Shown here one piece after another: positions 1 to 64,000 of a stretch of 64,000 bases of DNA (position 1 is its first letter; each line of letters opens with the position of its first letter). Under the pieces are notes generated by a model that saw nothing but the letters and a program-made list of their open reading frames with translations, was not told the DNA's origin and made no database searches. Source of the stretch: Candidatus Poribacteria bacterium (GTDB lineage: Bacteria > Poribacteria > WGA-4E > WGA-3G). The translations under genes and the position numbers were made by a program. The stretch covers positions 1 through 64,000 of the forward strand of contig JAPOZO010000064.1 in NCBI GenBank assembly GCA_026706025.1. Reading direction: 5' to 3'.

Positions 1-2
1 AT

Positions 3-1604
3 GGTGTTTTTAAGACGTATGATTTTCCGGGTTCACAGAACACTTATTTCTATGCTCTCGGTAATGATGGGCGTGCTGCCGGACACTATGAGGATAGCGA
101 GGGGCACCACCGCGGTATCATCCTACAAAATGGCGAGTTGCGCCCATACGATTTTCCGGGCTCCGTTGAAACGGAGATATGGGGTATCAGTGATGAGACG
201 GGGAATCTGACGGGTAATTGGATAGATGCTTCCGGCGTGCGTCGCGGATTCACGGGGGACATCATCGTTGAGTATCCGGGTGCATCGGAAACTTATGCCG
301 ATTTTATCAACGCGTCAGGGGGTATGATCGGCAGTTACGTAGATGACGAGGGTACATATACGCCATACCTACGCTCTGGAGGCTCTGGGGATGGCAGGTA
401 TGTATCTTTCACCCCTCCAACCCAAGAAACTTATGAATTCTTTTATGTGCACGGTCTCACCGATACAAAGATTTCCGTTTCCCGAGGCAAAGTGGTAGGT
501 GAGGTTACCCGCACTTATGTCGGTACATTCCTTGGTGGGCTCCATGAATTGAAAGTTCCAGGCAGCGTTAGAACGGAAGGCTACAATATCAATCAGGACG
601 CTTCTGTCGTTGGGCACTATGACTCTCCTGATGGGCGCAGACACGGATTTATTGCCAGACTCGGTACCGAGGAAGAGAGTGATGCTTTCAGCAACGCCTA
701 CACCGTCACGCTGTCTAAAGGGTTGAACATGCTTTCTGTGCCACTGGCACCCTGGACACCTATGACTGCTAAGAGTCTTGTCGCGCTCACAGGAGCGACA
801 ACCATCATCACCCTTGATGCCACAACTCAGCGGTTCATTGCTTGGACACCCAGTGCACCCGACGATGGTTTCTCAATTGAAGGTGGACAAGGCTATATCG
901 TCAATGTTCCACAGGTTCGCAACTTTGCCTTCGTCGGTGCCCCTTGGATGGATCAAATGGAGGAAAGTGCTCCCGCAGCACCCGCCATATCCACCGAGAT
1001 GCCACGGGAAGCGTGGGCATTCGTAGTCAGTGGACACTTAGCAGGCAAACCCGCATTTGATGGTTACCGAGTAAGCGTCCGTAACCTCAGAACAAATAGC
1101 ACAATAACCGCCTCGGTACAAGGGGATTACTTCACGGCTGCAACTGCAGACTTGAATCGACGGAGCGTCATTCGAGTTGGAGACGTGGTTGAGTTGCGCG
1201 TCATCGGTCCGAATGGCAATGTGGAATCACAGACTCTCACTTTTAGAGTGACCCCTGAGCACCTCGCAAACGCGGTCTTATCTGTCCGGCTTGATAACAT
1301 CAGTCAACCGACACAGAACCTCCTATTGCAGAATTATCCGAATCCGTTTAACCCAGAGACGTGGATTCCATATCAACTTTCCGAAGACAGTCTGGTATCG
1401 GTATCGATTTATGATACAACTGGTCAGTTGGTTCGGACGCTTTCGCTCGGTTTCCAATCCGCAGGTTTCTATAATAGTCGGGAGCGTGCGGCGTACTGGG
1501 ACGGCAGAAACGCAGTCGGTGAACCTGTCGCAAGCGGTCTCTATTTCTACACGCTTACCACAGGCGACTTTACAGCAACACGCAAGATGTTGATACGGAA
1601 GTAG
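3..1604 (+). CDS. Exported HAF-repeat protein with C-terminal sorting module (5' partial)
   Basis: The frame is open from base 3, so the start lies outside the window. The first ~220 residues are repeats of a motif in which an aromatic-DFPG stretch alternates with G-x-GxY and H-R-GF, as in extracellular HAF-type repeats. A ~90-residue segment beginning LSKGLNMLSVPLAP follows. The last ~90 residues form the sorting module shared with other proteins here: QNYPNPFNPETWIPYQLSED, a beta-sandwich like the FlgD Ig fold, and the basic end MLIRK. The role is probably a secreted or surface protein exported by a type IX-like route, which I infer from the C-terminus. Substrate unknown. Confidence 0.8.
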   Translation, partial: GVFKTYDFPGSQNTYFYALGNDGRAAGHYEDSEGHHRGIILQNGELRPYDFPGSVETEIWGISDETGNLTGNWIDASGVRRGFTGDIIVEYPGASETYADFINASGGMIGSYVDDEGTYTPYLRSGGSGDGRYVSFTPPTQETYEFFYVHGLTDTKISVSRGKVVGEVTRTYVGTFLGGLHELKVPGSVRTEGYNINQDASVVGHYDSPDGRRHGFIARLGTEEESDAFSNAYTVTLSKGLNMLSVPLAPWTPMTAKSLVALTGATTIITLDATTQRFIAWTPSAPDDGFSIEGGQGYIVNVPQVRNFAFVGAPWMDQMEESAPAAPAISTEMPREAWAFVVSGHLAGKPAFDGYRVSVRNLRTNSTITASVQGDYFTAATADLNRRSVIRVGDVVELRVIGPNGNVESQTLTFRVTPEHLANAVLSVRLDNISQPTQNLLLQNYPNPFNPETWIPYQLSEDSLVSVSIYDTTGQLVRTLSLGFQSAGFYNSRERAAYWDGRNAVGEPVASGLYFYTLTTGDFTATRKMLIRK

Positions 1605-1665
1605 GGTAATTGCGAATATCTGGTGTGCTTCTGTGCTTCTACACTTTTGCATAGAAGCATGCCCT

Positions 1666-1696
1666 TTGAAAAGACATTCTGTTTTATCCGTATAAT
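1666..1696 (+). promoter_or_regulatory. Possible promoter of the ParA operon
   Basis: A TATAAT box at 1691-1696 is preceded by TTGAAA at 1666-1671. The spacer is 19 bp, so the -35 assignment is weak. The motif TAATACCTGTA next to the -10 recurs upstream of the decayed ParA copy near 52130, which supports a shared regulatory origin. Confidence 0.4.
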
Positions 1697-1732
1697 ACCT
1701 GTAACCGATCCAGAGTCGTGAACGTTTGTTTT

Positions 1733-1753
1733 CATGTTAACCGTGTTAACATG
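1733..1753. promoter_or_regulatory. Perfect palindrome upstream of parA (operator or parS-like)
   Basis: CATGTTAAC (1733-1741) and GTTAACATG (1745-1753) are perfect inverted repeats around CGT. The GTTAAC/TTAACA core recurs several times up to the start codon. Partition operons of the ParA/ribbon-helix-helix kind are usually autoregulated through such sites, and the centromere often overlaps the operator. Assignment to this operon is by position. Confidence 0.6.
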
Positions 1754-1767
1754 TTTACAGAGATGGT

Positions 1768-1821
1768 ATATTAACACAGATAACATGTTCACGCTATTAA
1801 CATATTAACACAGATAACATG
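1768..1821. repeat. 20-bp direct repeats in the parA leader
   Basis: A 20-bp sequence (ATATTAACACAGATAACATG) occurs perfectly at 1768-1787 and 1802-1821, a 34-bp period. The second copy ends 4 bp before the GGAGG ribosome binding site of parA. It shares the TTAACA core with the palindrome at 1733, suggesting several binding sites for one protein, plausibly the RHH partner encoded downstream. Confidence 0.65.
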
Positions 1822-1835
1822 TCATGGAGGCAAAC

Positions 1836-2456
1836 ATGAAAACAGTAGCGATCCTTTCTCAGAAGGGTGGCACCGGCAAGACGACAATAGCAACGAATCT
1901 CTGTGTCGCCGCAGAACGCGAAGGGCATACCACCGCCCTGATTGACCTTGACCCGCAGGCGAGTGCAACCAGATGGGGCGATTATCGCGAAGCGAAAACA
2001 CCAGCGATTATCGCGACACCCGTATCTCGATTGACACACTACCTACAGATAGCAGAGGAAAACGGCGCGACGCTGGTTATTTTGGATACCGCCCCGAATT
2101 CGGGACCCGACGCACTCGACATCGCACGGGCTGCGTCTATCGTCCTGATCCCGTGTAAGCCGTCTATGGTAGATTTAGACGCGATTGAAAACACTGTGAA
2201 AATAGCGAAAATAGCGGAAGTTCCGGCACGGGTCGTGTTGAATTGCGTCGATGCCCGTAGTGATCTCGGCAATCAGGCACGTCAAGTGATCCGTCAATAC
2301 GATGTCGAGTGTGCACCGTGTCAATTGGGGCAGCGCGTCGGCTTTGTACATGCCTTCAATCACGGCACAGGCGTTCAGGAATTTGAACCGCGCGCGAAAT
2401 CATCGGACGAAATTACAGCACTTTATGCATATCTCAGCAAGGAAATGGGGGGATAA
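1836..2456 (+). CDS. parA: ParA-family partition ATPase
   Basis: This 206-residue P-loop ATPase of the ParA/MinD superfamily carries the deviant Walker A motif KGGTGKTT at residues 10-17. ALIDLDPQ and VILDTAP follow as the other nucleotide-binding motifs. There is no N-terminal DNA-binding domain, so it resembles the short (type Ib) plasmid ParAs. I chose the ATG at 1836 over that at 1824 because GGAGG at 1826-1830 fits it. The stop lies one base before the ATG of an RHH protein, giving a two-gene partition cassette. It probably moves or segregates the plasmid-like replicon whose initiator lies near 17.6 kb. Confidence 0.9.
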   Translation: MKTVAILSQKGGTGKTTIATNLCVAAEREGHTTALIDLDPQASATRWGDYREAKTPAIIATPVSRLTHYLQIAEENGATLVILDTAPNSGPDALDIARAASIVLIPCKPSMVDLDAIENTVKIAKIAEVPARVVLNCVDARSDLGNQARQVIRQYDVECAPCQLGQRVGFVHAFNHGTGVQEFEPRAKSSDEITALYAYLSKEMGG

Positions 2457-2457
2457 G

Positions 2458-2733
2458 ATGAATCAGAAAAAAGACCTCACCGACATTTTCAACGAAAAAA
2501 GGGAACAGGAAAAGGCAGCACTCGAAAACGAATCGAAATCAGTCGTTGCCAACGCCAATGAGAAGTTACCGCCATCGCGACAAGGCAAGCGATGCCTAAC
2601 AGGTTGGTTTGACCCTAAAACCCATCAGCAGGTACGGTTGATCGCGGCAAAGGAAGATAAAACGTATGAGCAGGTATTGGGGGACGGGCTGAATCTGTTA
2701 TTTGAGAAGCATGGCATGCCACCAATCGCATAA
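2458..2733 (+). CDS. Ribbon-helix-helix protein, ParG-like partner of ParA
   Basis: The product is a 91-residue basic protein with a polar, probably flexible N-terminus (residues 1-40). Its C-terminal region, from SRQGKRCLTGWFD onward, reads as strand-helix-helix, like MetJ/Arc (RHH) DNA-binding proteins. Small RHH proteins directly downstream of short ParAs usually act as centromere-binding adaptor and repressor. The start follows the parA stop by one base, consistent with coupled translation. A homologous C-terminal region is fused to a truncated ParA at 52179-52666. Confidence 0.75.
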   Translation: MNQKKDLTDIFNEKREQEKAALENESKSVVANANEKLPPSRQGKRCLTGWFDPKTHQQVRLIAAKEDKTYEQVLGDGLNLLFEKHGMPPIA

Positions 2734-2906
2734 ACGGGTGATACACCATAGGGAATGTCTTCGGCTTTTCTATCAATAATGACGAAATACTCAATATTTA
2801 TGTGTGTCTATTGATTGAGATTCATAATTCTATCGTATGGTGTTATTAAAAACACAGTTGATTCCTTTATAGATTGGAAAGGTAGAATCCTCTTACAGTT
2901 GAATTG

Positions 2907-3272
2907 TTATAAGTTTTCAGGTATTATCTCCGATACACTACTTATCGCCACAGCAATAGATAGTTCGCTCTTTAAGCTCCAAGTTTCACATATAAGCGAG
3001 ACAACAACCATGCGTAAACCAAAGGGTTCAGACGGTTCAGCAAGAGTTGCTGTATGTAAAATATGTTTAGCAAATTCATCGCTGTTTTCATTAGCCACAC
3101 CGAAAGTGGTAGCAAAACCCTTAATCATTATTTCATACAACTTCTCTTTGGGAGTATCAAGCGAATTTAGATCACGCAAGGTTTCAAACTGTGCCAATGC
3201 TACTCTGGAAAATTCATTAATGAGCCACTTGTCTCGCTTTCTGCGTTCGTTCCATTTTGAAAAGTAAGACAT
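2907..3272 (-). CDS. Hypothetical protein (121 aa)
   Basis: I do not recognise this protein. It is soluble, begins with a basic aromatic stretch (SYFSKWNERRKRDKW) and is otherwise helix-rich. CGGAG sits seven bases before the ATG, which supports the start. The gene is preceded, 124 bp upstream on the same strand, by the structured leader RNA at 3396-3471. The plus-strand frame covering the same bases has no ribosome binding site and looks like a shadow. Confidence 0.6.
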   Translation of the reverse strand: MSYFSKWNERRKRDKWLINEFSRVALAQFETLRDLNSLDTPKEKLYEIMIKGFATTFGVANENSDEFAKHILHTATLAEPSEPFGLRMVVVSLICETWSLKSELSIAVAISSVSEIIPENL

Positions 3273-3395
3273 AATAGGTCTCCGATAAAAAAGGGAGAGG
3301 ATTCAACGATATAGCAAAATACAAAGTGATATGCCGCTGAATTTTATAATTTGATTGTAAGAAAATTAAAATGTATACGTCACTTCAGCACAAAC

Positions 3396-3471
3396 GCCAC
3401 TTTTCCGATTTCGGTCGGTTGGGGTAGGGACTGCCACAAGGTGAGGAAACCGAAATGCCGTACCAAATGAC
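3396..3471 (-). ncRNA. Structured pseudoknot leader RNA, copy 1
   Basis: Read on the minus strand, the element has an outer helix (3471-3465 with 3402-3396, using two G-U pairs), an inner helix (3464-3458 with 3429-3423, one mismatch) and an interleaved pseudoknot helix (3456-3449 with 3415-3408, 8 bp). The linker between the inner and pseudoknot strands reads CCAACCG. The outer helix pairs only on the minus strand, because the G-U pairs become mismatches on the plus strand. The hypothetical gene at 2907-3272 follows. No convincing promoter was found for this copy. Confidence 0.65.
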
Positions 3472-3511
3472 GTTCTAAGTACCATGCAATAAATGCAATT
3501 TTAAGTCGTTG

Positions 3512-3859
3512 TTAGAATCTTGTTACGATGTTTACAAAAGTCCAAACTATTATGATAGTTCCACCTATCATAAACTGGTTTCCCGGATTAGAACGGAGTA
3601 TGAGATTGATTATAGGCATACCGATCCAAGTACCAACACCAGCAACAAGGAGACCTATGAATCCAAACATCAAGAACCCATTAAGACAAGCAATGGGTAA
3701 TCCTAAGTACATGTAGATTTTCACAAATCGGTATCCACTTTTAGTCGTTGTCCACATTGGATTGTATAATGCATCTACTCCGTTTAGTGTATTATTGACT
3801 AATGAGCATGCCCCGCGATATGCAATGGCATGGACAATAATAAACACAGCTAAAGCCAT
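3512..3859 (-). CDS. Small integral membrane protein
   Basis: This 115-residue hydrophobic protein has about four membrane segments: residues 2-20, two adjacent segments around 50-87, and 95-113. No family is recognised. AAGGGA lies seven bases before the ATG. The structured RNA at 3926-4000 and its promoter sit immediately upstream. Another copy of that RNA follows the stop codon and precedes the next gene, so the two genes look like separate transcription units of the same design. Confidence 0.6.
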   Translation of the reverse strand: MALAVFIIVHAIAYRGACSLVNNTLNGVDALYNPMWTTTKSGYRFVKIYMYLGLPIACLNGFLMFGFIGLLVAGVGTWIGMPIINLILRSNPGNQFMIGGTIIIVWTFVNIVTRF

Positions 3860-3925
3860 GATATTCCCTTTGTATAAAGGTTATGTCCGTGCAAATTTAC
3901 TGGATTTCCACCACTTTAACAGCCC

Positions 3926-4000
3926 GTCACTTCCCGATGCTATTCGGTTAAGGTAGGGTCTGCCTCAAGTGAGACAGATAGCATAACCCTACCAAGTGAC
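3926..4000 (-). ncRNA. Structured pseudoknot leader RNA, copy 2
   Basis: On the minus strand the outer helix is GTCACTT (4000-3994) with AAGTGAC (3932-3926). The inner helix is GGTAGGG (3993-3987) with CCCTACC (3958-3952). The pseudoknot is ATGCTAT (3984-3978) with ATAGCAT (3943-3937). A local hairpin (3978-3971 with 3966-3959, loop ACTT) fills the middle and contains a U-G pair valid only on this strand. The linker is TTAACCGA, and CGGG joins the pseudoknot to the outer helix. The predicted transcript start is about three bases before the first helix. Confidence 0.75.
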
Positions 4001-4009
4001 GTTCTAAAT

Positions 4010-4038
4010 AGAATACAATTTATGCAAAAAAATGTCAA
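4010..4038 (-). promoter_or_regulatory. Promoter of leader RNA copy 2
   Basis: On the minus strand TTGACA (4038-4033) and TATTCT (4015-4010) are separated by exactly 17 bp. Transcription would start near 4003, a few bases before the outer helix of the RNA, and run into the membrane-protein gene at 3859. Confidence 0.75.
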
Positions 4039-4252
4039 ATTTCATTTGTAATACTAAAATTAACCAATCCAAAAACGACTAATTGCGATCTTTTTAGATG
4101 ATTTCGGGATAACACTGGAAAAACTTACCCCCCAAAAAACCTGCTTAATCTTTTACTCTCTGATATACTATTCTAACCAGTTTTCGGTGGCATTACAAGG
4201 AATCGGGTACCTATCCTGTTTCTGCTGCCCCTCCACCATGGTAAGTGTATAA

Positions 4253-4575
4253 AAACTGGGGGTAAATCCAAATAATGACGGTAGTCAAGCAGAAAATTCA
4301 CGACGATTTGGCATCTCTCAAGGCATCATCTATGAGTGGTTGGATGCTCAAGACCCGTTGACTTCTAAGAAACTGGAACCTCAAGGGCCTCAAAACATTG
4401 ATTACCAAGATCTCAAGCAACACGTTGCCGATTTTCCAGATGCCACACAACCAGAGCGTGCTGCCCATTTCGGGGTCTCAAAACATGGTATTTGGTATGC
4501 GTTGAAAAAACTCAATATCACACGAAAAAAGACACAAATTTACAAAGAACAGTGTCCGGTGAAACGTCGAGAGTA
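4253..4575 (+). pseudogene. IS630-type transposase N-terminal remnant
   Basis: The open frame from 4253 encodes two helix-turn-helix units, around SRRFGISQGIIYEWL and ERAAHFGVSKHGIWYALKKL. It then has the basic NITRKKTQIYKE segment typical of the N-terminal half (orfA) of IS630-family transposases. The frame lacks a start and, after REYL, runs into the 3' end of the convergent gene at 4579, so the catalytic DDE half is missing. No terminal repeats were identified. Confidence 0.7.
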
Positions 4576-4578
4576 TCT

Positions 4579-5220
4579 CTATCTGTCCCTTTTTCCCTTT
4601 CGATTCATCCAAAAACGCATGAATAAACCCCATGCAAAACCCGTTGTCAACCAAATTGGCAATGCAATAAACATCATTAGCAAATTCCATTCTTCTCCAT
4701 TCATAACCTCCCACACCTGCGGAAGAACCTCGAGGACCAACCACATGAGTCCACCGAGATAGAAAACACCTCTCAAAAGCCAATTTATGGACCTTGCTTG
4801 AATTAGAGGGCGTTCAATGACCTTCGCCAATCTCTCTTTTTCTCTCTCTATCCACCTATGGCGGAAGAATCGTGCGGGGAAATACCATAGCGGGTAAGTC
4901 ATCGCTAATACGGCGAGACTGAAAATGTTCCATAAACACGGAATGATTTGATAGCAACTCGGACAAACGTAGCCAAACCAATGCCCGAAAGCATTCCATT
5001 TTGTCCACAAACGGCCATCATTCAGCGTTTCACAGTGCGGACAAGGTATGTAAGTGCGTTCCATCCAAGGTTTATCGCTCTCTTTATCAATCAACATGAC
5101 CTTGGGGAGTCGTTGTCCGAAAATCAGTTCGTTGACGATTGCACCTGGGAACACTATGTAGAATAAGATCAGAGGGTGAGGGAGTGACCATATTTCAAAT
5201 CTGTTCTTGTCGTATTGCAT
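4579..5220 (-). CDS. Zinc-ribbon membrane protein (paralogue of 36127-36747)
   Basis: This 213-residue protein has an N-terminal hydrophobic segment (PLILFYIVFPGAIV), a Cys4 motif (CPHC...CPSC, about residues 57-92), two hydrophobic segments near 95-118, and two more towards the C-terminus. A second copy at 36127 is about 75% identical by eye, including the Cys4 region. Both share the start MQYDKNRFEIW, which is why I chose 5220 rather than the upstream GTG. Function is unknown. The 3' end is fused to the IS630 remnant, suggesting rearrangement there. Confidence 0.7.
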   Translation of the reverse strand: MQYDKNRFEIWSLPHPLILFYIVFPGAIVNELIFGQRLPKVMLIDKESDKPWMERTYIPCPHCETLNDGRLWTKWNAFGHWFGYVCPSCYQIIPCLWNIFSLAVLAMTYPLWYFPARFFRHRWIEREKERLAKVIERPLIQARSINWLLRGVFYLGGLMWLVLEVLPQVWEVMNGEEWNLLMMFIALPIWLTTGFAWGLFMRFWMNRKGKRDR

Positions 5221-5413
5221 CGGGGTCATTTCCACGTTAAACGGTTGCTCTTTTCAAAAGACTTCACACATTTCAAAAGCCATACAGTTTTAAAGAGAAA
5301 GGATATATGTCGCTGAAAATGTGTAGCATTTCTAAACGAATTTGATTAGAGTTCGGACAGGGATGATATTTTTTACTTGTTCTTTTCTCCTCTTGTGCTT
5401 TCTATCATGCTGT

Positions 5414-5914
5414 TTAATCGCGAGTGGCCCTGTATAGCAGCGTGATTAAATACGCCTCTACAGGGGCACCAATGAGACAACCCGCCAGTGCCCAATTAAA
5501 CTGAAGTTTTTTCGTTTTGACCTTATAGGCATCGTAATAGAAAGCGACATATTGCGGGGACTTACCAAGGACTCGGGCAGTAGGCATAAAAGGTTGGTAG
5601 CGCTGCGAAAGTATAGGACCGATTAGAGGGAAAAAACAGCCAGTACTAAACCACAAAGTTCTATTGAGATGCGCTGCCGCATCTTTTTCAGCATCCGCTA
5701 CGGCTTGCTCAGCAACAGACTTTAGCGCAGCGGGTGTAACAGGTGAGTCCTCGACCTCAACAATCTCGTAGCGTTTTGTTTCAATAACATCATATTTTTT
5801 CGGACGGCCATCAACTTCCGCAGTGATCCGCTCATTTTCTTCGGAAAAAACTGTCCCAGAGCTGAAGGTGAGTATTAGAAATATATATAAGACGAAATGT
5901 AACGTTGCTTTCAC
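5414..5914 (-). CDS. Exported protein with membrane segments
   Basis: This is a 166-residue protein with a signal peptide (residues 1-24, ending SGTVFS), an acidic stretch, and hydrophobic segments around RTLWFSTGCFFPLIGPIL and WALAGCLIGAPVEAYLITLL. The GTG at 5914 is chosen because AGGGAG precedes it by eight bases; a longer frame would overlap the upstream gene. No family is recognised. The gene lies 71 bp after a lipoprotein gene on the same strand and may be cotranscribed with it. Confidence 0.6.
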   Translation of the reverse strand: MKATLHFVLYIFLILTFSSGTVFSEENERITAEVDGRPKKYDVIETKRYEIVEVEDSPVTPAALKSVAEQAVADAEKDAAAHLNRTLWFSTGCFFPLIGPILSQRYQPFMPTARVLGKSPQYVAFYYDAYKVKTKKLQFNWALAGCLIGAPVEAYLITLLYRATRD

Positions 5915-5985
5915 TATTTTTTCTCCCTTAGATGTGTCTGCCAGCAACAAGTTTGATTCGTTTTTACGTAAAAAACAACACAGTT

Positions 5986-6699
5986 TTAATTGAGTTTCTG
6001 GTAGACATGTCCGGTAGAAGTCGCTGTCCAAAAAAGCACCAATAATTCACCGTCCCAAGTATACGTACTCACAATTGGTTCAGTGCTCCCGTCAGAGAAC
6101 CAGTAGATTATTCCTTTTTGTGCGTCAAACGGTTCAATCAATTTATAGGAACCGAAGAAAAATGCCCCGTTACTCTGATATTCTCTTGTAAATGTTGCTG
6201 TTGTCAGCCGCATGGATCCGAATATCTCCGTCGTTTCACCGGCTAATTGGGTGCGCACGAGTTCGTAGACACCACTGAGTGCTTCAGCGACCCTGTATGA
6301 TTTTGAAAAGACGATAATCGAAGCCGACTTTGAGACTGTTTCCTCACCCTGGTCCCTGATAGACACATGAACCGTAACCGTTTGGTCAGGCTCAATTTCA
6401 GAAGCGGGAAGTTCCGGAGCCGTCCACTGAATCTCTGCACCTTGTTCAGTGGTTAATGTCCCAGCTGATACTTCCCATGTGTAGGTTAACTCGTCGTTTT
6501 CAGGATCGAAAACGCCAACTTTGAGTTCAACGCTTTCCCCATAGCGTACCTCTTTCGGGACAGTGAAAGTATTGATCTCGGGTGGATCGTTTGTCCAAAT
6601 TTCATACGCGTCACAACCATTGAATATTAGCAATTGACAGGTTAAGAGGGAAAAGATCATGAGCAGCGCAGCATAAGGCATAGGATTTAAAATTTTCAT
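5986..6699 (-). CDS. Lipoprotein with Ig/PKD-like domain
   Basis: This is a 237-residue protein with a lipoprotein-type signal (hydrophobic core, then IFNGC). Residues 40-130 read as a PKD or Ig-like fold, with PPEINTFTVPKEVRYGESVEL followed by DPENDELTYTWEVS and an ending in VHVSIRD. The last 100 residues have repeated W/Y-rich strands resembling a lipocalin-like barrel, which is inference. An AGGAGG site lies six bases before the ATG. It is probably anchored in the outer membrane or periplasm. Confidence 0.7.
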   Translation of the reverse strand: MKILNPMPYAALLMIFSLLTCQLLIFNGCDAYEIWTNDPPEINTFTVPKEVRYGESVELKVGVFDPENDELTYTWEVSAGTLTTEQGAEIQWTAPELPASEIEPDQTVTVHVSIRDQGEETVSKSASIIVFSKSYRVAEALSGVYELVRTQLAGETTEIFGSMRLTTATFTREYQSNGAFFFGSYKLIEPFDAQKGIIYWFSDGSTEPIVSTYTWDGELLVLFWTATSTGHVYQKLN

Positions 6700-6729
6700 A
6701 ACATACCTCCTTTTTTCCAGTGATGATAC

Positions 6730-7278
6730 CTATTTTTGAATCAACATTTTACGTGTCTCGGTAAAGTTGCCTGCCGTCAATGTATAAAAATAGACACCAC
6801 TCGCCACAACTTCGCCGACCTCATTTTTGCCATCCCAATATGCCGCACGGCTCCGACTCTCATAGAGACCGGCAACTTGATGTCCTAACGCCAGCGTCCG
6901 AACCAAGACACCATTTGTAGCATAGATATGCCCCGTCACATCTACAGGTTCCGAAAGGCGGTACGGTATCCATGTTTCAGGGTTGAACGGGTTCGGATAG
7001 TTCGGCAGTAACGCTGTCTCTTCGGGGAGCATCAATGCCAGAAGTCGTCGGAGATTCTCTATGCCGTGTCGGAATGCAAGCGATCCGTCATTTTCAGCTA
7101 TCAGATCGAGAACATTCGTAATCCCATCGGTATTCACATCCCAAGCCGGGTAGGCGCGTTCTTCATCTTTAGTCACGTGGATACCGAAAATGAGTTGTCC
7201 CGGTGCGATCAACCCTGTAACCACATCTTCAATATCTGTACCATTAAAGTTCGCAATAAGTAGTTTTGGACTTGGAAA
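6730..7278 (-). pseudogene. C-terminal fragment of a secreted sorting-domain protein
   Basis: The frame is open from 7278 with no usable start. It encodes LLIANFNGTDIEDV, a dockerin-like DVNTDGITNVLDLI segment and a linker. It then carries the full C-terminal sorting module (PNYPNPFNPETWIPYRLSE ... GVYFYTLTAG ... MLIQK). The upstream part of the gene has been lost or moved: its first 20 bases (7250-7269) recur at 8470-8489, next to a fragment of another secreted protein. Confidence 0.7.
7250..7269. repeat. 20-bp direct repeat, copy a
   Basis: TTCGCAATAAGTAGTTTTGG is identical at 7250-7269 and 8470-8489, same orientation. Each copy borders a fragment of a secreted-protein gene on the minus strand. 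It may be a remnant of a duplicated coding segment (KLLIAN) or mark a recombination junction. Confidence 0.7.
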
Positions 7279-7589
7279 TTAGCCTAAAACTTAACTAATA
7301 ATAAAATCAGGTTCGGAGCCATTGATATGCAACTTAGACTTTTTAATCACGCTTTTTGTTACTTGAATTTAAATCAAACTTTTAGTATAATTAGCTATAA
7401 TTAGCAGTGAAGCTTTGACCGTGGATTTGTGAAGGATGCCCCCGCGACCTCCCACCAATACCACCAAATACCTTTGCAAGAGGTTTCAAAACTTCGCAAA
7501 ATAAAACTTCAAACCCTAAGATTTTGCATAAGAGAATCTACAAGGCACACGCATAACGCACTTGTAAACTCACCTATAAGGAGAAAAAA
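7279..7589 (+). promoter_or_regulatory. Intergenic region with a promoter for the 7590 lipoprotein
   Basis: TTGAAT (7363-7368) and TATAAT (7386-7391) are 17 bp apart. The start near 7398 would leave a leader of about 190 bases. This contains the near-direct repeat AAAACTTCGCAAAATAAAACTTC around 7487-7510, but I found no convincing riboswitch fold. Nothing else was seen in this stretch. Confidence 0.7.
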
Positions 7590-7991
7590 ATGTTTAGATT
7601 ATTTTTGATTCTATGTATCACATCTATTTTACTGATAGGTTGCCATCAAGACCGCGGCACCAATGTCGTAGATATAATGACTGACACAACAGTTAACTCT
7701 GATGACATACAAACTTCTGAAACAATTAACTCTGAAGCAACTACGAATATGACTGAATCTGTTGTTTCGCTCCCTTTTGCTGGAGCAACATACGACGTAT
7801 TTACTTCCGCTGATGGTGCTATCAATTCTGAACAATTTCACAACATACTTGAAATCGCTAAAGCCTATAATCAAGAATGGTGTGGCAAAGATGAAGTCCC
7901 TGACTTAAGTCTCGATGTTTTCAACTTCCTTGATGAAATTAGCGCAGAAGAATTTTTAGAAAAAATCGATAAGGAATACTCTGAACATTGA
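7590..7991 (+). CDS. Small lipoprotein
   Basis: This 133-residue protein has a lipoprotein signal (FLILCITSILLIGC). A Ser/Thr/Asp/Asn-rich linker (residues 20-60) follows, then a folded-looking C-terminal domain with helices around SEQFHNILEIAKAYN and AEEFLEKIDKE. AAGGAG lies seven bases before the ATG and a strong promoter is about 200 bp upstream. No family is recognised. The DNA is more AT-rich than the flanking secreted-protein fragments, consistent with later insertion between them. Confidence 0.7.
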   Translation: MFRLFLILCITSILLIGCHQDRGTNVVDIMTDTTVNSDDIQTSETINSEATTNMTESVVSLPFAGATYDVFTSADGAINSEQFHNILEIAKAYNQEWCGKDEVPDLSLDVFNFLDEISAEEFLEKIDKEYSEH

Positions 7992-8078
7992 AGTATTACC
8001 AAAGTGCGGTTGAACTTAACCTTGCCAATAGTTTCCACAATTGTAGCATCTAATCGGTGCTTTGTCAAATTAAAAAGG

Positions 8079-8120
8079 CGGTGTTTCATCCCCAACCTAA
8101 AGGATGGGGATGAAACACCG
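8079..8120. repeat. 16-bp perfect inverted repeat (hairpin)
   Basis: CGGTGTTTCATCCCCA (8079-8094) and its exact complement (8105-8120) flank a 10-base loop that itself has a CCT/AGG pair. It lies exactly where the secreted-protein fragment at 8121-8465 loses similarity to such proteins. It could be a transcription terminator between convergent genes or a terminal hairpin of an IS200/IS605-like element. No U-run or transposase is present. Confidence 0.75.
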
Positions 8121-8465
8121 AAAAGTTGGTAAAGTGAACCCACTCGGAAACGCCAACGGCACCCACGTGGACTACGGGGTCGTGGTAACTTTGATATCCA
8201 AGGCGCAGCAAGTTCCGGGCCCGTCCATTGGCATCAGTCCGGGGATTTGGATCGGAGAGTACACCGTAATCGGTACGGATTTCTCCTTCTGGAAAAGATT
8301 CTTCGGGATAACCGGTCACACGAAATAGAACTTCAACATCTACTACTGGATCACCATGGGCATCCAGTACTTCAACGACCAATGGTTGCGGTAACCAACT
8401 GTTTGGAACCCCTTGCTGATTATCCCCAGAGACTTTTCGGAGGAGCAACCAAAGGAGATTGAATA
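8086..8465 (-). pseudogene. Fragment of a secreted protein, invasin-type Ig (Big_1-like) domain
   Basis: Translation on the minus strand gives LLRKVSGDNQQGVPNSWLPQ, LVVEVLDAHGDPV and VEVLFRV, then PRTDANGRARNLLRLG. These are the hallmarks of a bacterial Ig-like domain of the invasin type. It starts without a ribosome binding site and ends inside the hairpin at 8079-8120 immediately after WVHFTNF. It is most simply an internal exon-like piece of a large surface protein whose ends are lost. Confidence 0.65.
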
Positions 8466-8469
8466 AAGT

Positions 8470-8489
8470 TTCGCAATAAGTAGTTTTGG
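8470..8489. repeat. 20-bp direct repeat, copy b
   Basis: This is identical to 7250-7269. Here the sequence continues into the Big_1-like fragment rather than the sorting module. Confidence 0.7.
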
Positions 8490-8514
8490 GCTTTGTTAAT
8501 ACTATTTTTACATT

Positions 8515-8922
8515 TTATATTCTTTCAAAATCATTAACGACAAGTTCTATACGAGCCTGTAAATAAGCACCTTTTAGAAATATCTTCCATTTATTTCGGT
8601 TATATCTACGAGATTTGAATATGTGTTTTAAAAACCCTTTTCTTAGATAGGAAGGGAATAACGCTTTAGTTCTTTCTGAATTTAGGAAATCGGCATTTTT
8701 GTCTACTTCACCAAATTTAATTGGAAAGCTTTTGGGAATATCAAAACTTTCAGTATTATATGTAATCCATTCATATTTGACTATTTCAAATCTGTCTTTT
8801 GGGCTTAGTTTGTTAGCATTCCAAGCCATGATTGCTGATATAACAGCTGCCATTGCAGATACAAAAGCTACCAGCATTGGATACTCTTTTAAGTATGTGT
8901 TGATTGTTTCTAAAACAAGCAT
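8515..8922 (-). CDS. Hypothetical protein with N-terminal membrane segment
   Basis: This 135-residue protein has one membrane helix (residues 15-33, PMLVAFVSAMAAVISAIMAW) and a basic soluble C-terminal domain rich in aromatic and Lys/Arg residues. AAGGAG lies seven bases before the ATG at 8922. A longer frame upstream belongs to the truncated IS3 orfB and is not part of this gene. Function is unknown. The ribosome binding site lies 5 bp from the IS3 breakpoint. Confidence 0.6.
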   Translation of the reverse strand: MLVLETINTYLKEYPMLVAFVSAMAAVISAIMAWNANKLSPKDRFEIVKYEWITYNTESFDIPKSFPIKFGEVDKNADFLNSERTKALFPSYLRKGFLKHIFKSRRYNRNKWKIFLKGAYLQARIELVVNDFERI

Positions 8923-8935
8923 TTTTATCTCCTTA

Positions 8936-9034
8936 TGATAAGGTGCTCTTGTTGAAACCCAGCACCTGACAAATCTGCCGCATGGAATACTCCTTGCGCA
9001 ATGTCTCAACGAGACAGCACTGTTGAGAAGGCAT
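8936..9034 (-). pseudogene. IS3-family orfB, N-terminal remnant
   Basis: The ATG overlaps the orfA stop (TGATG). The 33 codons include LVETLRKEYSMRQICQVLGF and STYH, typical of the start of IS3-family transposase orfB. The frame then breaks off at the ribosome binding site of the 8515-8922 gene. The DDE core and right end are missing, so the element cannot transpose on its own. Confidence 0.75.
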
Positions 9035-9321
9035 CAATCCAACAAGGTCAATGCTTTTTTTTGAATTTCCAGTGCCTGCGTCAACCGTCCAACGAGTTGC
9101 TCAAGTTGAGCGATCCGTTCCGCTGACTCGCTTGACGACTTATCGGTTTCCGACTCAAAGAAGGTTTCGGCATTTTCAAGAAGTTGGCGTTTCCATGTGG
9201 AGACTTGGTTTTCGCTGAGGTTATAGCGTCTACAGAGTTCCGCTTGTGAAGTTTCACCGCGGAGGGCCTCAAGCACAACCTCTGCTTTAAACTTAGGTGT
9301 GAATTTTCTGCGTTTCGCCAT
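9034..9321 (-). CDS. IS3-family transposase orfA
   Basis: This 95-residue protein begins MAKRRKFTPKFKAEVVLEAL and carries a helix-turn-helix (AELCRRYNLSENQVSTWKRQ). A leucine-zipper-like coiled coil (RIAQLEQLVGRLTQAL) follows, as in IS3/IS911 OrfA. AAGGAG lies eight bases before the ATG. The orfB downstream is truncated, so at most a DNA-binding OrfA is made. Confidence 0.85.
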   Translation of the reverse strand: MAKRRKFTPKFKAEVVLEALRGETSQAELCRRYNLSENQVSTWKRQLLENAETFFESETDKSSSESAERIAQLEQLVGRLTQALEIQKKALTLLD

Positions 9322-9370
9322 CGGAATGCTCCTTTCAGTTAGATTGTCATTGTAGCACAATCTTATATTA

Positions 9371-9402
9371 GGGAGTGGTCTAAATTTCCGGGGGCAGTAC
9401 AA
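9371..9402. repeat. IS3 left-end repeat (inner)
   Basis: On the minus strand the end reads TTGTACTGCCCCCGGAAATT, followed by TAGACCACTCCC. It belongs to the element carrying orfA at 9034. The same end, with small changes, recurs at 9416-9447 and in 47895-47956, and weakly near 19188. Confidence 0.75.
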
Positions 9403-9415
9403 CAATCTTCCTTTA

Positions 9416-9447
9416 GGGAGTGGTCTAAAAAACCGTAGGCAGTACAA
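9416..9447. repeat. IS3 left-end repeat (outer, nested)
   Basis: This is a second copy of the left end, reading TTGTACTGCCTACGG on the minus strand, just outside the inner one. Two ends in tandem suggest one element inserted ~45 bp inside the end of a related element, or a one-ended event. The outer copy directly interrupts the DUF4238-like gene. Confidence 0.7.
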
Positions 9448-9726
9448 ACTAAAAAACTTTATGAACTTATCAACAGCAGAAGCATTGTATTCTCCTTGGT
9501 CTACTGCTTCGATAAGTTCTCTTAGTATTTTTGCATACCTTCTTTCAAGTTGACTTTGTGTTTGCTCTTGATCAGGCGTGTTGTAATTTTTCTTTCCACA
9601 AATATTGCTTATTGGGCTTAATTCATCATGGATTGTAAAATCCTTACCCATCGAAAAGACATGAGATTCAGCGGTGTTACAAGTGAAATGTTTCAAGTAA
9701 AATCTGGGGACGTAGTGGTGTGCCAT
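9448..9726 (-). pseudogene. DUF4238-like gene, N-terminal part, disrupted by IS3
   Basis: The protein starts MAHHYVPRFYLKHFT, the hallmark HYVPRFYL of DUF4238 proteins. It continues ~93 residues to FIKFFSLY before running into the IS3 ends. The family usually has ~250-300 residues with further conserved motifs, which are not found on the other side of the element. The IS and a deletion have removed them. The frame reads through into orfA, but that fusion is accidental. Confidence 0.7.
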
Positions 9727-9779
9727 GTGTACCTCCCAAATTATGTGATTTTTAACTCGCGTGGTTATGAACTTACGTA

Positions 9780-12467
9780 TTAAGACTTAATACGTAAATC
9801 CTGCGCGCTGTCAACAACTTCGTAATCGACACCGAGTGCCTCCCTGAAATGTCGCTTACCACATTCAATTTTCCTGCGCTCATCCGAACGTAAATCGTCA
9901 AGATTTGTTGTTCCCTTTGTCTCACGCACCAGGTATAACCTCTGGCCCTCATCATCAGGATAATCCACAACGATAGCCCAATCGGGGTTATATGTTCCAA
10001 TCGGCGTAGGAACTTTGAAGAAAGCTGGGAGTTTCATATAAAATTTCACAAAGTTAAGTTTCTCTAAGCCTTCAACAAATTCTTTCTCAACTTCCGAATC
10101 AAATATCACTTTCTCATAGAGTGACCGTTTTGCTGGAATGAGGTGATTTTCCCAACTATCTATTTCTATCTCAAATTGACACATCTCATAGCACTCACCA
10201 ATCTTTTCGTATCTTATCCCGTCTACCAACTGGTCGGTGAGTTTTTCTTTGATAACACGAACCGCAACGGAAGCAAATTCGTGGGGGTTGTCCAGCACTG
10301 CTTGCTGATTTCTTTGGATGCGACTGAAAATCTTAAGAAGCGTTTTCTTTGTCAGACGCGTCGGGGGCGTTGTGTTCTCCAGTAGGTGTGTCATCATATC
10401 AACTAAATTTGGCAACGGGTAGCGTCCTGCTAAGTCTATCATAGTTTTAGCGCCACTCATTTGTAAGGCTGAAAAGGTTTCTTGCTCGTCAAGTTGAACG
10501 AGTGCTTTCGTTGCTGTAATACGTGGCGGACGGATTTCAGACTCTTCTAAGGCTTCAACAACCTTGTCAACGAGCAAATCTGTATCCACATGAACAGCAT
10601 AGCGGGTTTTGTGCTTGATACGTTCCCACAATTCTTTGAACTCCGGCTTCATTATGTACGCCTTCTTTAACTTGGAAACGCCTCGTTTTCGTTTGTCAAC
10701 GGGAGCCGGCGGCAACTCTTGATCGCTGTATGCCTCTTGCATTTCCGTTTGGAGGCTATCCACATAACTTGCGTAACTCTCATTTGCGACAACGGTAAGA
10801 ACATTCACCCGTGTGTCATAAACACGGTTCCCAGACTGATCAACTGCTAACCGAATACCACGCCCGATTTCCTGTCGTTTCTTCATTTCAGAAGCCGTCT
10901 GGTTTAAGGGGCATATCTGAAACACGTTAGGACTATCCCATCCCTCTCGAAGTGCAGAGTGTGAGAAAATAAAACATGTCGGTTCATCAAAGGATAACAA
11001 TCGCTCCTTATCTCTCATAATCAAGTCGTAAGCCTCAACATCTTTCTTTGCCTCACCGGTGCTGCTATCCTCGTAAATAATTTCCCCGCTTCTTGTTTGC
11101 CGCTTAGCAAAGTAAGCGGCTTGCACACTTTCAACGTCTACGTCTCTCCAACCCGTGTATTTTTGTTTTAGCTTGTTAAAACTTTTTTTGAACAAACGAC
11201 GAATTACACCTGTTTCGAGGGCATAATTATCAACACGGTCTATAAAAAAGAGTGATAAAACCTTAATGCCAAGAGGCTTAAGACGCTCTTGCTTACGGAA
11301 ATGTTCCTCTATCGTGAGATGGATCTGTGTTTCAAAGATCGCCTCTTTATCCTCGCCCTTTGACTCGCCTCGTTCAACTTCAACGCCATTAGTAAACCGA
11401 ACAAAATCACTGAACAGATTTATTTCTTCAACAATGTAACCGTTATATTCTGGTCGGTTTGTTTCTTCAGAGAGGTTGTCCCCCGGCTTCACCGTTATGG
11501 ATTGCTCCTTTATTGTTCCATCACGCATGAGTTTATGAACGGATAACCGAGCCGTTAGGCTATTCTTTCTGCTTTGAATGTTGTTCACTCGGATAAGGGG
11601 TTGATTAACGTCATCTTCCTGTATAACTCCGTCAACCTCTATCCGTTTGACTAACCCTTGCCTATATGCTTCAGCAGGTGTTAGACGATAAACCATGTTG
11701 TATGAAACTCGATGTGTTGCACTATAACGTAGCGTAAAGAGTGGATCAAGTGCTGCGAGTGCCCTAACGCGTAATTCACTGACCATATTCTGCGGTTCGT
11801 CAAGAATTAATATCGGTCGAGTTGCCTGCACAAGGTGAATGGGGGTCTCTCCCTGTAAACGGTCAGTAGTCTGGCGAATGATATTTGATGCCTTATTAAA
11901 AGAGTCAATCGTCATCACCATAATTTCTACGCTATCTGAAAGTGCAAACTGGCGCACTTGTGCCGGATACGCGGAATCGTAGGCATAGTAGCGATAGGGC
12001 GTATTATCATAAAGTCTGCAAAGGTGATCTTGGGTAATCTCCAACGTTTTCAGTACACCTTCGCGGACAGCAACTGAAGGAACGACAACAATGAATTTCT
12101 TCAAGCCGTAAAAGCGAAAGAGTTCCAGTATAGTTCGCAGGTAGATATAGGTTTTGCCAGTTCCAGTTTCCATTTCAACGGAAAAATTAGGAAAGCAAAC
12201 GGTCTTGTCGCCAGTAGCTGTAACTATTTTTTCCTCAATATACTCAATTTCCACATCCTCATCTAAATTATTTTCTGCTTGTACCGATTTTAGGTTACTT
12301 AACAAGGCTTCATCGTCCAAATCTATACAATTCGGCACAGCAGCAAACAGCGTTCCGTTCTCGAACTGTAATTCAACTTCAACACGGGATTGTCCCTTTA
12401 ACAGGTTCGTCACGGATTCTATTGCCTTGAGTTGATAATCCTGATTCGCTTCAAATTTAAATTTCAT
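9780..12467 (-). CDS. res: Type III restriction enzyme, Res subunit
   Basis: This is an 895-residue superfamily 2 DNA translocase/nuclease. Walker A is ETGTGKT at residues 100-106, and the DEAD-like box is DEPQ (~222). Motifs around SALREGWDSPNVFQ and EIGRGIRLAVDQ correspond to helicase motifs V and VI. The C-terminus holds a PD-(D/E)xK nuclease site (YNPDWAIVV ... RETKG). With Mod it should cut DNA lacking methylation. The start overlaps the stop of the preceding gene by four bases (ATGA), indicating coupling in a three-gene operon. Confidence 0.92.
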   Translation of the reverse strand: MKFKFEANQDYQLKAIESVTNLLKGQSRVEVELQFENGTLFAAVPNCIDLDDEALLSNLKSVQAENNLDEDVEIEYIEEKIVTATGDKTVCFPNFSVEMETGTGKTYIYLRTILELFRFYGLKKFIVVVPSVAVREGVLKTLEITQDHLCRLYDNTPYRYYAYDSAYPAQVRQFALSDSVEIMVMTIDSFNKASNIIRQTTDRLQGETPIHLVQATRPILILDEPQNMVSELRVRALAALDPLFTLRYSATHRVSYNMVYRLTPAEAYRQGLVKRIEVDGVIQEDDVNQPLIRVNNIQSRKNSLTARLSVHKLMRDGTIKEQSITVKPGDNLSEETNRPEYNGYIVEEINLFSDFVRFTNGVEVERGESKGEDKEAIFETQIHLTIEEHFRKQERLKPLGIKVLSLFFIDRVDNYALETGVIRRLFKKSFNKLKQKYTGWRDVDVESVQAAYFAKRQTRSGEIIYEDSSTGEAKKDVEAYDLIMRDKERLLSFDEPTCFIFSHSALREGWDSPNVFQICPLNQTASEMKKRQEIGRGIRLAVDQSGNRVYDTRVNVLTVVANESYASYVDSLQTEMQEAYSDQELPPAPVDKRKRGVSKLKKAYIMKPEFKELWERIKHKTRYAVHVDTDLLVDKVVEALEESEIRPPRITATKALVQLDEQETFSALQMSGAKTMIDLAGRYPLPNLVDMMTHLLENTTPPTRLTKKTLLKIFSRIQRNQQAVLDNPHEFASVAVRVIKEKLTDQLVDGIRYEKIGECYEMCQFEIEIDSWENHLIPAKRSLYEKVIFDSEVEKEFVEGLEKLNFVKFYMKLPAFFKVPTPIGTYNPDWAIVVDYPDDEGQRLYLVRETKGTTNLDDLRSDERRKIECGKRHFREALGVDYEVVDSAQDLRIKS

Positions 12468-13441
12468 GATTCTATCATTTCCAGTAACGACGCGACGAAA
12501 TCTCTACAAGATTCCTCATTTCTGACATTAGGAAGCGGGATAAACTCCGACTCTATTGTTCTTAACTCTTGATCCCCACCTTCAACACGTTCTAACTGCA
12601 CTTGCTCAATAGATTCTTGAACTGGATAATAGACTACAATAATAGGAAGTGGTGGTCCGTTGCCACTCAAGTAATCATTGAAAATAGCTAGCCTATTATA
12701 TTTTCTACCATCCCGACTCCAGTTGTTACCCCGCCGATAATAATTTGAGAGCTTCTGATCATCAAAAGAAAACCTACGATCGCTGGGCGTGTGCTTCTTG
12801 AACTCTATAATCGCATGCGGAGTAAAGTTGGAATCCACCAAAACCAAATCCGCGTCGCCGGGCCAAGCCGCTCCTTCGTCTTTTTTGTCGTTGGCCAAGT
12901 AACACTCAAGGGTTGATAAGCCCAAAATTAACCCTTTAGCACCAACAGGAACGGGCCCTCCTGCATGCGCCTGAATACGACCCATCAGAATAGATAATTC
13001 AACCTCTCGAACATCTGTGACCAAACCATCCGCACCAAAACTTACTGCAACAATAGGTGATGGGGAATTTTCCCAATCGTCGGATTCCTTAAATAAAAAA
13101 TAGTGACAAGACATACCATATCTATCAGCGAATCCGCAAAGTTGTTTTACCTTCCCTTCGTCATCACATTGATATACCGCGTCCGAGATGTCATGAGACA
13201 ACACAGGCCACGGTGTAAAAGAGGGCTCTACAATTCGCTTTATCCACAGTCGATTTGAAATTGAACGGGTGCGCCAATTAACAAAAAAGTCAAATGTAAA
13301 TCCCACCAGACCATGTGGCTCTAAATAGGTATCTGCCAACCACTCATCTGGCTCTCCACTATGCGGGTGGGTCGATGCTGGACTTGCTCGATTGTTACAG
13401 TAGGCTAATGTTGGCTTAAGAAGCATTTCTGTGTTTCCCAT
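12464..13441 (-). CDS. Putative PD-(D/E)xK-type protein between mod and res
   Basis: This 325-residue protein has no family I can name. Around residues 195-215 it has DADLVLVDSNFTPHAIIEFK, a D...ExK pattern after a hydrophobic strand like nuclease cores of the restriction-endonuclease fold. It lies 32 bp after mod and overlaps res by four bases, so it is probably made together with the type III enzyme. Canonical type III systems have only mod and res. The ATG at 13441 lacks a clear ribosome binding site, so the start may be a few codons later. Confidence 0.65.
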   Translation of the reverse strand: MGNTEMLLKPTLAYCNNRASPASTHPHSGEPDEWLADTYLEPHGLVGFTFDFFVNWRTRSISNRLWIKRIVEPSFTPWPVLSHDISDAVYQCDDEGKVKQLCGFADRYGMSCHYFLFKESDDWENSPSPIVAVSFGADGLVTDVREVELSILMGRIQAHAGGPVPVGAKGLILGLSTLECYLANDKKDEGAAWPGDADLVLVDSNFTPHAIIEFKKHTPSDRRFSFDDQKLSNYYRRGNNWSRDGRKYNRLAIFNDYLSGNGPPLPIIVVYYPVQESIEQVQLERVEGGDQELRTIESEFIPLPNVRNEESCRDFVASLLEMIES

Positions 13442-13473
13442 ATATCTTTGAAGGGACTACTTTACTACTTCAT

Positions 13474-15330
13474 TCAGATAATTTTCAAACGACCTTGCAA
13501 GGCTAAATTCGCTTTCTGTCCGTCATTTAGCGCGACATCACGGCAAATAAAGAGATCTTGTATATCAAGATTCAGTTCTTTAGAAATCCCGGGATCAATC
13601 GTGTCATCTAAGCATATTTTGAAAGTTTGCTCTTTGTCAAAATCGGTCACACTATAAACGGTGTTCACGCAGATATTTTCCAGAAGTTCAATACGACAAT
13701 TTAAACCATAGCCTTCCGTTATAGCAATTTCATAAATGACATCTTCTACACTCCAATCGTCTACCAAAGGGTCATTAAACAGAGCCATTTTTTGGGTATA
13801 TGCATCAAAATCCTTTTCGTCGCAGCCCTGCCATGAACGATAATTGGAAGGTGATAGTTTGAACATTTTGACTCCGATTTGATTAGATGCTTCATCATGA
13901 TCGTCTTTCTGTTGTATCCTCGTAATAGCGCGTCGAATACGTTCCTTGCCAATATCAGCAACACTGGATAAGATAGGACCATCTTCCAATTTTTTTGGCG
14001 GTTCCAGTGGTTCGGGCAATTGAACGCAAATAAACCTTCTATTACCTCCATCTTCTCGATTCAAGTCTAATACGGCATCTGCTGTCGTACAAGATCCAGC
14101 AAAAAAATCAAGAACAATATCTCCATCGGAAGGTGATGTTGAGAGTTGTAATATCTGCTTTATCAAGGTGGTCGGTTTAGGATTATCGAAAATCCCACCG
14201 CCAAGAAGAGCCTTTAATTCATTATTCGCCTCATGGGTATTTCCGACCTCATCATTTAACCATATAGTGACAGGTGTAATTCCAGACTTAACCTCGGAGA
14301 GGTAACTTTTCTTAGACGGTGTAGATTTCCCTTCTTTACCAAACCAAATCTCATTATTTGCATCAAGTTCATCAAGCGTTTCCCTTGAATAGCGTGGAAA
14401 TCTTCCGGGAGGGGGCGACCAAACAACACCATTCTTAAATGTATATTTAAAAAGCGATTGTTTTTTTCCGCTTTTTGCGTGAAGCGGCGTCGCTTTCCAT
14501 ACGCCTCTTGGATCATTATCGGGATTCGAGTAACTTACTTTTTGGTCATCAGTGCGGGGCAATAAATTAAGCTTAAGTTTTTCTTTGTTGCGCGCGAAAA
14601 CCAAGATATAATCATGGTTATTCGAGAACCATTTTGCATCGTTACTCCTTGTATACTTCTTTTGCCAAATGATGCTTGAGATAAAATTCTCTTCTCCAAA
14701 AACTTCGTTCATTAACATCCGTAGATTATGCACTTCATGGTCGTCAATACTGACAAAAATTAAACCGTCATCGCGCAGCAACTGTTTCGCTGTAAATAAA
14801 CGAGGATGCATCATCGAAAGCCAGTCTGAATGGTAACGTCCGTTCGTTTCAGCGTTATTAGTAAGCAAATTGCCATCTGCGTCTTTTTGTCCAGTAAGTT
14901 GATAATAGGTATCCATTGGACTCCTATAATTATCAGGATAAACAAACTCTTTACCAGTGTTATAGGGCGGATCAATGTAAATTACCTTGATGCGACGATC
15001 ATAAGGCTTACATAGCAATTTCAATACTTCCAAATTTTCGCCTTCAATAAAAAGGTTCCGCGTCTCATCAAAATTTACAGATTCCTGTTGCATCGGAATC
15101 AAAGTTGAAGAAGAAGGAACTCGAAGCATACGTATTGCATCACGTTTTCCTGCCCATGTAAAATTATAGCGTTCAAATTCGTCCTCCACAACCTCTCCTA
15201 AGACCTCACGGAGTTTCTGAAAGTCTACCTTACCTTCAGTAAAACACTCTGGAAACAACTCTTTTAGGTCTTCCACCCGTTCATCTAATGCAGATGTTGT
15301 AAATTTTTCAACCTTTTCTGGTTTTGCCAT
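13474..15330 (-). CDS. mod: Type III DNA methyltransferase, Mod subunit
   Basis: This 618-residue N6-adenine methyltransferase has DPPY at 120-123 followed by NTGKEFVYPDNY. The AdoMet-binding motif LDFFAGSCTTADA lies around residue 410, giving the DPPY-before-FxG order of the beta class used by type III Mod. The N-terminal ~90 residues and the central variable region would contain the target recognition part. GGGAG lies seven bases before the ATG. The structured leader RNA at 15436-15514 and its promoter lie just upstream, so the whole mod-res operon is likely expressed through that leader. Confidence 0.93.
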   Translation of the reverse strand: MAKPEKVEKFTTSALDERVEDLKELFPECFTEGKVDFQKLREVLGEVVEDEFERYNFTWAGKRDAIRMLRVPSSSTLIPMQQESVNFDETRNLFIEGENLEVLKLLCKPYDRRIKVIYIDPPYNTGKEFVYPDNYRSPMDTYYQLTGQKDADGNLLTNNAETNGRYHSDWLSMMHPRLFTAKQLLRDDGLIFVSIDDHEVHNLRMLMNEVFGEENFISSIIWQKKYTRSNDAKWFSNNHDYILVFARNKEKLKLNLLPRTDDQKVSYSNPDNDPRGVWKATPLHAKSGKKQSLFKYTFKNGVVWSPPPGRFPRYSRETLDELDANNEIWFGKEGKSTPSKKSYLSEVKSGITPVTIWLNDEVGNTHEANNELKALLGGGIFDNPKPTTLIKQILQLSTSPSDGDIVLDFFAGSCTTADAVLDLNREDGGNRRFICVQLPEPLEPPKKLEDGPILSSVADIGKERIRRAITRIQQKDDHDEASNQIGVKMFKLSPSNYRSWQGCDEKDFDAYTQKMALFNDPLVDDWSVEDVIYEIAITEGYGLNCRIELLENICVNTVYSVTDFDKEQTFKICLDDTIDPGISKELNLDIQDLFICRDVALNDGQKANLALQGRLKII

Positions 15331-15435
15331 AGAAAACTCCCTTTTAAACTAATGCCTTGTGAAACCCAATGGCATTTTAACCAAAACACTTCGGTCATTT
15401 TTTATTGAAAAGCAAATTTATTGGATTTACCAGCC

Positions 15436-15514
15436 CAGTCCTTTATCCATCCACCACGGTTGGAGGGTGGCAGAATCGGAATGGGTCCGATTCGTGGTGG
15501 TGCCACCCGAACTG
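15436..15514 (-). ncRNA. Structured pseudoknot leader RNA, copy 3 (upstream of mod)
   Basis: On the minus strand the helices are: outer CAGTTC (15514-15509) with GGACTG (15441-15436); inner GGGTGGCA (15508-15501) with TGCCACCC (15472-15465); pseudoknot CCACCAC (15500-15494) with GTGGTGG (15457-15451); and a central hairpin GAATCGG/CCGATTC with a 7-base loop. The linker reads TCCAACC. Its 3' flank (AAATCCAATAAATTTGC) matches the flank of copy 2 at 16 of 17 bases. It is more divergent than the others but has the same topology. Confidence 0.7.
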
Positions 15515-15522
15515 GTTTGAAT

Positions 15523-15551
15523 AGTATAACATATAGGACGAGACATTGCAA
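15523..15551 (-). promoter_or_regulatory. Promoter of the mod-res operon
   Basis: On the minus strand TTGCAA (15551-15546) and TATACT (15528-15523) are 17 bp apart. The expected start near 15516 is two bases before the outer helix of the leader RNA. Confidence 0.7.
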
Positions 15552-15611
15552 GTTGTTATTTGCTTGCATTCAAGCAGTATCTTTTGCCTTGCGATTTGGT
15601 TCATCAGGTGG

Positions 15612-15640
15612 TTGTCTTCTTTTCAGGTTTCTGCTATAAT
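15612..15640 (+). promoter_or_regulatory. Promoter of the small zinc-ribbon gene
   Basis: TTGTCT (15612-15617) and TATAAT (15635-15640) are 17 bp apart. The start would fall near 15647, which argues for translation from the GTG at 15700 rather than the ATG at 15646. Confidence 0.65.
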
Positions 15641-15699
15641 ATCAAATGTTCAGATTTACGTCGAACCCTCCGTTATTTTTATCTCCGAAGGTGTGTTCT

Positions 15700-15912
15700 G
15701 TGAAGGTTACAGTCCGCGATATTCTTGTGAAATGCCCGAAACATGGCGAGGTGCCGTATACGGCTTATTCCGATTTCAATGGTGGCGATGTAACGCTGTA
15801 CTGCCCGCGCTGTGAAGCGGAAGCACGCGAACAGTACAAACATCCCGACTCGCCGTATCCGGTGCAGGGGACAAGCTCTTCTGTGATCGAAGCTTGCAAT
15901 CGTGGGGATTGA
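15700..15912 (+). CDS. Small zinc-ribbon protein
   Basis: This 70-residue protein has a zinc-binding pattern: CPKHGE near residue 10 and YCPRC about 30 residues later. The N-terminal strand region (KVTVRDILVKC) and the DGD-type turn suggest a zinc ribbon like those in small phage and plasmid proteins. The GTG at 15700 has GAAGG eight bases upstream. Function is unknown. It sits divergently from mod, at the border of the plasmid-like block. Confidence 0.6.
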   Translation: MKVTVRDILVKCPKHGEVPYTAYSDFNGGDVTLYCPRCEAEAREQYKHPDSPYPVQGTSSSVIEACNRGD

Positions 15913-16518
15913 GGGTAAGGTTAGACACTTCGGGTAAGTGTCAGAACTGGAAAAGAAAATTGAGATGAAGGTCCTGCCGAAAGAAATGTTTTAGTACATG
16001 TAGGTGGCTGTTTTAAGCCTATACATCAAATCAATGCGTATGAGACCGCAAGATGTTCGGGAAAAATTGCGAAAAAAACCGCGTAAATAAAGGGTTTTTT
16101 GCTGTGTTTTTCATTCTATACTCGCCAAGTTAGGCAACATGATAACAAATATCTATGCACACCGGCAGGAAAACTTCGACTGGCAGTGGCAATCGCTCAC
16201 CAGAGACTTGAGGCAACGCAACTGGAAAAGTCTTCGCTGGTAGGAGCAGTTGAGGCAGCATATCTGGTTCAAATATGAGGAACGGCGTTGGTGAATCAAC
16301 GCATCGGTTGCTTTTATCCTTGACAAATGTATAGCAAGTATGTCATAATTCTTGATAACCAAAAGAGGCGGGGGTATCCCGCAAAGAATGACCCCCCTTC
16401 TGCAAGCGTTCCTCTGATGTCTTCTAAGTTGATATGCTGCTGCTGAAGTTCACTTCACAGGCTGCAACATGAGAGTGAAAGAAAACCCTTTTCTCTGGGT
16501 CGAATAAAAATGACAGGA
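15913..16518 (+). other. Non-coding stretch with a truncated small frame
   Basis: No convincing gene was seen. An 18-codon frame at 16033-16089 encodes RPQDVREKLRKK, which resembles the start of a longer protein family but stops at once, so it is probably a remnant. A second short frame at 16140-16244 (beginning MITNIYAHRQ) has no ribosome binding site. Confidence 0.4.
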
Positions 16519-16779
16519 CTATAGGGGCCAGTGCGCGGATAGGCGCATCGCGATTGGAATAGAAAGGTATTCGGAAACCACCTTCCCTATAGAGTGCTGG
16601 TTCCCATTAATCTCGCATGCAAAGCGTGCGTTGTGATACAATAGAAACCAGCACTGTCATACTCATGCTATGGCAGCGCTGAAGCGTCGCGGGTACTCTA
16701 CATACCTGCGGCGCACTTAATGAATTAGGAAGCTGCCCTGACGTAACTCACGCGAGACCGTGAATTTTCTTAACGTCAG
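16519..16779 (+). ncRNA. Four consecutive stem-loop domains, candidate structured RNA or origin element
   Basis: Four closed domains follow each other. CTATAGGG (16519-16526) pairs with CCCTATAG (16585-16592). AGTGCTGGTT (16593-16602) pairs with 16646-16655. GGCAGC (16672-16677) pairs with GCTGCC (16732-16737). CTGACGT (16738-16744) pairs with ACGTCAG (16773-16779). Each encloses at least one further hairpin, for example CGCGGGTA/TACCTGCG and CGCATGC/GCGTGCG. Those two inner stems contain G-U pairs valid on the plus strand. It matches no RNA I know (not tmRNA, RNase P or SRP). It lies ~370 bp upstream of the iterons. Confidence 0.5.
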
Positions 16780-17144
16780 ATATATTTTAATACCTATACA
16801 AAATATGTGCAACAAAAAAACAAAAGAATGTCCGAGTATGCAAGTTTTGCATGACGCAACGCCAAAAATGCATCTATCAATAGCACAAACCCGCCAAGAA
16901 TGGCATAAAAACTTTCCATAATATGTAAAATCTAAAAACTGTACCGATGGCAGGACACTGCCGCGAGTTAGACATATTTTGGTTGTTAATTAAATTTTTT
17001 ATTGTTAAACAACAAAAAAACAAAAAATTTCACGCGTCTAAGAAAGTGTTTCATCCCTAATTGTTGTTTAACCATTTTAATATATACTCCTTTAATTGTT
17101 TTAAGGGTGCCACGAACCCATGCTACATCTGTGTTTGTAGATTT

Positions 17145-17298
17145 AAACATGAACGTTTATGGGGAGAAACATGAACGTTTATGGGGAGAAACATGAACGT
17201 TTATGGGGAGAAACATGAACGTTTATGGGGAGAAACATGAACGTTTATGGGGAGAAACATGAACGTTTATGGGGAGAAACATGAACGTTTATGGGGAG
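17145..17298 (+). repeat. Seven perfect 22-bp iterons (replication origin)
   Basis: The 22-bp unit AAACATGAACGTTTATGGGG plus AG is repeated seven times without gap or mismatch. Tandem 22-bp iterons next to a Rep_3-type gene are the classical initiator binding sites of theta-replicating plasmids. Seven identical copies imply recent amplification or strong homogenisation. The centre GAACGTTT holds a short partial palindrome. Confidence 0.92.
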
Positions 17299-17370
17299 CA
17301 GCCTAAGAACCTATGATATTACTTGTGGATGCGGCTTATAGCGATACAGAAAATACAGATTTTCGACTTT

Positions 17371-17413
17371 AAAATGAGAGTTTATGGGATTAAATATGAA
17401 CGTTTATGGGGTT
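17371..17413 (+). repeat. Two degenerate iterons between origin and rep
   Basis: AAAATGAGAGTTTATGGGATT (17371-17391) and a unit at 17392-17413 keep the GAACGTTTATGGG core of the iterons with changes at the ends. Their position closer to rep fits the autoregulatory half-sites used by many iteron plasmids, which is inference. Confidence 0.75.
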
Positions 17414-17631
17414 AAATATGAAAAATTATATTGATAAAGGTTCATATTAATTGTATACTAACATAAGTTCCATAATAAAAATGCGAGTGTAGATATAAGT
17501 TAGGTTGAGCCAAACATCAAACCAACGAATGCTTATGCGTATTTGGAGTTAATGCCCTACGACTCCTAAAGTCTTATATGGAACTTACTTTATGCTATGT
17601 AACATATATTCCAAACGTAGAGGGAGGTCTC

Positions 17632-18951
17632 ATGAACTTAGCGAAAATCACCGAAGTCGTGAAGGCAAGTCCAGCGATTCAAATTCAGAGCAAAATTTCG
17701 CTACTGCAACGGCGGGCATGGAATGTCTTGTTGGCGAATGCCTACAACGAACTTCCAAACCAAGAAATTCATTGTGTGAGTATGGTTGAATTAGCAGCGA
17801 AACTTGGTTTTGATAGCAAGAACGAGGATTACTTAAAAGAAGTGTTAAGAGAACTCCGTTTTTGTGAAGTCGAATGGAATCTCCTTAACAAGGACAACAA
17901 ACAAGTATGGGGCGTAGCGGGTCTATTGGCTTCTGTCGAAATCGAAGATGGCATCTGTACCTATGCGTTTGCACCGCATCTTCGTCTAAAACTCTATAAT
18001 CCACGCGTCTACGCCAAGTTGAACTTACGGCTCCAAAATCGGTTCAAAAGCCAGTATGCGTTGGTTTTATGGGAACTCTGTTTTGACTATTTTGATACAG
18101 ATCGGGACCAAGGCGAAACTCCTTTCATTTCACTCGAAACGTTTAGAGAACTTCTCGGAATCGAAAGTGATGAGTATCCAGCATTCAGTATATTCAACCG
18201 AGCTGTTATCAAGCCAGCTATCAAGGAAATCAACAAAGAAACAGACTATTTCGTCGGAGTCGAGCAGAAACGCGTCAAACGTCGGGTCGGTGAACTCAAA
18301 TTCCGAATTACTAAGGTCAAACAAATCTCCATTCAGGAATCCCTCTTTCCTGATATAGAGAACCTTCCCCCTGTTGCCATTGAACTTGTCCAAGCCGATG
18401 TTGATCGGAAAGTCGCCTTGAACATTGCCAACCACGAATGGGACTTCATCAACTCCCAAAAGTTGCCGCCTCCCGGTACCTACTCGGATTTTCTGGAGTA
18501 TGTCGCTGAGAAGGTTGAGATCTCGCTTAATGCCGCAGATGTCAAGAATCGTGGCGGGTTCATCGTTGAGGCGATCCGTGAAAACTATATTGATCCCGCC
18601 GTGCAGAAGGAACGCGAACTGCGCGCCGAAAAAGCCAAAGAAAAAGAACTCGAAGACTTGACGGCAGAATTCAAAGTCAAACGCGATAATATCCTTCGCC
18701 AAGCCGTCCACGCACAGCCCGAACTCATTGAGCGTGCCGCGGAAAGAATACAATCTTATATGGTCCGGGACCGCCTCCTTGAACATGATTCTGCTATAGA
18801 GGCATATCAGAAGGGCGGTATGATAAAAGCAGAAATTGATGGCATCCTCGCTGAAGAGTTCTGTCAAGACCTGCTGGTACCAGTTGTTGCTGTGTATGAA
18901 GACGAAAAGGCAAGAATCCTCGGAGAAGTCGGAGTTCAAGGAAATAGTTAG
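17632..18951 (+). CDS. Plasmid replication initiator, Rep_3 family
   Basis: This is a 439-residue initiator. Residues ~15-230 fit the two winged-helix domains of Rep_3/RepE-type proteins: KISLLQRRAWNVLLANA, then YALVLWELCFDYF and FNRAVIKPAIKEIN in the second. The C-terminal ~200 residues are a long charged, partly coiled-coil extension (ERELRAEKAKEKELEDL), longer than in typical plasmid Reps. GGGAGG precedes the ATG at 17632. It should bind the iterons at 17145 and open the origin. Confidence 0.88.
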   Translation: MNLAKITEVVKASPAIQIQSKISLLQRRAWNVLLANAYNELPNQEIHCVSMVELAAKLGFDSKNEDYLKEVLRELRFCEVEWNLLNKDNKQVWGVAGLLASVEIEDGICTYAFAPHLRLKLYNPRVYAKLNLRLQNRFKSQYALVLWELCFDYFDTDRDQGETPFISLETFRELLGIESDEYPAFSIFNRAVIKPAIKEINKETDYFVGVEQKRVKRRVGELKFRITKVKQISIQESLFPDIENLPPVAIELVQADVDRKVALNIANHEWDFINSQKLPPPGTYSDFLEYVAEKVEISLNAADVKNRGGFIVEAIRENYIDPAVQKERELRAEKAKEKELEDLTAEFKVKRDNILRQAVHAQPELIERAAERIQSYMVRDRLLEHDSAIEAYQKGGMIKAEIDGILAEEFCQDLLVPVVAVYEDEKARILGEVGVQGNS

Positions 18952-18952
18952 A

Positions 18953-19063
18953 ATGGCGAAGCAGACAAAACAGAGGACAGTCAAATACCCTCCCAAGCAA
19001 GGAAATATCTCAAGAAAGGAAGTTAGACGGGCAGTTAAAGAAGTTGTTGATGCCAGCATCTGA
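18953..19063 (+). CDS. Small basic protein downstream of rep
   Basis: This 36-residue, Lys/Arg-rich peptide begins MAKQTKQRTVKYPP and ends in a short helix (SRKEVRRAVKEVVDASI). It starts one base after the rep stop, with AAGGA about nine bases upstream, so translational coupling is plausible. It is short, and its reality rests on position and composition only. Confidence 0.45.
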   Translation: MAKQTKQRTVKYPPKQGNISRKEVRRAVKEVVDASI

Positions 19064-19169
19064 AGTGCCAACGTTTATTCAGACCGAATATTAGCAAAGT
19101 TAAGACAAGTGTTGTTGGTCGCATTCAACGGGTTTCAAAACACCTAACGCCGAGCAGTGTATCAGAATC

Positions 19170-19209
19170 TTGGTTTAGAGGGTGCCCCGAATTTCCGATG
19201 GCAGTACAC
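19170..19209. repeat. Possible solo IS3 end
   Basis: GAATTTCCGATGGCAGTACA matches the end sequence at 9371-9402 and 47895-47956 at most positions. No transposase is nearby, so it would be a solo remnant. The match is short. Confidence 0.4.
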
Positions 19210-19283
19210 AATACAACGACTTAAGGAAAAAGAGATAATTTAGATGCCCGCAATCATAATATCGTAAGGATGAGAGGTAAAGT

Positions 19284-20192
19284 ATGTCAGATAATCCTAT
19301 CATGAACATCGGGGACTTAGCAAAACCTGCTACTACTCTAATTGAGAAGATAGCAGATGCTGGATATATCCTTTTTGGTGAATCTTACCGGATCAAACAG
19401 GTCGCAAAAGCGAAAGCGGAGGCGGCAGTAATTGAAGCGGAATCCCGAATTGAGATAACCGACTTACACAGACGAGCAATACACCGATGGATTGAAGAAG
19501 AAGCACAATATCAGAAGAACATGGAAGACATCACTGAAAAAGCAACCCATCAGTTAAACGAAGATGCCGATCCTCATGCCATAGACAACGACTGGATTGC
19601 CCAATTTTTTGATATAACCCGATTAATATCTGATGATGAAGTGCAAAATATATGGGCAAATATTTTAGCCAGCGAAGCTAATAACCCTGGTGGTTTTTCT
19701 ATCAGAACGCTTAACGCTTTAAAATCTATTGATAAAAAAGAGGCCGAATATTTTACAAGGTTATGCAACTTTATCGTAAGAATAGACAGAGAGGGCTCAT
19801 TTTCGGATTTTGTCCCAATTGTACTTAATCCGAACGATAAAATATATGCACAACATGGAATTCACCACAATATGTTGAATCATATTCAAAACGATATTGG
19901 ATTAATAGAGTTTCGTTATCTCCTGGGTGCATTTCACAATTATAGGATTTTGGCAGAACCAATAGAAAGTTTATCTATTACATATCACGGTCAAAAACTA
20001 ATATTAAAAGTTCCTAAAGGTGAATATCTTTATGATGATGGCAAAGCTCGTGTTAATCTTGGAAGTGTAACATTAACGAAAGTTGGATTTGAACTTTGCC
20101 AAATTTGCGAAACCAAACCTATTAATGGATTCTTTGAATATATGCAAACAAAATTACAAGATGATATAAACAAAACTTTAAAAACGGAATAA
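19284..20192 (+). CDS. DUF2806-family protein
   Basis: This 302-residue protein has an N-terminal IGDLAKPATTLIEKIADAGY stretch, a long helical region, and then NDWIAQFFDITRLISDDEVQ and IWANILASEANNPG. This combination is characteristic of DUF2806 proteins as I recall them. The C-terminal ~100 residues are beta-rich. AGAGG lies six bases before the ATG. The biochemical role is unknown. Its placement in a mobile block, next to an IS end and near an integrase, suggests an accessory cargo or defence gene, which is inference. Confidence 0.7.
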   Translation: MSDNPIMNIGDLAKPATTLIEKIADAGYILFGESYRIKQVAKAKAEAAVIEAESRIEITDLHRRAIHRWIEEEAQYQKNMEDITEKATHQLNEDADPHAIDNDWIAQFFDITRLISDDEVQNIWANILASEANNPGGFSIRTLNALKSIDKKEAEYFTRLCNFIVRIDREGSFSDFVPIVLNPNDKIYAQHGIHHNMLNHIQNDIGLIEFRYLLGAFHNYRILAEPIESLSITYHGQKLILKVPKGEYLYDDGKARVNLGSVTLTKVGFELCQICETKPINGFFEYMQTKLQDDINKTLKTE

Positions 20193-20329
20193 TTGCGTTA
20201 AAAGTGCAAGCAACGAATCATTACAGAAAACGGCATAAGCACGAAACTACTACACCCCTGTGTCGTCTATAAGCTGCGTAAAGATGGGCTTATATACAAG
20301 CATTTAGCAGAAAAATTAGAGAGCACACT

Positions 20330-21067
20330 ATGAAAGGTACAAGACCCCTTGATAACGACGAGATCCGCCGGGTATCCGGATGTTTCACCGGCATTTTTGA
20401 AGTACGCAACCGAGGTCTGTTCATGCTCGGAGTCTCCACAGGAGGACGCATCTCTGAGCTGCTTAGCCTACGCGTCGGTGATGTGTACCAGAACAAGAAG
20501 CCGGTGACCGATCTGCTCTACACGAAACGGATTGTCAAAGGTAGCGAGGTTAGCCGTAGTGTCCCAGTAAACGCTGATGGCAGGCGCGCAATTCGGGACC
20601 TCGTTGATTGGCACCGGGAGCATTACCGATCCATCGCCGCAAAACGACCGTTATTTCCCTCGCGACACAACTCCGGCACTGTGGCACTGCACCGCCAAAC
20701 CGCGCACGAGATACTCAAGACAGCTTTCATCGAGGCGGGGCTGAACGGACACATAGCGACGCATTCACTGCGGAAGTCTTTCGCCCAGAGACTATACGAC
20801 AAGACCGGCGACATCTATATGGTGCAAGAGCTGCTCGGACATCGAAATATCAGCACAACCCAAAAATACTTGGGTGTCAACTATGCAGATGCGAGGGCAG
20901 CCGTAGAAGCAATCTCATTAATTACCGAGTCTGACAGAAACCACCTTTCGTCAGACTCACTCACAGACATTGACGATGAAACACTCCGGAGTGAACTCGA
21001 AAAACGCGGATACAACGTCACCATCCCGAGAGAAAACACCACCGCGGAAATCGTCAAGATCGGATAA
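20330..21067 (+). CDS. Tyrosine recombinase, catalytic domain only
   Basis: This 245-residue site-specific recombinase shows the integrase signature: Arg40 in GGRISELL, His145 and Arg148 in HSLRKSF, the LLGHRN box (~His171) and the nucleophile Tyr near 180 in KYLGV. It lacks the N-terminal SAM-like core-binding domain usual in XerC/D and phage integrases. The protein starts almost at the catalytic domain. It could resolve plasmid multimers or integrate the element. The ribosome binding site is weak. Confidence 0.88.
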   Translation: MKGTRPLDNDEIRRVSGCFTGIFEVRNRGLFMLGVSTGGRISELLSLRVGDVYQNKKPVTDLLYTKRIVKGSEVSRSVPVNADGRRAIRDLVDWHREHYRSIAAKRPLFPSRHNSGTVALHRQTAHEILKTAFIEAGLNGHIATHSLRKSFAQRLYDKTGDIYMVQELLGHRNISTTQKYLGVNYADARAAVEAISLITESDRNHLSSDSLTDIDDETLRSELEKRGYNVTIPRENTTAEIVKIG

Positions 21068-21184
21068 AACGCTCACACAGAATGCTTTGCTGGGAGAAGC
21101 ACAGGCTTGGTGTCTCCCTCTATGAAATGCACCTGTAGGAGACCGTCCTCAAATAACTGCAATTCAGGCGAAATTCATTACTCT

Positions 21185-21784
21185 ATGTTAAATTTTCTCA
21201 CTAAACTTAACGTTTTTCAACGAATTTATAGGGAACTCAGACAATTGGACGACTCCAGTACACCGGCTGAAGTGTCCCGTAACAACGATAACTCGAGACA
21301 CTTCAGCCCAGAGCGACCGCCTTTCGATGCCCAAGCCAAGATTGAGGCACTCGAGACCGAGGTCAAGGTTCTCAAGAAAAAGGTAAGGGTCCAACATCTG
21401 CTGCTCAACGATGTGATGCGCCAGTTAGATCCATTCATACAAGGAAAACGGAATCAGGTGCGTCGCAATGGGATCAAAAAAAAGTACCTAAATCTATCAT
21501 CCTTGTATCCGAAGCCGAAGATGAAGCCAAAACGGGCTGAACCGACCGGAGATACGAATGCGAACCCGCCCCAAAAGGTGCAATCAGAAAAATCTGCTTC
21601 TGCCCAGGCAAATGCCGAAGCACTTGAACGCCTCAAAGCCTACCTTTCTGATGGGAAGCGGTGCACCGAAGATGAGATTAGAGAAGCGTTAGATATCTCG
21701 AAAGGCATGTTTAGAAGAATTCGTAAGAAAGTTAAGAATAATGGAAATACGGATCCGGATGAAAGGCTCTATTTCGTCGAGTAA
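21185..21784 (+). CDS. Coiled-coil and winged-helix DNA-binding-like protein
   Basis: This ~199-residue protein has a coiled coil at about 60-95 (AKIEALETEVKVLKKKV), a basic Pro/Lys-rich linker, and a C-terminal helix-turn-helix (CTEDEIREALDISKGMFRRI). The start is uncertain. An in-frame TTG at 21107 is possible, but I chose the ATG at 21185, and neither has a good ribosome binding site. It follows the recombinase on the same strand. A plasmid accessory or regulatory protein is the likely role. Confidence 0.5.
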   Translation: MLNFLTKLNVFQRIYRELRQLDDSSTPAEVSRNNDNSRHFSPERPPFDAQAKIEALETEVKVLKKKVRVQHLLLNDVMRQLDPFIQGKRNQVRRNGIKKKYLNLSSLYPKPKMKPKRAEPTGDTNANPPQKVQSEKSASAQANAEALERLKAYLSDGKRCTEDEIREALDISKGMFRRIRKKVKNNGNTDPDERLYFVE

Positions 21785-21797
21785 TGGCTTTTACAGT

Positions 21798-21918
21798 ATA
21801 AAGGGCATCTCGTGTAAATGATTTGTCTGTTCCGCAGTGGATTCACGTTTTTGATCAGCTTCACCCCATTTTCCACTGCTACACAGACAAAAAGTTTCCA
21901 GTCAAGGCTACAGCCACG
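21798..21918. repeat. ~120-bp imperfect repeat, copy a
   Basis: It begins with a perfect 17-bp ATAAAGGGCATCTCGTG shared with copy b at 22358-22479. It ends with a GCTACAGCCACG motif corresponding to GCTACACCCACG there. The interior is about 60% similar by eye. The rest of the 21785-22086 interval holds no gene. Confidence 0.55.
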
Positions 21919-22086
21919 CGAAATGAAAAACTGCACAGAATGCCCTACAACGCATTTGAGACGCCCCCCCCCTGTGGAGAACCCTCTTTGATATGGTATC
22001 ACAACGCCTACCCCATAAAGTTTTTAGGTGTGTCTATTGTGAGAACACGGTAGCGTCTCAAAAAAACATCTTTTGGAGATAACACG

Positions 22087-22311
22087 ATGAATACGCTCGA
22101 GTGCGCGCAGAAAAAAGCCTTAGAGATTGCGCTTGCCGCGGCGAAAATGGAGAAGCCGTCGGAGATCATTGACCACCTCGATGATCTCTTGGAAATCTTG
22201 ACGGGATCCAAAGTCTTTGCGAACATCGGCTTGTTCAAGCCGCCTGACCCATCAAAGGTAATTCTTAATCTCCTTAGTAAGGTCAATGGTCTCGGAAGTG
22301 AACAGAGTTAG
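22087..22311 (+). CDS. Small helical protein
   Basis: This 74-residue, mostly helical protein begins MNTLECAQKKALEIALAAA and contains HLDDLLEILTG. TTTGGAG precedes the ATG by about eight bases. No family is recognised. It lies between the two copies of the ~120-bp repeat. Confidence 0.5.
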   Translation: MNTLECAQKKALEIALAAAKMEKPSEIIDHLDDLLEILTGSKVFANIGLFKPPDPSKVILNLLSKVNGLGSEQS

Positions 22312-22357
22312 CGTTATCACAGTTTACTTCCGATGTCAATGAAGGAACCCTTACCCA

Positions 22358-22479
22358 ATAAAGGGCATCTCGTGAAAACAATATGCTTATTCCAGCGTGT
22401 TTTGACGTTTCCGCTGCGGTCCCCACCCAACTGCCACGCTTCCATAAGCACAAACCTTTCAGTCAGTGCTACACCCACG
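22358..22479. repeat. ~120-bp imperfect repeat, copy b
   Basis: This is the partner of 21798-21918. The two flank the 22087-22311 gene in direct orientation, about 560 bp apart, as a composite or duplicated intergenic element might. Confidence 0.55.
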
Positions 22480-22499
22480 GCACCCAGTCCGCTGACAGT

Positions 22500-22900
22500 A
22501 ATAATCGATGGCTGATCGCTAACGGCTGATCGCTGACATCTGACGGCTAACAACTGACAGCACCGTGTTGTGTTAAGCGAGTACGCTTAGGCGGGCGAAG
22601 AAAGGATACACCCGCAAGAGAACCCGCCTAAATCCAAAGAGGCGGGAAGCATCGGTGAAAGTAAAGTGTTCTGGTTAGAACACCGCTTCGCCACCTACTT
22701 ATGCGGACTTATGCCTACGGGTACGCAGGCAACGCCACGCAACGCAGACGGCTACGCTACTACGCCCTTCGCTACGCCTGCCACGAAACGCCTACATGCG
22801 AGTACGCAAGCAGGCTTATTCGGTCAGGCTTCGCTTGGGCTTGGTCTATGTATTAGCCCCTTAAGCGTGCCTTCGCTGCGCTCGGCACGCCGGTAATCTT
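22500..22900. repeat. Short-sequence repeat region without genes
   Basis: From 22505 the run GCTGATCGCTAACGGCTGAT and similar GCTAAC/CTGAC units form a low-complexity tract. From 22680 to 22895 the motif CTACGC/TACGC and its variants occur many times (for example GGCTACGCTACTACGCCC). An open frame of 76 codons here has repeat-driven composition and no ribosome binding site, and I do not regard it as a gene. The 22901-23050 stretch shows nothing. Confidence 0.6.
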
Positions 22901-23050
22901 TTTAACAACGAGTAAAGAAATTCTAAAAAGCTTTCTCAAAAAGAGTGTAAAATCTCTGCGCGCGCTCGGAATTCAGATAGGGTCAAAACATGAAAAACCG
23001 CGTCCCAGTTGAATTCCAAAAAAATCAAGAAAACCTTTCTCGAACTTTAC

Positions 23051-23144
23051 ATGTCACAAAAATGGGGGTTAATGTCACAAAAATGGGCATAAAAAAGACA
23101 ATTTAGGGGTTCCATGTCACAAATAAGGGGGATAAATGTCACCC
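23051..23144. repeat. Four ATGTCAC repeats next to the terminase gene
   Basis: ATGTCACAAAAATGGG occurs at 23051-23066 and 23072-23087, ATGTCACAAATAAGGG at 23114-23129 and a partial ATGTCACCC at 23136. They lie 3' of the terminase-like gene. Possible roles are initiator or packaging (pac-like) binding sites. Confidence 0.65.
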
Positions 23145-23165
23145 TTTTTTTTCATTTTGTCATAA

Positions 23166-25763
23166 TTACTCATCATCTTCCTCATCGCCCGATCCCAATT
23201 GAGATTCTTCTTGCTGGATATAATGTAAATATCGACCCGGTCCTCGTTCCCCTCGCTCTAAGACGACATCCCAAGGGTCTCTATACCCTGATACCGACAA
23301 AACATCGTTATGCTTATCAACTGAATCTTGATACCGATGCCGGGGTGTACGTGGGAGGATCTCACTATCACCTGATTCCCAACGCCCCTCTTTCTGTGCC
23401 AACACTTGTTCCCGCGTGATGTGCTGTGACTGAAAAATAACCTGAGGCATCTCACCGCCGATCTTTGCTGTCCGAATAATATAAAGCAAAGCATCTATCC
23501 AATGATCGTTGCCATCTTGGGGGACTGGATCACTGCCAGTTCTCAAATGTGCGTCTGTCCATCGATAAGCGATAAGTTCAGCGATCAAATCTTGTGGCAC
23601 ATTTTTCACCGCCATCAGTTCATCTGGATCATCGACATGTTCACGAACGATAAAGAATTGATCTGGTTGTGCTATCAACCCTTGAAGTTGCCGGATAGAT
23701 TGAAGTTTATCTCTCTTCTCGGCTTTCGTGACGTAGAACCCTTTCGCGATAAAGCGATCTATGATTTGTGGATCATGTTCCGAATAAAGCGCATAGATCC
23801 GTTGATCGAAAGACTCAAGGACAAATTGATAGTAATCTTGAGCACGTCCAACCCATTGCTCATCAAGCCACCCAATTCGGCAAGTCCCACGAAGGACAAA
23901 GAACCCGCCATCCGTTTCAATACCCAAGAGAAGCACCCCGGGGTTTGGGCTATAGCCAGCATCAAAGCCAAGGAAACACCGCTCAACTCTCAACATCTCC
24001 AGTCGAGAATGAAATTCATCTAACGAAATAATATGCCGTTTTGAAAACTGCGAGAATACTTTTATCTCAGAGTTCGCTGAGCGTCCTTCAAGAAAACGCG
24101 TCTTTGCATCTGTCGGCAAAGACTCCAATGTTCCGACATAACTCTGCCCCAGTCGAGTTACTTGACCTTCGCTATCATAAAGTTCAGGGTTATCCGTATG
24201 ATCCGTATCATGGACTGTGATCTCTGGTCTTTTAAACAGCCAATGAAAATCCCCTTCAATTTCAGGTGGGTTACAATCCCCGAGAAGGAAATGATACGGC
24301 GTATTGTTCCCGACACCGCGCCCGATACTTGTGAGAACATAGACCCAATCCATCAGTTGAATCTGTTCTGACTGCGGATTGATCGCGAGATCATACTCCA
24401 TCGAAAGCACATCACCACGATCTTGTACACCGGCATAGGTAATTGTGGACCCGTTCCAATACACAAAGCCATCATCATCGCGTTTACCCACTCGCCTAAT
24501 GAATAGATTCTCAGTTAAGTTTGACTCAGAATCAAGTCCTGCAATTTTTCGTTCAAAAGTTTTCCCAAAAGAATCATGGACAGTCGAGAGTTTCTCCCGA
24601 AAGACAATAATACGCGTCCCTGGGTACTGACACGCTGCGATATGTCCACGCCATGCATTTGATAACGTTTTCCCTGTGTTCCGTCCGCCTCGAAGAAGTT
24701 GTTCACGATCGAAGCATTCCCAAGACTTTTTGATATTACCTCGCGGGATATAATAAAAGCCAACATCACTAAGACGGACGCGCTGCAAGTTCTCACTTTT
24801 ACGCCACTCTTGACTCCGGGACTTTTGCTGCCTTAGAGACTTTTCCGCCCCCCCTTCCTCAGCATAGAACCACGTCTCTCTATCGGTAAACGCCACAATA
24901 CAGATCTGAGATGAGACATTCACCACACGATCTTCGGGTTCTGAAGCTTCATCTTCATCCTCAGACAATACTTTATCGAGATACGCCTCAAGTCGCTGAA
25001 TATCGATTTCGGAAATGTATTTTTCTTGTAGAGTTTTCCGCTCCGGTAAAGCGCGACACGCTTCACTTTTCGCAAAGTCTTGAAGTGCCTGAAACTGAAG
25101 TGCATCAGACTTGACAGAAAAATCCTGATAGTCTTCCTCGGTGAGTTGGATTTCCCGCTCCGTCACCACCGTCGGCACAAAATAGGACAGTCCATCAGAA
25201 ATAGTCTTTCTCGCATCAATCAGCAAACGTCTGAAAAATTCTCGTAAAATCCCGTCATCCGCCTTGGGTGTCTCAGCAGGAACTTCAAAAATCGCATCAA
25301 GGGAGATAAACGAGTTCTCTTTATCAACCTTTTTCATAGCATTAGGGATTTCATCAATCATAGCGGCGACATAGTGAACACCGTCCTTAAAATCAACAAG
25401 CACAAGATAATCTGGTAGGTCCGACGCTGACAACGCGACAGATACAGTTTTCTTTTCAAAGCGTTCCGCCAGCCGTATAACCCTCCGTAAATCTGTATCC
25501 CGTCTTTTGATCTGTGTCCGCCACCGAAGTGTATAACTGCCATCTTCCAACTGCTCCGGATCATAATTTAGTGTCCGGGCATCTGAATGTAGACACGCCT
25601 CAGCAATCTCAGGCGTGATCGCTGACAAGACAGGCTGAAGTTCCTCTTGCCAGCGATAAATATGTCGAGACGAAACATCATACGTTTTCGCCATCATCGA
25701 CACAGGCACTTCATTATAGAAATCTGCGAGCAACGATAGATAATTTTCTTCAAATTTGTTCAT
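23166..25763 (-). CDS. Phage-type terminase large subunit
   Basis: This is an 865-residue protein. The N-terminus has a helix-turn-helix (MAKTYDVSSRHIYRWQEEL) and a long ~330-residue region. The ATPase P-loop RGGRNTGKT is near 357-365. The RNase H-like nuclease domain is marked by FLGFDAGYSPNPG and, near the end, DGNDHWIDALLYII, the D-x-H-x-x-DAL motif of terminases. It is much longer than the usual ~450-600 residues. AGGAG fits the ATG at 25763. No portal, capsid or small terminase gene is in the window, so its packaging role is open. Confidence 0.8.
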   Translation of the reverse strand: MNKFEENYLSLLADFYNEVPVSMMAKTYDVSSRHIYRWQEELQPVLSAITPEIAEACLHSDARTLNYDPEQLEDGSYTLRWRTQIKRRDTDLRRVIRLAERFEKKTVSVALSASDLPDYLVLVDFKDGVHYVAAMIDEIPNAMKKVDKENSFISLDAIFEVPAETPKADDGILREFFRRLLIDARKTISDGLSYFVPTVVTEREIQLTEEDYQDFSVKSDALQFQALQDFAKSEACRALPERKTLQEKYISEIDIQRLEAYLDKVLSEDEDEASEPEDRVVNVSSQICIVAFTDRETWFYAEEGGAEKSLRQQKSRSQEWRKSENLQRVRLSDVGFYYIPRGNIKKSWECFDREQLLRGGRNTGKTLSNAWRGHIAACQYPGTRIIVFREKLSTVHDSFGKTFERKIAGLDSESNLTENLFIRRVGKRDDDGFVYWNGSTITYAGVQDRGDVLSMEYDLAINPQSEQIQLMDWVYVLTSIGRGVGNNTPYHFLLGDCNPPEIEGDFHWLFKRPEITVHDTDHTDNPELYDSEGQVTRLGQSYVGTLESLPTDAKTRFLEGRSANSEIKVFSQFSKRHIISLDEFHSRLEMLRVERCFLGFDAGYSPNPGVLLLGIETDGGFFVLRGTCRIGWLDEQWVGRAQDYYQFVLESFDQRIYALYSEHDPQIIDRFIAKGFYVTKAEKRDKLQSIRQLQGLIAQPDQFFIVREHVDDPDELMAVKNVPQDLIAELIAYRWTDAHLRTGSDPVPQDGNDHWIDALLYIIRTAKIGGEMPQVIFQSQHITREQVLAQKEGRWESGDSEILPRTPRHRYQDSVDKHNDVLSVSGYRDPWDVVLERGERGPGRYLHYIQQEESQLGSGDEEDDE

Positions 25764-25916
25764 AACCATCTCCTAAACTTTTCAATCAGACCGAGTGTTT
25801 TTCGAGCGTCTATTAGATCCAAATCCATTGCGTTGAGTAAACGTATTGGCAGTATGCGTTTCTTGTTCATATTTCTGTCTATAATTCGGTTAAGATTTTA
25901 CTTGAATCATAGTGTT

Positions 25917-25945
25917 ATTATACCTCAAAACAAGGATTAGGTCAA
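25917..25945 (-). promoter_or_regulatory. Promoter of the terminase-like gene
   Basis: On the minus strand TTGACC (25945-25940) and TATAAT (25922-25917) are 17 bp apart, giving a leader of about 150 bases. The remainder of 25764-26118 contains no gene. A TTGACA at 26045 could serve the plus-strand gene at 26119 but lacks a good -10. Confidence 0.75.
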
Positions 25946-26118
25946 ATCCTGAGTGGCTGTATTGGTGCTTCCTATGGAGTATGACAGGCGGAAAAACCAA
26001 TGTTTCCGCTGTTAACACAGAGCCATTCAGTTTTCGGTTGATTTTGACAAACGGATGTGGTATCTTGTAGACGACGTTAATACAAAGGCGTTACCAGCCC
26101 TAACACTCGGAGGCACAC

Positions 26119-26676
26119 GTGAAGACATTACTATTAGCGGATGCCAATCGGCTGTTCGCATCTCCAGTTGACCATGCAGCCACCCGACAGCAGAGAGATG
26201 CTGCGGTGTATCAAACCCTCATGCTAAGCGAGTCAGACTTTAATGACCTCGTTTTCATGGAAGCGAATGATAATGTATGGGCAGACAATCAAGCATTGGT
26301 AGACAGGCTCACACCGGCAGGGCAGTCCCGCACGCTGAAAGAGGTCGTAGACAGGGTTCTGGAGGCATACCCCTATAAGCGTCCGATTCAAGTCTTCAAG
26401 CACCTCTCTGCGGATGAACCGTGGTTTGAGGGGTGTTTCATTATTAGTGCGAGATTTGACCCGCGCTTGCTGGGAGAACTGTTGATTAGACCCTTAACGG
26501 CTTATGAGAAACCCGCACATCCACCGACAATCAGGTTTTACCTTGAAGACGGGAACCATAGGGCACTGGTGTATGCCGTTTCCTTGAGGCTACAAACAGA
26601 AGCGTATCAACCCGTCCGTGCCATCTTCAGCCGAGACTGGAGCCATCTCTATCCGTGGGGACAGGTGACCGCATAA
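26119..26676 (+). CDS. ParB-like nuclease-fold protein
   Basis: This 185-residue protein has EDGNHRALVYAVSLR near residue 150, matching the [ED]G-x-HR-x-x-A box of ParB/sulfiredoxin-type domains. The preceding helical region (VDRLTPAGQSRTLKEVVDRV) may be the rest of the fold. There is no recognisable ParB helix-turn-helix. The start is GTG at 26119 with GGAGG six bases upstream. It is divergent from the terminase-like gene, and a role in the mobile element is possible but unproved. Confidence 0.55.
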   Translation: MKTLLLADANRLFASPVDHAATRQQRDAAVYQTLMLSESDFNDLVFMEANDNVWADNQALVDRLTPAGQSRTLKEVVDRVLEAYPYKRPIQVFKHLSADEPWFEGCFIISARFDPRLLGELLIRPLTAYEKPAHPPTIRFYLEDGNHRALVYAVSLRLQTEAYQPVRAIFSRDWSHLYPWGQVTA

Positions 26677-26710
26677 TCACCATCCATACCGATTACAAGG
26701 AGAAATAAAA

Positions 26711-27673
26711 ATGGGTAAAAAGAATATATTGCGGGTTGACAAAGAGACCCTCTCAAAAGACATTAGCGGAAACGTTTATATCGTAACAGGTGCTAATTCT
26801 GGTGTCGGTCTTGAAACCACAAGACAATTGGTCACGCAAGGTGGACACGTCATAATGGCTTGCAGAAGGCCAGAAGCTGCACAGGAAGTCGCTAACACTT
26901 TTAACGGATTAAACGGCACTTATGAAATCATGAAATTAGACCTCGCCGACCTCCAGTCCGTTAGGGATTTTGTTACCCAATTCCTAAAGCAATATGATAA
27001 ACTCGATGGGTTAGTCTGCAACGCAGGACTCATGACCATGGGCAACAAAGTAGAACGCACCAAAGATGGATTTGAGATCGCAATAGGCGTGAGTTATTTC
27101 GGTCATTTCCTTCTTACCGAATTACTCCTTGACCTATTGAAGAAAAGTACACCATCGAGAATGGTGATTCTTTCATCCGTTATGCACGCCGGAAGCGAAA
27201 AAAACCGGCCCGATGTGCATTTGGAAGACCTCAATTTTAACACCCGGAAATTCAATAATTTTGCTGCGTATGCCGAAGCGAAAGTTGCGGTTACACTGTA
27301 TGCAATGGAACTCGCAAAGAGACTTGAAGGCACAGGTGTCACAACTGTTTCCGTTCACCCAGGGTGGGCGCGATCAAACTTTGGTGGTAAAGGTTTGATA
27401 ACGAGAATCATGAGAGTGGTGATGCTACCACTGAACCCTTTTATCACCGAAAGCAATGAGGAGGCCTCCCAAACATCACTTCACTGTCTGCTCTCTGACG
27501 ATGTGCCAAAACATTCAGGCGCGTATTTTAGCCAAAGAAGTGTGCTTTACAGGGACAAAGAATGCAAAAATGGCGGTTGGCCTATGACATCGCCAAATCC
27601 AAATGCCAAAAACATGGATACCGCGAAAAAATTAGTTGATCTCAGTTATAAATTGGTTGGATTGAAAGAGTAG
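26711..27673 (+). CDS. Short-chain dehydrogenase/reductase (retinol dehydrogenase-like)
   Basis: This 320-residue Rossmann oxidoreductase has the nucleotide motif TGANSGVG (~26-33), the DLADLQSVRDF segment, CNAGLM, the catalytic Ser in LSSVMHAG, and YAEAK (Tyr ~187, Lys ~191). The RR after MAC favours NADP(H). The long C-terminal part with a PGWARSNFG motif resembles retinol dehydrogenase/WW-oxidoreductase-like SDRs. The substrate cannot be told. Another gene ends 34 bp upstream, and a hairpin follows at 27713. Confidence 0.88.
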   Translation: MGKKNILRVDKETLSKDISGNVYIVTGANSGVGLETTRQLVTQGGHVIMACRRPEAAQEVANTFNGLNGTYEIMKLDLADLQSVRDFVTQFLKQYDKLDGLVCNAGLMTMGNKVERTKDGFEIAIGVSYFGHFLLTELLLDLLKKSTPSRMVILSSVMHAGSEKNRPDVHLEDLNFNTRKFNNFAAYAEAKVAVTLYAMELAKRLEGTGVTTVSVHPGWARSNFGGKGLITRIMRVVMLPLNPFITESNEEASQTSLHCLLSDDVPKHSGAYFSQRSVLYRDKECKNGGWPMTSPNPNAKNMDTAKKLVDLSYKLVGLKE

Positions 27674-27712
27674 TATTCTGTCCACACACAACGGAAGTAA
27701 TTTCTCTTATAC

Positions 27713-27738
27713 GAGGCGTGACTAATAAGACACGCCTC
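27713..27738. terminator. Hairpin terminator after the SDR gene
   Basis: GAGGCGTG and CACGCCTC form a perfect 8-bp stem around ACTAATAAGA, 40 bp after the stop. The U-run is poor, so it may act as a weak terminator. Confidence 0.55.
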
Positions 27739-27859
27739 TATCATTCAAGAAGGAGTGTTTCCTAAGAATGCTGATAAGAAAGTAGAATCAACGACTCACA
27801 CCGAAACGACCCGAAAAAAACGGGTAAACACACAGTTAAACGAGAATAGGAGACGAACA

Positions 27860-30800
27860 ATGAAGGGCATCAAACCCATTTTCAGCATTTTCATACTCAT
27901 CGCAACCGCACTCTCAGCATCCGCACAACAGGAACTCGCACAACAGGCATATCTCATCTTAGAAAACAGATGCCTCGACTGCCACGGCCCCAACGGTGCC
28001 TTCACAGAAAACCTCGTTATCGACTCCGCCACAGGACTCGTCGATACAGGTGCCATCGTCCCAGGGCAACCCCTCACCTCTAATCTCTACACACGGCTCA
28101 TCACAACAGACACAGCAAAACGCATGCCACTCGGACAACCACCCCTCGATGACGCAGCCCTTCAGATCATCAGCGACTGGATCGCAGCAGGCGCGCCCAA
28201 CTGGCAGACGCAACACGACGTGACGTTCATACCGACAGACGCTCTGCTCTCTGAAATCCAACAACACCTCCAGACGCTGAACATCTTTGACCAACCCTTC
28301 GCGCGCTACTTCACGATGACGCATCTCTATAATGCCGGCGAAACCCTTGAAGCACACAACGCCTATCAAATCGCACTCGCAAAACTCGTCAACAGCCTCT
28401 CCTGGGGGTTTGATATACACAATCCGATCCCTATTGATGATGCCGAGACGATCTTCTACATCGACCTCCGCAACTACGAATGGGACATCCGAGACGCATG
28501 GACACAGATCGAAAACGTCTACCCCTACGCCATCACCTTCGATGAACAGACGCAAGCTGGACTGCATACAAAACTCGCTACCCTCCAACAGACAATGAAC
28601 GCAGAGGTGCCGTTCGTCCATGTAGACTGGTTTCTCGCCACCGCCTCGCTACCGCCGCTCTACCACAACATCTTGCAACTCCCCGAAACGGAGCCCGAAC
28701 TTGAACGCGCCTTAGGCGTGGATGCCGAACGGAATCTGTTGAGAGACCCAGGTCGCCGCGTCTGGCGTGCCGGCACAAACGACTCCGGTGTCTCGAATCA
28801 CAACCGCGTCGTAGAACGGCATACCTCGCGCTACGGTGCCTATTGGAAGAGCCACGACTTCGCAGGCAGCGCAGCCACACAGAACATCTTCACAAACCCA
28901 CTTGACTTTCAACGTGACGGTGGCGAAGTCATCTTCAACCTGCCTAACGGTCTCCAGGGATACTACATCGCAGATAAATCCGGGAACCGGATAGACGTTG
29001 CGCCGACCGAGATCGTCTCTAATCCGGCGGCGAGCGACCCCGCGGTTCACAACGGCTTGTCCTGCATCGGGTGCCATACGGAAGGCATGAAAACCATTAC
29101 AGACCAAGTCCGAACGGTTATTGAACAGACGGTGAACCCCCCGTTCGATAAAGATTACGCCCTGCTTTTGTATGTGCCACAAGAGCGGATAGACGCACTG
29201 CTCGCCGAAGATACCGCTCGGTACAAGACCGCATTAGAAGAGACAGGCGGCGTGTTCGGTGGCATTGAACCTGTCCACCGGTTCTACGAGGCGTTCCAAG
29301 ATGCTTTAGAGGCACCGGATGCGGCAGGAGCCGTGGGTCTACAAACCGATGTCTTCCTCACACAGATTAGCCAGAAGTCGAGCCTCCAAAATCTTGGTCT
29401 CACGGCACTGACAGGCGGCGGGAGCGTCAAACGCGACGCATGGACGCAAAACTTCTCCGAGATCATCACGGCACTCCAGTCCCCCGACACGCCGGTCACG
29501 ACGACACCTGACACCGTCCGCCCGATTCCACCCACACCGGGTCGCACTGTCCAATTTCCCGATCCGAACCTACGCGCCGCAATAGCAGACGCACTCGGCA
29601 AAGCACCGGGGGACCCGATTACAGTGGCGGAGATAGCAACACTAAAACGCCTTGACGCGAATAACAAGGATATTAGCGATCTAACAGGGCTTGAGTCTGC
29701 GATGAACCTCCGTTGGTTAGCTTTCAGTCACAATACAGTTTCGGATCTCTCACCAATAGCAAAATTAACGAACCTCACATTCTTATGGTTTGAAGGAAGC
29801 CGTCAAGTATCTGATATATCACCACTTACAAGATTAACGAATCTCGAAAAATTGCATTTTTCAAGTAACAGCGTCTCTGATCTCTCACCGATAAAGGGAT
29901 TAATAAATCTCACCCACTTAGAGTTTAATTGGACTTCGGTATCCGACCTATCAATACTTGTAGAACTCAGCAATCTTGAATGGTTTAGGATGTGGGGGCA
30001 CGCAGTATCTGACTTATCTCCTTTAGCGGAATTAACAAAACTGGAGTGGGTAGAAATTTGCGGTGGACGGGTATCAGATCTTACGCCTTTAGCAGGCTTA
30101 ACGCGTCTGAAAAGATTAGCGATTACCCAAGAACCATTAGTGGATATATCACCTTTGGCAGAACTCACACATTTGGAAAAGTTATACCTTGAGAAAAACG
30201 AAATATCGGACATATCATCCCTTGCAAGATTAACAAATTTAAGAGAGCTGCGTCTTCAAAATAACAAAATATTCGACATATCGCCGCTTGCAAGATTAAC
30301 CAACCTGCAAGAACTCAATTTACAAGACAACTTAATCTCAGATATATCTCCCTTAGCAGGCCTTAATAACTTAGGAAAATTGGATTTGCGGGATAACCCG
30401 GTCTCAGATCTTTCTCATTTAGAAGAACTCTTCAAAAACCCAAATATAGAGATATTTACGACTGAAGTCTATTTCACCGATCCGAACCTCCGCGCCGCAA
30501 TCGCAGAAGAACTCAACAAAACACAGAGAGACCCAATTACCACAGAAGAAATGGCCACTTTGCAATATCTGTTCGCTGGGGACAAGAACATTAGCGATTT
30601 AACAGGGCTTGAATTCGCAAAGAATTTAATAGTATTAGGTATCGGTGACAATCCTTTATCAGACCTTTCGCCTCTTGCTTCGCTGACAAAATTGCGCGAG
30701 TTACATTTTCATGACACTGAAGTTGCAGACCTTTCGCCTCTATCGGGATTGCTTGAACTTGAAATCATAGATGTCTCAGAAACGCGTATAAGGAGTCTTG

Positions 30801-32884
30801 CTCCCTTAGCAGGCCTCAAAAATTTACAAAAATTAGACACTGTAGGTGCTGATATTACCGATCTTTCCCCCTTGGCAGGATTGACAAAACTAACGAGACT
30901 TCGCCTCTATGCTATCAAAGCAACCGACCTCTCTCCCTTAAAAGGCTTGACAAAACTGAAATGGCTGGGTCTTACGCATAACGACCATATCACTGACTTC
31001 TTACCCTTGTCAAGATTAACAGAGTTGAGGCATCTTGATCTGTTCAATACTCATATTGTGGATGTTTCTCCGTTATCAGGATTGGTTAATTTGGAAACGT
31101 TGATACTTAGTGAAAACCGAATCGTAGATGTCTCGCCCCTGGCATCTCTGCGTAACCTAAAAACGTTAGAACTTCACGTGAATAACATATCAGACTTCTC
31201 ACCCTTGGATCCCATACGCGAGACGATAGAAGTCTTCACTTGGTACAGCAACCCGGGGTTTCCACAAGGCGGTCCAAAAATTGCAGGGCCTTGGCTCTGG
31301 CTAACCTTGCCAGCAAACAGAGGTGAGGATATCCTTCTTACGGATTACTTAGCAAAAGCATCCAATAGTAAAATTACAGAACAACAGATCGCTACCTTCG
31401 GTGCCTTGGACGGAGCTGCTATAGGAGAAAGTGTGTGGTCGGTTGGAACACTTGAGCCTTATAAAGCGGATGGCAAATGGAGCAATGTGAAGAACCTTAA
31501 AAGACTATTAGACGCTCAAGGTGCTATTGAACTTAGTGACGGCGAGGATTTTGTTGTCTACGGTTCTATCACTTTGTATGCTCCAAGAACACAGCAGACG
31601 AAAATATTCATAGGTGCCAGTGAGCCTCGAAAAGTCTATCTTAATGGCAAGTTAGTTCATGAAGACGATGCAGACCATAACGCCAGATCCTGGGCTTATG
31701 ATTACCAAACATTTTTTCCGATCACACTGCAACCGGGGAAAAATGTGTTGTTGATAAAACTTGGTGATGAGTGGGATAATGATATATTGTCTCTCTTTTT
31801 CGGATTAGAACCTGACACCGAATATAAGATATTCAACCCCAGTGTCGGGTACAGCTTCTCTGATTCTAAAATCCATGTCGGCGATACATTTACCCTTGAC
31901 CTGAGTGCAGAGAACGTATTTGATTTAGCCGGATGGCAATTTGATATTGCGTTTGATCCAGCAGTGCTTGAAGCCATTGAAGTCAACGAAGGCGATTTTC
32001 TCAAGGAAAGCAGCGGAACGACCTTCTTCCAAAAAGGCACCATTGATAACGCGACAGGCAAGATTATCAAACTCAGTTCAGCGAGGCTCAACGAAGATGG
32101 TGTTGCCGGCACAGGCACACTACTCTCTGTAACATTCACAGCAAAAGCAGCAGGCGAAACCCGACTATCGCTCAACAACTTCCAATTGGGTTCTGTCACG
32201 GGTGAAGCCATCAACGCGGGACCCCACGAATTTGTTTTCACTATAGACGGACAACTCGCGACCGGAGACGTAAACCGAGACGGACAGGTGAGCGTCCTGG
32301 ATCTGATCCTGGTCTCTCGACACCTCGGTGAAGACGCAGCTGCGAGCCCGCAGGCAGACGTAAACAACGATGGCATTATCAACATCCAAGACCTCATCGT
32401 CGTTGCACAACACCTTGGTGAATCAACCGACGCTGCAGCACCTGCCGTTATCACAGCAATAAACAATGGTGAACTAACACCTGCGATAATAGAGACTTGG
32501 ATAGAAAAAGCCCATCTTGAAAACGACGGGTCGCTTGCCTTCCAACAAGGCATCGCGAATCTTCAACGGCTCTTGGCAGTGTTGATTCCAGAGGAAATGG
32601 CTTTACTTGCCAACTACCCAAACCCGTTCAACCCGGAGACATGGATCCCTTACCAGTTAGCGAAGCCGGCAGAGGTGACATTGACCTTCTATGCAGCAAA
32701 CGGGGCAGTCGTTCGCACATTTGCTTTAGGACATCAAGCTGCGGGGATGTATCACAGCCGGAGTCGTGCGGCTTACTGGGATGGAAGAAACGAGGTAGGT
32801 GAACCTGTCGCGAGTGGTGTCTATTTCTACACACTCAGAGCAGGCGATTTCTCTGCAACGCGTAGGATGTTGATACGGAAGTAA
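27860..32884 (+). CDS. Giant exported cytochrome c / LRR / cohesin / dockerin protein
   Basis: This is a 1674-residue protein. The signal peptide is residues 1-22 (ending SASAQ). The cytochrome c-like module has CLDCH at 38-42 and a second haem site CIGCH near 402-406. Two internalin-like LRR blocks, each introduced by PDPNLRAAIA, hold about 12 and 9 repeats of the ISDLSPLAxLTxLxxL type (~600-1115). A beta-sandwich domain ends near 1325, with a cohesin-like domain at ~1330-1464. A dockerin-like pair of calcium loops (DVNRDGQVSVLDL, DVNNDGIINIQDL) comes next. The sorting module ends the protein. AGGAG precedes the ATG. Predicted location is the cell surface or medium. Confidence 0.9.
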   Translation: MKGIKPIFSIFILIATALSASAQQELAQQAYLILENRCLDCHGPNGAFTENLVIDSATGLVDTGAIVPGQPLTSNLYTRLITTDTAKRMPLGQPPLDDAALQIISDWIAAGAPNWQTQHDVTFIPTDALLSEIQQHLQTLNIFDQPFARYFTMTHLYNAGETLEAHNAYQIALAKLVNSLSWGFDIHNPIPIDDAETIFYIDLRNYEWDIRDAWTQIENVYPYAITFDEQTQAGLHTKLATLQQTMNAEVPFVHVDWFLATASLPPLYHNILQLPETEPELERALGVDAERNLLRDPGRRVWRAGTNDSGVSNHNRVVERHTSRYGAYWKSHDFAGSAATQNIFTNPLDFQRDGGEVIFNLPNGLQGYYIADKSGNRIDVAPTEIVSNPAASDPAVHNGLSCIGCHTEGMKTITDQVRTVIEQTVNPPFDKDYALLLYVPQERIDALLAEDTARYKTALEETGGVFGGIEPVHRFYEAFQDALEAPDAAGAVGLQTDVFLTQISQKSSLQNLGLTALTGGGSVKRDAWTQNFSEIITALQSPDTPVTTTPDTVRPIPPTPGRTVQFPDPNLRAAIADALGKAPGDPITVAEIATLKRLDANNKDISDLTGLESAMNLRWLAFSHNTVSDLSPIAKLTNLTFLWFEGSRQVSDISPLTRLTNLEKLHFSSNSVSDLSPIKGLINLTHLEFNWTSVSDLSILVELSNLEWFRMWGHAVSDLSPLAELTKLEWVEICGGRVSDLTPLAGLTRLKRLAITQEPLVDISPLAELTHLEKLYLEKNEISDISSLARLTNLRELRLQNNKIFDISPLARLTNLQELNLQDNLISDISPLAGLNNLGKLDLRDNPVSDLSHLEELFKNPNIEIFTTEVYFTDPNLRAAIAEELNKTQRDPITTEEMATLQYLFAGDKNISDLTGLEFAKNLIVLGIGDNPLSDLSPLASLTKLRELHFHDTEVADLSPLSGLLELEIIDVSETRIRSLAPLAGLKNLQKLDTVGADITDLSPLAGLTKLTRLRLYAIKATDLSPLKGLTKLKWLGLTHNDHITDFLPLSRLTELRHLDLFNTHIVDVSPLSGLVNLETLILSENRIVDVSPLASLRNLKTLELHVNNISDFSPLDPIRETIEVFTWYSNPGFPQGGPKIAGPWLWLTLPANRGEDILLTDYLAKASNSKITEQQIATFGALDGAAIGESVWSVGTLEPYKADGKWSNVKNLKRLLDAQGAIELSDGEDFVVYGSITLYAPRTQQTKIFIGASEPRKVYLNGKLVHEDDADHNARSWAYDYQTFFPITLQPGKNVLLIKLGDEWDNDILSLFFGLEPDTEYKIFNPSVGYSFSDSKIHVGDTFTLDLSAENVFDLAGWQFDIAFDPAVLEAIEVNEGDFLKESSGTTFFQKGTIDNATGKIIKLSSARLNEDGVAGTGTLLSVTFTAKAAGETRLSLNNFQLGSVTGEAINAGPHEFVFTIDGQLATGDVNRDGQVSVLDLILVSRHLGEDAAASPQADVNNDGIINIQDLIVVAQHLGESTDAAAPAVITAINNGELTPAIIETWIEKAHLENDGSLAFQQGIANLQRLLAVLIPEEMALLANYPNPFNPETWIPYQLAKPAEVTLTFYAANGAVVRTFALGHQAAGMYHSRSRAAYWDGRNEVGEPVASGVYFYTLRAGDFSATRRMLIRK

Positions 32885-32942
32885 AGATAAAGCGTCAGCA
32901 CCGAACTGAATATGAACCTCCAAGTCACAAAAGAGACTATTT

Positions 32943-33303
32943 ATGAATAATATCCCTACGGTCGTCTATTTTATTGCCTGTAAAGGTTTCATCAAAATAG
33001 GTCGCTGTAGAAAGCATAACTTTGGTAAATATCGGAAAACAACTAATAAATAATTGTGTGGGTGAGTTACAGCGCGGTAATCCTTTTAAGTTGGAGGTCA
33101 TCGCCTTTATCGAGTTTCCATCTGAATCTGAAGCAAAAACCCAAGAGAAAAAGTTGCACGCTCATTTTAAAGATTTGTGCCATAAAGGTGAATGGCATCA
33201 TGATGCTCCGGCATTGCGTGATTATATCAGAAACCACGCAACCGCGTATGAGTCCACTCATGCGAAATTGCAAGGGATTTCGCTGCCACGCGGAAAATGT
33301 TGA
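32943..33303 (+). pseudogene. GIY-YIG-type (T5orf172/MUG113-like) gene, frameshifted
   Basis: The first frame gives VVYFIACKGFIKIGR, the GIY-YIG-like N-terminus of T5orf172-type proteins, and stops at 33051. A second frame over the same region continues with VGELQRGNPFKLEVIAFIE and HAHFKDLCHKGEWH, the rest of that domain. One frameshift in 33005-33055 joins them. It looks like a recently broken gene or a sequencing error. Confidence 0.65.
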
Positions 33304-33348
33304 TATTGATAATACTTGTCGGATATGTTATGCTATAGGTTAACAATA

Positions 33349-33430
33349 ATACGAGATCTCTTTGATACAAAGGTCGGGCATTTCGCCGATAAAAGTGCGA
33401 GATGGTTGTTCCGACAGAGAACGTTCAAGG
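33349..33430 (+). pseudogene. Short fragment resembling the 46.8 kb chimera
   Basis: Translation gives VGHFADKSARWLF, close to GTFPDRSARWLL at the start of the 46256-46891 protein. It is too short to name with certainty. It may be a scrap of an Rpn/YhgA-like nuclease gene. Confidence 0.3.
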
Positions 33431-33499
33431 ACTCAGTAGACGCAATGGATGCGTACCCCCAAATGTGTTTCGTCTTCAATATTTTCACGGGATGCAGAT

Positions 33500-35110
33500 A
33501 TGACTTTAAAACTGACACGCAGGCAATTTATACAACGCACTGCTTTAACTGGACTCTCTATAGGCACTGGAGCCGCACTCTCAGGGTGTGATCCCTTGGA
33601 AACAGTTATCGCACCCCCAACACCTGTAGAAACCGCGGATGAAGTCCGCGCACTTATCATCGGAAGCGGATTTGGCGGGGCAGTCGCCGCCTTGAGATTA
33701 GGACAAGCCGGTATACAAACAATGCTCTTAGAACAAGGCAGACGGTGGCCAATCGCACAAATACCCTTTAGCCGTTTTATACCGCCTGACGGACGTTCAA
33801 CGTGGCTACGGACAAAAACTGTTATGCCTTTCGGTCCAGCGTTTCCTATCACAAAATACACAGGTGTATTAGACCGCATAGACTATGATAACATCAAAGT
33901 CTACAGAGGCACAGCGGTTGGCGGCGGCTCTATCGTCTACGGCGGCATCTCTGTGGCTCCACCTGAAAATCTATTTTACCAAATTTTTCCCCGTGAAATA
34001 TCCTACCCCGCAATGGCTACCTACTACGAACGCGTAAAACAGATCCTTGGAGTCTCAACAGCACCCCCCGATATTGAAGCACAATTATATTATGACTATG
34101 TTCGCGTGTTTACCAAGCATGCCGGTGCAGCAGGTTTAGACATCGCGCCCGTTGAGCAGGCGACAGACTGGGATATAATCCGTTCAGAAATCGCTGGCAC
34201 CGTAGAACCATCTGCCATCATAGGAGAGGTTATCTATGGCAACAATAGCGGGTGTAAAAACAGCCTGGACCAAAACTATCTACCCATGGCAGAAGCGACC
34301 GGCTATGTGACGATCCATCCGTTACATAGGGTGGTCGATATATCTCAGAAAAACAACGGTAAATACGAATTAACCGTCGAGAATATAGATGAAACCGGTA
34401 AAGTTATTAAAATCAAAAAGATTACCACGACATCCCTATTTTTAGCAGCAGGTGCCGTGGGGACCCCCGAGTTATTGGTGAAGGCGCGGGATTCAGGCAC
34501 ACTGCCCCATCTCAGTGAAACCGTCGGACAAGGATGGGGAACAAACGGCAATGTCATGTTCACACGTTCCGTAAAAGAGGCGACAGGAAAAATGCAAGGC
34601 GGCCCCGTTATCAAAACAATCTTAGATTATCAGAATTCAGAAACGCCAAATAGTATTGAATCCGTCTTCTTTCCTATAGGGCAAGATTGCAACTGTTTAC
34701 TCCACCTCTTATTGGCTTTAGATACAGAACGCGGGGAATTTTTCTATGACCCCGGCACAAACACCGTCAAATTAGAATGGCCAGCGGACGGTAACCAGCA
34801 AGCAGTCCGGGCAGCGGTAGATGTCGCAGACCGTTTGAACACCGCAAACGGCGGGACACTCGGACCTCCTGAATCCGGTATATCCGCCATACTGCCCGAC
34901 GTAACATCCGATTTCACATACCATCCATTAGGCGGAATGGTCATCGGGACAGCCTGCGACTTCCACGGCAGAGTCCATAATTACCCCAATCTGTATGTCG
35001 TAGACGGCTCCTTATTACCCGGTTCTTGTGCCACTGCAAACCCATCCCTAACAATCGCCGCTTTAGCCGAGCGAAATATGGAGACAATCCTGAACGAAGA
35101 TTTTGTTTGA
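33500..35110 (+). CDS. Tat-exported GMC oxidoreductase (cholesterol oxidase-like)
   Basis: This 536-residue flavoprotein has a twin-arginine signal (TRRQFIQRTALTGLSIGTG) followed by SGC, so it may also be lipid-anchored. The FAD-binding GSGFGGA lies in the N-terminal Rossmann fold. VYRGTAVGGGSIVYGG and the C-terminal YHPLGGM ... NPSLTIAAL supply the His and Asn pair used by cholesterol oxidase and other GMC enzymes. It probably oxidises a sterol-like or other alcohol in the periplasm, but the substrate is inference. I chose ATG 33500 because the Tat motif follows directly. Confidence 0.88.
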   Translation: MTLKLTRRQFIQRTALTGLSIGTGAALSGCDPLETVIAPPTPVETADEVRALIIGSGFGGAVAALRLGQAGIQTMLLEQGRRWPIAQIPFSRFIPPDGRSTWLRTKTVMPFGPAFPITKYTGVLDRIDYDNIKVYRGTAVGGGSIVYGGISVAPPENLFYQIFPREISYPAMATYYERVKQILGVSTAPPDIEAQLYYDYVRVFTKHAGAAGLDIAPVEQATDWDIIRSEIAGTVEPSAIIGEVIYGNNSGCKNSLDQNYLPMAEATGYVTIHPLHRVVDISQKNNGKYELTVENIDETGKVIKIKKITTTSLFLAAGAVGTPELLVKARDSGTLPHLSETVGQGWGTNGNVMFTRSVKEATGKMQGGPVIKTILDYQNSETPNSIESVFFPIGQDCNCLLHLLLALDTERGEFFYDPGTNTVKLEWPADGNQQAVRAAVDVADRLNTANGGTLGPPESGISAILPDVTSDFTYHPLGGMVIGTACDFHGRVHNYPNLYVVDGSLLPGSCATANPSLTIAALAERNMETILNEDFV

Positions 35111-35151
35111 AGAAAACGCCCCCTAATCACAACTTAATCCTCATAACACTT

Positions 35152-35928
35152 ATGAAACACACTGTATCAACAACAAACACGGTTATCATTTCATTTTTCA
35201 TTTTCTGCTACACAGGCTGCGGTTTTCTTGACGACTACGAAGAATACTCGGGATCTCCGCACGAGGCATATATTCTATCCATATCTGATAGTAGACCCGC
35301 TGAAGTGACAATTGGCTGGATGTATATGGTCTTTGGCTGTGACAACGTCAGTGGGGCGACTGCCGAACGAAACAGTAATAACATCTACCTCACGATAAAC
35401 GGAGAAGGATACACCGGTTCCGCGGACTGTGATGATGGATCAAGACAGATTTGGGGTAAAGTTACCGTAAAAAACTTGGAAGTAGGCGAATACATAATTA
35501 AGGAGATCTACGATAACAGAGAATTAGGACGGTTTCGTATTGAACCGGACACGGGTTATATGTTTATTGCCTCCTATACTCCGGTTTTTATGGTGGATCC
35601 AATAGACCTCAACAATGACGAACCAAAACGAAACACTTATCAAGTCAAAGTGAGGATGCATCTGGAAGGATACTACGAAATCGGTTATGAACCTATCTTC
35701 AAAATAGACGTAGAACGCACGCAAGACGTTATCAATATTGAAGCATGGCAAGTTATCCCAAAGAAAAACGGCCAGATTATACTGGACCCTTCGGGCATAA
35801 CAGCAGATCAATATGAACACAAGCACATAGACATAGACCTCGGCACATTCTCCACCGGATCCTATACAGCGATTATCAACGGCAGAAAATACACTTTTGA
35901 AGTGGAAGTGCTACCCTTCACCGACTAA
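35152..35928 (+). CDS. Lipoprotein of unknown function
   Basis: This 258-residue protein has a lipoprotein signal (IISFFIFCYTGC) and an otherwise beta-rich, acidic domain. I recognise no family. It starts 41 bp after the GMC oxidase on the same strand and may be cotranscribed with it. No good ribosome binding site is seen. Confidence 0.65.
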   Translation: MKHTVSTTNTVIISFFIFCYTGCGFLDDYEEYSGSPHEAYILSISDSRPAEVTIGWMYMVFGCDNVSGATAERNSNNIYLTINGEGYTGSADCDDGSRQIWGKVTVKNLEVGEYIIKEIYDNRELGRFRIEPDTGYMFIASYTPVFMVDPIDLNNDEPKRNTYQVKVRMHLEGYYEIGYEPIFKIDVERTQDVINIEAWQVIPKKNGQIILDPSGITADQYEHKHIDIDLGTFSTGSYTAIINGRKYTFEVEVLPFTD

Positions 35929-36059
35929 CCTTATCCAATAAACCCCGCAGATACTTCACGGGAATCGCAAAATCGAGATTCTGACCCACCTTCAGTGTTG
36001 CCACCGCAACACCGATCACCTCACCGTGCTTGTTCAATATAGGCACCCCGACTCCCAAG
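35918..36059 (-). pseudogene. C-terminal scrap of a trypsin-like (S1C) serine protease
   Basis: The minus strand encodes GVPILNKHGEVIGVAVATL followed by NLDFAIPVKYLRGLLDK. This matches the end of Deg/S1C protease domains, including the substrate-binding region after the catalytic Ser. The catalytic residues and the start are absent. It overlaps the 3' end of the lipoprotein gene by 11 bases, so it marks a rearrangement junction. Confidence 0.7.
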
Positions 36060-36078
36060 ACACGTCAAGGACTTAACA

Positions 36079-36103
36079 CTTCTGAAAGACCCCACTTCAG
36101 AAG
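36079..36103 (-). terminator. Possible terminator of the 36127 gene
   Basis: CTTCTGA (36079-36085) and TCAGAAG (36097-36103) form a 7-bp stem, 24 bp after the stop codon. There is no clear U-run. Confidence 0.4.
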
Positions 36104-36126
36104 CGATCCTTTAAATTGATTCAACT

Positions 36127-36747
36127 TTACCGCTTTCGATTCATCCAAGAACGCATCCATACGCCCCACACAAAGCCTGCTACCAACCAAATGGGTAAAT
36201 TACCGATCATCCTTATCAAATCCCATTCGCTTCCATTGAAAACTGTCCACAGAACGTTGAAAGTCATCCATGTGGATCCACCCCAATAGAAGATGCCTAT
36301 AAAAATCCAATTGATGCGCGCCGCTTGAATTAAGGGACGTTTAAGAACATTCGCCAATCTTGATTTTTCTAACTCAAGCCACTTTTGGCGGAAGAACCGT
36401 GCAGGGAAATACCATAGCGGGCAAGTCATCGCCAATACGACGAGACTGAAAATGTTCCATAAACACGGAATCACTTGATGGCAACTCGGACAAACCAAAC
36501 CAAACCAATGCCCGAAAGCATTCCATTTTGTCCACAAACGCCCATCATTGAGCGTTTCACAGTGCGGACAAGGCACGTGAGTGCGTTCCATCCAAGGTTT
36601 ATCGCTCTTTTTATCAACCAACATGACTTTAGGGAGTCGTTGTCCGAAAATTAGTTCGCTGAATATTGCGCTTGGGAACAAGATATAGAATAAGATCAAC
36701 GGGTGAGGGATTGCCCATATTTCAAATCTGTTTTTGTCGTATTGCAT
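36127..36747 (-). CDS. Zinc-ribbon membrane protein (paralogue of 4579-5220)
   Basis: This 206-residue protein has the same layout as the 4.6-kb copy: an N-terminal membrane helix, a CPHC...CPSC zinc-binding region joined by the conserved NDGRLWTKWNAFGHWFG, and four further hydrophobic segments. GGAAAGG precedes the ATG at 36747. Similarity starts at this codon and stops at the C-terminus, so only the gene itself is duplicated. Function is unknown. Confidence 0.7.
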   Translation of the reverse strand: MQYDKNRFEIWAIPHPLILFYILFPSAIFSELIFGQRLPKVMLVDKKSDKPWMERTHVPCPHCETLNDGRLWTKWNAFGHWFGLVCPSCHQVIPCLWNIFSLVVLAMTCPLWYFPARFFRQKWLELEKSRLANVLKRPLIQAARINWIFIGIFYWGGSTWMTFNVLWTVFNGSEWDLIRMIGNLPIWLVAGFVWGVWMRSWMNRKR

Positions 36748-36779
36748 CGGGGGCCTTTCCACTTTGGAACGCATTAACG

Positions 36780-37024
36780 GTTCTGTTAGGATCAAAAGAA
36801 TAGGTATACATCCTGACGAAACTCAATTTTGATGAAACGTCAATTTCTATCCCAACTTCGGCTGTCGGAACATGGTCAAGGCGACCAGAAAAATCCCACC
36901 AATTAGAATAGAAGACACCTAAAAACGGCGTAAACGCCCAGCGTTCTCCTTTTTCTACGCGGAACGAGAGTCCGCCACCACCGGTGAATCCCAGACTACC
37001 AGAATGCGAAATATCCGAAGAGGT
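36780..37024 (-). pseudogene. Remnant of an outer-membrane-barrel-like gene
   Basis: After the LRR stop codon the minus strand reads GSLGFTGGGGLSFRVEKGE, FTPFLGVFYSNWW and VGIEIDVSSKLSFVRMYTYS. This is an alternating pattern of amphipathic strands typical of small outer-membrane barrels. There is no start or ribosome binding site, and it fades out at the next gene. Low certainty. Confidence 0.35.
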
Positions 37025-37037
37025 CTCAGCGAAACGT

Positions 37038-38621
37038 TCACTCAGCAGTTGTATAGACCGTGCCGTTCTGAAATCCGAAAGACGCACCCCATCCACTATC
37101 CCAAATCTCTTTGTGTCGATAAGCGTCGATAAACAGCAGATTCTCACCGGCATTGAGTGTGACAGGCACAGCCGTTACGTAATCGATTCCCTTCAGGTAA
37201 TTGGAATTTCTGTAAACCCTCGTCCCGTTGAGCCAGACATCCACCAGAAATCCAGAGATATACATCCGCGTCCGCTGCGGTTTTTCCGAGTGGATGGACA
37301 CCACACCATAAACGAGCAGGTCGTATATCGCCAAGTCGTAGCCACTCCCGATAATGTCGCGGGCGATAGTGTCGAGGTTGGCTGGATCTGCTGCCGTGAG
37401 TGGTGCAGGTGTCCAAACGCTGTTTCCAAATTGCGTCACTTGCGTCCCGGCACTTGCACCGTTGACGGCAATATGGGCTTCAAAAATATCGTGCTTAGAG
37501 GGTGCCTCATCTAATTCGGGGATATCCGTCCCTGGCATTTCATCTCGTATCGTTGGCAGAATCAACCAGATCCACCCGTCCTCTATCTGAGGTCCGGGGG
37601 TCTGAAAAGCCGGATTGTCCGGAAAATAGACAACTGTCCCTTGCTCCATTAGCCTGTCAAGCGTTTGAATATCCGAGATCGTGTTGTGCCCGAGATTGAG
37701 AGTCTGCAGGTTTTTGAGGTTCGCCAAGGGTGATATATCCGAGATCGTGTTGTGCTGGAGCTCAAGGATATATAGGTTTGTGAGGTATACTAACGGCGAT
37801 ATATCTGAGATCGTGTTGTGCTGGAGATGCAGGTTAAATACGTCTATTGCAAATTCGATGCCGCGTAGGTCGGTAATTTCCCTCCCCTGTGCCCGAATAT
37901 GCGATAGGTAAACCACGTTTTCTATCTCCGATTCCATCTCCGCCCGCGTGATGGTCTCCCCCGGTGGCTTACTGAGTGCTTCGGCAATCACGGCGCGTAG
38001 GTTCGGATCCGGGATGTCAACGACGTGCTGAGGTCCGAGGGTCTGAAAAGCCGGATTGCCCGAAAAATAGACAACTGTCCCTTGCTCCATTAGCCTTTCA
38101 AGCGTTTGAATATCCGAGATCGTGTTATGACGGCAATTGAGTTTCTTCAGGTTTTTGAGGTTCGCCAAGGGTGATATATCCGAAATCGAGTTGCGCGGGA
38201 GAACCAGTATAAGTAGATTTTTGAGGTTTGCTAACGGCGATATATTCGAGATAAAGTTGCCACTGAGAAACAGAGTTCTCAGGTGCGTTAGACGTGCCAA
38301 GGGCGATATATCTGATATAGTGTTGTTAAAAAGAGTCAGCTCTTTGAGGTTTATTGCGAACTCAGTGCCGCGTAGGTTGGTAATCTCCATGCCCGGTGCC
38401 TTAAGTTCATGCAACGTTTCCATCTCCGCCCGCGTGATGGTCTCCTCCGGTGCCTTCTGGAGTGCTTCGGCAATCGCGGCGCGGAGGTTCGGATCCGGGA
38501 TGTCAACGCCTTTCGCTTTGTGTTTTTCGTAGTGTATGTAAAGCAGAGAACCTGCAGCACACAATCCCAAAAACGCTAACAGACCTATAGAGCTGCTGTT
38601 TTTGAAAATGTCTGGAAACAT
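37038..38621 (-). CDS. LRR protein A with N-terminal membrane anchor
   Basis: This 527-residue protein has an uncleaved membrane segment (IGLLAFLGLCAAGSLLYIHY). Two LRR blocks each start with DIPDPNLRA, followed by 22-residue repeats of the type ISDISPLANLKNLxxL. The C-terminal ~180 residues form a beta-sandwich (VYGVVSIHSEKPQRTRMYIS and VDVWLNGTRVYRNSNYLKG), also present in the giant protein at 27860. It is a tandem paralogue of protein B. GGAG lies nine bases before the ATG, one base after the stop of an upstream gene scrap. Probably displayed in the periplasm or at the surface. Confidence 0.85.
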   Translation of the reverse strand: MFPDIFKNSSSIGLLAFLGLCAAGSLLYIHYEKHKAKGVDIPDPNLRAAIAEALQKAPEETITRAEMETLHELKAPGMEITNLRGTEFAINLKELTLFNNTISDISPLARLTHLRTLFLSGNFISNISPLANLKNLLILVLPRNSISDISPLANLKNLKKLNCRHNTISDIQTLERLMEQGTVVYFSGNPAFQTLGPQHVVDIPDPNLRAVIAEALSKPPGETITRAEMESEIENVVYLSHIRAQGREITDLRGIEFAIDVFNLHLQHNTISDISPLVYLTNLYILELQHNTISDISPLANLKNLQTLNLGHNTISDIQTLDRLMEQGTVVYFPDNPAFQTPGPQIEDGWIWLILPTIRDEMPGTDIPELDEAPSKHDIFEAHIAVNGASAGTQVTQFGNSVWTPAPLTAADPANLDTIARDIIGSGYDLAIYDLLVYGVVSIHSEKPQRTRMYISGFLVDVWLNGTRVYRNSNYLKGIDYVTAVPVTLNAGENLLFIDAYRHKEIWDSGWGASFGFQNGTVYTTAE

Positions 38622-38622
38622 C

Positions 38623-38769
38623 TTATTTTTCTCCGTCCGTCAAATAGGTTTGGGGTATCTTCAGTTCGCCGGTAATGATTTTGGCTTTCGCGGCTTTTTG
38701 GACCGCCATTGGCACGTTCTGCTTCAACGCCGGATTGTAGACAAAGGTGATGGCTTCATCGGTTGCCAT
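38623..38769 (-). pseudogene. C-terminal tail of a BMP-like substrate-binding protein
   Basis: The minus strand encodes FVYNPALKQNVPMAVQKAAK followed by [19 protein letters not shown] and a stop one base before the LRR A start. It resembles the last ~45 residues of BMP/Med-type ABC-transporter binding proteins. The bulk of the gene is missing. Its last 19 codons are also found upstream of LRR B. Confidence 0.5.
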
Positions 38770-38819
38770 ATCCGTTCTGTTCGTTTTTCTCTAAAGGTCA
38801 GGAGCGATAGGCGAAACGT

Positions 38820-40223
38820 TCACTTGGCAGTTGTATAGACCGTGCCGTCCTGAAATCCGAAAGACGCACCCCAGCGACTGTTTATGGTGTCTCGATAAGC
38901 GTTGATAAACAGCAGATTCTCACCGGCATTGAGTGTGACAGGCACAGCCGTTACGTAATCGATTCCCTTCAGGTAATTGGAATTTCTGTAAACCCTCGTC
39001 CCGTTGAGCCAGACCTGGACAGTACATCCAGAGATATACACCCGCGTCTGCTGCGGGGTTTTCGACTGGATAGACACCACACCATAGACGACCAGGGGGT
39101 CGTCGCTATCTGTCTCCAAGTTGTAGTCATTCACGATGGCGTTAAGATTGTCTGGATCCGCTGCCGTGAGTGGTGCAGGTGTCCAGACGCTGTTTCCAAA
39201 TTGCGTCTCGGCAGTCGCACCCTTGACGGCAACATCGGTTTCTTTCACCGCTCCATCACTAACTTCTTTAAGAAAATCTCGCCCAGAGTGCGCCGCATCG
39301 GAACCATGGTTTACATTCGTTGCTGGCACAATAAGCCAGACCCACCCGTCTTCTATCTGAGTCCCGGGGGTCTGAAAAATAGGATTCCCCGAAAAATAGA
39401 TAACTGTTCCTTGCTCTATAAGCCTTTCAAGCGTTTGAATATCCGAGATCGTGTTGTGCCGGAGATCGAGAGTCTGCAGGTTTTTGAGGTTCGCCAAGGG
39501 CGATATATCTGAGATCGTGTTGTGCTGGAGATGCAAACTTCTTAGGTGCGTTAGACCTGCCAAGGGTGATATATCCGAGATCGCGTTGCCAGCGAGAGAC
39601 AGCATACCCACGTCGAGGTTTGCCAACGCTGATATATCTGAGATCTTGTTTCCATTGAGTTCCAGCATGAGCAATGGGGTTGTGCGGTTTGCCAAGGGCG
39701 ATATATCCGAGATCGCGTTGATGCCGAGAGACAACGTTCTCAGGTGCGTTAGACTTACCACTGGCGATATATCCGTGATGTTGTTGGACCAGAGGTACAG
39801 ATATTTGAGGTTTATTGCGAACTCAAGTCCGCATAAGTCGGTAATCGCTGTGCCCTGTGCCTCAAACCCACCGAACTCCGCGTCCAGTATCCACTCCCCG
39901 CCCGATCCCTGAAGTTCACCGAACACCCCGCCCAGAGCCCGAAGTTCAGCCAACGTTTCCATCTCCGTCCGCGTGATGGTCTCCTCCGGTGCCTTCTGGA
40001 GTGCTTCGGCAATCGCGGCGCGGAGGTTCGGATCCGGGATGTCAACGACGTGGTCAACGACTCCTGAGGTATCCCCCTCGCCTTCATAGTGGACTGATAT
40101 CTCCGGTATCTCGTTCCCTTTGTGTTTTTGGTGATGCATGTAAAGCAGAAAACCTGCAGCACACAATCCCAAAAACGCTAACAGACCTATAGAGCTGCTG
40201 TTTTTGAAAATGTCTGGAAACAT
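38820..40223 (-). CDS. LRR protein B with N-terminal membrane anchor
   Basis: This 467-residue tandem paralogue of LRR A has a nearly identical first 25 residues (membrane anchor) and C-terminal beta-sandwich. It carries a single LRR block with more repeats and an insertion after the anchor (EISVHYEGEGDTSGVVDHV). The pair arose by duplication that included ~50 bp of upstream sequence and the bases just after the stop (TGAACGTTTCGC follows both). Surface or periplasmic protein binding is plausible for such LRRs. Confidence 0.85.
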   Translation of the reverse strand: MFPDIFKNSSSIGLLAFLGLCAAGFLLYMHHQKHKGNEIPEISVHYEGEGDTSGVVDHVVDIPDPNLRAAIAEALQKAPEETITRTEMETLAELRALGGVFGELQGSGGEWILDAEFGGFEAQGTAITDLCGLEFAINLKYLYLWSNNITDISPVVSLTHLRTLSLGINAISDISPLANRTTPLLMLELNGNKISDISALANLDVGMLSLAGNAISDISPLAGLTHLRSLHLQHNTISDISPLANLKNLQTLDLRHNTISDIQTLERLIEQGTVIYFSGNPIFQTPGTQIEDGWVWLIVPATNVNHGSDAAHSGRDFLKEVSDGAVKETDVAVKGATAETQFGNSVWTPAPLTAADPDNLNAIVNDYNLETDSDDPLVVYGVVSIQSKTPQQTRVYISGCTVQVWLNGTRVYRNSNYLKGIDYVTAVPVTLNAGENLLFINAYRDTINSRWGASFGFQDGTVYTTAK

Positions 40224-40224
40224 C

Positions 40225-40370
40225 TTATTTTTCTCCGTCCGTCAAATAGGTTTGGGATATCTTCAGTTCGCCGATAATCCCGTTGAAAACAGCCCCATTT
40301 GCTAAAAGCGGTGTAATGTCTTTAAACAGAATACCGGGCTTCGGATAATCGGGGATCGTTCGGATAAACT
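40225..40370 (-). pseudogene. Adenine phosphoribosyltransferase start fused to a BMP-like tail
   Basis: Minus-strand translation gives [20 protein letters not shown] followed by LLANGAVF, the highly characteristic N-terminus of adenine phosphoribosyltransferase. It changes at NGIIGELKI into the tail also seen upstream of LRR A. The 5' side joins the aldehyde dehydrogenase fragment at a repeated CAGTTTATC, a likely microhomology junction. None of the pieces is a functional gene. Confidence 0.75.
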
Positions 40371-40892
40371 GAGATAAACTGTGAGTTCTTCTGCCTGAAA
40401 GTATTCAGTAACCAGAGATTTTATCAGCGTCGCTGTCTGTGGTGTGCTTTCCGAAAGCTTCAGGATCACACGATTGCCCGCAGCGAGCGCGTCAATCGCG
40501 GGGTCCAATGCCAGACTTACAGGTGCGTTAAACGGCGACATGATACCGACAACACCCAACGGTTCGTGGACGATGTAGGAGCGTTGACCTGTGAGTGCCA
40601 ACACCCCTGATGACGTTTTCTCTTTCTTCATCCACTTTTTCAAATGCCGTTTGACATATTTCGCATGAGACAACGGCGAGAAAATATCGGCGAGAAAGAT
40701 TAAATCTGGATCTCGGCTACCGAAATCTGTTTGCAAGGCTTCGGTGATCTCTGCGATGTGGTTTTTACACAGATCCTCTATTCTACTGAGCCGATCCATT
40801 CGGGTTTCATAGGATGGCGGTGTCGATGGCGAGTAAGCCATTTTCTGTTGATAAAAAAGTGTTTTTACGGTTTCAATGTCCATTTGGTTCAT
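40302..40892 (-). pseudogene. Aldehyde dehydrogenase, N-terminal fragment
   Basis: The gene starts well (GAGGAG eight bases before the ATG at 40892). It encodes the first ~165 residues of an aldehyde dehydrogenase of the coniferyl-aldehyde type: HEPLGVVGIMSPFNAPVSLA, then ILKLSESTPQTATLI and YFQAEELTV. Similarity ends at about 40370 in the CAGTTTATC repeat where the phosphoribosyltransferase fragment begins. The catalytic Cys and Glu are missing. About 500 residues would be expected for the intact enzyme. Confidence 0.85.
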
Positions 40893-41017
40893 AAGGTTCT
40901 CCTCTGAGAAGTCATCGCTCAATCTTCGCGGATACGATCGTTAGCAGCTTGGCAAAACTCGCGAAGGCTGCGCATTGTCTCTTTGATCGTACGGCTATGA
41001 AAGTTTAGCGATTTCAA

Positions 41018-42037
41018 CTATCCTCGGTCTCCAGTGAGTTTGTGCAAAGTTTGTATCTCTTTCTGGTCGGCGATGAGTAGCAAAGCATCACCGGCTTGGA
41101 GTTTTTTCGTTCCGGGCGGATTATAGAAAAACTGATCCGCCTTATCCTGTATTGCGATGATAATTAATCCTGTTTTTTCTTGGATGTTGGCGGCTTTGAG
41201 CGTCATTCCGTCCAACTCGGACCCTGCTTGAATCCTGGATTGTGTGAATTGAGGCCCCTGCTGATTTTCTGTGATATTTTCTAATAAGCCGACGAGATGC
41301 GGTCGAAGGAGTCCCGCGGCGATGCGGAGTGCGCCGATCCGGTCGGGTAATACAACCTCATCCGCACCGGCTGTGATGAGTTTTTCGGGTGAATTGTTTT
41401 CAACACCTTTAGAGATGATTTTCAGCCGCGGATTGATTTTTCTTGCCGAGATCACGACGTAGAGATTATCTTGGTCCCGACCAAGGCAGGTCATAAGTCC
41501 CTTCGCACGCTCAATGCCGGCGCGTATGAGTGACTCGTCCTCTGTCGCATCGGCATGGAGACCCAGAAAATCGCGGGTCTCAGAAATCTGTCGGATGCGT
41601 TTTTCTTCGCGTTCAATGATAACGAAATCAACGGCTGCCTTTCGCATTTCATCAAGCACATGCACACCGGTATCACCGAGTCCGCAAATCACATAATGGT
41701 TGGCTAACTTATTGAGGGTTCTCATCATCTTTTGTCGTCGAAAAAAATTGTTGAGTTGTCCTTGAATGAGGAAATTGGTTGCGATGGTAATGCTATAAGT
41801 GAACACGCCGAAACCGCCGATGAGTAGAAACAAGGTAAAGATGCGCCCTGTATCGCTCATACTGAGGTTCTCATACCCGACGGTTGTCAGTGTAATCACG
41901 GTCATATAGATTGCGTCGAGCAGATTCCATTTCTCTGCTGGATTATCTTTTTCGATAATCAGGTAGCCGATCGTCCCTGTCAGGAGCAAACCGACAAGGA
42001 GGATCAAGGCGATGAGAACCTGGCGTTGATAGCTCAT
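41018..42037 (-). CDS. Potassium channel with RCK (TrkA-N/TrkA-C) domains
   Basis: This 339-residue protein has two membrane helices around a pore loop with the filter TLTTVGYE (~residues 50-57). A Rossmann-type RCK domain (CGLGDTGVHVLDEM, ~118-131) binds a nucleotide or ion. A C-terminal RCK/TrkA-C domain begins around AGSELDGMTLKAANI. This is the standard layout of bacterial ligand-gated K+ channels such as MthK/Kch relatives. AAAGG lies directly next to the ATG, which is unusually close. Confidence 0.9.
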   Translation of the reverse strand: MSYQRQVLIALILLVGLLLTGTIGYLIIEKDNPAEKWNLLDAIYMTVITLTTVGYENLSMSDTGRIFTLFLLIGGFGVFTYSITIATNFLIQGQLNNFFRRQKMMRTLNKLANHYVICGLGDTGVHVLDEMRKAAVDFVIIEREEKRIRQISETRDFLGLHADATEDESLIRAGIERAKGLMTCLGRDQDNLYVVISARKINPRLKIISKGVENNSPEKLITAGADEVVLPDRIGALRIAAGLLRPHLVGLLENITENQQGPQFTQSRIQAGSELDGMTLKAANIQEKTGLIIIAIQDKADQFFYNPPGTKKLQAGDALLLIADQKEIQTLHKLTGDRG

Positions 42038-42092
42038 CCTTTAGTCAACTTTCAATAATTTTACAAACGCCCCCGCAGGGCGAGGTTTAAAG

Positions 42093-42553
42093 CTACTTCC
42101 ATATCAGCATTTTTTGGGTCGCATAAAAATCGGCAGCCAACTCTTTAACACGTTCGGTATGAACCTGAATCATGAGGCGTACTCGCTTTCTCGCTTTCTT
42201 TTGTTGATTGGCAAGATCTTTGAGTATCTGGATATGTGCCTTCAAATCTTTTCTGCCTTCACCCGTCTGTGGGGCAAGGTGTTCGCGAAGGCGTTGTATC
42301 TCCTGACGATACATCTTGAGTTGCGTATCATGTTTTTCCGCGCTTTCCTGAAGCACGACTATCTCGGCATTCAGAGCCGTCGTCCGCTTGATGACCTTAT
42401 CAAGACGGTTCTTTTCGTCGAGTGAAACCCCTGAATCCCCTACAGGGCATCGGCGTGTGGAAGTTCTTTCGTCGTACACCCAAAAATCAAGAGACAAAGA
42501 AATATGAAAAATAAAAACTGAAGTTTCGCGAGAACGCCCTGAACACGTAACAT
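42093..42553 (-). pseudogene. Coiled-coil lipoprotein gene with a one-base frameshift
   Basis: The ATG at 42553 (AGGAG upstream) opens a lipoprotein signal, FIFLCLLIFGC, then stops at TAG after HADAL. A second frame carries the rest: a ~110-residue coiled coil (AEIVVLQESAEKHDTQLKMY). Adding one base to the GGG at 42445-42447 joins the two without a stop. The last codons, FYATQKMLIWK, and their DNA closely resemble the very end of the secreted-protein sorting modules, so the 3' end may come from such a gene. Confidence 0.7.
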
Positions 42554-42683
42554 TTTTTAGACTCCTTCTGCGTTGGATTTCATTTGCGTATCAACTCAGG
42601 TCTTCAGTTGGCGATAGGTTTTTCTACTTCTCAGAACGGTTTTTCATCCGTTATGCGCCACGTGCCGTCATCTTGCTTGGCTT

Positions 42684-43040
42684 TCATTTTGTAAATTTTT
42701 TTCTAAATTTAGATATGATACCTTCCTTAGATGCTGTTTTGTTCTCTACATTCTTCCCCGTATTACATTCACTAAATGACCAATAACCTCTTTCAAAGTT
42801 GTTTGCCTCACTTTTTTCACGAAGAGATCTCAACGCATCATGTACAATTTGCTTTTCGTTTTCTGAGAGTTTTCTGCTACCCCTACAATGTTCTTGTTCT
42901 ACAGTATTGATGATATGCCAAGTGGGTACACGGCTTTGTCCTGCAAATTCCGCGCGTATAATTTTTCTGGCTATTCCAATAGTTAAATACATTCCTAAAA
43001 TTCCCTCCTTAATATCTGAATTTAACCGGTTTTCATTCAT
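42684..43040 (-). CDS. Hypothetical protein (118 aa)
   Basis: This is a soluble, basic protein with helical segments (ENEKQIVHDALRSLREKSEA). The start overlaps the stop of the upstream DUF4268 gene (ATGA), so the two are translationally coupled. No family is recognised. Confidence 0.6.
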   Translation of the reverse strand: MNENRLNSDIKEGILGMYLTIGIARKIIRAEFAGQSRVPTWHIINTVEQEHCRGSRKLSENEKQIVHDALRSLREKSEANNFERGYWSFSECNTGKNVENKTASKEGIISKFRKKFTK

Positions 43041-43495
43041 TCTCCTTGTTCTTTGAAACGAGTGAGCCTCTTAATGTGTGGACGGAACACGTCATTGAGT
43101 CGTTCAAGTTTACTCGCGATCCATTCATGTTGATTCGACCAATCTTGTTCATCCCTGGGATCCATATCTACTCTTTTCAAGGATATGTGTGATTCCTGTT
43201 TCCATTCTAAGAACCACCATTGAAGGGGTTCACCAAATTCTTCTTCAATTTCTGCTTGTTGCGCCTTCAATGAGTGGAAGTAAAGTTTTGCAGTTTTTTC
43301 CATGACAAACGCAACAGTGATTTCAGTGCTGGGTTTGATGACCTGCCTTGCTCTCACGACGCACCCAGTGCCTATTCTAAAATATATATGGTGCATCTCT
43401 TTAGACGTTGGCATTGGAGAGTGGAGTTGGCTCCCTCGTCGCTTCAAGTAGTCGCAAAATTCAGTCCAGTATTTTATATTCTGTGTTTTACGCAT
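43037..43495 (-). CDS. DUF4268 protein
   Basis: This 152-residue protein begins RKTQNIKYWTEFCDYLK, contains VAFVMEKTAKLYFHSLKAQQ and ends QHEWIASKLERLNDVFRPHI. These features are characteristic of DUF4268, a domain of unknown function often seen in restriction or defence contexts. GGAGG lies six bases before the ATG. A second, broken DUF4268 gene is at 47918-48391. Confidence 0.8.
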   Translation of the reverse strand: MRKTQNIKYWTEFCDYLKRRGSQLHSPMPTSKEMHHIYFRIGTGCVVRARQVIKPSTEITVAFVMEKTAKLYFHSLKAQQAEIEEEFGEPLQWWFLEWKQESHISLKRVDMDPRDEQDWSNQHEWIASKLERLNDVFRPHIKRLTRFKEQGE

Positions 43496-43758
43496 TTTCG
43501 CCTCCGTTTTTATGTGTATAGGGATATACTGAGCCCTATCAATACAAGCAATGTCGTGTAAAAGAAGACTTCACACAAGACTCGGCAAAGCGGGTGATTC
43601 GTTTTCAGGCTCGAAAACACGGTGCAAAATGCCGAAAAGAATGTTGTCGTCAGCAGGCAAATATTCTCTATTTCAATGGGGTAATATAGATTACTCCTTT
43701 AGCCTCGTTGGAATCAGAAAAAACCAATCTGTTGTCAAAGATATAGAGGTTAAATTTC

Positions 43759-43974
43759 TCATTTAGTAACAACCTCTGGTTCACCGAAGCGGTTTTTAAT
43801 TTGTCGCATACTTACATCTGCCCAATAACGATAAATAGTTCTTTCTTCTATGAATATCTGTTCCGGTGAACCGAATTCTTTTATCATTGATTCCAGATGC
43901 ACAGATTTCGTTGAGGCACATCCGAAAGCGAATATGAAAATAGCAAGAAATCCACAATTACAAATATTTTTCAT
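43759..43974 (-). CDS. Small lipoprotein
   Basis: This 71-residue protein has a lipoprotein signal (LAIFIFAFGCAS) followed by a short domain (EFGSPEQIFIEERTIYRYW). The G-x-P-x-x-I...W pattern is reminiscent of SmpA/OmlA-like folds, but it is too short to assign. It lies just upstream of the metalloprotease gene's 3' end. Confidence 0.6.
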   Translation of the reverse strand: MKNICNCGFLAIFIFAFGCASTKSVHLESMIKEFGSPEQIFIEERTIYRYWADVSMRQIKNRFGEPEVVTK

Positions 43975-43999
43975 GTTGGTAAAGCCCCCTCTTTTGATA

Positions 44000-46243
44000 C
44001 TATTTTACGATCAGCATTTTGCGAGTGGCGGAAAAATCTTTTGCGGTAAGCGTATAAAAGTAAATTCCGCTACTGACTTGTTCGCCAATTTCATTTTTAC
44101 CATCCCAATAGGCAGCACGCGTTCTGTTCTGATAGATACCCATAGGCTTGTGTCCTAACGCTAACGTCCGAACACGCGTGCCATCGACAGCAGAGATTGT
44201 TATGGTGACATCTGCGGGGGCTGATAGCTGATACGGTATCCACGTCTCCGGATTGAACGGGTTCGGGTAGTTTGGGAGCAACATTGTCTGTCTGTAGGAA
44301 GTCGATAGCACGCGAACCGCAGGTGCAGCAGCAGCCTTGGGGATTTCCCAGAGAAGCACTTTGCCGGTGTTATCGCCACTTGCCAGTAGAGCCCCGTCGG
44401 GTGAAAAAGCCAAGCTCTGGACTTGGACAGAATTTCTATGCCCTCTGAGGGTTCGTAGGTGTCTACCTGTGTTCGTATGCCACAAACGAATTGTTCCATT
44501 ATTGTCTCCCGTAGCGATGCGTTTTCCATCTGGGCTGAATGAGACACTCCAGATTGCAACAGGGTGCGATAAGGTCTGTAGGTGCTTGCCTGTATTGACA
44601 TTCCACAAACGAACAGTGGGCACCGCAAATACATTTACCGTGGCGATTTTCTGACCATTTGGACTGAATGCTATGTCATTGACCCTATCCTGATCCTCTA
44701 CTGTTCGTATGCGAAGATTCATATTCCATATACTAACAGATGAAGAAAGACCTTCTCCTAATGCTGCGATTCGCTCGCCATTTGGACTAAACGATACGTA
44801 AGTTCCGGTTCGTACACCTGTGTGCAGTGTTTGCATCAGTCTGCCAGTGGATGTGTCCCACAGATGGGCGTTTCCGAGGCCGCCTGCCAGGATGCGCTTT
44901 CCATCTGGAGAGAATGCGATGCTGGTGCACCAAGTCTCAAGTGATAATGCCTGTAGATGCTTGCCTTTAACATTCCACAGATGAACTTTACCTTCCCCGA
45001 TTCCACCAGCGATGCGCTTTCCATCTGGAGAGAATGCGATGCACTCCACGGCTTCTCCATAGGGTGCTGAAGGTGCTAATGTCTGAAGGTGCCGACCCGT
45101 ATCCGTCTGATAGAGACGCAACATGCCGTTTTCTTGACCGGGTGTACTTGTTGCTGTAGCAATTTTTTTCCCATCTGGACTGAATGCTATGCTTTTGACC
45201 CACCCCTCATGATCTGCTAAGGCGCGTAGGTAAGTCTCACGTAAAATTGTCTCGTCCAGTGTAAAATAAGCAGAACACTCAACGAAATTCCCGAATACAT
45301 CAATAGTCGCGACAGAAATATCAATATCCGCATCGGATCGGATCAAATCGGAGGTCACAAATTCAACGGTGGCGTTTTTACTTCCATCGATCGATTTATG
45401 ACTCACCAATACATATTCAATCCCATCGTGTACCATGAGTTGTGCCTGATGGAGTCCCTCCGGATCGTTTATCTGAAAACGCAAGGACAGCGTATTTGGC
45501 GGGGAAATTAAACGTTGGGAGACCAAACTAATTTGTGAAGGCGTGTCGATTTCATTTCGGGGACGACGGTTGAACGCATTATGGACATCCAACCATTTTG
45601 CAGCAGAATCTGACAATCTATGCGGTTCTACACGCGCGGTTTCTCTACTCCCATGGGGATCGATAAAAACGCCATAAGACATTACATAGGCATCTGCGCG
45701 AAAATCATGACCTAACCCAAAAACATGCCCCAACTCATGGGCAATAACTCGACTGTTATTACATTGACCACCTTCGGCAGAGAAAACCGCTATACCCGCA
45801 CGATTCCCTCGGGAGCGAGCCCGGGCGCAAAAGCCTATTTCTTCTACCGATGCATCTGCAAAGACGAGATAGAAGCCCTTAGATACGTCAAAATATTTGC
45901 TTATTTCTTCGGCCACTTTATCAGCAGAATATCCATCGGTGTGTTTTCCAAGAATATGATGCACAATGGATTTACCGGTCGGATCTGTCTCAAGTTTGAA
46001 AGTTTTTCTGCCAAATCCATGCCGATCCATCTCATCGGCGAAAAATTGCTGCACTTCTGTGATTAACGTAACCAGTCGTGTCTGAATATCTGCGCTGGGT
46101 TGTTTATCATTGGGTAGAAAATAGATCATGTGCACGATATTTTCATTTGATGCGTTTTGTGCAAAACTGTTGGGTACAAACACAAGCATCGCAGAAATGA
46201 GTAATGTGAATATAAGAGCGTGTTTGGGTTTCATTTGACGCAT
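44000..46243 (-). CDS. Secreted zinc metalloprotease with WD40 propeller and sorting module
   Basis: This 747-residue protein has a signal peptide (1-28, ending NSFAQ). The zincin domain carries HELGHVFGLGHD at ~169-180, with the extended HExxHxxGxxH motif of metzincins. A linker domain comes next, followed by at least seven WD40 repeats (xxIAFSPDGKxIA ... xLWNxxTG, ~345-640), forming a propeller. The C-terminal sorting module (LPNYPNPFNPETWIPYQLSA ... MLIVK) ends it. AGGAG fits the ATG. It is probably a surface-anchored or released protease. The protease-propeller combination is unusual. Confidence 0.88.
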   Translation of the reverse strand: MRQMKPKHALIFTLLISAMLVFVPNSFAQNASNENIVHMIYFLPNDKQPSADIQTRLVTLITEVQQFFADEMDRHGFGRKTFKLETDPTGKSIVHHILGKHTDGYSADKVAEEISKYFDVSKGFYLVFADASVEEIGFCARARSRGNRAGIAVFSAEGGQCNNSRVIAHELGHVFGLGHDFRADAYVMSYGVFIDPHGSRETARVEPHRLSDSAAKWLDVHNAFNRRPRNEIDTPSQISLVSQRLISPPNTLSLRFQINDPEGLHQAQLMVHDGIEYVLVSHKSIDGSKNATVEFVTSDLIRSDADIDISVATIDVFGNFVECSAYFTLDETILRETYLRALADHEGWVKSIAFSPDGKKIATATSTPGQENGMLRLYQTDTGRHLQTLAPSAPYGEAVECIAFSPDGKRIAGGIGEGKVHLWNVKGKHLQALSLETWCTSIAFSPDGKRILAGGLGNAHLWDTSTGRLMQTLHTGVRTGTYVSFSPNGERIAALGEGLSSSVSIWNMNLRIRTVEDQDRVNDIAFSPNGQKIATVNVFAVPTVRLWNVNTGKHLQTLSHPVAIWSVSFSPDGKRIATGDNNGTIRLWHTNTGRHLRTLRGHRNSVQVQSLAFSPDGALLASGDNTGKVLLWEIPKAAAAPAVRVLSTSYRQTMLLPNYPNPFNPETWIPYQLSAPADVTITISAVDGTRVRTLALGHKPMGIYQNRTRAAYWDGKNEIGEQVSSGIYFYTLTAKDFSATRKMLIVK

Positions 46244-46255
46244 AGGTTTCTCCTA

Positions 46256-46891
46256 TTATTTCAATATCAGCATTTTGCGGGTCGCAGAAAAGCCTTTGAC
46301 ACTCAGCGTATAAAAATAGACACCGCTGACGACAGCTTCTCCGATGTCGTTTTTACCGTCGTAATAAGCCGCACTGCCACGCGCGTGATAAACACCCGCC
46401 TGTTGATACCCTAAGTTGAGCCGTCGGACCAATTGGCCATCGATCGCATAGATGGATATGCTCACCTCGGATGCGTTTGCCAACTGATACGGTATCCACG
46501 TCTCTGGATTGAATGGGTTTGGGAAATTAGGCAGCAATGCATTTCTGGCAATTGTTGGTGCTGCTGCGATATTCTCATCAACTTCAAATCTGACATTTTC
46601 TGTGAAGTCGTATGTATTCAAATTTCCTGCTCTGTCTCTTATGCCTATCTCAGCTATTCCCCAGATACCTGGGGGACTACCAACTGGCAGTATGATTTGG
46701 TTATCGGCAATAAAAGTCGTATTGACGCGGCGGACCCTGCGAAAATCGAGAGACCCGACGAGGTCGTTCCCGATGATTTCAAGCAATCCGTGGAGGTTAT
46801 CGGGGTTCGATAACAGCCATCTCGCACTCCGGTCTGGAAAGGTACCGAGGGGTTCTTGTAGGAAAGAGAGTACCTCATCAAAACTGTTCAT
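46256..46891 (-). CDS. Chimeric secreted-protein fragment with sorting module
   Basis: This 211-residue frame has no signal peptide. Residues 1-55 (LGTFPDRSARWLLSNPDNLH, GLLEIIGNDLVGSLDFRR) resemble the middle of Rpn/YhgA-type nucleases as I recall them. From about residue 60 (GIWGIAEIGIRDRAGN) it is a typical secreted beta domain followed by the sorting module. The parts do not belong together functionally, so it is probably a fusion produced by recombination. It lies 12 bp before the metalloprotease gene on the same strand. Confidence 0.55.
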   Translation of the reverse strand: MNSFDEVLSFLQEPLGTFPDRSARWLLSNPDNLHGLLEIIGNDLVGSLDFRRVRRVNTTFIADNQIILPVGSPPGIWGIAEIGIRDRAGNLNTYDFTENVRFEVDENIAAAPTIARNALLPNFPNPFNPETWIPYQLANASEVSISIYAIDGQLVRRLNLGYQQAGVYHARGSAAYYDGKNDIGEAVVSGVYFYTLSVKGFSATRKMLILK

Positions 46892-46990
46892 CAGTTTTTA
46901 CCCACTACATATCACGCCAGAAAAAGTGTTGCGTTTCAGATACCTTTTATTCTACCGGATTTCTCCGAGGATGTCAATGCTATTTTCAAC

Positions 46991-47773
46991 TCATAACCAA
47001 TCGTCAGCATAGGGTGATATGATGACTTCACCAATTAACGTTTCAATATCAACCTTAAGCGACTCACCTATTTTCCATATCTCTGGAAATCCGGTATTTA
47101 TCAAAGTGTTCAAATCATCCGGGGTAGCGGGTTCAGGATAATTGCTATGAAAGTGATCGAATACTAATGGCACAGAGTCGATGATGAGACGTATCTCTTT
47201 TTCGTCTATGTACGCTTTTCTCTTATGGAAATAAGGAAAATATAGAATTTTCTTAAGTTGTTCGGGTACCGACGCTGATCGGGGACTAAATGCTAGGTCC
47301 TTCAAGTAGTGAAGTTCATAAGCTTCATCGGTACTATAGTTCATTTTCCCAATAAATACATCAGATTTGTTGGACAAACTTTTTTTCAAATTTCCCACGG
47401 TTGTTTTGATGGCGATGCCACTCTTCCGCGCAGCATATATTTTCCACATAGCTATTGATTGTTCTTCGCCATTATACCAGCAGTTACACATGACATATCT
47501 ACGCCAATTTTCCAAGAACTTCTCTTGTGAATCTCCATCGAAAATTTCACTAACTTCACTTGTGTTACTGTTTTTGACCTGATGAGCTGCCTCTTTTTGA
47601 ATCAATTTTATTGCTTCCGGCTTATATCCCTCATACGGATCCTCAAACTTATCAGCTCTTGTGAAAAACAGGGAATCTGATGTCAAAATATTGACAAATT
47701 TTTCAAAGTCCATGAACCGCCACAGAATATCATCGTTTTCGGGAGGAGTGATACCTTCTAATTCTTTGACCAT
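46991..47773 (-). CDS. DUF2971 protein
   Basis: This 260-residue protein has the DUF2971 hallmarks: LWRFMDFEKFVNILTSDSLF followed by FTRADKFEDPYEG. A central CWYNGEEQSIAMWKIYA and a late IDEKEIRLII complete the pattern. AAGGAG precedes the ATG. The biochemical role is unknown. Such genes are often in accessory regions. Confidence 0.8.
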   Translation of the reverse strand: MVKELEGITPPENDDILWRFMDFEKFVNILTSDSLFFTRADKFEDPYEGYKPEAIKLIQKEAAHQVKNSNTSEVSEIFDGDSQEKFLENWRRYVMCNCWYNGEEQSIAMWKIYAARKSGIAIKTTVGNLKKSLSNKSDVFIGKMNYSTDEAYELHYLKDLAFSPRSASVPEQLKKILYFPYFHKRKAYIDEKEIRLIIDSVPLVFDHFHSNYPEPATPDDLNTLINTGFPEIWKIGESLKVDIETLIGEVIISPYADDWL

Positions 47774-47894
47774 AAGAGACTCCTTTTAACATTTTAGATA
47801 TTTCGCTATATTCATCACTCAGCCAGGGACCGCATCCACAACAAGCAGACATGTCTTCCTGTTTGTATTTTTCGGATTTGGTTTCGGTGGTTCA

Positions 47895-47956
47895 TAGATT
47901 ATCATTGTAGCACAATCTTATATGAGAGAGGGGTCTAAATTTCCGGTGGCAGTACA
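47895..47956. repeat. Solo IS3 left-end remnant
   Basis: 62 bp match the left-end region of the IS3 element (9340-9401) with few changes, including the TAGATT(G/A)TCATTGTAGCAC segment and the GGCAGTACA tip. There is no transposase. It has replaced the natural 3' end of the DUF4268 gene copy beside it. Confidence 0.75.
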
Positions 47957-48391
47957 TTGTTTCTCAATGCGTGGTCGGAAAACTTCAACTAATTTTTCAA
48001 ACTTTCTAACGAACCATTGATGTTGATCCGACCAGTCTGTTTCATCGGTAACATCGCAGTATTTTAATTTTATCTGTCCTTGCGTTTCACCCTTTATCCC
48101 CTCATACCAATAAAGTCTTTCACCCAGCTCCTTTTCAATCGCTACCTGTTGTTCTTTCAGTGAATGAAGGGACTCTTGTGCAGATCCTTTCATGACAAAG
48201 GCAGCATAGATGCCTTGAGGATTGACGCGTTGAATTGCTCTGATCTAGCATCCTTTTATTCCCATGTGAAAATCTCTATAGTGAGAATTATAGACGCTTG
48301 GTGTTTTCAGACCTAATTTATCAGAGGGTAATTTTTCAAAAAATGCAGCCCAATACCTTTGATTCTGTTTTTGACCGGAAGGTAAATTCAT
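47918..48391 (-). pseudogene. DUF4268 gene with in-frame amber stop and IS-truncated end
   Basis: The ATG at 48391 has a good AAGGAG. The frame encodes QNQRYWAAFFEKLPSDKLGL, reaches a TAG after MGIKGC, and continues in the same frame with IRAIQRVNPQGIYAAFVMKG and the rest of DUF4268 to FRPRIEK. It then runs into the IS3 end. Only one codon is abnormal until the truncation. It is a decaying paralogue of 43037-43495. Confidence 0.75.
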
Positions 48392-48515
48392 TTTTTTCTC
48401 CTTATGAAGCGGGGTCCTCTACGCGCTTTTTCTATTTTTTCTTCGGCTGGATGTGTGTACATATTTTCCTGCCCTTGAAGATAACAGTTCAGGTGTTCAA
48501 TCCATCTGTTCCAGT

Positions 48516-49789
48516 TCACCGAGGTGGAGTGCGGTTGAGCAGATGTTCGGGCGGTAACTCACCCGTCAATGTTTCAAGGAACGCAATCAGTTCCGTTATT
48601 TCCGCTTCGGTGAGACCCAAGGGTTCGATCCGCACCGCTGGCATATCCGGGAATGCGTTCGTGTAACCGCCAGCGTTCTTAAAGGCAATCACCGAGCGGA
48701 GCGTCGGAAATTCACCGGTGTGCAAGTAAGGTGCCGTTATCGCGACGTTTCGGAGTGGGGAAGTTCGGAATGCGCCTTGGTCTTTCGGTGTCGCTTTCAG
48801 AACACTCAGCATCTGCTCGGCGTTCTCTGTTGAATCTGAATAGGTACCGGCGGAGTTAAACATATTGTTTAAGAGTTTCGGTATCCCTTGAAACCGCCCC
48901 TTATCTTCAGCGATGCCTTCTGGAACCCCAATATTATGGAACTTGTTGTCCGAAAATAGCGGTGTATTGTGGCACTCGGCGCACCCGGCTTTTCCGACAA
49001 ATATTTTCAACCCTCGCTTGGCTTCCGGGGAGATCGCGTCTGCATCACCGGCGACATACCGATCAAACGGTGCGTCCGGTGTGATGAGGAGACGTTGATA
49101 TGCCTCAACCGCCTTACCGATGTTGGAGAAGATGGCGTTCACAGCGATCTTGTCTGCTGCCGCCATATTTTCATACGCAGGGTCCCCCGGTTTCCCTTCC
49201 GGTGGAAAGCGGTTGGCATCATCGAGGTCAGGAAGCTGACCGAACACCGCCTGATATGCCTCTTGATAGTGTTCGTTTATGACATGGGCATACTGCGTCC
49301 GTGTGCCAGCCATTTCGCTTTCACCTTCAAGTGCGAACAACGCTTGCGCCCACATCGTCTCCGCCCTGCCATCCCACAGCTGCCATGTGTTGTAAGCCGC
49401 GTTAAGCACTGTCGGTGTATTCCTTGTGCCGCGTCCGGTCGCGAATGACGTTGATTCGATGTCGGCAAACGCGTAGAACGGGGAGTGGCAGGTCGAACAC
49501 GCAATCGTGCCGTGCTTTGAAAATCGGAAATCGAAAAAAAACTGCTGTCCCAACACAGCTGCAGCGGGATCATCCGCAAAACGGTTCGTTGGGTTGGGGG
49601 GTGGCATCAGTGGCAACGGCGATAAACCGAGTATGATTTCCCACGCCTCCGGACTGAGGGTATCGGTTGTATCTCTTAACGGGACGATTTCGGTGAGTAT
49701 CTCCCCAGTGTTTCATCACATCCTACGAAGAATAGGGTAACATTTAGTAGAAAAAGAGCCGAAACTGTGAATGTGTAAAAGCGATTCAT
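48516..49789 (-). pseudogene. MauG/cytochrome c peroxidase family gene with a one-base frameshift
   Basis: The main frame (from 49616) encodes a di-haem peroxidase with two CxxCH sites (CSTCH and CAECH), the LWDGRAETMWAQA segment and a C-terminal helix (EAEITELIAFLETLTGELP). The upstream frame from ATG 49789 encodes a lipoprotein signal (NVTLFFVGC) and stops early. Adding one base to the C-run at 49703-49706 fuses signal and enzyme via EILTEIVPLRDTTDTLSPEA. The natural product is a periplasmic or lipid-anchored di-haem protein. The break may be real or a sequencing error. Confidence 0.85.
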
Positions 49790-49814
49790 AATTCCCCTTG
49801 ATAGATGAGTTAGG

Positions 49815-50147
49815 TTATGAAACTCTGGCTTTGACGCAGATGACTTGTCCGGGATGCACGTCTCTGATCCCTTGATTCACTTTGGGCATAACAGGTTCAA
49901 TGTCTTGTAGTTTATTACTTCTGGCGGAGATGATAATGACACTGATAGCATAGTTGCTAATGTTCTGTTGATGTTTAAATCCCTTGTCCATTGTCACCAA
50001 CACATCAAACGTTGCGGCGGCTTGCTCAAGAAGTTCACTATTTTGCTTTCCGGCCCACCCTTGTCGAGAAACAGTTGTCACTTGGAAATCGTCATCAAAA
50101 TATCGGACCAATCGCCAGTCTAAGTTTTCATCAAGTAGAACACGCAT
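49815..50147 (-). CDS. DUF5615 PIN-like toxin
   Basis: This 110-residue protein starts MRVLLDENLDWRLVRYF. It has a second acidic cluster, VLVTMDKGFKHQQ, typical of DUF5615/Mut7-C-like PIN proteins, which are presumed ribonuclease toxins. The start is one base after the stop of the DUF433 gene, indicating a coupled toxin-antitoxin operon. Confidence 0.8.
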   Translation of the reverse strand: MRVLLDENLDWRLVRYFDDDFQVTTVSRQGWAGKQNSELLEQAAATFDVLVTMDKGFKHQQNISNYAISVIIISARSNKLQDIEPVMPKVNQGIRDVHPGQVICVKARVS

Positions 50148-50148
50148 A

Positions 50149-50712
50149 TTACTTTGATTTCCTTTGTGCAGCGTATGCCTCAATTGCGGTTGTCAATGCG
50201 AATTCTAAAAATTCAATAGCCTGCTTTCGCGACACAGAAGGAAACCCTTCAAGAAACTCATCAAGGCTTGCTCCTGACTTTAGGTGATGAATGAGCGTGT
50301 GTATCGGCACCCGCGTGCCGTCAAACACTGTCGCACCGTGGTGAATGTTAGGGTCTTGGTATATCATTGCTTTGTATAAACGAAACGCTGTCCACTCGGT
50401 ATCTAAATTTTGCCGAGATGTTTCCAAACCGCTTTTGTAAAACCGTGCCGATGGACACACTTCTGACATAAGTCGGATATTTATGGCTTTAGATAACTTC
50501 TCACATATATCGTCAACAACACTACGGCTACGCTTCGTATTTTCTTCTCTCGGTTTTATCCTTACATAGAGCGCATCATTCCTGACTTGCTCCAAAAAAT
50601 CTTCCGACAATCGTTTAGACATGGACTCACTATATTCCAAATACGGATAATCTTCTTTGAGAATAAGTTTCAGTTCATCTACAACGAATGGCGTTTCATG
50701 TAACTTTTGCAT
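50149..50712 (-). CDS. DUF433-type antitoxin with long N-terminal extension
   Basis: This 187-residue protein has a C-terminal ~75 residues that match DUF433 (DPNIHHGATVFDGTRVPI followed by SLDEFLEGFPSVSRKQAIEF), the usual antitoxin partner of DUF5615. The N-terminal ~110 residues are extra compared with the common ~80-residue form and contain a helical, charged domain of unknown role. The good CDS spacing to the toxin supports joint expression. Confidence 0.8.
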   Translation of the reverse strand: MQKLHETPFVVDELKLILKEDYPYLEYSESMSKRLSEDFLEQVRNDALYVRIKPREENTKRSRSVVDDICEKLSKAINIRLMSEVCPSARFYKSGLETSRQNLDTEWTAFRLYKAMIYQDPNIHHGATVFDGTRVPIHTLIHHLKSGASLDEFLEGFPSVSRKQAIEFLEFALTTAIEAYAAQRKSK

Positions 50713-50741
50713 GATGACTCCTTCTTTTATGGGTTGGTCCC

Positions 50742-50882
50742 TTAATCGTTTTTCCGTTTTCTGTGATCCATCTGAATCCCAATAAGTGTCGTGAGTTCGG
50801 TGATTACAGTCTGCATCGCGGCTTCGAGCGTTTCGAGACGACCCGCTAACGCCTCAAGCGTTATCGGTTCATTTTTGGACAT
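50742..50882 (-). CDS. Small coiled-coil peptide (46 aa)
   Basis: This short frame encodes SKNEPITLEALAGRLETLEA with a heptad pattern continuing to IGIQM, then a basic tail DHRKRKND. The composition is that of a real small coiled-coil protein, often found next to plasmid and toxin-antitoxin genes. There is no strong ribosome binding site. Confidence 0.45.
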   Translation of the reverse strand: MSKNEPITLEALAGRLETLEAAMQTVITELTTLIGIQMDHRKRKND

Positions 50883-50947
50883 TCACGGCGCACTGCCCAT
50901 CATATCTCCGAGCGTACCGAGACTTCGTGTCATTTTTTTCTATCTAC

Positions 50948-50976
50948 TTGTAGAATTATTGCTCTTTGTCTATAAT
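50948..50976 (+). promoter_or_regulatory. Promoter of the 50997 lipoprotein
   Basis: TTGTAG (50948-50953) and TATAAT (50971-50976) are 17 bp apart. The leader would be ~14 bases, with AAAGGAGGG just before the start codon. Confidence 0.75.
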
Positions 50977-50996
50977 ACCCAAAGGAGGGTATTCCA

Positions 50997-51575
50997 ATGT
51001 TTAAAACTTTGTGCCTTTTACTCGTTGTGATTCTCTGTGGCTGCACAATTCACCAACAGAGCCACACGTTCAAAGAGACATCCGAGATAAAAACTTACAC
51101 CTACGCCGAAGCTCGCGTTCTCTCTGAGGATTCCAATGGGTTTTACAACTTCTTTTTATTGCCAGACATCTCCCCTGACCAAGCACTTGCCTTCGAGCAA
51201 AAGTTCGCCATCGAACAAGGAACAAGATATAATATTTTTGCCGGTGCGCCCCGAGAAACTGTTTTGCGAATCTACCACGCCGATGTACCTGTAAAAACAC
51301 TTGAAGCTTACGGTGAAGTCATCGTGGGGCATCTACAAGCGGAAACAAGATCTACACAGCTTTCAACCTTCTGGAATGCCGTAGCACTCTGTGTGGAGCT
51401 CTGTGCCTCCATTCCTTCAACATACCCGCGCAAAAAAGAGGCTGAAGATGCTTTGATCGGGCTTCTCCTCGCATTAGAAGATGATTTCATCGACGATGTA
51501 GACACCGAGATACACTCCGTACGCCGGATTGTGGATCGCGTTAAATGCCAGCATGTTTCACAGGCGCGACCGTGA
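50997..51575 (+). CDS. Lipoprotein of unknown function
   Basis: This 192-residue protein has a lipoprotein signal (LCLLLVVILCGC) and a mixed domain rich in Glu and aromatic residues. There are helices towards the C-terminus (KKEAEDALIGLLLALEDDF). An excellent ribosome binding site and promoter precede it, so it is probably expressed strongly. No family is recognised. Confidence 0.7.
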   Translation: MFKTLCLLLVVILCGCTIHQQSHTFKETSEIKTYTYAEARVLSEDSNGFYNFFLLPDISPDQALAFEQKFAIEQGTRYNIFAGAPRETVLRIYHADVPVKTLEAYGEVIVGHLQAETRSTQLSTFWNAVALCVELCASIPSTYPRKKEAEDALIGLLLALEDDFIDDVDTEIHSVRRIVDRVKCQHVSQARP

Positions 51576-51615
51576 ATTTAAACAGTCGCAGTGCCGCGCC
51601 GTTCCCGCTTGAGAA

Positions 51616-51876
51616 TCACCCGTGATGCCTACGGTTTTTCCGCCACATATAGTAGAAACCGCCGTATTTGCCCCAGATCTTTTTCTTTTCAAAGATGTCT
51701 GTCTCAGCAATGACCTGCAAACGCTTTTCGATCAATTCTAAAGAAGGCATCGAGACACCTCTTTCGTGGATAGAGTGAATTTTATCAAGGACCCGCTGAT
51801 GGACCGTCGCGACCGTCATCCAGTCATCACTCACTTCTATAACGTAAGCATCTATCGTTGAAATACGCATGGACAT
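51616..51876 (-). CDS. Small winged-helix-like protein
   Basis: This 86-residue protein has a pattern like a winged helix: DDWMTVATVHQRVLDKI, then PSLELIEKRLQVIAETDIFE and a short beta wing (KYGGFYYMWRKN). A regulator of the PadR or replication-accessory type is possible. There is no clear ribosome binding site. It is convergent with the 50997 lipoprotein. Confidence 0.5.
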   Translation of the reverse strand: MSMRISTIDAYVIEVSDDWMTVATVHQRVLDKIHSIHERGVSMPSLELIEKRLQVIAETDIFEKKKIWGKYGGFYYMWRKNRRHHG

Positions 51877-52178
51877 AGAAACGTAAAAACACGCCCCTCA
51901 ATGGGTTTTGAAAAGAATATTTCGGGTAACTACCACTGCCGTCAAACTGCTTGAAGAGGTGGATGAGGCTTTGGACAGGAACGCCCAAAGTTCAAATTAA
52001 CAATAGGATACGACACTTACACCGAAAAGTCAAATCTATTTTTTGTAACACGCCCCGAAAATCCATCGTATATTTTCTGTAATGTATATGTATCCATAAA
52101 TACAATACTATGTGTATATAATCGGACAATAATACCTGTAGCCTTGTATATTTGAATACACACAAAGGGAGGTATCCG
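51877..52178 (+). promoter_or_regulatory. Intergenic region upstream of the ParA remnant
   Basis: No gene was seen. From 52080 it is AT-rich with short repeats such as TGTATATG, GTGTATATAA and TTGTATATTTG. It shares TAATACCTGTA with the region upstream of parA at 1691-1702, consistent with a homologous promoter. Confidence 0.4.
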
Positions 52179-52666
52179 ATGAAAGATCAAATGTCCACAG
52201 TCGCAATTGTCGGACAGAAAGGGGCATCGGCAAAACAACGCTCTCGATCCATCTCGCTGTCGCCGCGACGCTCGCTGGACATACCACCGCCCTGATTGAC
52301 CTCGATCTACAGGGGTATGCCGCTGGCTGGGGCGATATTCTCAAGAACGCCAACACCCCGAACAGTGAATACCCCATCGTCATCTCCGCACACGCTTCAC
52401 GGCTGCCACAAGTCGTCGAGAAAGCCGCTGAACACGACATTACATTCGCCATCATTGACACGCCCGCGCAGCCGCAGAAACGCACCTCTACACGCCAAGG
52501 GAAAAAACTCATCTCCGGGCACTTTGACAAAGAGGTGCATTACCGCCTCAAACGCATCGCACTTGAAACCGACACCACCATTCAAGACCTCTTAGGTGAG
52601 GCACTCGAGATGCTCTTTGAGCAGTATCATAGCCACGGTTCTTTTAAAGGTCTTTTAGAAAAATAG
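52179..52666 (+). pseudogene. ParA::RHH fusion remnant, frameshifted
   Basis: GGGAGG precedes the ATG. The first 16 codons (STVAIVGQKG) match a ParA start, then the frame is lost in the GGGG at 52221-52224. One extra G restores GQKGGIGKTTLSIHLAVAA, ALIDLDLQGYAAGWGD and FAIIDTPAQP. It then runs straight into TRQGKKLISGHFD and EALEMLFEQY, homologous to the C-terminal RHH domain of 2458-2733. So the second half of ParA and the start of the partner are deleted and the two are fused. Confidence 0.8.
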
Positions 52667-52681
52667 GGCATGTGAGAATTC

Positions 52682-52710
52682 TTGACCCTTTCCGTCAGAA
52701 CGTGTATAAT
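52682..52710 (+). promoter_or_regulatory. Promoter of leader RNA copy 4
   Basis: TTGACC (52682-52687) and TATAAT (52705-52710) are 17 bp apart. The expected start (~52717) coincides with the first base pair of the structured RNA. Confidence 0.8.
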
Positions 52711-52715
52711 GTGAG

Positions 52716-52797
52716 AAGCATTGTTTAGTAGGGAATTCCATCTGCCTCGCTTGAGACTGTCCCTACCACTACCGAATGGAATCGGGAAACAATGCTT
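52716..52797 (+). ncRNA. Structured pseudoknot leader RNA, copy 4
   Basis: The outer helix is AAGCATTGTTT (52716-52726) with AAACAATGCTT (52787-52797), 11 bp perfect. The inner helix is GTAGGGA (52728-52734) with TCCCTAC (52760-52766). The pseudoknot is ATTCCAT (52735-52741) with ATGGAAT (52776-52782). The middle contains CTCGCTTGAG, as CTCACTTGAG in copy 2. The linker ends ACCGA, and CGGG joins pseudoknot and outer helix, as in copy 2. All helix sequences differ from those in copies 1-3. A winged-helix gene follows 49 bp later. Confidence 0.8.
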
Positions 52798-52845
52798 AAG
52801 TAAACAATGCAACCTCTAACTAAAAACACAAACAGAAACTCTGCT

Positions 52846-53127
52846 ATGATATTTAACGATTTACACGAGAAAGCACAATCCGCACTCGATGAATTAGATG
52901 AAGCGGTTTTAGAAGTATTCTCTCGAACCAACGAACCCTTATATCCGGGTGAAGTCAGTGCCAGACTCGGACTTCCACGATCGCTTGATCCAGACCTTCC
53001 GTATCAAACGATTCGGGATTCACTTTACCGTTTACAGGCTGATGGTAAACTTGAACGCGTCATACCTGATACCGATGATAGTGGTCGTCGAAAATGGCAA
53101 TTCACAGGCGCAGAAAAACAGGAATGA
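52846..53127 (+). CDS. Winged-helix protein upstream of cas6 remnant
   Basis: This 93-residue protein has a winged-helix layout: EAVLEVFSRTNEPLYPGEVS, ARLGLPRSLDPDLPYQTIRD, SLYRLQADGKLERV and a wing RRKWQF. An in-frame ATG at 52807 would add 13 residues, and neither start has a clear ribosome binding site. The stop overlaps the next start (ATGA). It is the first gene behind the leader RNA at 52716. Confidence 0.6.
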   Translation: MIFNDLHEKAQSALDELDEAVLEVFSRTNEPLYPGEVSARLGLPRSLDPDLPYQTIRDSLYRLQADGKLERVIPDTDDSGRRKWQFTGAEKQE

Positions 53128-53282
53128 AACCTTGTAAAATTATGCACCTGAAAATCATTGAATGGCTACACAATTACGCCCCTAAAAAGTTTGGAGAGCA
53201 CATGGGATTGTCTGAAGACGTTGCAGCTGTCCTCATAGTTGCAGTGCGCAGTGAGGCTTATCTGGAGCAACAATGCGAATGA
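53124..53282 (+). CDS. Small protein (52 aa) in the cas6 operon
   Basis: This short helical protein, beginning MKPCKIMHLKIIEWLHNYAP, overlaps the previous gene by four bases. It ends 7 bp before the cas6-like start, so the three are a tight operon. It is not recognised. Confidence 0.5.
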   Translation: MKPCKIMHLKIIEWLHNYAPKKFGEHMGLSEDVAAVLIVAVRSEAYLEQQCE

Positions 53283-53289
53283 GGAAAAT

Positions 53290-53660
53290 ATGCGACTGAA
53301 AAATATCATAGATGTTTCTGATCGACTCACACTCCCGATTAACTATACCCCCTGTTGAAGGGTGTGATTTACCGGTTTCTCGCTGAATCGGATGCCGAAT
53401 ACGCCACCTTTCTGCACAATGAAGGCTATACGGCTGGCGCGAAACGTTTCAAACTCTTCACGTTCTCACAACTCATGCGGCGCATTCTTGACGACAACAT
53501 CCATTTCGGTTCGACGATCACATGGTACGTCTCATCGCCTGTTGAACGATTTTTCTCGCATTTCGCCGATTATAAACCAAAGGAAACTACCCCTTCCTTT
53601 GGTTTCGGGCTTTACTATAGCAGCTATGACCTATCGGAGGGACATGTATGGAACAGATAG
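53290..53660 (+). pseudogene. cas6: Truncated, frameshifted cas6
   Basis: ATG 53290 (GAGGAAA upstream) encodes MRLKNIIDVSDRLTLPINYT and then a stop. One extra C in the run at 53348-53352 restores the frame to LLKGVIYRFLAESDAEYATF, then RFKLFTFSQL and TWYVSSP, the N-terminal RAMP-type domain of Cas6 crRNA endonucleases. The frame ends after ~120 residues where ~240 are usual, so the C-terminal domain with the glycine-rich loop is lost. No CRISPR array or other cas gene is in the window. Confidence 0.8.
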
Positions 53661-54646
53661 GGGAAAAAAAATGGGACGGACGGGAATGGGAAATATGGTC
53701 CGGATTTATCGGTGAACTGCGTCAGTTAATTCCCACTTTCACGATTCATGATTTTCGGATAGGAAACGGAATAAATAAATACAAATCTGTCATCGTCCGA
53801 GAGCCTTACGGTTATGTCGATATTGGGGCGGAAGTGGATCCTGTGAAAGGGGTGCGTATCCCGATTCAGGTCGTCAGAAAACGATATGAAGGGGTTGTAT
53901 GGGAAAACTTTACACCTAAAAATGCAATACTCGGCTATGACCTTATTCAACATTATGATTTGCTTGACCGAGTGTTGGAGACACTCAAGGCGTTCAGTGA
54001 AAGAGAGACGAAGGGGATTGTTCATGTGACACCCCTTACTGAGCCAGAATCTCTTGCAGCAAAGATGGAAATCTCCACATACGGTGCACGTATACGCATT
54101 GAATTTCTGGTACAGAATTTCATATACTACGTGGACGATGGAGCACCGTATGCCCTGAAGGTGATTTGTCACAATTCCATGGATAAACGTATCGCTGTTA
54201 GAGTTCACCTATATTTATATCGTGAGGGGACATCTGATATTCCCTTCAGAGGATTTTATTCGCGACACAAGCCTGAAGAATTGAAGGAAGGTGAAATCGA
54301 AAGACTCTTAGGTGAAGAACTTATGAGAATTGCGAGAGGAGACTGGATTACAGCGACTGCTGAAAAAGAAACAGTCATAGAGTTAAGTAAAAAATATTTC
54401 GATGGAAAATGGGTGGAGAGCATTAGATTTATTTTGGAAAGAAGTGGCGAAGCGGGTTCTAATCGCGTAAGGCTCTATCAAGTGCGTGAGAAAGTCAGTA
54501 AACTCATTGCGGATATAAGCGAATTGGGTTTGCAGGAACGGCAAGAGATTAAGCTTTTTTATTTTTTGCATGAGATAGATAAAGTATTGGAAGAAGAAGC
54601 AAAGGAAAAAGAGAGACAGGAGGCACAACCAACTCTTACATTGTGA
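53648..54646 (+). CDS. Hypothetical protein (332 aa) with possible DUF932-like core
   Basis: This soluble protein has GGAGG eight bases before the ATG. It has VIVREPYGYVDIGAEVDP, a central TYGARIRIEFLVQNF and ALKVICHNSMDKRIAVRVHL, and a long charged coiled-coil end. The VxCxNS element and overall size recall plasmid/phage DUF932-type proteins, but the match is weak by eye. It overlaps the end of the cas6 remnant, which suggests that it is not part of that operon originally. Confidence 0.6.
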   Translation: MEQIGEKKWDGREWEIWSGFIGELRQLIPTFTIHDFRIGNGINKYKSVIVREPYGYVDIGAEVDPVKGVRIPIQVVRKRYEGVVWENFTPKNAILGYDLIQHYDLLDRVLETLKAFSERETKGIVHVTPLTEPESLAAKMEISTYGARIRIEFLVQNFIYYVDDGAPYALKVICHNSMDKRIAVRVHLYLYREGTSDIPFRGFYSRHKPEELKEGEIERLLGEELMRIARGDWITATAEKETVIELSKKYFDGKWVESIRFILERSGEAGSNRVRLYQVREKVSKLIADISELGLQERQEIKLFYFLHEIDKVLEEEAKEKERQEAQPTLTL

Positions 54647-54765
54647 GTTCGATAAAAGACGCATTCAAAAAAAAAACTAAACTTTTTTCGGCGGTGCGTA
54701 TATATTATAACAAAGCTCTTTCGTAAGACATTCAGGAACGCAGAAACATCTCAAGGAGGTGCTGT

Positions 54766-55410
54766 ATGAGAGCCTATAGCCATCCAGGTAACCATGGGCA
54801 GTGTCCTTTCTACATCAATCCCGACGATGTGCTAACAGCAGAGGCTTCCATCGCCCACTGTGTTGCGTGTGCGACGCGGGGCGATGCTTGCCTGCAAACC
54901 CGCCAAGACGATTTTCGACAACTCGCCTATCTCACCATTCTTGAAGAGACCCCGAAGTACGATCCCGCTCATCCGAGTCGCGCGAGTTTCATCACGTTCA
55001 TCAAAGCCAAGGTGTGTACCAAACTCTGGGCACAACGCCGGCAGGAGCTGCAATATCTCACCTTCCCGCTCGTTGATGTGTCGGTGTCGAACCCCGATGC
55101 CGATCCGCCACCCGGCTTTAACTCTCTCACAGCGGCACTCTACAACGCTGCGTGTGAGTCTGAATCTATGGAAGATTCGGTCATCAATGAAATTCACATC
55201 CAGCAATTCCGGCAACGCCTTCCGCTCATGCTCAAGCGGCTGACAGACAAGGAGCGCAAAGCCGTCCGTCTGAAATACTTTGACGATTACATCGGTGAAG
55301 ACATCGCCGAGGTACTCGGTGTGTCGAAAGGTAGAGTCAGCCAGATTCTGAAAAGTGCGATCTCGAAACTCAAAAACGCCTACGAGCGTTTGCAGACAGA
55401 TTTGCTCTGA
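54766..55410 (+). CDS. RNA polymerase sigma-70-like factor
   Basis: This 214-residue protein has a C-terminal sigma region 4: LTDKERKAVRLKYFDDYIGE followed by the helix-turn-helix IAEVLGVSKGRVSQILKSAI. An upstream region-2-like segment (RASFITFIKAKVCTKLWAQR) is preceded by a Cys-containing N-terminus (HCVACATRGDACLQ) that could bind a metal. AAGGAGG fits the ATG. The two STAS genes that follow suggest control by partner switching, with the sigma factor as the output. Confidence 0.8.
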   Translation: MRAYSHPGNHGQCPFYINPDDVLTAEASIAHCVACATRGDACLQTRQDDFRQLAYLTILEETPKYDPAHPSRASFITFIKAKVCTKLWAQRRQELQYLTFPLVDVSVSNPDADPPPGFNSLTAALYNAACESESMEDSVINEIHIQQFRQRLPLMLKRLTDKERKAVRLKYFDDYIGEDIAEVLGVSKGRVSQILKSAISKLKNAYERLQTDLL

Positions 55411-55458
55411 TGCCGACGCAGCGACGCGATACCCATCGCAGAAAAAAGGAGATGTATT

Positions 55459-55878
55459 ATGGAAACGCACGTCCGATATGAAAACGGGGTCGTCATTATT
55501 CAACCCCAGGGGAAACTCAATAGAGAGCCGAACATCAGAGATTTTCAGGACTCCATTTTACCCGAAGTCAAGGCTTTCGATCAGCCTCTCATCCTCATCA
55601 ACTTGTCAGACACACGGCGGATGAGCTCTTCCGGACTGAGCGTGCTGATGCAAGCCTATACGCTAACAAAGCAGAAGCAGGGGCGCATCGCAGTGATCCA
55701 TGCCAGCAGACACATCAACAATCTACTCGTCTTGAGTCGCCTGGCGAGTCTCTTTGAGTGTTTCGACGACGAAGCAGATGCGGTGGCGGCACTCTCAATG
55801 GATCTGCCGACACTCGAAACACCGGCGATCGACGCGGAACACCGCCGACGGGTCCCTCGCAACACGTTCTTTCATTGA
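55459..55878 (+). CDS. STAS-domain anti-anti-sigma protein 1
   Basis: This 139-residue SpoIIAA/RsbV-like protein has a VRYENGVVIIQPQGKLN strand region. A phosphorylatable Ser lies in RRMSSSGLSVLMQ, and a C-terminal extension follows after the STAS fold. It starts 48 bp after the sigma gene. It would bind an anti-sigma kinase and release a sigma factor when unphosphorylated. No RsbW-type kinase is encoded here, so it must come from elsewhere. Confidence 0.88.
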   Translation: METHVRYENGVVIIQPQGKLNREPNIRDFQDSILPEVKAFDQPLILINLSDTRRMSSSGLSVLMQAYTLTKQKQGRIAVIHASRHINNLLVLSRLASLFECFDDEADAVAALSMDLPTLETPAIDAEHRRRVPRNTFFH

Positions 55879-55946
55879 AGCGGGGGCTGCGTTACCGAAT
55901 ATGGCGTGTATTACGGAATCCGAAAAAAGCGACAAAGGAGAACCCC

Positions 55947-56300
55947 ATGAAAATGATAATGCGTCTGAAAGATGGCATTCCGATTTTGGAACCCAATGGA
56001 AAAATTGTCGGTCCTGCGGTATCGCAATTGCGAGAGCGACTCGCCTTAGAGTTATTGGATGCTTCTGAAACGCCCTGCTTTCTCATCAATTTCGAGCATG
56101 TTCAGAAAATAGATAGTTCTGCCCTCGGTATGCTGGTAAATGTACATATTATCGCTGCACAGCTGAAAAGTCGTATCGGTATTATCAATGTTGGGCGACA
56201 CATTAAGAGTTTACTCGTCCTAAGTCGGCTGGTGACGATTTTTGAACATTTCAAGAGCGAGGACGCTGCGATCTCGGCACTCACCAAAACGCTGAAATAG
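55947..56300 (+). CDS. STAS-domain anti-anti-sigma protein 2
   Basis: This 117-residue STAS protein has the key motif QKIDSSALGMLVNVH and a shared LLVLSRL...FEHFKSE end with STAS protein 1. The start at 55947 has AAGGAG six bases upstream. It is a tandem paralogue of the preceding gene and differs mainly in lacking the C-terminal extension. Confidence 0.88.
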   Translation: MKMIMRLKDGIPILEPNGKIVGPAVSQLRERLALELLDASETPCFLINFEHVQKIDSSALGMLVNVHIIAAQLKSRIGIINVGRHIKSLLVLSRLVTIFEHFKSEDAAISALTKTLK

Positions 56301-56435
56301 ATGCAACGACCCGTTCTTTAAGACGTGTTGCTACGGGGGGTGGCAGTGTCAAACCCACCCCCGAAGATGCGATAAAGTCCTTCTGTGCTCTCTGCACGCT
56401 CATCCCCATTTTAGCATGCTCACTGCTACTGTCGA

Positions 56436-56759
56436 TTGTCCTCGTGCTGGAGAGATAAAGTAAGGCAATACATTTTGTTTATTATCACAGACCTTGATTG
56501 GTCGATCAATTTAGACCACTGCCACAAGATACTGACAAAAAAGAAGTGGCACAAAGCGGGTGTTTTTGTCTGTTTCTATGTCAGAGGCGACTTTTCCAAT
56601 ACGGACACCTTTGAGATACGTTTCGCGTCTCAGAGCGACGCGGATGCATACCTTCTCCGCCTCTTCACAGCCCTCGAAGATGGCAAAAGAGTATTTGATG
56701 ACTTTTCCAATGCACGGACATGGCAGCTCACCGACAACGGCTTTCTGAAAAAGTGCTAA
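56436..56759 (+). CDS. Hypothetical protein (~107 aa)
   Basis: This small alpha/beta protein includes ITDLDWSINLDHCHKILTKK and a DAYLLRLFTALEDGKRVF helix. Only TTG/GTG-type starts are available, so the start is uncertain, possibly ~16 codons later. It lies 135 bp after the STAS genes on the same strand. Family unknown. Confidence 0.5.
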   Translation: MSSCWRDKVRQYILFIITDLDWSINLDHCHKILTKKKWHKAGVFVCFYVRGDFSNTDTFEIRFASQSDADAYLLRLFTALEDGKRVFDDFSNARTWQLTDNGFLKKC

Positions 56760-56891
56760 AGTTTTTGCTGTGTCTTGTCCGTTGATGTCACGGACGACAC
56801 GTTTCGCTTCAGGATCCCTTAGAAAGCAGGAACATTTTTCTCGCCCGAATAAAATGATACGCGAAAATTAGATTGTTACTTCACAACCCTG

Positions 56892-57107
56892 TTATCCAGT
56901 TAGATCAATAAATATTTCAACAAACGATTTAAATTCTTCGTATGTCCCAGCATAGGAACAAATCAAAGAGTTTTCAGCAGAATAATTGCAAACAACTTTG
57001 ACTTCATCCCCATTTGTCAAAGTTATTATTGCTATGTTATATCCTTTTTTGTTAATTCTTGCTATTCTATCCATATCAATTTCACGAACACCTAATTTTA
57101 GTTTCAT
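56892..57107 (-). CDS. Small hypothetical protein (71 aa)
   Basis: It begins MKLKLGVREIDMDRIARINK with GGGGG seven bases upstream. It is beta-rich, with NIAIITLTNGDEVKVV resembling an SH3/LytTR-like small barrel. Function is unknown. Confidence 0.55.
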   Translation of the reverse strand: MKLKLGVREIDMDRIARINKKGYNIAIITLTNGDEVKVVCNYSAENSLICSYAGTYEEFKSFVEIFIDLTG

Positions 57108-57208
57108 GTGTCCCCCAGCTTGCAATTAGCAGTTAAACACTTTTATAACTTTAGGTTTTTGTATTCCTCTGACCCACCGTAGCATGTCCCAGGAACGTGA
57201 AGAGGACC

Positions 57209-57373
57209 AACGTTGAAGCACAAGAGAAAATCGCTTTACTCGAAAATCACGTCGCCGATCTGTAAAAGCAATTGGAGCGGTTAAATGAATGCGAGACCAC
57301 ACTTACCGACGAGAAAGAAGAAAAACGCGCCCTGATATCTCCAGGACAGCAGCCAATCTATGAAGAAATCTGA
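57209..57373 (+). pseudogene. Coiled-coil gene remnant with in-frame stop
   Basis: The frame encodes AQEKIALLENHVADL, a TAA at 57263, then KQLERLNECETTLTDEKEEK in the same frame. The heptad pattern continues across the stop, so it was one coiled coil. There is no start or ribosome binding site. Confidence 0.5.
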
Positions 57374-57496
57374 GGCCTCAATGAAGTCGATGATGTATTT
57401 CATAGGGGAGTTTCCCTCCACGATACAGGCAGTAACGCCACGCTTTTACCTATGGAAGTTCATTACATGCAAATGTCAATGACAAAACGGAGAATG

Positions 57497-58420
57497 TTAT
57501 CCAGATGCTGTGGGGACCTCTACTCGCATGTCTCTATTTTTTCGTCTGGTTAAAAACACCCCAACTGCAGCGATGACATATCCGATAACTGTTCCCCAAA
57601 AACCAAATTTGATAGAATAATATTTAGCCGCTTCGCTACGGGTCCCTTCTAAGAAATTTCGCATTTGATTCTCTTGAATATAGGAACTAACACAATACGA
57701 TAAAAGAATTCCAAGTCCAATGCCCACACTCACGAAAACGGGTGCTCTTAATCTCCAATGGGGATCCCGCGCCAATGCGTAGAAACTGATACCAACGGTG
57801 ACCGTGGATGCCACAAAAACAAACATGATCAACGGGTGCGAATACACAACAATAAAACCTGATCTACCTGTTGGATCACCAATTCCGCCCCAGGGCATTA
57901 AGACACAAACAAGTGCAAGCATTCCGCCAGCATGTATGATAGACCACGGGTGTCTTGCTTCTACAGAAACTTCGGCGGCCCCGTTCACATCTTTTTTCCT
58001 GATTAAACAAACACCCATGATAGCGACTACAAACCCTATAACTGTCCCCCAAAAACCCAATTGAGTGGAGTAATTATTAATATCCGGCACCTGTGATATC
58101 CTTACATGCCCAAGGTACACCGTTAGCAGGTGCGAGAGTCCAATACCAGCACATATACGGATTGGCACTTTGGACTTCCAAGGGGTCCGACGGATTACCA
58201 TGTATAGGCTCAAACTAATAATTACGGCACTTGTGATAAAAGCAACTGCAATAGGGAAAACATGTAGTATAAGATCATCAAACAGGAAATAATCAACACC
58301 TGACATAATGAAAATGAATGGCGCGCCGCTTTCCACCCACGGCAGAAAGAAACAGGCAAACGCAACAATCCCACCGAGTGGCGTGATAAACTGTGTCCAT
58401 CGTGTCGCTTGAGTGTGCAA
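57497..58420 (-). CDS. Membrane protein with internally duplicated halves
   Basis: This 307-residue protein has eight predicted membrane helices in two similar halves. Each half contains a FLPWVESG/LMPWGGIG motif, an xRxxPWKSKVPIRICAGIGLSxLL-like segment and LGFWGTVIGFVVAIMGVCL (second half FGFWGTVIGYVIAAVGVFL). The start is TTG with TAGG eight bases upstream. It may be a small transporter or sensor that arose by tandem duplication and fusion. Confidence 0.65.
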   Translation of the reverse strand: MHTQATRWTQFITPLGGIVAFACFFLPWVESGAPFIFIMSGVDYFLFDDLILHVFPIAVAFITSAVIISLSLYMVIRRTPWKSKVPIRICAGIGLSHLLTVYLGHVRISQVPDINNYSTQLGFWGTVIGFVVAIMGVCLIRKKDVNGAAEVSVEARHPWSIIHAGGMLALVCVLMPWGGIGDPTGRSGFIVVYSHPLIMFVFVASTVTVGISFYALARDPHWRLRAPVFVSVGIGLGILLSYCVSSYIQENQMRNFLEGTRSEAAKYYSIKFGFWGTVIGYVIAAVGVFLTRRKNRDMRVEVPTASG

Positions 58421-58429
58421 AATATTTTC

Positions 58430-58750
58430 CTACCTTTGAAGATAACAGACTCCCATGCCTAATAGGACAATCGCGAACGGGAAGCCCGTCGCAAGGGAAG
58501 CGGCTAACGATCTCAGTCCTCCGCCGAGGAGGAGTGCGATAGCCACTAAGCCTTCTGCGGTACACAAAAACACACGTTGTAGTATCGGGGCGTTAACCTT
58601 GCCACCGGCTGCGATAATGTCAATAATCAGAGAGCCTGAGTTCGACGAAGTGACGAAGAAAATGATCGTCAACGTCATACCGAATACAGGAGAGGAGCGT
58701 TGTCCACGGAAGTCCTTCAAACATTTTGAAGAGTGCCAGTTGTAGTCTTT
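58430..58750 (-). pseudogene. Partial duplicate of the BCCT transporter 3' end
   Basis: One frame gives LALFKMFEGLPWTTLLS and another gives MTLTIIFFVTSSNSGSLIID followed by GFPFAIVLLGMGVC. Together they match the last ~110 residues of the BCCT transporter just upstream (SLFKMLDKLPMTTLVSS ... LTIIFFVTSSDSGSLVID). A frameshift separates the two halves. It is a decayed tandem duplication. Confidence 0.85.
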
Positions 58751-58770
58751 CAACTTTGAACTTGAGGGCA

Positions 58771-58827
58771 GGTTCGTAGTAGTGCGATTTTGCGGTGTAC
58801 TCACCCAGAATTGCACTACTACGAACC
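58771..58827. repeat. 15-bp perfect inverted repeat between the BCCT copies
   Basis: GGTTCGTAGTAGTGC (58771-58785) and its exact complement (58813-58827) are separated by 27 bases. It sits at the boundary of the duplicated BCCT tail, 31 bp after the stop of the intact gene. It may be a terminator-like or small palindromic repeat element. Confidence 0.75.
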
Positions 58828-58857
58828 AAATTTACCCTAAAACTCAACATTGAAGCA

Positions 58858-60384
58858 CTAATAGTCCAACTTGTCCAATTCGCTACGGAGCCCCATCCAG
58901 ACGCAAACCGCCATTCCTAATAGGATAATAGCGAAGGGGAAACCTGTGACGAGGGAGGCTGCCTGTAAAGAACTCAGACCGCCGCCAAGTAACAGCACGA
59001 TAGCAACAGCGCCTTCAGCCGAGCACCAGAACACTCGGTGAGAGACCGGTGCGTCAAACTTGCCGCCTGCTGTGATCGTATCAATCACAAGCGAGCCAGA
59101 GTCAGATGAGGTGACGAAAAAGATGATCGTCAGCAGCATTGCGATGGAGGACACCAGCGTCGTCATCGGCAATTTGTCAAGCATTTTGAACAACGAGAGT
59201 TCTGGTGTATAGGCTTCAACCGTTTCGGTCACCCCGGTGTAGCCATCGCTCATGAACTGGTCAAGGGCGGTGCCGCCGAAGGCACTAAACCAGATTAAAC
59301 ACAAGAGTGTTGGTAAAAGTAGCACGCCGGTGATGAATTCTCGAACTGTGCGTCCCTTTGAAATTCGGGCGATAAAGGTGCCGACGAAGGGAGCCCAGGC
59401 GATCCACCACGCCCAATAGAAGGTTGTCCAACCGTGCAAGAACCCTGTGTCTTCACGGCCGACCCAGTTGCTGAGGGGCCTTAGCTTGGAGATATAGGCA
59501 CCCAGCCCGGTGAATACGCCTTTGAAGATCGCGAGTTTCGGTCCGACGACGAGGATGAAGAGCAAGAGCAGAAACGCCAGGATCACGTTAAGCTGGCTGA
59601 GGCGTTTGATGCCGATATTCAGCCCTGTCAACACGGAGATGAGTGCGGCAGCGGTTATGCAGACGATCAGCACGACCATGGTGGTGTTGGTCGCCGGCAC
59701 TTCAAACAGGTAATTGAGCCCGGCGGTCACCTGCTGTGCACCTAAGCCCAGTGAGGTGGCGAGCCCGAACAAGCTGGCGAAGACGGCGAGCGTATCGATG
59801 ACATGACCCGGCCAGCCCCAAACGCGCTCACCGAGGATCGGGTAGAACGCGGATCGGATGGTGAGCGGCAGTCCCCGGTTGTAGGCGAAGAATGCCAGGG
59901 CGAGTCCGACGACGCCATAGACCGCCCAGCCGTGTAGTCCCCAGTGAAACGTCGTCGCCGCGATACCGAGGGCAGGATCGGTTTTTGCTTCACCGCCGAG
60001 GGGAGGGCTCATAAAGTGTTGGACAGGTTCCAAGACCCCGAAAAACAGAAGCCCGATACCGATACCAGCTGCAAAGAGCATAGCGAACCAGGTGAGGTTG
60101 GCGTATTCAGGGACAGCCTCCTTTCCACCGATGCGAACCTTGCCGAGTGGAGAGACAATCAGAAAGAGACAGAAAAGCACAAGGAGATTGACGCTGTCCA
60201 TGAACCACCAGTCGAAGTTCGTCGTAAGCCACTTGCGGGAAGCCCCGAAGACGTTTGTTGCCCCTTCGCGAAATACGAGGGATCCGATAACAAAAATGAC
60301 GATGGTAATTGAGGAAACGAGGAATACCGGTGTCAACCCAAATATCTTGGTGTTGTTCTCGAGGTGTTTGCCTTCTTCGTTCAT
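58858..60384 (-). CDS. BCCT-family betaine/carnitine/choline transporter
   Basis: This 508-residue protein has about twelve membrane helices and the BCCT signature FYW-AWWIAWAPFVGTFIAR with RISKGRTVREF. The Gly-rich motif in the third helix reads AAGIGIGLLFFGVLEP, so Met is replaced by Ile in the G-M-G-x-G position of Na+-coupled BetP. This is seen in H+-coupled or other BCCTs, so ion coupling cannot be assumed. AAGGAG fits the ATG at 60384. The likely role is osmolyte or nitrogen-substrate uptake. Confidence 0.9.
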   Translation of the reverse strand: MNEEGKHLENNTKIFGLTPVFLVSSITIVIFVIGSLVFREGATNVFGASRKWLTTNFDWWFMDSVNLLVLFCLFLIVSPLGKVRIGGKEAVPEYANLTWFAMLFAAGIGIGLLFFGVLEPVQHFMSPPLGGEAKTDPALGIAATTFHWGLHGWAVYGVVGLALAFFAYNRGLPLTIRSAFYPILGERVWGWPGHVIDTLAVFASLFGLATSLGLGAQQVTAGLNYLFEVPATNTTMVVLIVCITAAALISVLTGLNIGIKRLSQLNVILAFLLLLFILVVGPKLAIFKGVFTGLGAYISKLRPLSNWVGREDTGFLHGWTTFYWAWWIAWAPFVGTFIARISKGRTVREFITGVLLLPTLLCLIWFSAFGGTALDQFMSDGYTGVTETVEAYTPELSLFKMLDKLPMTTLVSSIAMLLTIIFFVTSSDSGSLVIDTITAGGKFDAPVSHRVFWCSAEGAVAIVLLLGGGLSSLQAASLVTGFPFAIILLGMAVCVWMGLRSELDKLDY

Positions 60385-60541
60385 TTCTAAATTCTCCTTT
60401 TTTTCATTAACCGCTACCATTTACCTCACAGTGAGAGTTAAGGGCAATTTGTAACAATCCCTCCAAACTTGTAGTACTTTGAGCAAGCAGTAAATTATTA
60501 CGGTGTCACCCTTTAACTGAAAACTGATAACTGATAACTAC

Positions 60542-61825
60542 TTAGAAATAGTAGCCGAAGTTGAAATTAAGTCGCCAATGCCATCTGTTATTTCCGTTGG
60601 CACCCACATGATTGACCCCTGTAAGGATATTCCCATAGTCATCTCCGGTGTTGCCAACAAAGAAGTTGCCGTCGGAAAGTGCGAAATCACTATACACATA
60701 CAGCGCACCCAAGACCGTCCAACTTGCACCGAGTGTCACAAGGGTACTGGCGTTGTAATCATCAACAGTTTTGAGGATAGTGCTCCATTCAGCATAAGGC
60801 GTAACACTGTCAATCCATGAGATACTTGAAGTATCTATACCACCGTATCGTAGCGACAGCGCGGGTATTAATCCTGTCGATGCCACGGGCCAAGCGAAGT
60901 CATAAGCACCCATCGGAATTAAGTCTCCCGTGCCCCAAGGCGTATCATCAGTGATATTATGGGCATAATAGGAGAATTGCGAGAAGAGCGTGAAATCCGC
61001 AACAGTATTCTTCATGTGAGCAGAGACAGCATAGTGGTTACCACTATCATCGTCTCCCACGTTTGTTCCCTTTAGCAATCCGTATTGTGCGGAAACACCG
61101 AAATCCCCGATATTCTCAAGTGCGTAGATTGCCCGGAGGTTAAATTGTAATAGTTCATCATATCCGTTTTCACCTGCACCCCACTCAACGTTTCCTGTCG
61201 CATCGGCCTTTTCTTCCCATTTGACGACATCATAACTGTAGCGAGAACTCGCCAGACTGCCATACTTTATCAACTGAGGGTCACTCATAGGGTAGAAGCC
61301 TACGTCAAGCGTCAGTTTATCAAAGGTATCATTCCATATGACCCCTAAGTCCATATCGTCGGCGAGTCCGACATAAAAATGCTGGTCAAAAAACCAGCTT
61401 GTCGAAACGCCGTAAGCAGTCGGGCCGAAGGGCACCCGCACAATTCCCGCCTTAAGTGTACCAAAATCACCGAGATTGTACCCCAACCAAGCAGTGTGTA
61501 TCATGCTGTAGCCATCATACCACCGGTATTCAAGCCGACTGATGATGTTGTTATAGTCAAGATCAGCATTGAGGCGAAAAATCTCAAGGTCAACATCACC
61601 GATTTTTTCGCCTCGGGGATGTGGGTTCTCCTCATCGCCGTAAGCACCATAGGCGTAGTTTACGCGCATTGCCCCACCGACCTTAATCGGGCTTTTCTTA
61701 GGTTCTGGAGCCTCAACTGCTTCTGCTGTCTCTTCGGTTGCATCAGTTTCCGCCATCGCGAACGGAGAAACGATCAGCAAAAATGCAAGCCCGAAACTGA
61801 ATATAAAACCTATCTGTTTATACAC
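60542..61825 (-). CDS. Porin-like outer membrane beta-barrel protein
   Basis: This 427-residue protein has a signal peptide (1-26, ending PFAMAE) and a negatively charged linker (ATEETAEAVEAPEPKK). Repeated amphipathic strands follow, such as GEKIGDVDLEIFRLNADLDY and NIISRLEYRWYDGY, with a terminal FNFGYYF aromatic end. This fits OprP/OprO-like or general trimeric porins. AAGGAGG selects the GTG at 61825. Placement beside the BCCT gene may link the two in solute uptake across both membranes. Confidence 0.8.
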   Translation of the reverse strand: MYKQIGFIFSFGLAFLLIVSPFAMAETDATEETAEAVEAPEPKKSPIKVGGAMRVNYAYGAYGDEENPHPRGEKIGDVDLEIFRLNADLDYNNIISRLEYRWYDGYSMIHTAWLGYNLGDFGTLKAGIVRVPFGPTAYGVSTSWFFDQHFYVGLADDMDLGVIWNDTFDKLTLDVGFYPMSDPQLIKYGSLASSRYSYDVVKWEEKADATGNVEWGAGENGYDELLQFNLRAIYALENIGDFGVSAQYGLLKGTNVGDDDSGNHYAVSAHMKNTVADFTLFSQFSYYAHNITDDTPWGTGDLIPMGAYDFAWPVASTGLIPALSLRYGGIDTSSISWIDSVTPYAEWSTILKTVDDYNASTLVTLGASWTVLGALYVYSDFALSDGNFFVGNTGDDYGNILTGVNHVGANGNNRWHWRLNFNFGYYF

Positions 61826-62002
61826 CGTTTGCCTCCTTAATGGTAATCTATGTACTGCCAACAAAATTGACTTTTTTCATCGAAAACGTCTATCCCAGGG
61901 ACATTTATTTTAAATATTTCATTAAATCGTCCCGACGTGTATCCTATTATACATTTATACGTTTTTTATTCAAAAAAAAAATCGGATGGATGGAGGTTTA
62001 TC

Positions 62003-64000
62003 TTGAAAACCACATTTTTTTTCACAACGTTGCTATTGATTGCCGCAATGCTTTCAAACAGTTGGGCAGAAGATAAAAGACACAACGACTTACCAGAAAA
62101 TGCAATCGCACGCCTCGGAAAAGGTGGCGTTAACATCATGCGGTTTTCACCGGATGGTGCCCGGCTCGTTGTTGGCACAGATGTCGGTTTATGGATATAC
62201 AATATCGCAGATAGAACAGAAACATCTCTATCTAATGGATATACCGGACGCATCAATGCACTTGCTTTTTCGGCAGATGGAAAAATGCTCGCAAGCGGCG
62301 GCTATAACAACCCTGTTGTTCAGTTATGGGAGATGGATACCAGCACCCAATTAACAACAATTCCACTTACCGACCTTAGTAATTCCGTCAAAGCCTTGGC
62401 ATTTCATAAGGATAAACTCATTGGCATGGATACGTTTAATAGAATTATCCGTTGGAATGTAAACACCAACGGAAAGATGGAAATAGTGAATAGAGTTACG
62501 ATTTCTGGCACAGCAGTCGCATTCCCAAAAAAAGGAGATATATTCGCAAATGCAGACCATAATGGGACAATTCACTTGTGGGAAGCTGCTTCCGGCGAAA
62601 AATACGCAACCCTCGGCAAACGGAGCAGTTTCCTCAGAAAATTTATAGAGGACCTCGTTGATAAACCTAAGCCACGCGCAATTTCGGCATTAGCCTTCTC
62701 ACCCGATGCAAAAATCCTCGCAAGCGGGAGTTTCGACAAAACAGTACAGGTGTGGGATACCGAGAAACAAAAAAAATTAGGGATACTCGAAGGGCATCAC
62801 GGATGGATTACGGCTGCCGCAGTCTCCGACGATGGAAAAACCTTAGCAATCGGCGATACAGATAAAGTCATAAAACTCTGGGATATAGATACACAGCAGC
62901 AACGCGCCACTCTTAGCGGACATACGCACGGCATTGCTACACTCACCTTTTCACCCGATGAAAAAACGCTTGCAAGTAGCAGCTACGATGGCACAATCCG
63001 ATTCTGGAACCAAGAAAATGGGCAAGAAATCGAGATTTTTACAGCAGGACACACCCAATGGATTAAAACTGTAGCGTTTTCTGAAGACGGGGCAACCCTA
63101 ACAAGCGCGGCCTTTAACGGCATAGTAGATATATGGAGCTTACAGACGCGGCAAGAGTTGATTAACTTCGCCAGTGCCCAAAGCGATATAGCAGAGATAT
63201 TGGTATTATCTCCGAACGGGCGGCTGCTTGCCAATCGTGGACAAACCTATAGATTGGCATTTAACACCTATGATACACGCCAAAACTCGGAACTCATAAA
63301 AAGAAGACCTATTCAGTTTTGGGATATAGTCACCGGCGAGCAACTTTTCACTTTTCAATTAAAGGAAAAAATCGCTCCCATATCTGTCGCATTCTCCGCT
63401 GATGGAAAAGTCGCAATGGCTTATAGCAATGCTCAGAAAATAGAGATTTGGGACACACGCACACAGGAAAAATTATTGAGCCTGAACACCAGAAGCACTT
63501 TTCCAAAAAGTAAATTAAAATTCTCACCCTCCGGTTCCCTCCTTGCTATGTACAGCTATTTTGTGCGAACACAAGTATGGGACATCGCTACATCAGGGGA
63601 ACTGACACCCTTCACAACCGGAGCGGATTGGACAAATTCGTTGGCTTTTTCACCCGATAGCACATCCCTTGCTACCGAACACATGTACGGTATTGTTTTA
63701 TCGGAAATAACATCAACAGATATTGCAGAACAACACATAATTCACTCGGAAAATTTATTGAGTGCCGCTAATATAATAGACTTCGCTGATGTTTTACAAT
63801 TTTCACCGGATGGAAAATTCCTGATCGCTCCAAAACGAAAAAGTGTAGGATATGGAATAGCGATTTGGGAAGTGGAAACTGGGAGCAGCTTAGAAACTGT
63901 CCCTGGCCATACCGCACCGATAGACACCTTAAGGTTTTCTCCAGACAGTAAAACGCTCGCAAGCGGCAGTCAAGATGGAACAGTCCTCTTATGGGACTGG
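62003..64000 (+). CDS. Exported WD40 propeller protein (3' end outside the window)
   Basis: The frame of 666 codons runs to the end of the window. GGAGG at 61992-61996 and the signal peptide LKTTFFFTTLLLIAAMLSNS(WAE) indicate the TTG start at 62003. At least ten WD40 units follow (for example ISALAFSPDAKILASGSFDK, VQVWD, and IKLWD), probably forming one or two propellers. The missing C-terminus may hold a sorting module, as in the 44-kb protease. It is probably periplasmic or surface protein scaffolding. Confidence 0.85.
   Translation, partial: MKTTFFFTTLLLIAAMLSNSWAEDKRHNDLPENAIARLGKGGVNIMRFSPDGARLVVGTDVGLWIYNIADRTETSLSNGYTGRINALAFSADGKMLASGGYNNPVVQLWEMDTSTQLTTIPLTDLSNSVKALAFHKDKLIGMDTFNRIIRWNVNTNGKMEIVNRVTISGTAVAFPKKGDIFANADHNGTIHLWEAASGEKYATLGKRSSFLRKFIEDLVDKPKPRAISALAFSPDAKILASGSFDKTVQVWDTEKQKKLGILEGHHGWITAAAVSDDGKTLAIGDTDKVIKLWDIDTQQQRATLSGHTHGIATLTFSPDEKTLASSSYDGTIRFWNQENGQEIEIFTAGHTQWIKTVAFSEDGATLTSAAFNGIVDIWSLQTRQELINFASAQSDIAEILVLSPNGRLLANRGQTYRLAFNTYDTRQNSELIKRRPIQFWDIVTGEQLFTFQLKEKIAPISVAFSADGKVAMAYSNAQKIEIWDTRTQEKLLSLNTRSTFPKSKLKFSPSGSLLAMYSYFVRTQVWDIATSGELTPFTTGADWTNSLAFSPDSTSLATEHMYGIVLSEITSTDIAEQHIIHSENLLSAANIIDFADVLQFSPDGKFLIAPKRKSVGYGIAIWEVETGSSLETVPGHTAPIDTLRFSPDSKTLASGSQDGTVLLWDW

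Follow-up and report, generated by a model that had tools for sequence, protein, structure and literature searches.

The window, as we call the whole 64,000-nt stretch analysed here from a Candidatus Poribacteria contig, contains four sites (copies 1-4) of one structured RNA family. Copy 2, on the minus strand, is preceded by a terminal-inverted-repeat-like sequence (CGCAATTAGTCGTTTTTGGA, 4068-4087) and a promoter (4010-4038) composed of TTGACA (4038-4033), a 17-bp spacer and TATTCT (4015-4010). The predicted transcript 5′ end, about 2 nt or less from the predicted start, is the 5′ strand of the outer helix P1 (CGTCACTT, 3994-4001). The core (3931-3996, R1 score 77.9 bits), with covarying pairs, folds into P2 (3993-3986/3959-3952), P3 (3984-3978/3943-3937), P4 (3977-3971/3966-3960) and P5 (3947-3945/3936-3934). 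A first complement of the P1 strand, P1′ (AAGTGACG, 3925-3932), and a second, P1″ (AAGTGGTG, 3909-3916), then lead on to a 115-aa membrane-like ORF with no Pfam family (3512-3859, minus strand).

Behind this ORF lies copy 1 (3378-3472, minus strand, R1 67.2 bits; P1 3472-3465, core 3467-3402, P1′ 3402-3395, P1″ 3385-3378), with a 121-aa ORF, also of no Pfam family, downstream (2907-3272, minus strand). Its promoter is weak and none is convincing, as the earlier note on this DNA had implied; copy 1 may be decayed. Copy 4 is on the plus strand (52719-52809, R1 83.6 bits; P1 52719-52726, core 52724-52788, P1′ 52787-52794, P1″ 52802-52809) behind a TTGACC-17-TATAAT promoter (52682-52710), and the first ATG of a 106-aa HTH-like ORF (52807-53127, plus strand) lies inside its P1″. 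Copy 3 (15429-15551, minus strand) is divergent and scored below both covariance models. It has TTGCAA (4/6; 15551-15546), a 17-bp spacer and TATACT (15528-15523), followed by P1 (15516-15509), P2 (15508-15501/15472-15465), P3 (15500-15494/15457-15451), P4 (15493-15487/15479-15473), P1′ (15441-15435) and P1″ (15434-15429). Perfect helices in this family order (7/7/6 bp plus an outer helix of at least 6) occurred in 0 of 300 shuffles, and copies 3 and 2 have a tail in common (AAATCCARTAAATTTGC). Copy 3 leads an N6/N4 DNA methylase (13474-15330, minus strand) that is followed by a ResIII-type restriction subunit (9780-12467), giving a type III restriction-modification system.

We aligned copies 1, 2 and 4 with three tandem copies from another contig of the same genome and built a first covariance model, leaving out the pseudoknot. 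This model matched seven places in the window's own genome and about 100 in relatives, and a second model placed the RNA in 52 of 85 Poribacteria genomes. About 150 occurrences are spread over this one phylum, ahead of genes that are mobile or accessory. When 84,980 genomes were scanned with a pattern, the hosts were likewise Candidatus Poribacteria, and matches outside the phylum were no more than chance would give (best model score there, 20.4 bits). The RNA is also present on some IMG/VR contigs, several of which have the same length as Poribacteria contigs. Rfam 15 matched no family across the whole window at gathering score; around copies 1 and 2, at E up to 5, it gave one 12.6-bit chance match off the elements, and eight loci searched with E-values as high as 0.5 gave no match. 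A literature search found no description of a Poribacteria riboswitch or leader RNA, or of a TnpB leader.

Besides the outer helix (P1), the fold has a second helix (P2), a pseudoknot of 7 bp (P3) and two hairpins: P4, whose stem is mostly 7 bp and whose loop is short, and the small P5, which encloses the P3 3′ strand. The nested helices described in the earlier note are thus present, but the core also holds the pseudoknot, and P1 has a second complement. The pseudoknot joins the 7 nt that bulge out between P2 and P4 to the small-hairpin loop (CCGA...TCGG); every sequence of the first alignment could form it, with two-sided changes in 5 of 7 pairs. Across 94 distinct sequences, 96.2% of core pair cells held standard pairs and 23 of 25 pairs, pseudoknot included, showed double changes; sliding the partners by 1-3 columns lowered pairing to 36-44%. 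This alignment was fitted to P2, P4 and P5 with the pseudoknot left out, yet P3 was 97.5% paired and all seven of its pairs covaried. The result is a structured, covarying 5′ leader domain such as riboswitches have. Paired parts hold their sequence (GGUAG/CUACC, CCG/CGG); strongly conserved unpaired bases are few, which is weak for an aptamer.

The earlier note had also proposed that sigma-70-like promoters with an exact 17-bp spacer place the transcript start within a few bases of the outer helix in copies 2-4. Both the promoters and this distance were confirmed, for starts that are predicted, and the arrangement is general: a sigma-70-type promoter (matching the 12-base consensus at 9 or more positions) stands at a fixed distance before P1 at 65 of 86 sites in the sense orientation and at 0 of 86 in the antisense mirror. 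The same note had read a strand bias from G-U deviations. Our hand count bore this out for copies 1-3, with three, one and one G-U pairs and not a single A-C. Copy 4 goes the other way, its deviations being A-C mismatches; with this copy and so few pairs, the four copies are too few for the claim. Family-wide the bias is solid, with 90 G-U against 14 A-C in the core of 44 sequences, 152 against 36 in that of 94, and 38 against 9 in the pseudoknot pairs, which lay outside the model. When Watson-Crick pairs alone were used to set the offsets, P1:P1′ gave 33 against 11 (P = 0.001) and P1:P1″ 23 against 6 (P = 0.002). The excess of G-U over A-C, together with a sense-only promoter at fixed distance, points to an RNA at the transcript start. 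With covariation added, the sequences support an RNA that acts from the predicted 5′ end, and we consider it very likely that the RNA family is genuine and sits at transcript starts.

At most sites the P1 5′ strand has its second complement, P1″, usually 5-11 nt after P1′. Over 56 sites, P1″ pairing scored a mean of 13.2 of 16, against 7.1 for downstream sequences swapped in from sites with a different P1, and 86% of sites scored at least 10, against 22% of the swapped controls. P1″ covaries with P1: about 20 (21) P1 sequences are accompanied by a matching P1′ and P1″. P1:P1′ and P1:P1″ differed in energy by a mean of −0.2 kcal per mol (s.d. 2.9; 40 sites folded without the pseudoknot), an equality that arises partly because P1′ and P1″ are near-identical. 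In 13 TnpB leaders the start codon lies inside P1″, the P1′-P1″ spacer is Shine-Dalgarno-like in 12, and the bases just 5′ of AUG (AACT, AGCA, GGCA, AGCC) follow P1. Start-codon gating is not the whole story, because at most of 36 other sites P1″ opens a very short ORF or none. Tandem arrays have no evident P1″.

Taken together, the roughly 150 occurrences, the fold, the predicted start and the two partners of P1 suggest a previously undescribed type of gene-control element built into the transcript. Our preferred reading, at a probability of about 0.55, is that this structured RNA would act in cis, from the transcript 5′ end, as a strand-exchange switch. We infer that the first-transcribed P1 strand pairs alternately with P1′ and P1″: when P1:P1′ forms, the core would be closed and P1″ free, and when P1:P1″ forms, P1″ would be covered. 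In TnpB leaders, where AUG lies in P1″ and the Shine-Dalgarno-like sequence between P1′ and P1″, such an exchange would turn translation initiation on or off. In the remaining leaders, the exchange would control the downstream gene or a short upstream ORF. Candidate triggers are a ligand, a protein, an sRNA, temperature or folding order. The element would work like a riboswitch expression platform, and we do not file it as a riboswitch because no ligand is known. A broader version, which we hold only tentatively, is a new riboswitch-like class found only in Poribacteria and on their mobile elements. The first bases of the transcript would be its switching strand and would directly gate the TnpB start codon; the class would have been reused for phage, restriction-modification and GIY-YIG nuclease genes, and multi-copy array RNAs would act in trans.

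The genes downstream of the RNA encode TnpB, an EcoRI-type methylase, the type III methylase of copy 3, a GIY-YIG nuclease, DUF4268, phage Gp157 and VG64 proteins, trypsin/dockerin proteins and unknowns, and nothing common to these leader-linked genes points to a particular ligand. Nor does the RNA go with TnpB as a rule: five of six genomes searched have 14-66 TnpB genes and only few leaders. The window's own genome has 8 TnpB genes; four others (G005, G010, G018 and G064) have about 48-66 TnpB-type genes each.

Three loci (L075, L076 and L085) have near-identical copies of a MITE, about 225 nt long and bounded by 22-bp terminal inverted repeats (CGGAATTAGTCGTTTTGGACTT), that carries the promoter and a truncated RNA copy. 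An IS1595-type transposon in the window's own genome, with methylase-like cargo, has ends similar to those of this MITE. One locus of that genome (L195, C71:1500-5400) has an IS1595-type transposase and inverted repeats (CGCAATAAGTAGTTTTGGGA) about 3.2 kb apart, with a methyltransferase-like ORF and one further ORF as cargo; single ends related to these repeats lie at 7252 and 8472 of the window. Other RNA copies sit in nonautonomous IS605-type elements. In this subclass (L088, L089, L095, L097 and L108), a promoter and core are followed by P1″ directly adjacent to P1′ and by a conserved domain ending in a terminator-like hairpin (GGGCAG...CTGCCC-TTTTT), and the whole is probably an ncRNA of about 200 nt. 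Attenuation was not adopted as an explanation: in a non-systematic inspection of the leaders, such a hairpin was noted only in this subclass. Tandem arrays of 2-3 units adjoin or lie between ABC-permease genes in several species, with no evident cistron; their units are 87-96% identical, against 30-70% for most flanks. The earlier placement of the RNA in 5′ UTRs, for which the note proposed no mechanism, stands as to the transcript 5′ end but not for the arrays and IS605-borne copies, which are probably not mRNA leaders. On our preferred reading, mobile elements carried the RNA from place to place and accessory genes make use of it.

A role of the element as DNA, as a transposon end or single-stranded hairpin, would suit the copies within the MITE or IS605-type elements. 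We consider it extremely improbable, since G-U exceeds A-C on one strand, the promoter is found only on that strand and at a fixed distance, and both the inverted repeats and the hairpins of IS605 ends lie apart from it, further upstream; most copies, moreover, lie outside IS200/IS605 elements. A target for a trans-acting RNA-binding protein or sRNA, in which single-copy leaders would mark regulated mRNAs and the arrays would be a titrating sponge with CsrB-like logic, is unlikely. It fits the sequence conservation of the paired parts, the high identity of array units relative to their flanks and the use of one element by unrelated genes, but does not by itself explain a covarying P1″. Unlikely, too, is a constitutive 5′-end stabilizer or insulator that would guard mobile-gene mRNAs without switching. 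P1 does begin at the predicted first transcribed bases, four of five folded elements are very stable (z −3 to −5) and the genes lack a theme, yet such a device would need neither the pseudoknot nor a P1″ that covaries with P1.

HDV-like ribozymes have the helix order P1-P2-P3-P1′-P2′, a 3-bp P3 with L3, an unpaired catalytic C before the P2 3′ strand and no enclosing P1. The order P2-P3-P4-P2′-P3′ in the Poribacteria RNA is the same for the three pseudoknot helices, and tandem copies in a context of mobile elements and phage genes would also suit a small self-cleaving ribozyme. We judge this very unlikely, given the longer P4, the enclosing P1, the lack of an Rfam match at permissive E-values and, at the catalytic position, a CCG before P3′ that is paired in P5 with covariation. 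Type III toxin-antitoxin (ToxI-like) RNAs are tandem pseudoknotted units behind one promoter with a ToxN-like toxin gene directly after. Tandem pseudoknotted units behind one promoter are found here as well, but they are about 83 nt long, number only 1-3 and have no toxin gene alongside; the leader-linked ORFs scanned included no ToxN-like Pfam family, and no conserved cistron follows the arrays.

The strand-exchange reading has its closest general design in translational riboswitches with mutually exclusive helices (review PMC10907184; strand exchange PMC9756952). The Poribacteria RNA similarly has a 5′ leader, a pseudoknotted core closed by P1 and an alternative partner strand downstream, but it would exchange the first transcribed strand and has no known ligand, no gene theme and a core without an Rfam match. 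The IS200 tnpA 5′ RNA (PMC12594629) and the ISPpu9 tnp 5′-UTR (PMC8450116) are also structured 5′ RNAs on mobile-element genes, but each accompanies the transposase gene of one IS type, whereas ours is a covarying pseudoknotted family across TnpB, restriction-modification, phage and other genes. Poribacteria gain a well-supported structured RNA family. That unrelated accessory genes use it suggests that mobile elements can carry regulatory RNAs along as modules. Should the switch prove real, it would show how a leader can restrain the selfish RNA-guided nuclease that it precedes, and would offer a compact element of promoter, pseudoknot and two competing strands.

Several other features lie in the window. 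Dense ATGTTAAC-type repeats (1725-1810) directly precede genes for a ParA-type ATPase (1824-2456) and an RHH antitoxin-like protein (2302-2733); the 1725-2733 segment looks like a partition cassette. Seven or eight iteron-like 22-bp direct repeats (AAACATGAACGTTTATGGGGAG), with degenerate copies behind them, occupy 17123-17457. At 37112-40278, two neighbouring repeat-rich genes have long, highly similar blocks in common, suggesting a recent duplication.

Follow-up and report, generated by a model that had tools for sequence, protein, structure and literature searches.

A pseudoknotted leader RNA, found here in front of a type III restriction-modification operon, looks like a shared, undescribed control element of defence and transposon nuclease genes. 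Our main reading, to which we give a probability of about 0.5, is that the leader is a cis-acting 5' RNA of a new family that would work as a translational two-state switch. As is typical of cis-regulatory leaders, the RNA lies in the 5' UTR on the strand of the gene, has its own promoter, recurs at many unrelated loci and shows covariation, while the regulation itself is putative. The DNA analysed is positions 1-64,000 of the forward strand of contig JAPOZO010000064.1 (Candidatus Poribacteria bacterium, assembly GCA_026706025.1), and this whole 64,000-nt stretch is referred to as the window. The Poribacteria considered here are sponge-associated. The operon consists of the following genes:

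13474-15330 (-): mod, type III DNA methyltransferase, 618 aa (PADLOC MTase_III, E 6.8e-184; Pfam)
12464-13441 (-): middle ORF of the operon, 325 aa, without a family match in the Pfam and PADLOC scans
9780-12467 (-): res, type III restriction enzyme, 895 aa (E 7.6e-244; Pfam)

The arrangement, in which mod adjoins res, is that of a type III restriction-modification operon, defined by a methylase together with a ResIII helicase and endonuclease, and the PADLOC and Pfam matches of both genes bear out the first-pass annotation, which had named it as such. Upstream of mod, the promoter, the leader and the parts of the leader are, from 5' to 3':

15546-15551 (-): -35 hexamer TTGCAA (promoter scan; a like layout in most relatives)
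15523-15528 (-): -10 hexamer TATACT (promoter scan)
15423-15517 (-): leader RNA, 95 nt, pseudoknotted (covariance models, covariation)
15509-15515 (-): X, the 5' strand of the outer stem P1, CCAGUUC (covariation, duplex energies)
15502-15508 (-): P2 5' strand GGGUGGC, partner 15465-15471 (covariation)
15493-15500 (-): pseudoknot 5' strand CCACCACG, partner 15451-15458 (covariation, strand swapping)
15474-15492 (-): P3 hairpin, AAUCGGA-loop-UCCGAUU (covariation)
15465-15471 (-): P2 3' strand GCCACCC (covariation)
15459-15464 (-): conserved junction UCCAAC, UCCCACC in most relatives (alignment)
15451-15458 (-): pseudoknot 3' strand CGUGGUGG (covariation, strand swapping)
15442-15450 (-): conserved AUGGAUAAA, GGGGGAUAAA in most relatives (alignment)
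15435-15441 (-): X'1, the first copy of the P1 3' strand, GGACUGG (covariation, duplex energies)
15429-15433 (-): X'2, the second copy of the P1 3' strand, CUGGU, alternative partner of X (folding, energies)
15331-15422 (-): 92-nt spacer, including the mod ribosome site AAAAGGGAG (read from sequence)

The TTGCAA-N17-TATACT site (15551-15523) stands directly 5' of the RNA and is the sole sigma-70-like minus-strand site found there, with no other between leader and mod start, which agrees with the earlier claim that the only promoter before mod drives a transcript beginning with the leader. Two more minus-strand sites of equal score (9/12) lie further upstream, at 15704-15675 and 15664-15636. 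In the survey described below, the -10 hexamer begins 11-12 nt 5' of the RNA in 118 of 150 instances of the leader form found at mod (the first form), and transcription should therefore start at the leader's first bases; the promoter score is at least 8/12 in 130 of these 150 instances, compared with 24.6% in shuffled sequence. The leader thus has its own promoter and is predicted to form the first ~95 nt of the mRNA.

Folding of 15331-15551 gave z = -3.5 for the minus strand and z = -0.1 for the plus strand, and the RNA proper (15423-15517, minus strand) gave z = -3.3. The mod leader scores 101.6 bits, which should be considered together with the fact that the covariance model used includes it. 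The strand-specific folding and this score, together with the covarying copies elsewhere, confirm that a structured leader precedes mod, as had been proposed. Across the family, the order from 5' to 3' is X (CCAGUU), P2 (GGGUGGC), one A, the pseudoknot strand, P3 and P2', followed in the 3' half by UCCCACC, the second pseudoknot strand, GGGGGAUAAA, X'1 (AACUGG) and X'2 (CUGG). The predicted fold is an H-type pseudoknot (P2 and the pseudoknot helix, with P3 inside) closed by the outer stem P1. The automatic minimum-free-energy fold of the mod leader chooses X:X'2 and lacks the pseudoknot because a fold of this kind cannot include one.

For the search of relatives, blastn of the window with small words gave one relative (4135-4276, plus strand), and the genome to which the window belongs (6.27 Mb, 103 contigs), searched at the DNA level, yielded further copies, of which four were used. 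Covariance model R1 was built from six sequences and R2 from 37, while R3 describes a second form of the leader. Our survey set contains 153 instances, namely 149 that were fetched of the best 150 of 202 R1 matches, and four additional ones (two weak copies of the own genome and two extra matches in fetched stretches); the listed match outside the 149 is the partial G047:C157, and 52 weaker matches lie outside the survey. It should be noted that the 153 instances are not independent, as some are orthologous loci.

On the aligned sequences all helices covary, the pseudoknot most clearly. In 37 aligned relatives, 93.9% of the cells in the five helices are paired, compared with 84.5% after shuffling, 109 cells are changed on both sides, compared with 30.2, and the covariation is 0.330, a value reached by none of 500 shuffles, compared with 0.149. 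Sliding the helix partner by one to three columns reduces pairing in the same relatives to 37-52%. Pairing is weaker, at 85.8%, in the fifth helix, which joins UCCC to GGGA around the pseudoknot strand. All seven pairs of the pseudoknot are formed in 95 of the 153 instances; after strands had been exchanged between instances and refitted, the mean was 16.8 and the maximum 25. The 5' strand of the pseudoknot occurs in 72 different versions. P2 contains 80 G-U cells and 19 A-C cells, a preference that fits RNA as the acting strand; the pseudoknot helix favours G-U over A-C weakly (64 and 46, respectively).

The first-pass annotation had spoken of four copies of the leader in the window, the one at mod and three others. 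With two covariance models and filters off, just one other was found, scoring 81.5 and 70.9 bits, while the next best places in the window reach 12.2 and 12.8:

4141-4169 (+): promoter of the second copy, CTGCTT-17-TATACT (read from sequence)
4175-4269 (+): second leader copy, before an IS630 transposase remnant (blastn, covariance models)

What follows this copy is a decayed IS630 transposase fragment (PF01710), rather than the small membrane protein that had been described, and no copy before a winged-helix/cas6 operon was found in the window. The Rep3 protein (17578-18951) does have a winged helix, and the sequence upstream of it holds iterons and no such leader. The observation made earlier is therefore correct for mod and res, the promoter and the leader structure, and wrong for the number of copies. 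The D11 repeats (9340-9446, 19147-19208 and 47895-47956; TGTACTGCC...GGAAATTTAGACC on the minus strand) were considered as further copies and rejected, as they have the look of insertion-sequence ends and no leader core; one of them lies inside an ORF with a transposase helix-turn-helix, and they are probably the ends of an insertion sequence.

Several other features of the window are recorded here in their own right. At 17123-17435 (+), seven or more 22-bp direct repeats (AAACATGAACGTTTATGGGGAG) lie directly before the Rep3 gene (plus strand), and repeats and initiator together form a predicted plasmid origin of the iteron type; the 69,765-bp contig probably represents a plasmid. Repeated coding segments that read NYPNPFNPETWIPYQL in a by-eye translation (1327-1605, 6729-7096, 32518-32883, 43998-44281 and 46254-46537) resemble a tail for sorting or anchoring that secreted proteins have in common. 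Two neighbouring genes at 37554-40278 (-) carry 66-bp internal repeats of leucine-rich-repeat-like character, with long duplicated blocks that are up to 95% alike. A long hairpin at 58771-58827 (GGTTCGTAGTAGTGC ... GCACTACTACGAACC) is perhaps a small mobile element, and a DUF2806 protein with weak Abi_alpha similarity stands beside a phage-type integrase (19284-20192 and 20330-21067, both plus strand).

The R1 model found 202 first-form leaders in the 84 Poribacteria genomes searched, with the form present in 49 of the 84 and in 2 of 21 genera, and R2 found it in 51 of the 84 and in 3 of 21 genera, all of one family. A search of species genomes with an exact core pattern yielded 18 stretches, all from Candidatus Poribacteria; as the pattern fits the commonest first-form core alone, this result is compatible with divergent forms elsewhere. 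Exact core patterns gave 0 stretches in viral contigs (IMG/VR), and blastn gave no match among PLSDB plasmids. With Rfam 15, nothing reached gathering for the whole window, the second form or the mod leader, the best E-values being 2 for the second form and 4.9 for the mod leader, far below the gathering scores.

The property that suggests a switch is that the 3' strand of P1 is present twice in tandem, a few nucleotides apart, so that X can pair with either copy. Among the 78 first-form instances with two CTGG/TTGG motifs, the median duplex energy is -8.7 kcal/mol for X'1 and -7.55 kcal/mol for X'2, and in 62 of these the two differ by at most 2 kcal/mol or X'2 is favoured. In L111, a rarer first-form member with other letters, all three segments are still matched. 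A strict search gave no second site in 45 of 153 first-form instances, and fewer than two CTGG/TTGG motifs are present in 45 of 150. Each of the 18 distinct leaders of the second form has both X'1 and X'2, spaced by 6-9 nt, and X varies (CAGG, CACG, CGTG, CAAG) with both 3' copies following it; for X:X'2 alone, 95.0% of the cells are paired and 10 are changed on both sides, compared with 3.0 after shuffling (0 of 500 shuffles). From the near-equal energies and the covarying copies, we infer a two-state leader.

The position of the start codon indicates what such a switch could act on. In 73 of 146 cases, 0-5 nt separate the RNA from the start of the gene, and among the 74 leaders abutting a gene, 40 have a gap of exactly 8 nt between X'2 and the start codon. 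Of these 40, 28 represent one protein family, and the others include a BglII-like enzyme (L027), a TIR protein (L123), L113 and L144; weakly DUF4407-like genes are also among those with the exact 8-nt gap. In 64 of the 146 cases, however, the distance to the gene start exceeds 30 nt (31-150 nt in 48 cases and more in 16), and mod of the window is one of these; at such a distance, blocking of the start codon cannot work. A motif like the Shine-Dalgarno sequence was found for 21 of 73 abutting genes, compared with 35 of 48 genes that lie 31-150 nt away.

We thus propose that in the ON state the pseudoknot core would be folded with X on X'1, leaving X'2 and the start region behind it open, while in the OFF state X would pair with X'2 and form a helix just 5' of the start codon that would block the ribosome. 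Which of the two states prevails would depend on a putative factor binding to the conserved core (UCCCACC ... GGGGGAUAAA). Under such shared control, genes that are costly or harm their own cell (restriction-modification, abortive infection, TnpB) would stay at a low level until the need arises. At mod, 92 nt and a separate ribosome site lie between the leader and the start codon, and the output would have to be either indirect, through mRNA stability or ribosome standby, or vestigial.

The same geometry can be read without a switch, and this is a possible, though clearly less probable, explanation. The leader could be a constitutive 5' element, the pseudoknot of which protects the 5' end of the mRNA or helps to recruit the ribosome to genes that lack a Shine-Dalgarno sequence, without sensing anything, and genes that move horizontally would carry it as an expression module. 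The start of the leader at the mRNA 5' end, the lack of a Shine-Dalgarno sequence in most abutting genes and the very different genes that it accompanies are all consistent with this explanation, while a tandem, covarying second P1 strand and a conserved unpaired core would be needless for protection.

With regard to the genes behind the leader, 149 of the 153 instances gave a downstream ORF on the same strand, belonging to 48 families, and four gave no ORF pick; as the ORF was picked by a simple rule, the assignment may be wrong for some. N6/N4 DNA methylases (PF01555) make up 24 of the 149. Further groups are an FRG/TPR-type family (8 ORFs, FRG itself in 4 by the Pfam tally), an HSDR_N-type family (4 ORFs, 3 by the Pfam tally), DpnII-like enzymes (3), tnpB (3), ApeA (3) and MvaI/BcnI restriction enzymes (2). 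Singletons include a BglII-like enzyme, a type II restriction enzyme (L035), a D12 methylase, AbiTii and TIR, and NACHT, HerA and SNF2 helicase proteins are found farther away or as the second gene.

As a control, 149 random ORFs of at least 100 aa, taken from 20 random stretches of five genomes, were scanned in the same way. PF01555 is not among the control's 25 commonest Pfam families (the last of which has 4 members), compared with 24 of 149 behind the leader, and no methylase model is among its 25 commonest PADLOC rows (the last of which has 2), while models of the helicase type match control ORFs too. Since the control tables show the 25 commonest rows, a genome-wide count of PF01555 is the better test. 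Of the 26 first-form leaders in six genomes, 6 are followed on the same strand by a PF01555 domain at a distance of 97-432 nt, against a background of 115 matches in an estimated 33,170 genes (0.35%; the number of genes is extrapolated from 378 ORFs in 400 kb), which corresponds to ~65-fold enrichment (P ~4e-10). In the same genomes, 109 of the 115 methylase matches are without such a leader.

Two small-protein families, the largest besides the methylases, are not known as defence genes and are not explained by the defence idea, which counts against the two-state reading too. One, a small secreted coiled-coil family (L116:434-889 and 38 relatives, MKTILALSILF...), accounts for 39 of the 149 downstream ORFs, and the other, small proteins beginning MDILEELKARDER (L043:1205-1498 and 19 relatives), for 20. 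Both often adjoin ordinary metabolic genes behind the leader. These 59 of 149 ORFs weigh against the suggestion, which we regard as unlikely, that the leader is a riboswitch or protein target reporting phage infection, DNA damage or plasmid state. In its favour are the strong bias towards defence and mobile genes, the combination of a conserved core with alternative pairing, and genome G080, where a 289-kb second contig with 4.8% of the DNA of its two contigs carries 4 of the 7 first-form leaders (P 1.6e-4). The two-state reading can be extended in a similar direction, and we hold this to be just as doubtful: one RNA sensor with a sliding P1 could be the master post-transcriptional switch of the lineage's whole repertoire of defence and selfish elements. 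If true, restriction-modification, abortive infection, TIR and TnpB proteins would be translated together on one signal that folds the leader, for example infection or foreign DNA.

The second form of the leader (~90 nt, UAUCAGG ... CCUGAUA CCUGAUA, compared with ~95 nt for the first form) sits 5' of tnpB genes with quite different N-termini, and 8 of 9 proteins scanned match OrfB_IS605, the ninth (L210) being a piece cut by the contig end. Its 17 aligned leaders have 99.6% of the cells paired and 75 cells changed on both sides, compared with 21.4 after shuffling. R3 finds it in 47 of the 84 genomes, among them every one of the 38 that belong to the genus of the window. Of the 62 OrfB_IS605 domains in four genomes, 50 are directly preceded by the second form, and 50 of 59 R3 matches (E <= 1.5e-5) lie directly upstream of such a domain. 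Two strong second-form leaders (G018:C17:17423-17513 and 20227-20317) occur in a genome of another family of the same order, which suggests transfer together with the insertion sequence.

The methylase enrichment, the defence families (restriction enzymes, ApeA, AbiTii, TIR, D12) and the placement before tnpB together show that the earlier statement, by which accessory and defence-type genes share one leader, was right and applies far more widely than could be seen from the window. The survey of downstream genes that had been proposed returned enrichment of defence and mobile genes, rather than the lack of it. The first interpretation thus holds for the sharing of one leader and fails for the four copies in the window, and the results lend no support to any specific signal, be it phage infection or plasmid state.

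The leader seems to move with its gene. Homologous defence genes at different sites share sequence just from about -20 to -60 on (L074/L079, 95.7% from -45; L028/L042, 90.6% from -19), with longer shared upstream sequence in the exceptions L014/L108 and L038/L031, and in L141 the break is inside the leader, the 5' part of which is lost. Promoter, leader and gene thus seem to travel as one unit, and leaders could as such act as recombination joints. The similarity of L215 and L216 extends from 126 bp on the 5' side of the leader start to 1344 bp on its 3' side, which places the second-form leader inside a tnpB insertion sequence. One could, on these grounds, consider the element as acting at the DNA level, as a mobile-element end or recombination joint for which RNA structure is secondary; the short shared flanks, the L141 break and the tnpB-only insertion sequences would agree. 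We find this improbable, as it does not account for the fixed promoter spacing, the same-strand ORF behind 149 of 153 instances, the preference for G-U over A-C in P2 or the fixed 8-nt start spacing in unrelated genes.

HDV-like ribozymes have a nested double pseudoknot, a 3-bp P3, P1.1, P4 and a catalytic C. A self-cleaving ribozyme of this type, suggested by the strand order (P2, pseudoknot, P3, P2', pseudoknot') and the 7-bp P2, is very improbable and was rejected as a class, since P3 is modelled with 7 pairs instead of 3, P1.1 and P4 are absent and no Rfam ribozyme matches.

The usual view is that each defence system has a control of its own. If the two-state leader exerts real control, a single post-transcriptional control would extend over methylases, restriction enzymes, abortive-infection genes and hundreds of tnpB genes, which raises the testable question of which signal turns defence on. 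The leader also offers a handle for annotation, as a gene behind it becomes a candidate defence or selfish gene, the two abundant small-protein families included, and it represents a new RNA fold in which one stem strand is present in tandem and the two copies are interchangeable. In the part of the literature covered by our search, no report of this leader RNA was found, the closest cases being RNAs that each belong to one system, such as abiF/RCd22 and ToxI. As a leader RNA we consider it a known kind; new to us are its fold, the duplication of a stem strand and the range of genes that it serves.

In IS200/IS605 elements, the tnpB guide RNA is located at the 3' end. The leader resembles these elements in that its second form belongs to tnpB-only elements, and differs from their guide RNA in being a 5' leader that is common to genes other than RNA-guided nucleases. 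The preQ1 riboswitch classes are translational riboswitches with pseudoknots (PMC11625349), and the leader is similar to them as a small pseudoknotted 5' element with alternative pairing near the start codon (PMC11625349). Unlike them, it has no Rfam match and carries a tandem duplicate of the P1 3' strand, the genes behind it are unrelated defence and mobile genes rather than those of one metabolic pathway, and ligand binding is putative. The ToxI RNA of the type III toxin-antitoxin system ToxIN, the antitoxin of one RNase (PMC5772629), is likewise a small RNA pseudoknot 5' of a defence gene (PMC5772629), whereas our leader is without a shared protein partner; a type III toxin-antitoxin system was accordingly rejected, with no constant partner among the 48 downstream families. 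Finally, the abiF RNA motif and RCd22 are tied to one protein family, and the RNA binds the toxin directly (PMC12373285). As structured RNAs that control their anti-phage gene, they are comparable to the leader in its association with anti-phage genes, where control is putative, but the leader described here precedes dozens of unrelated proteins.
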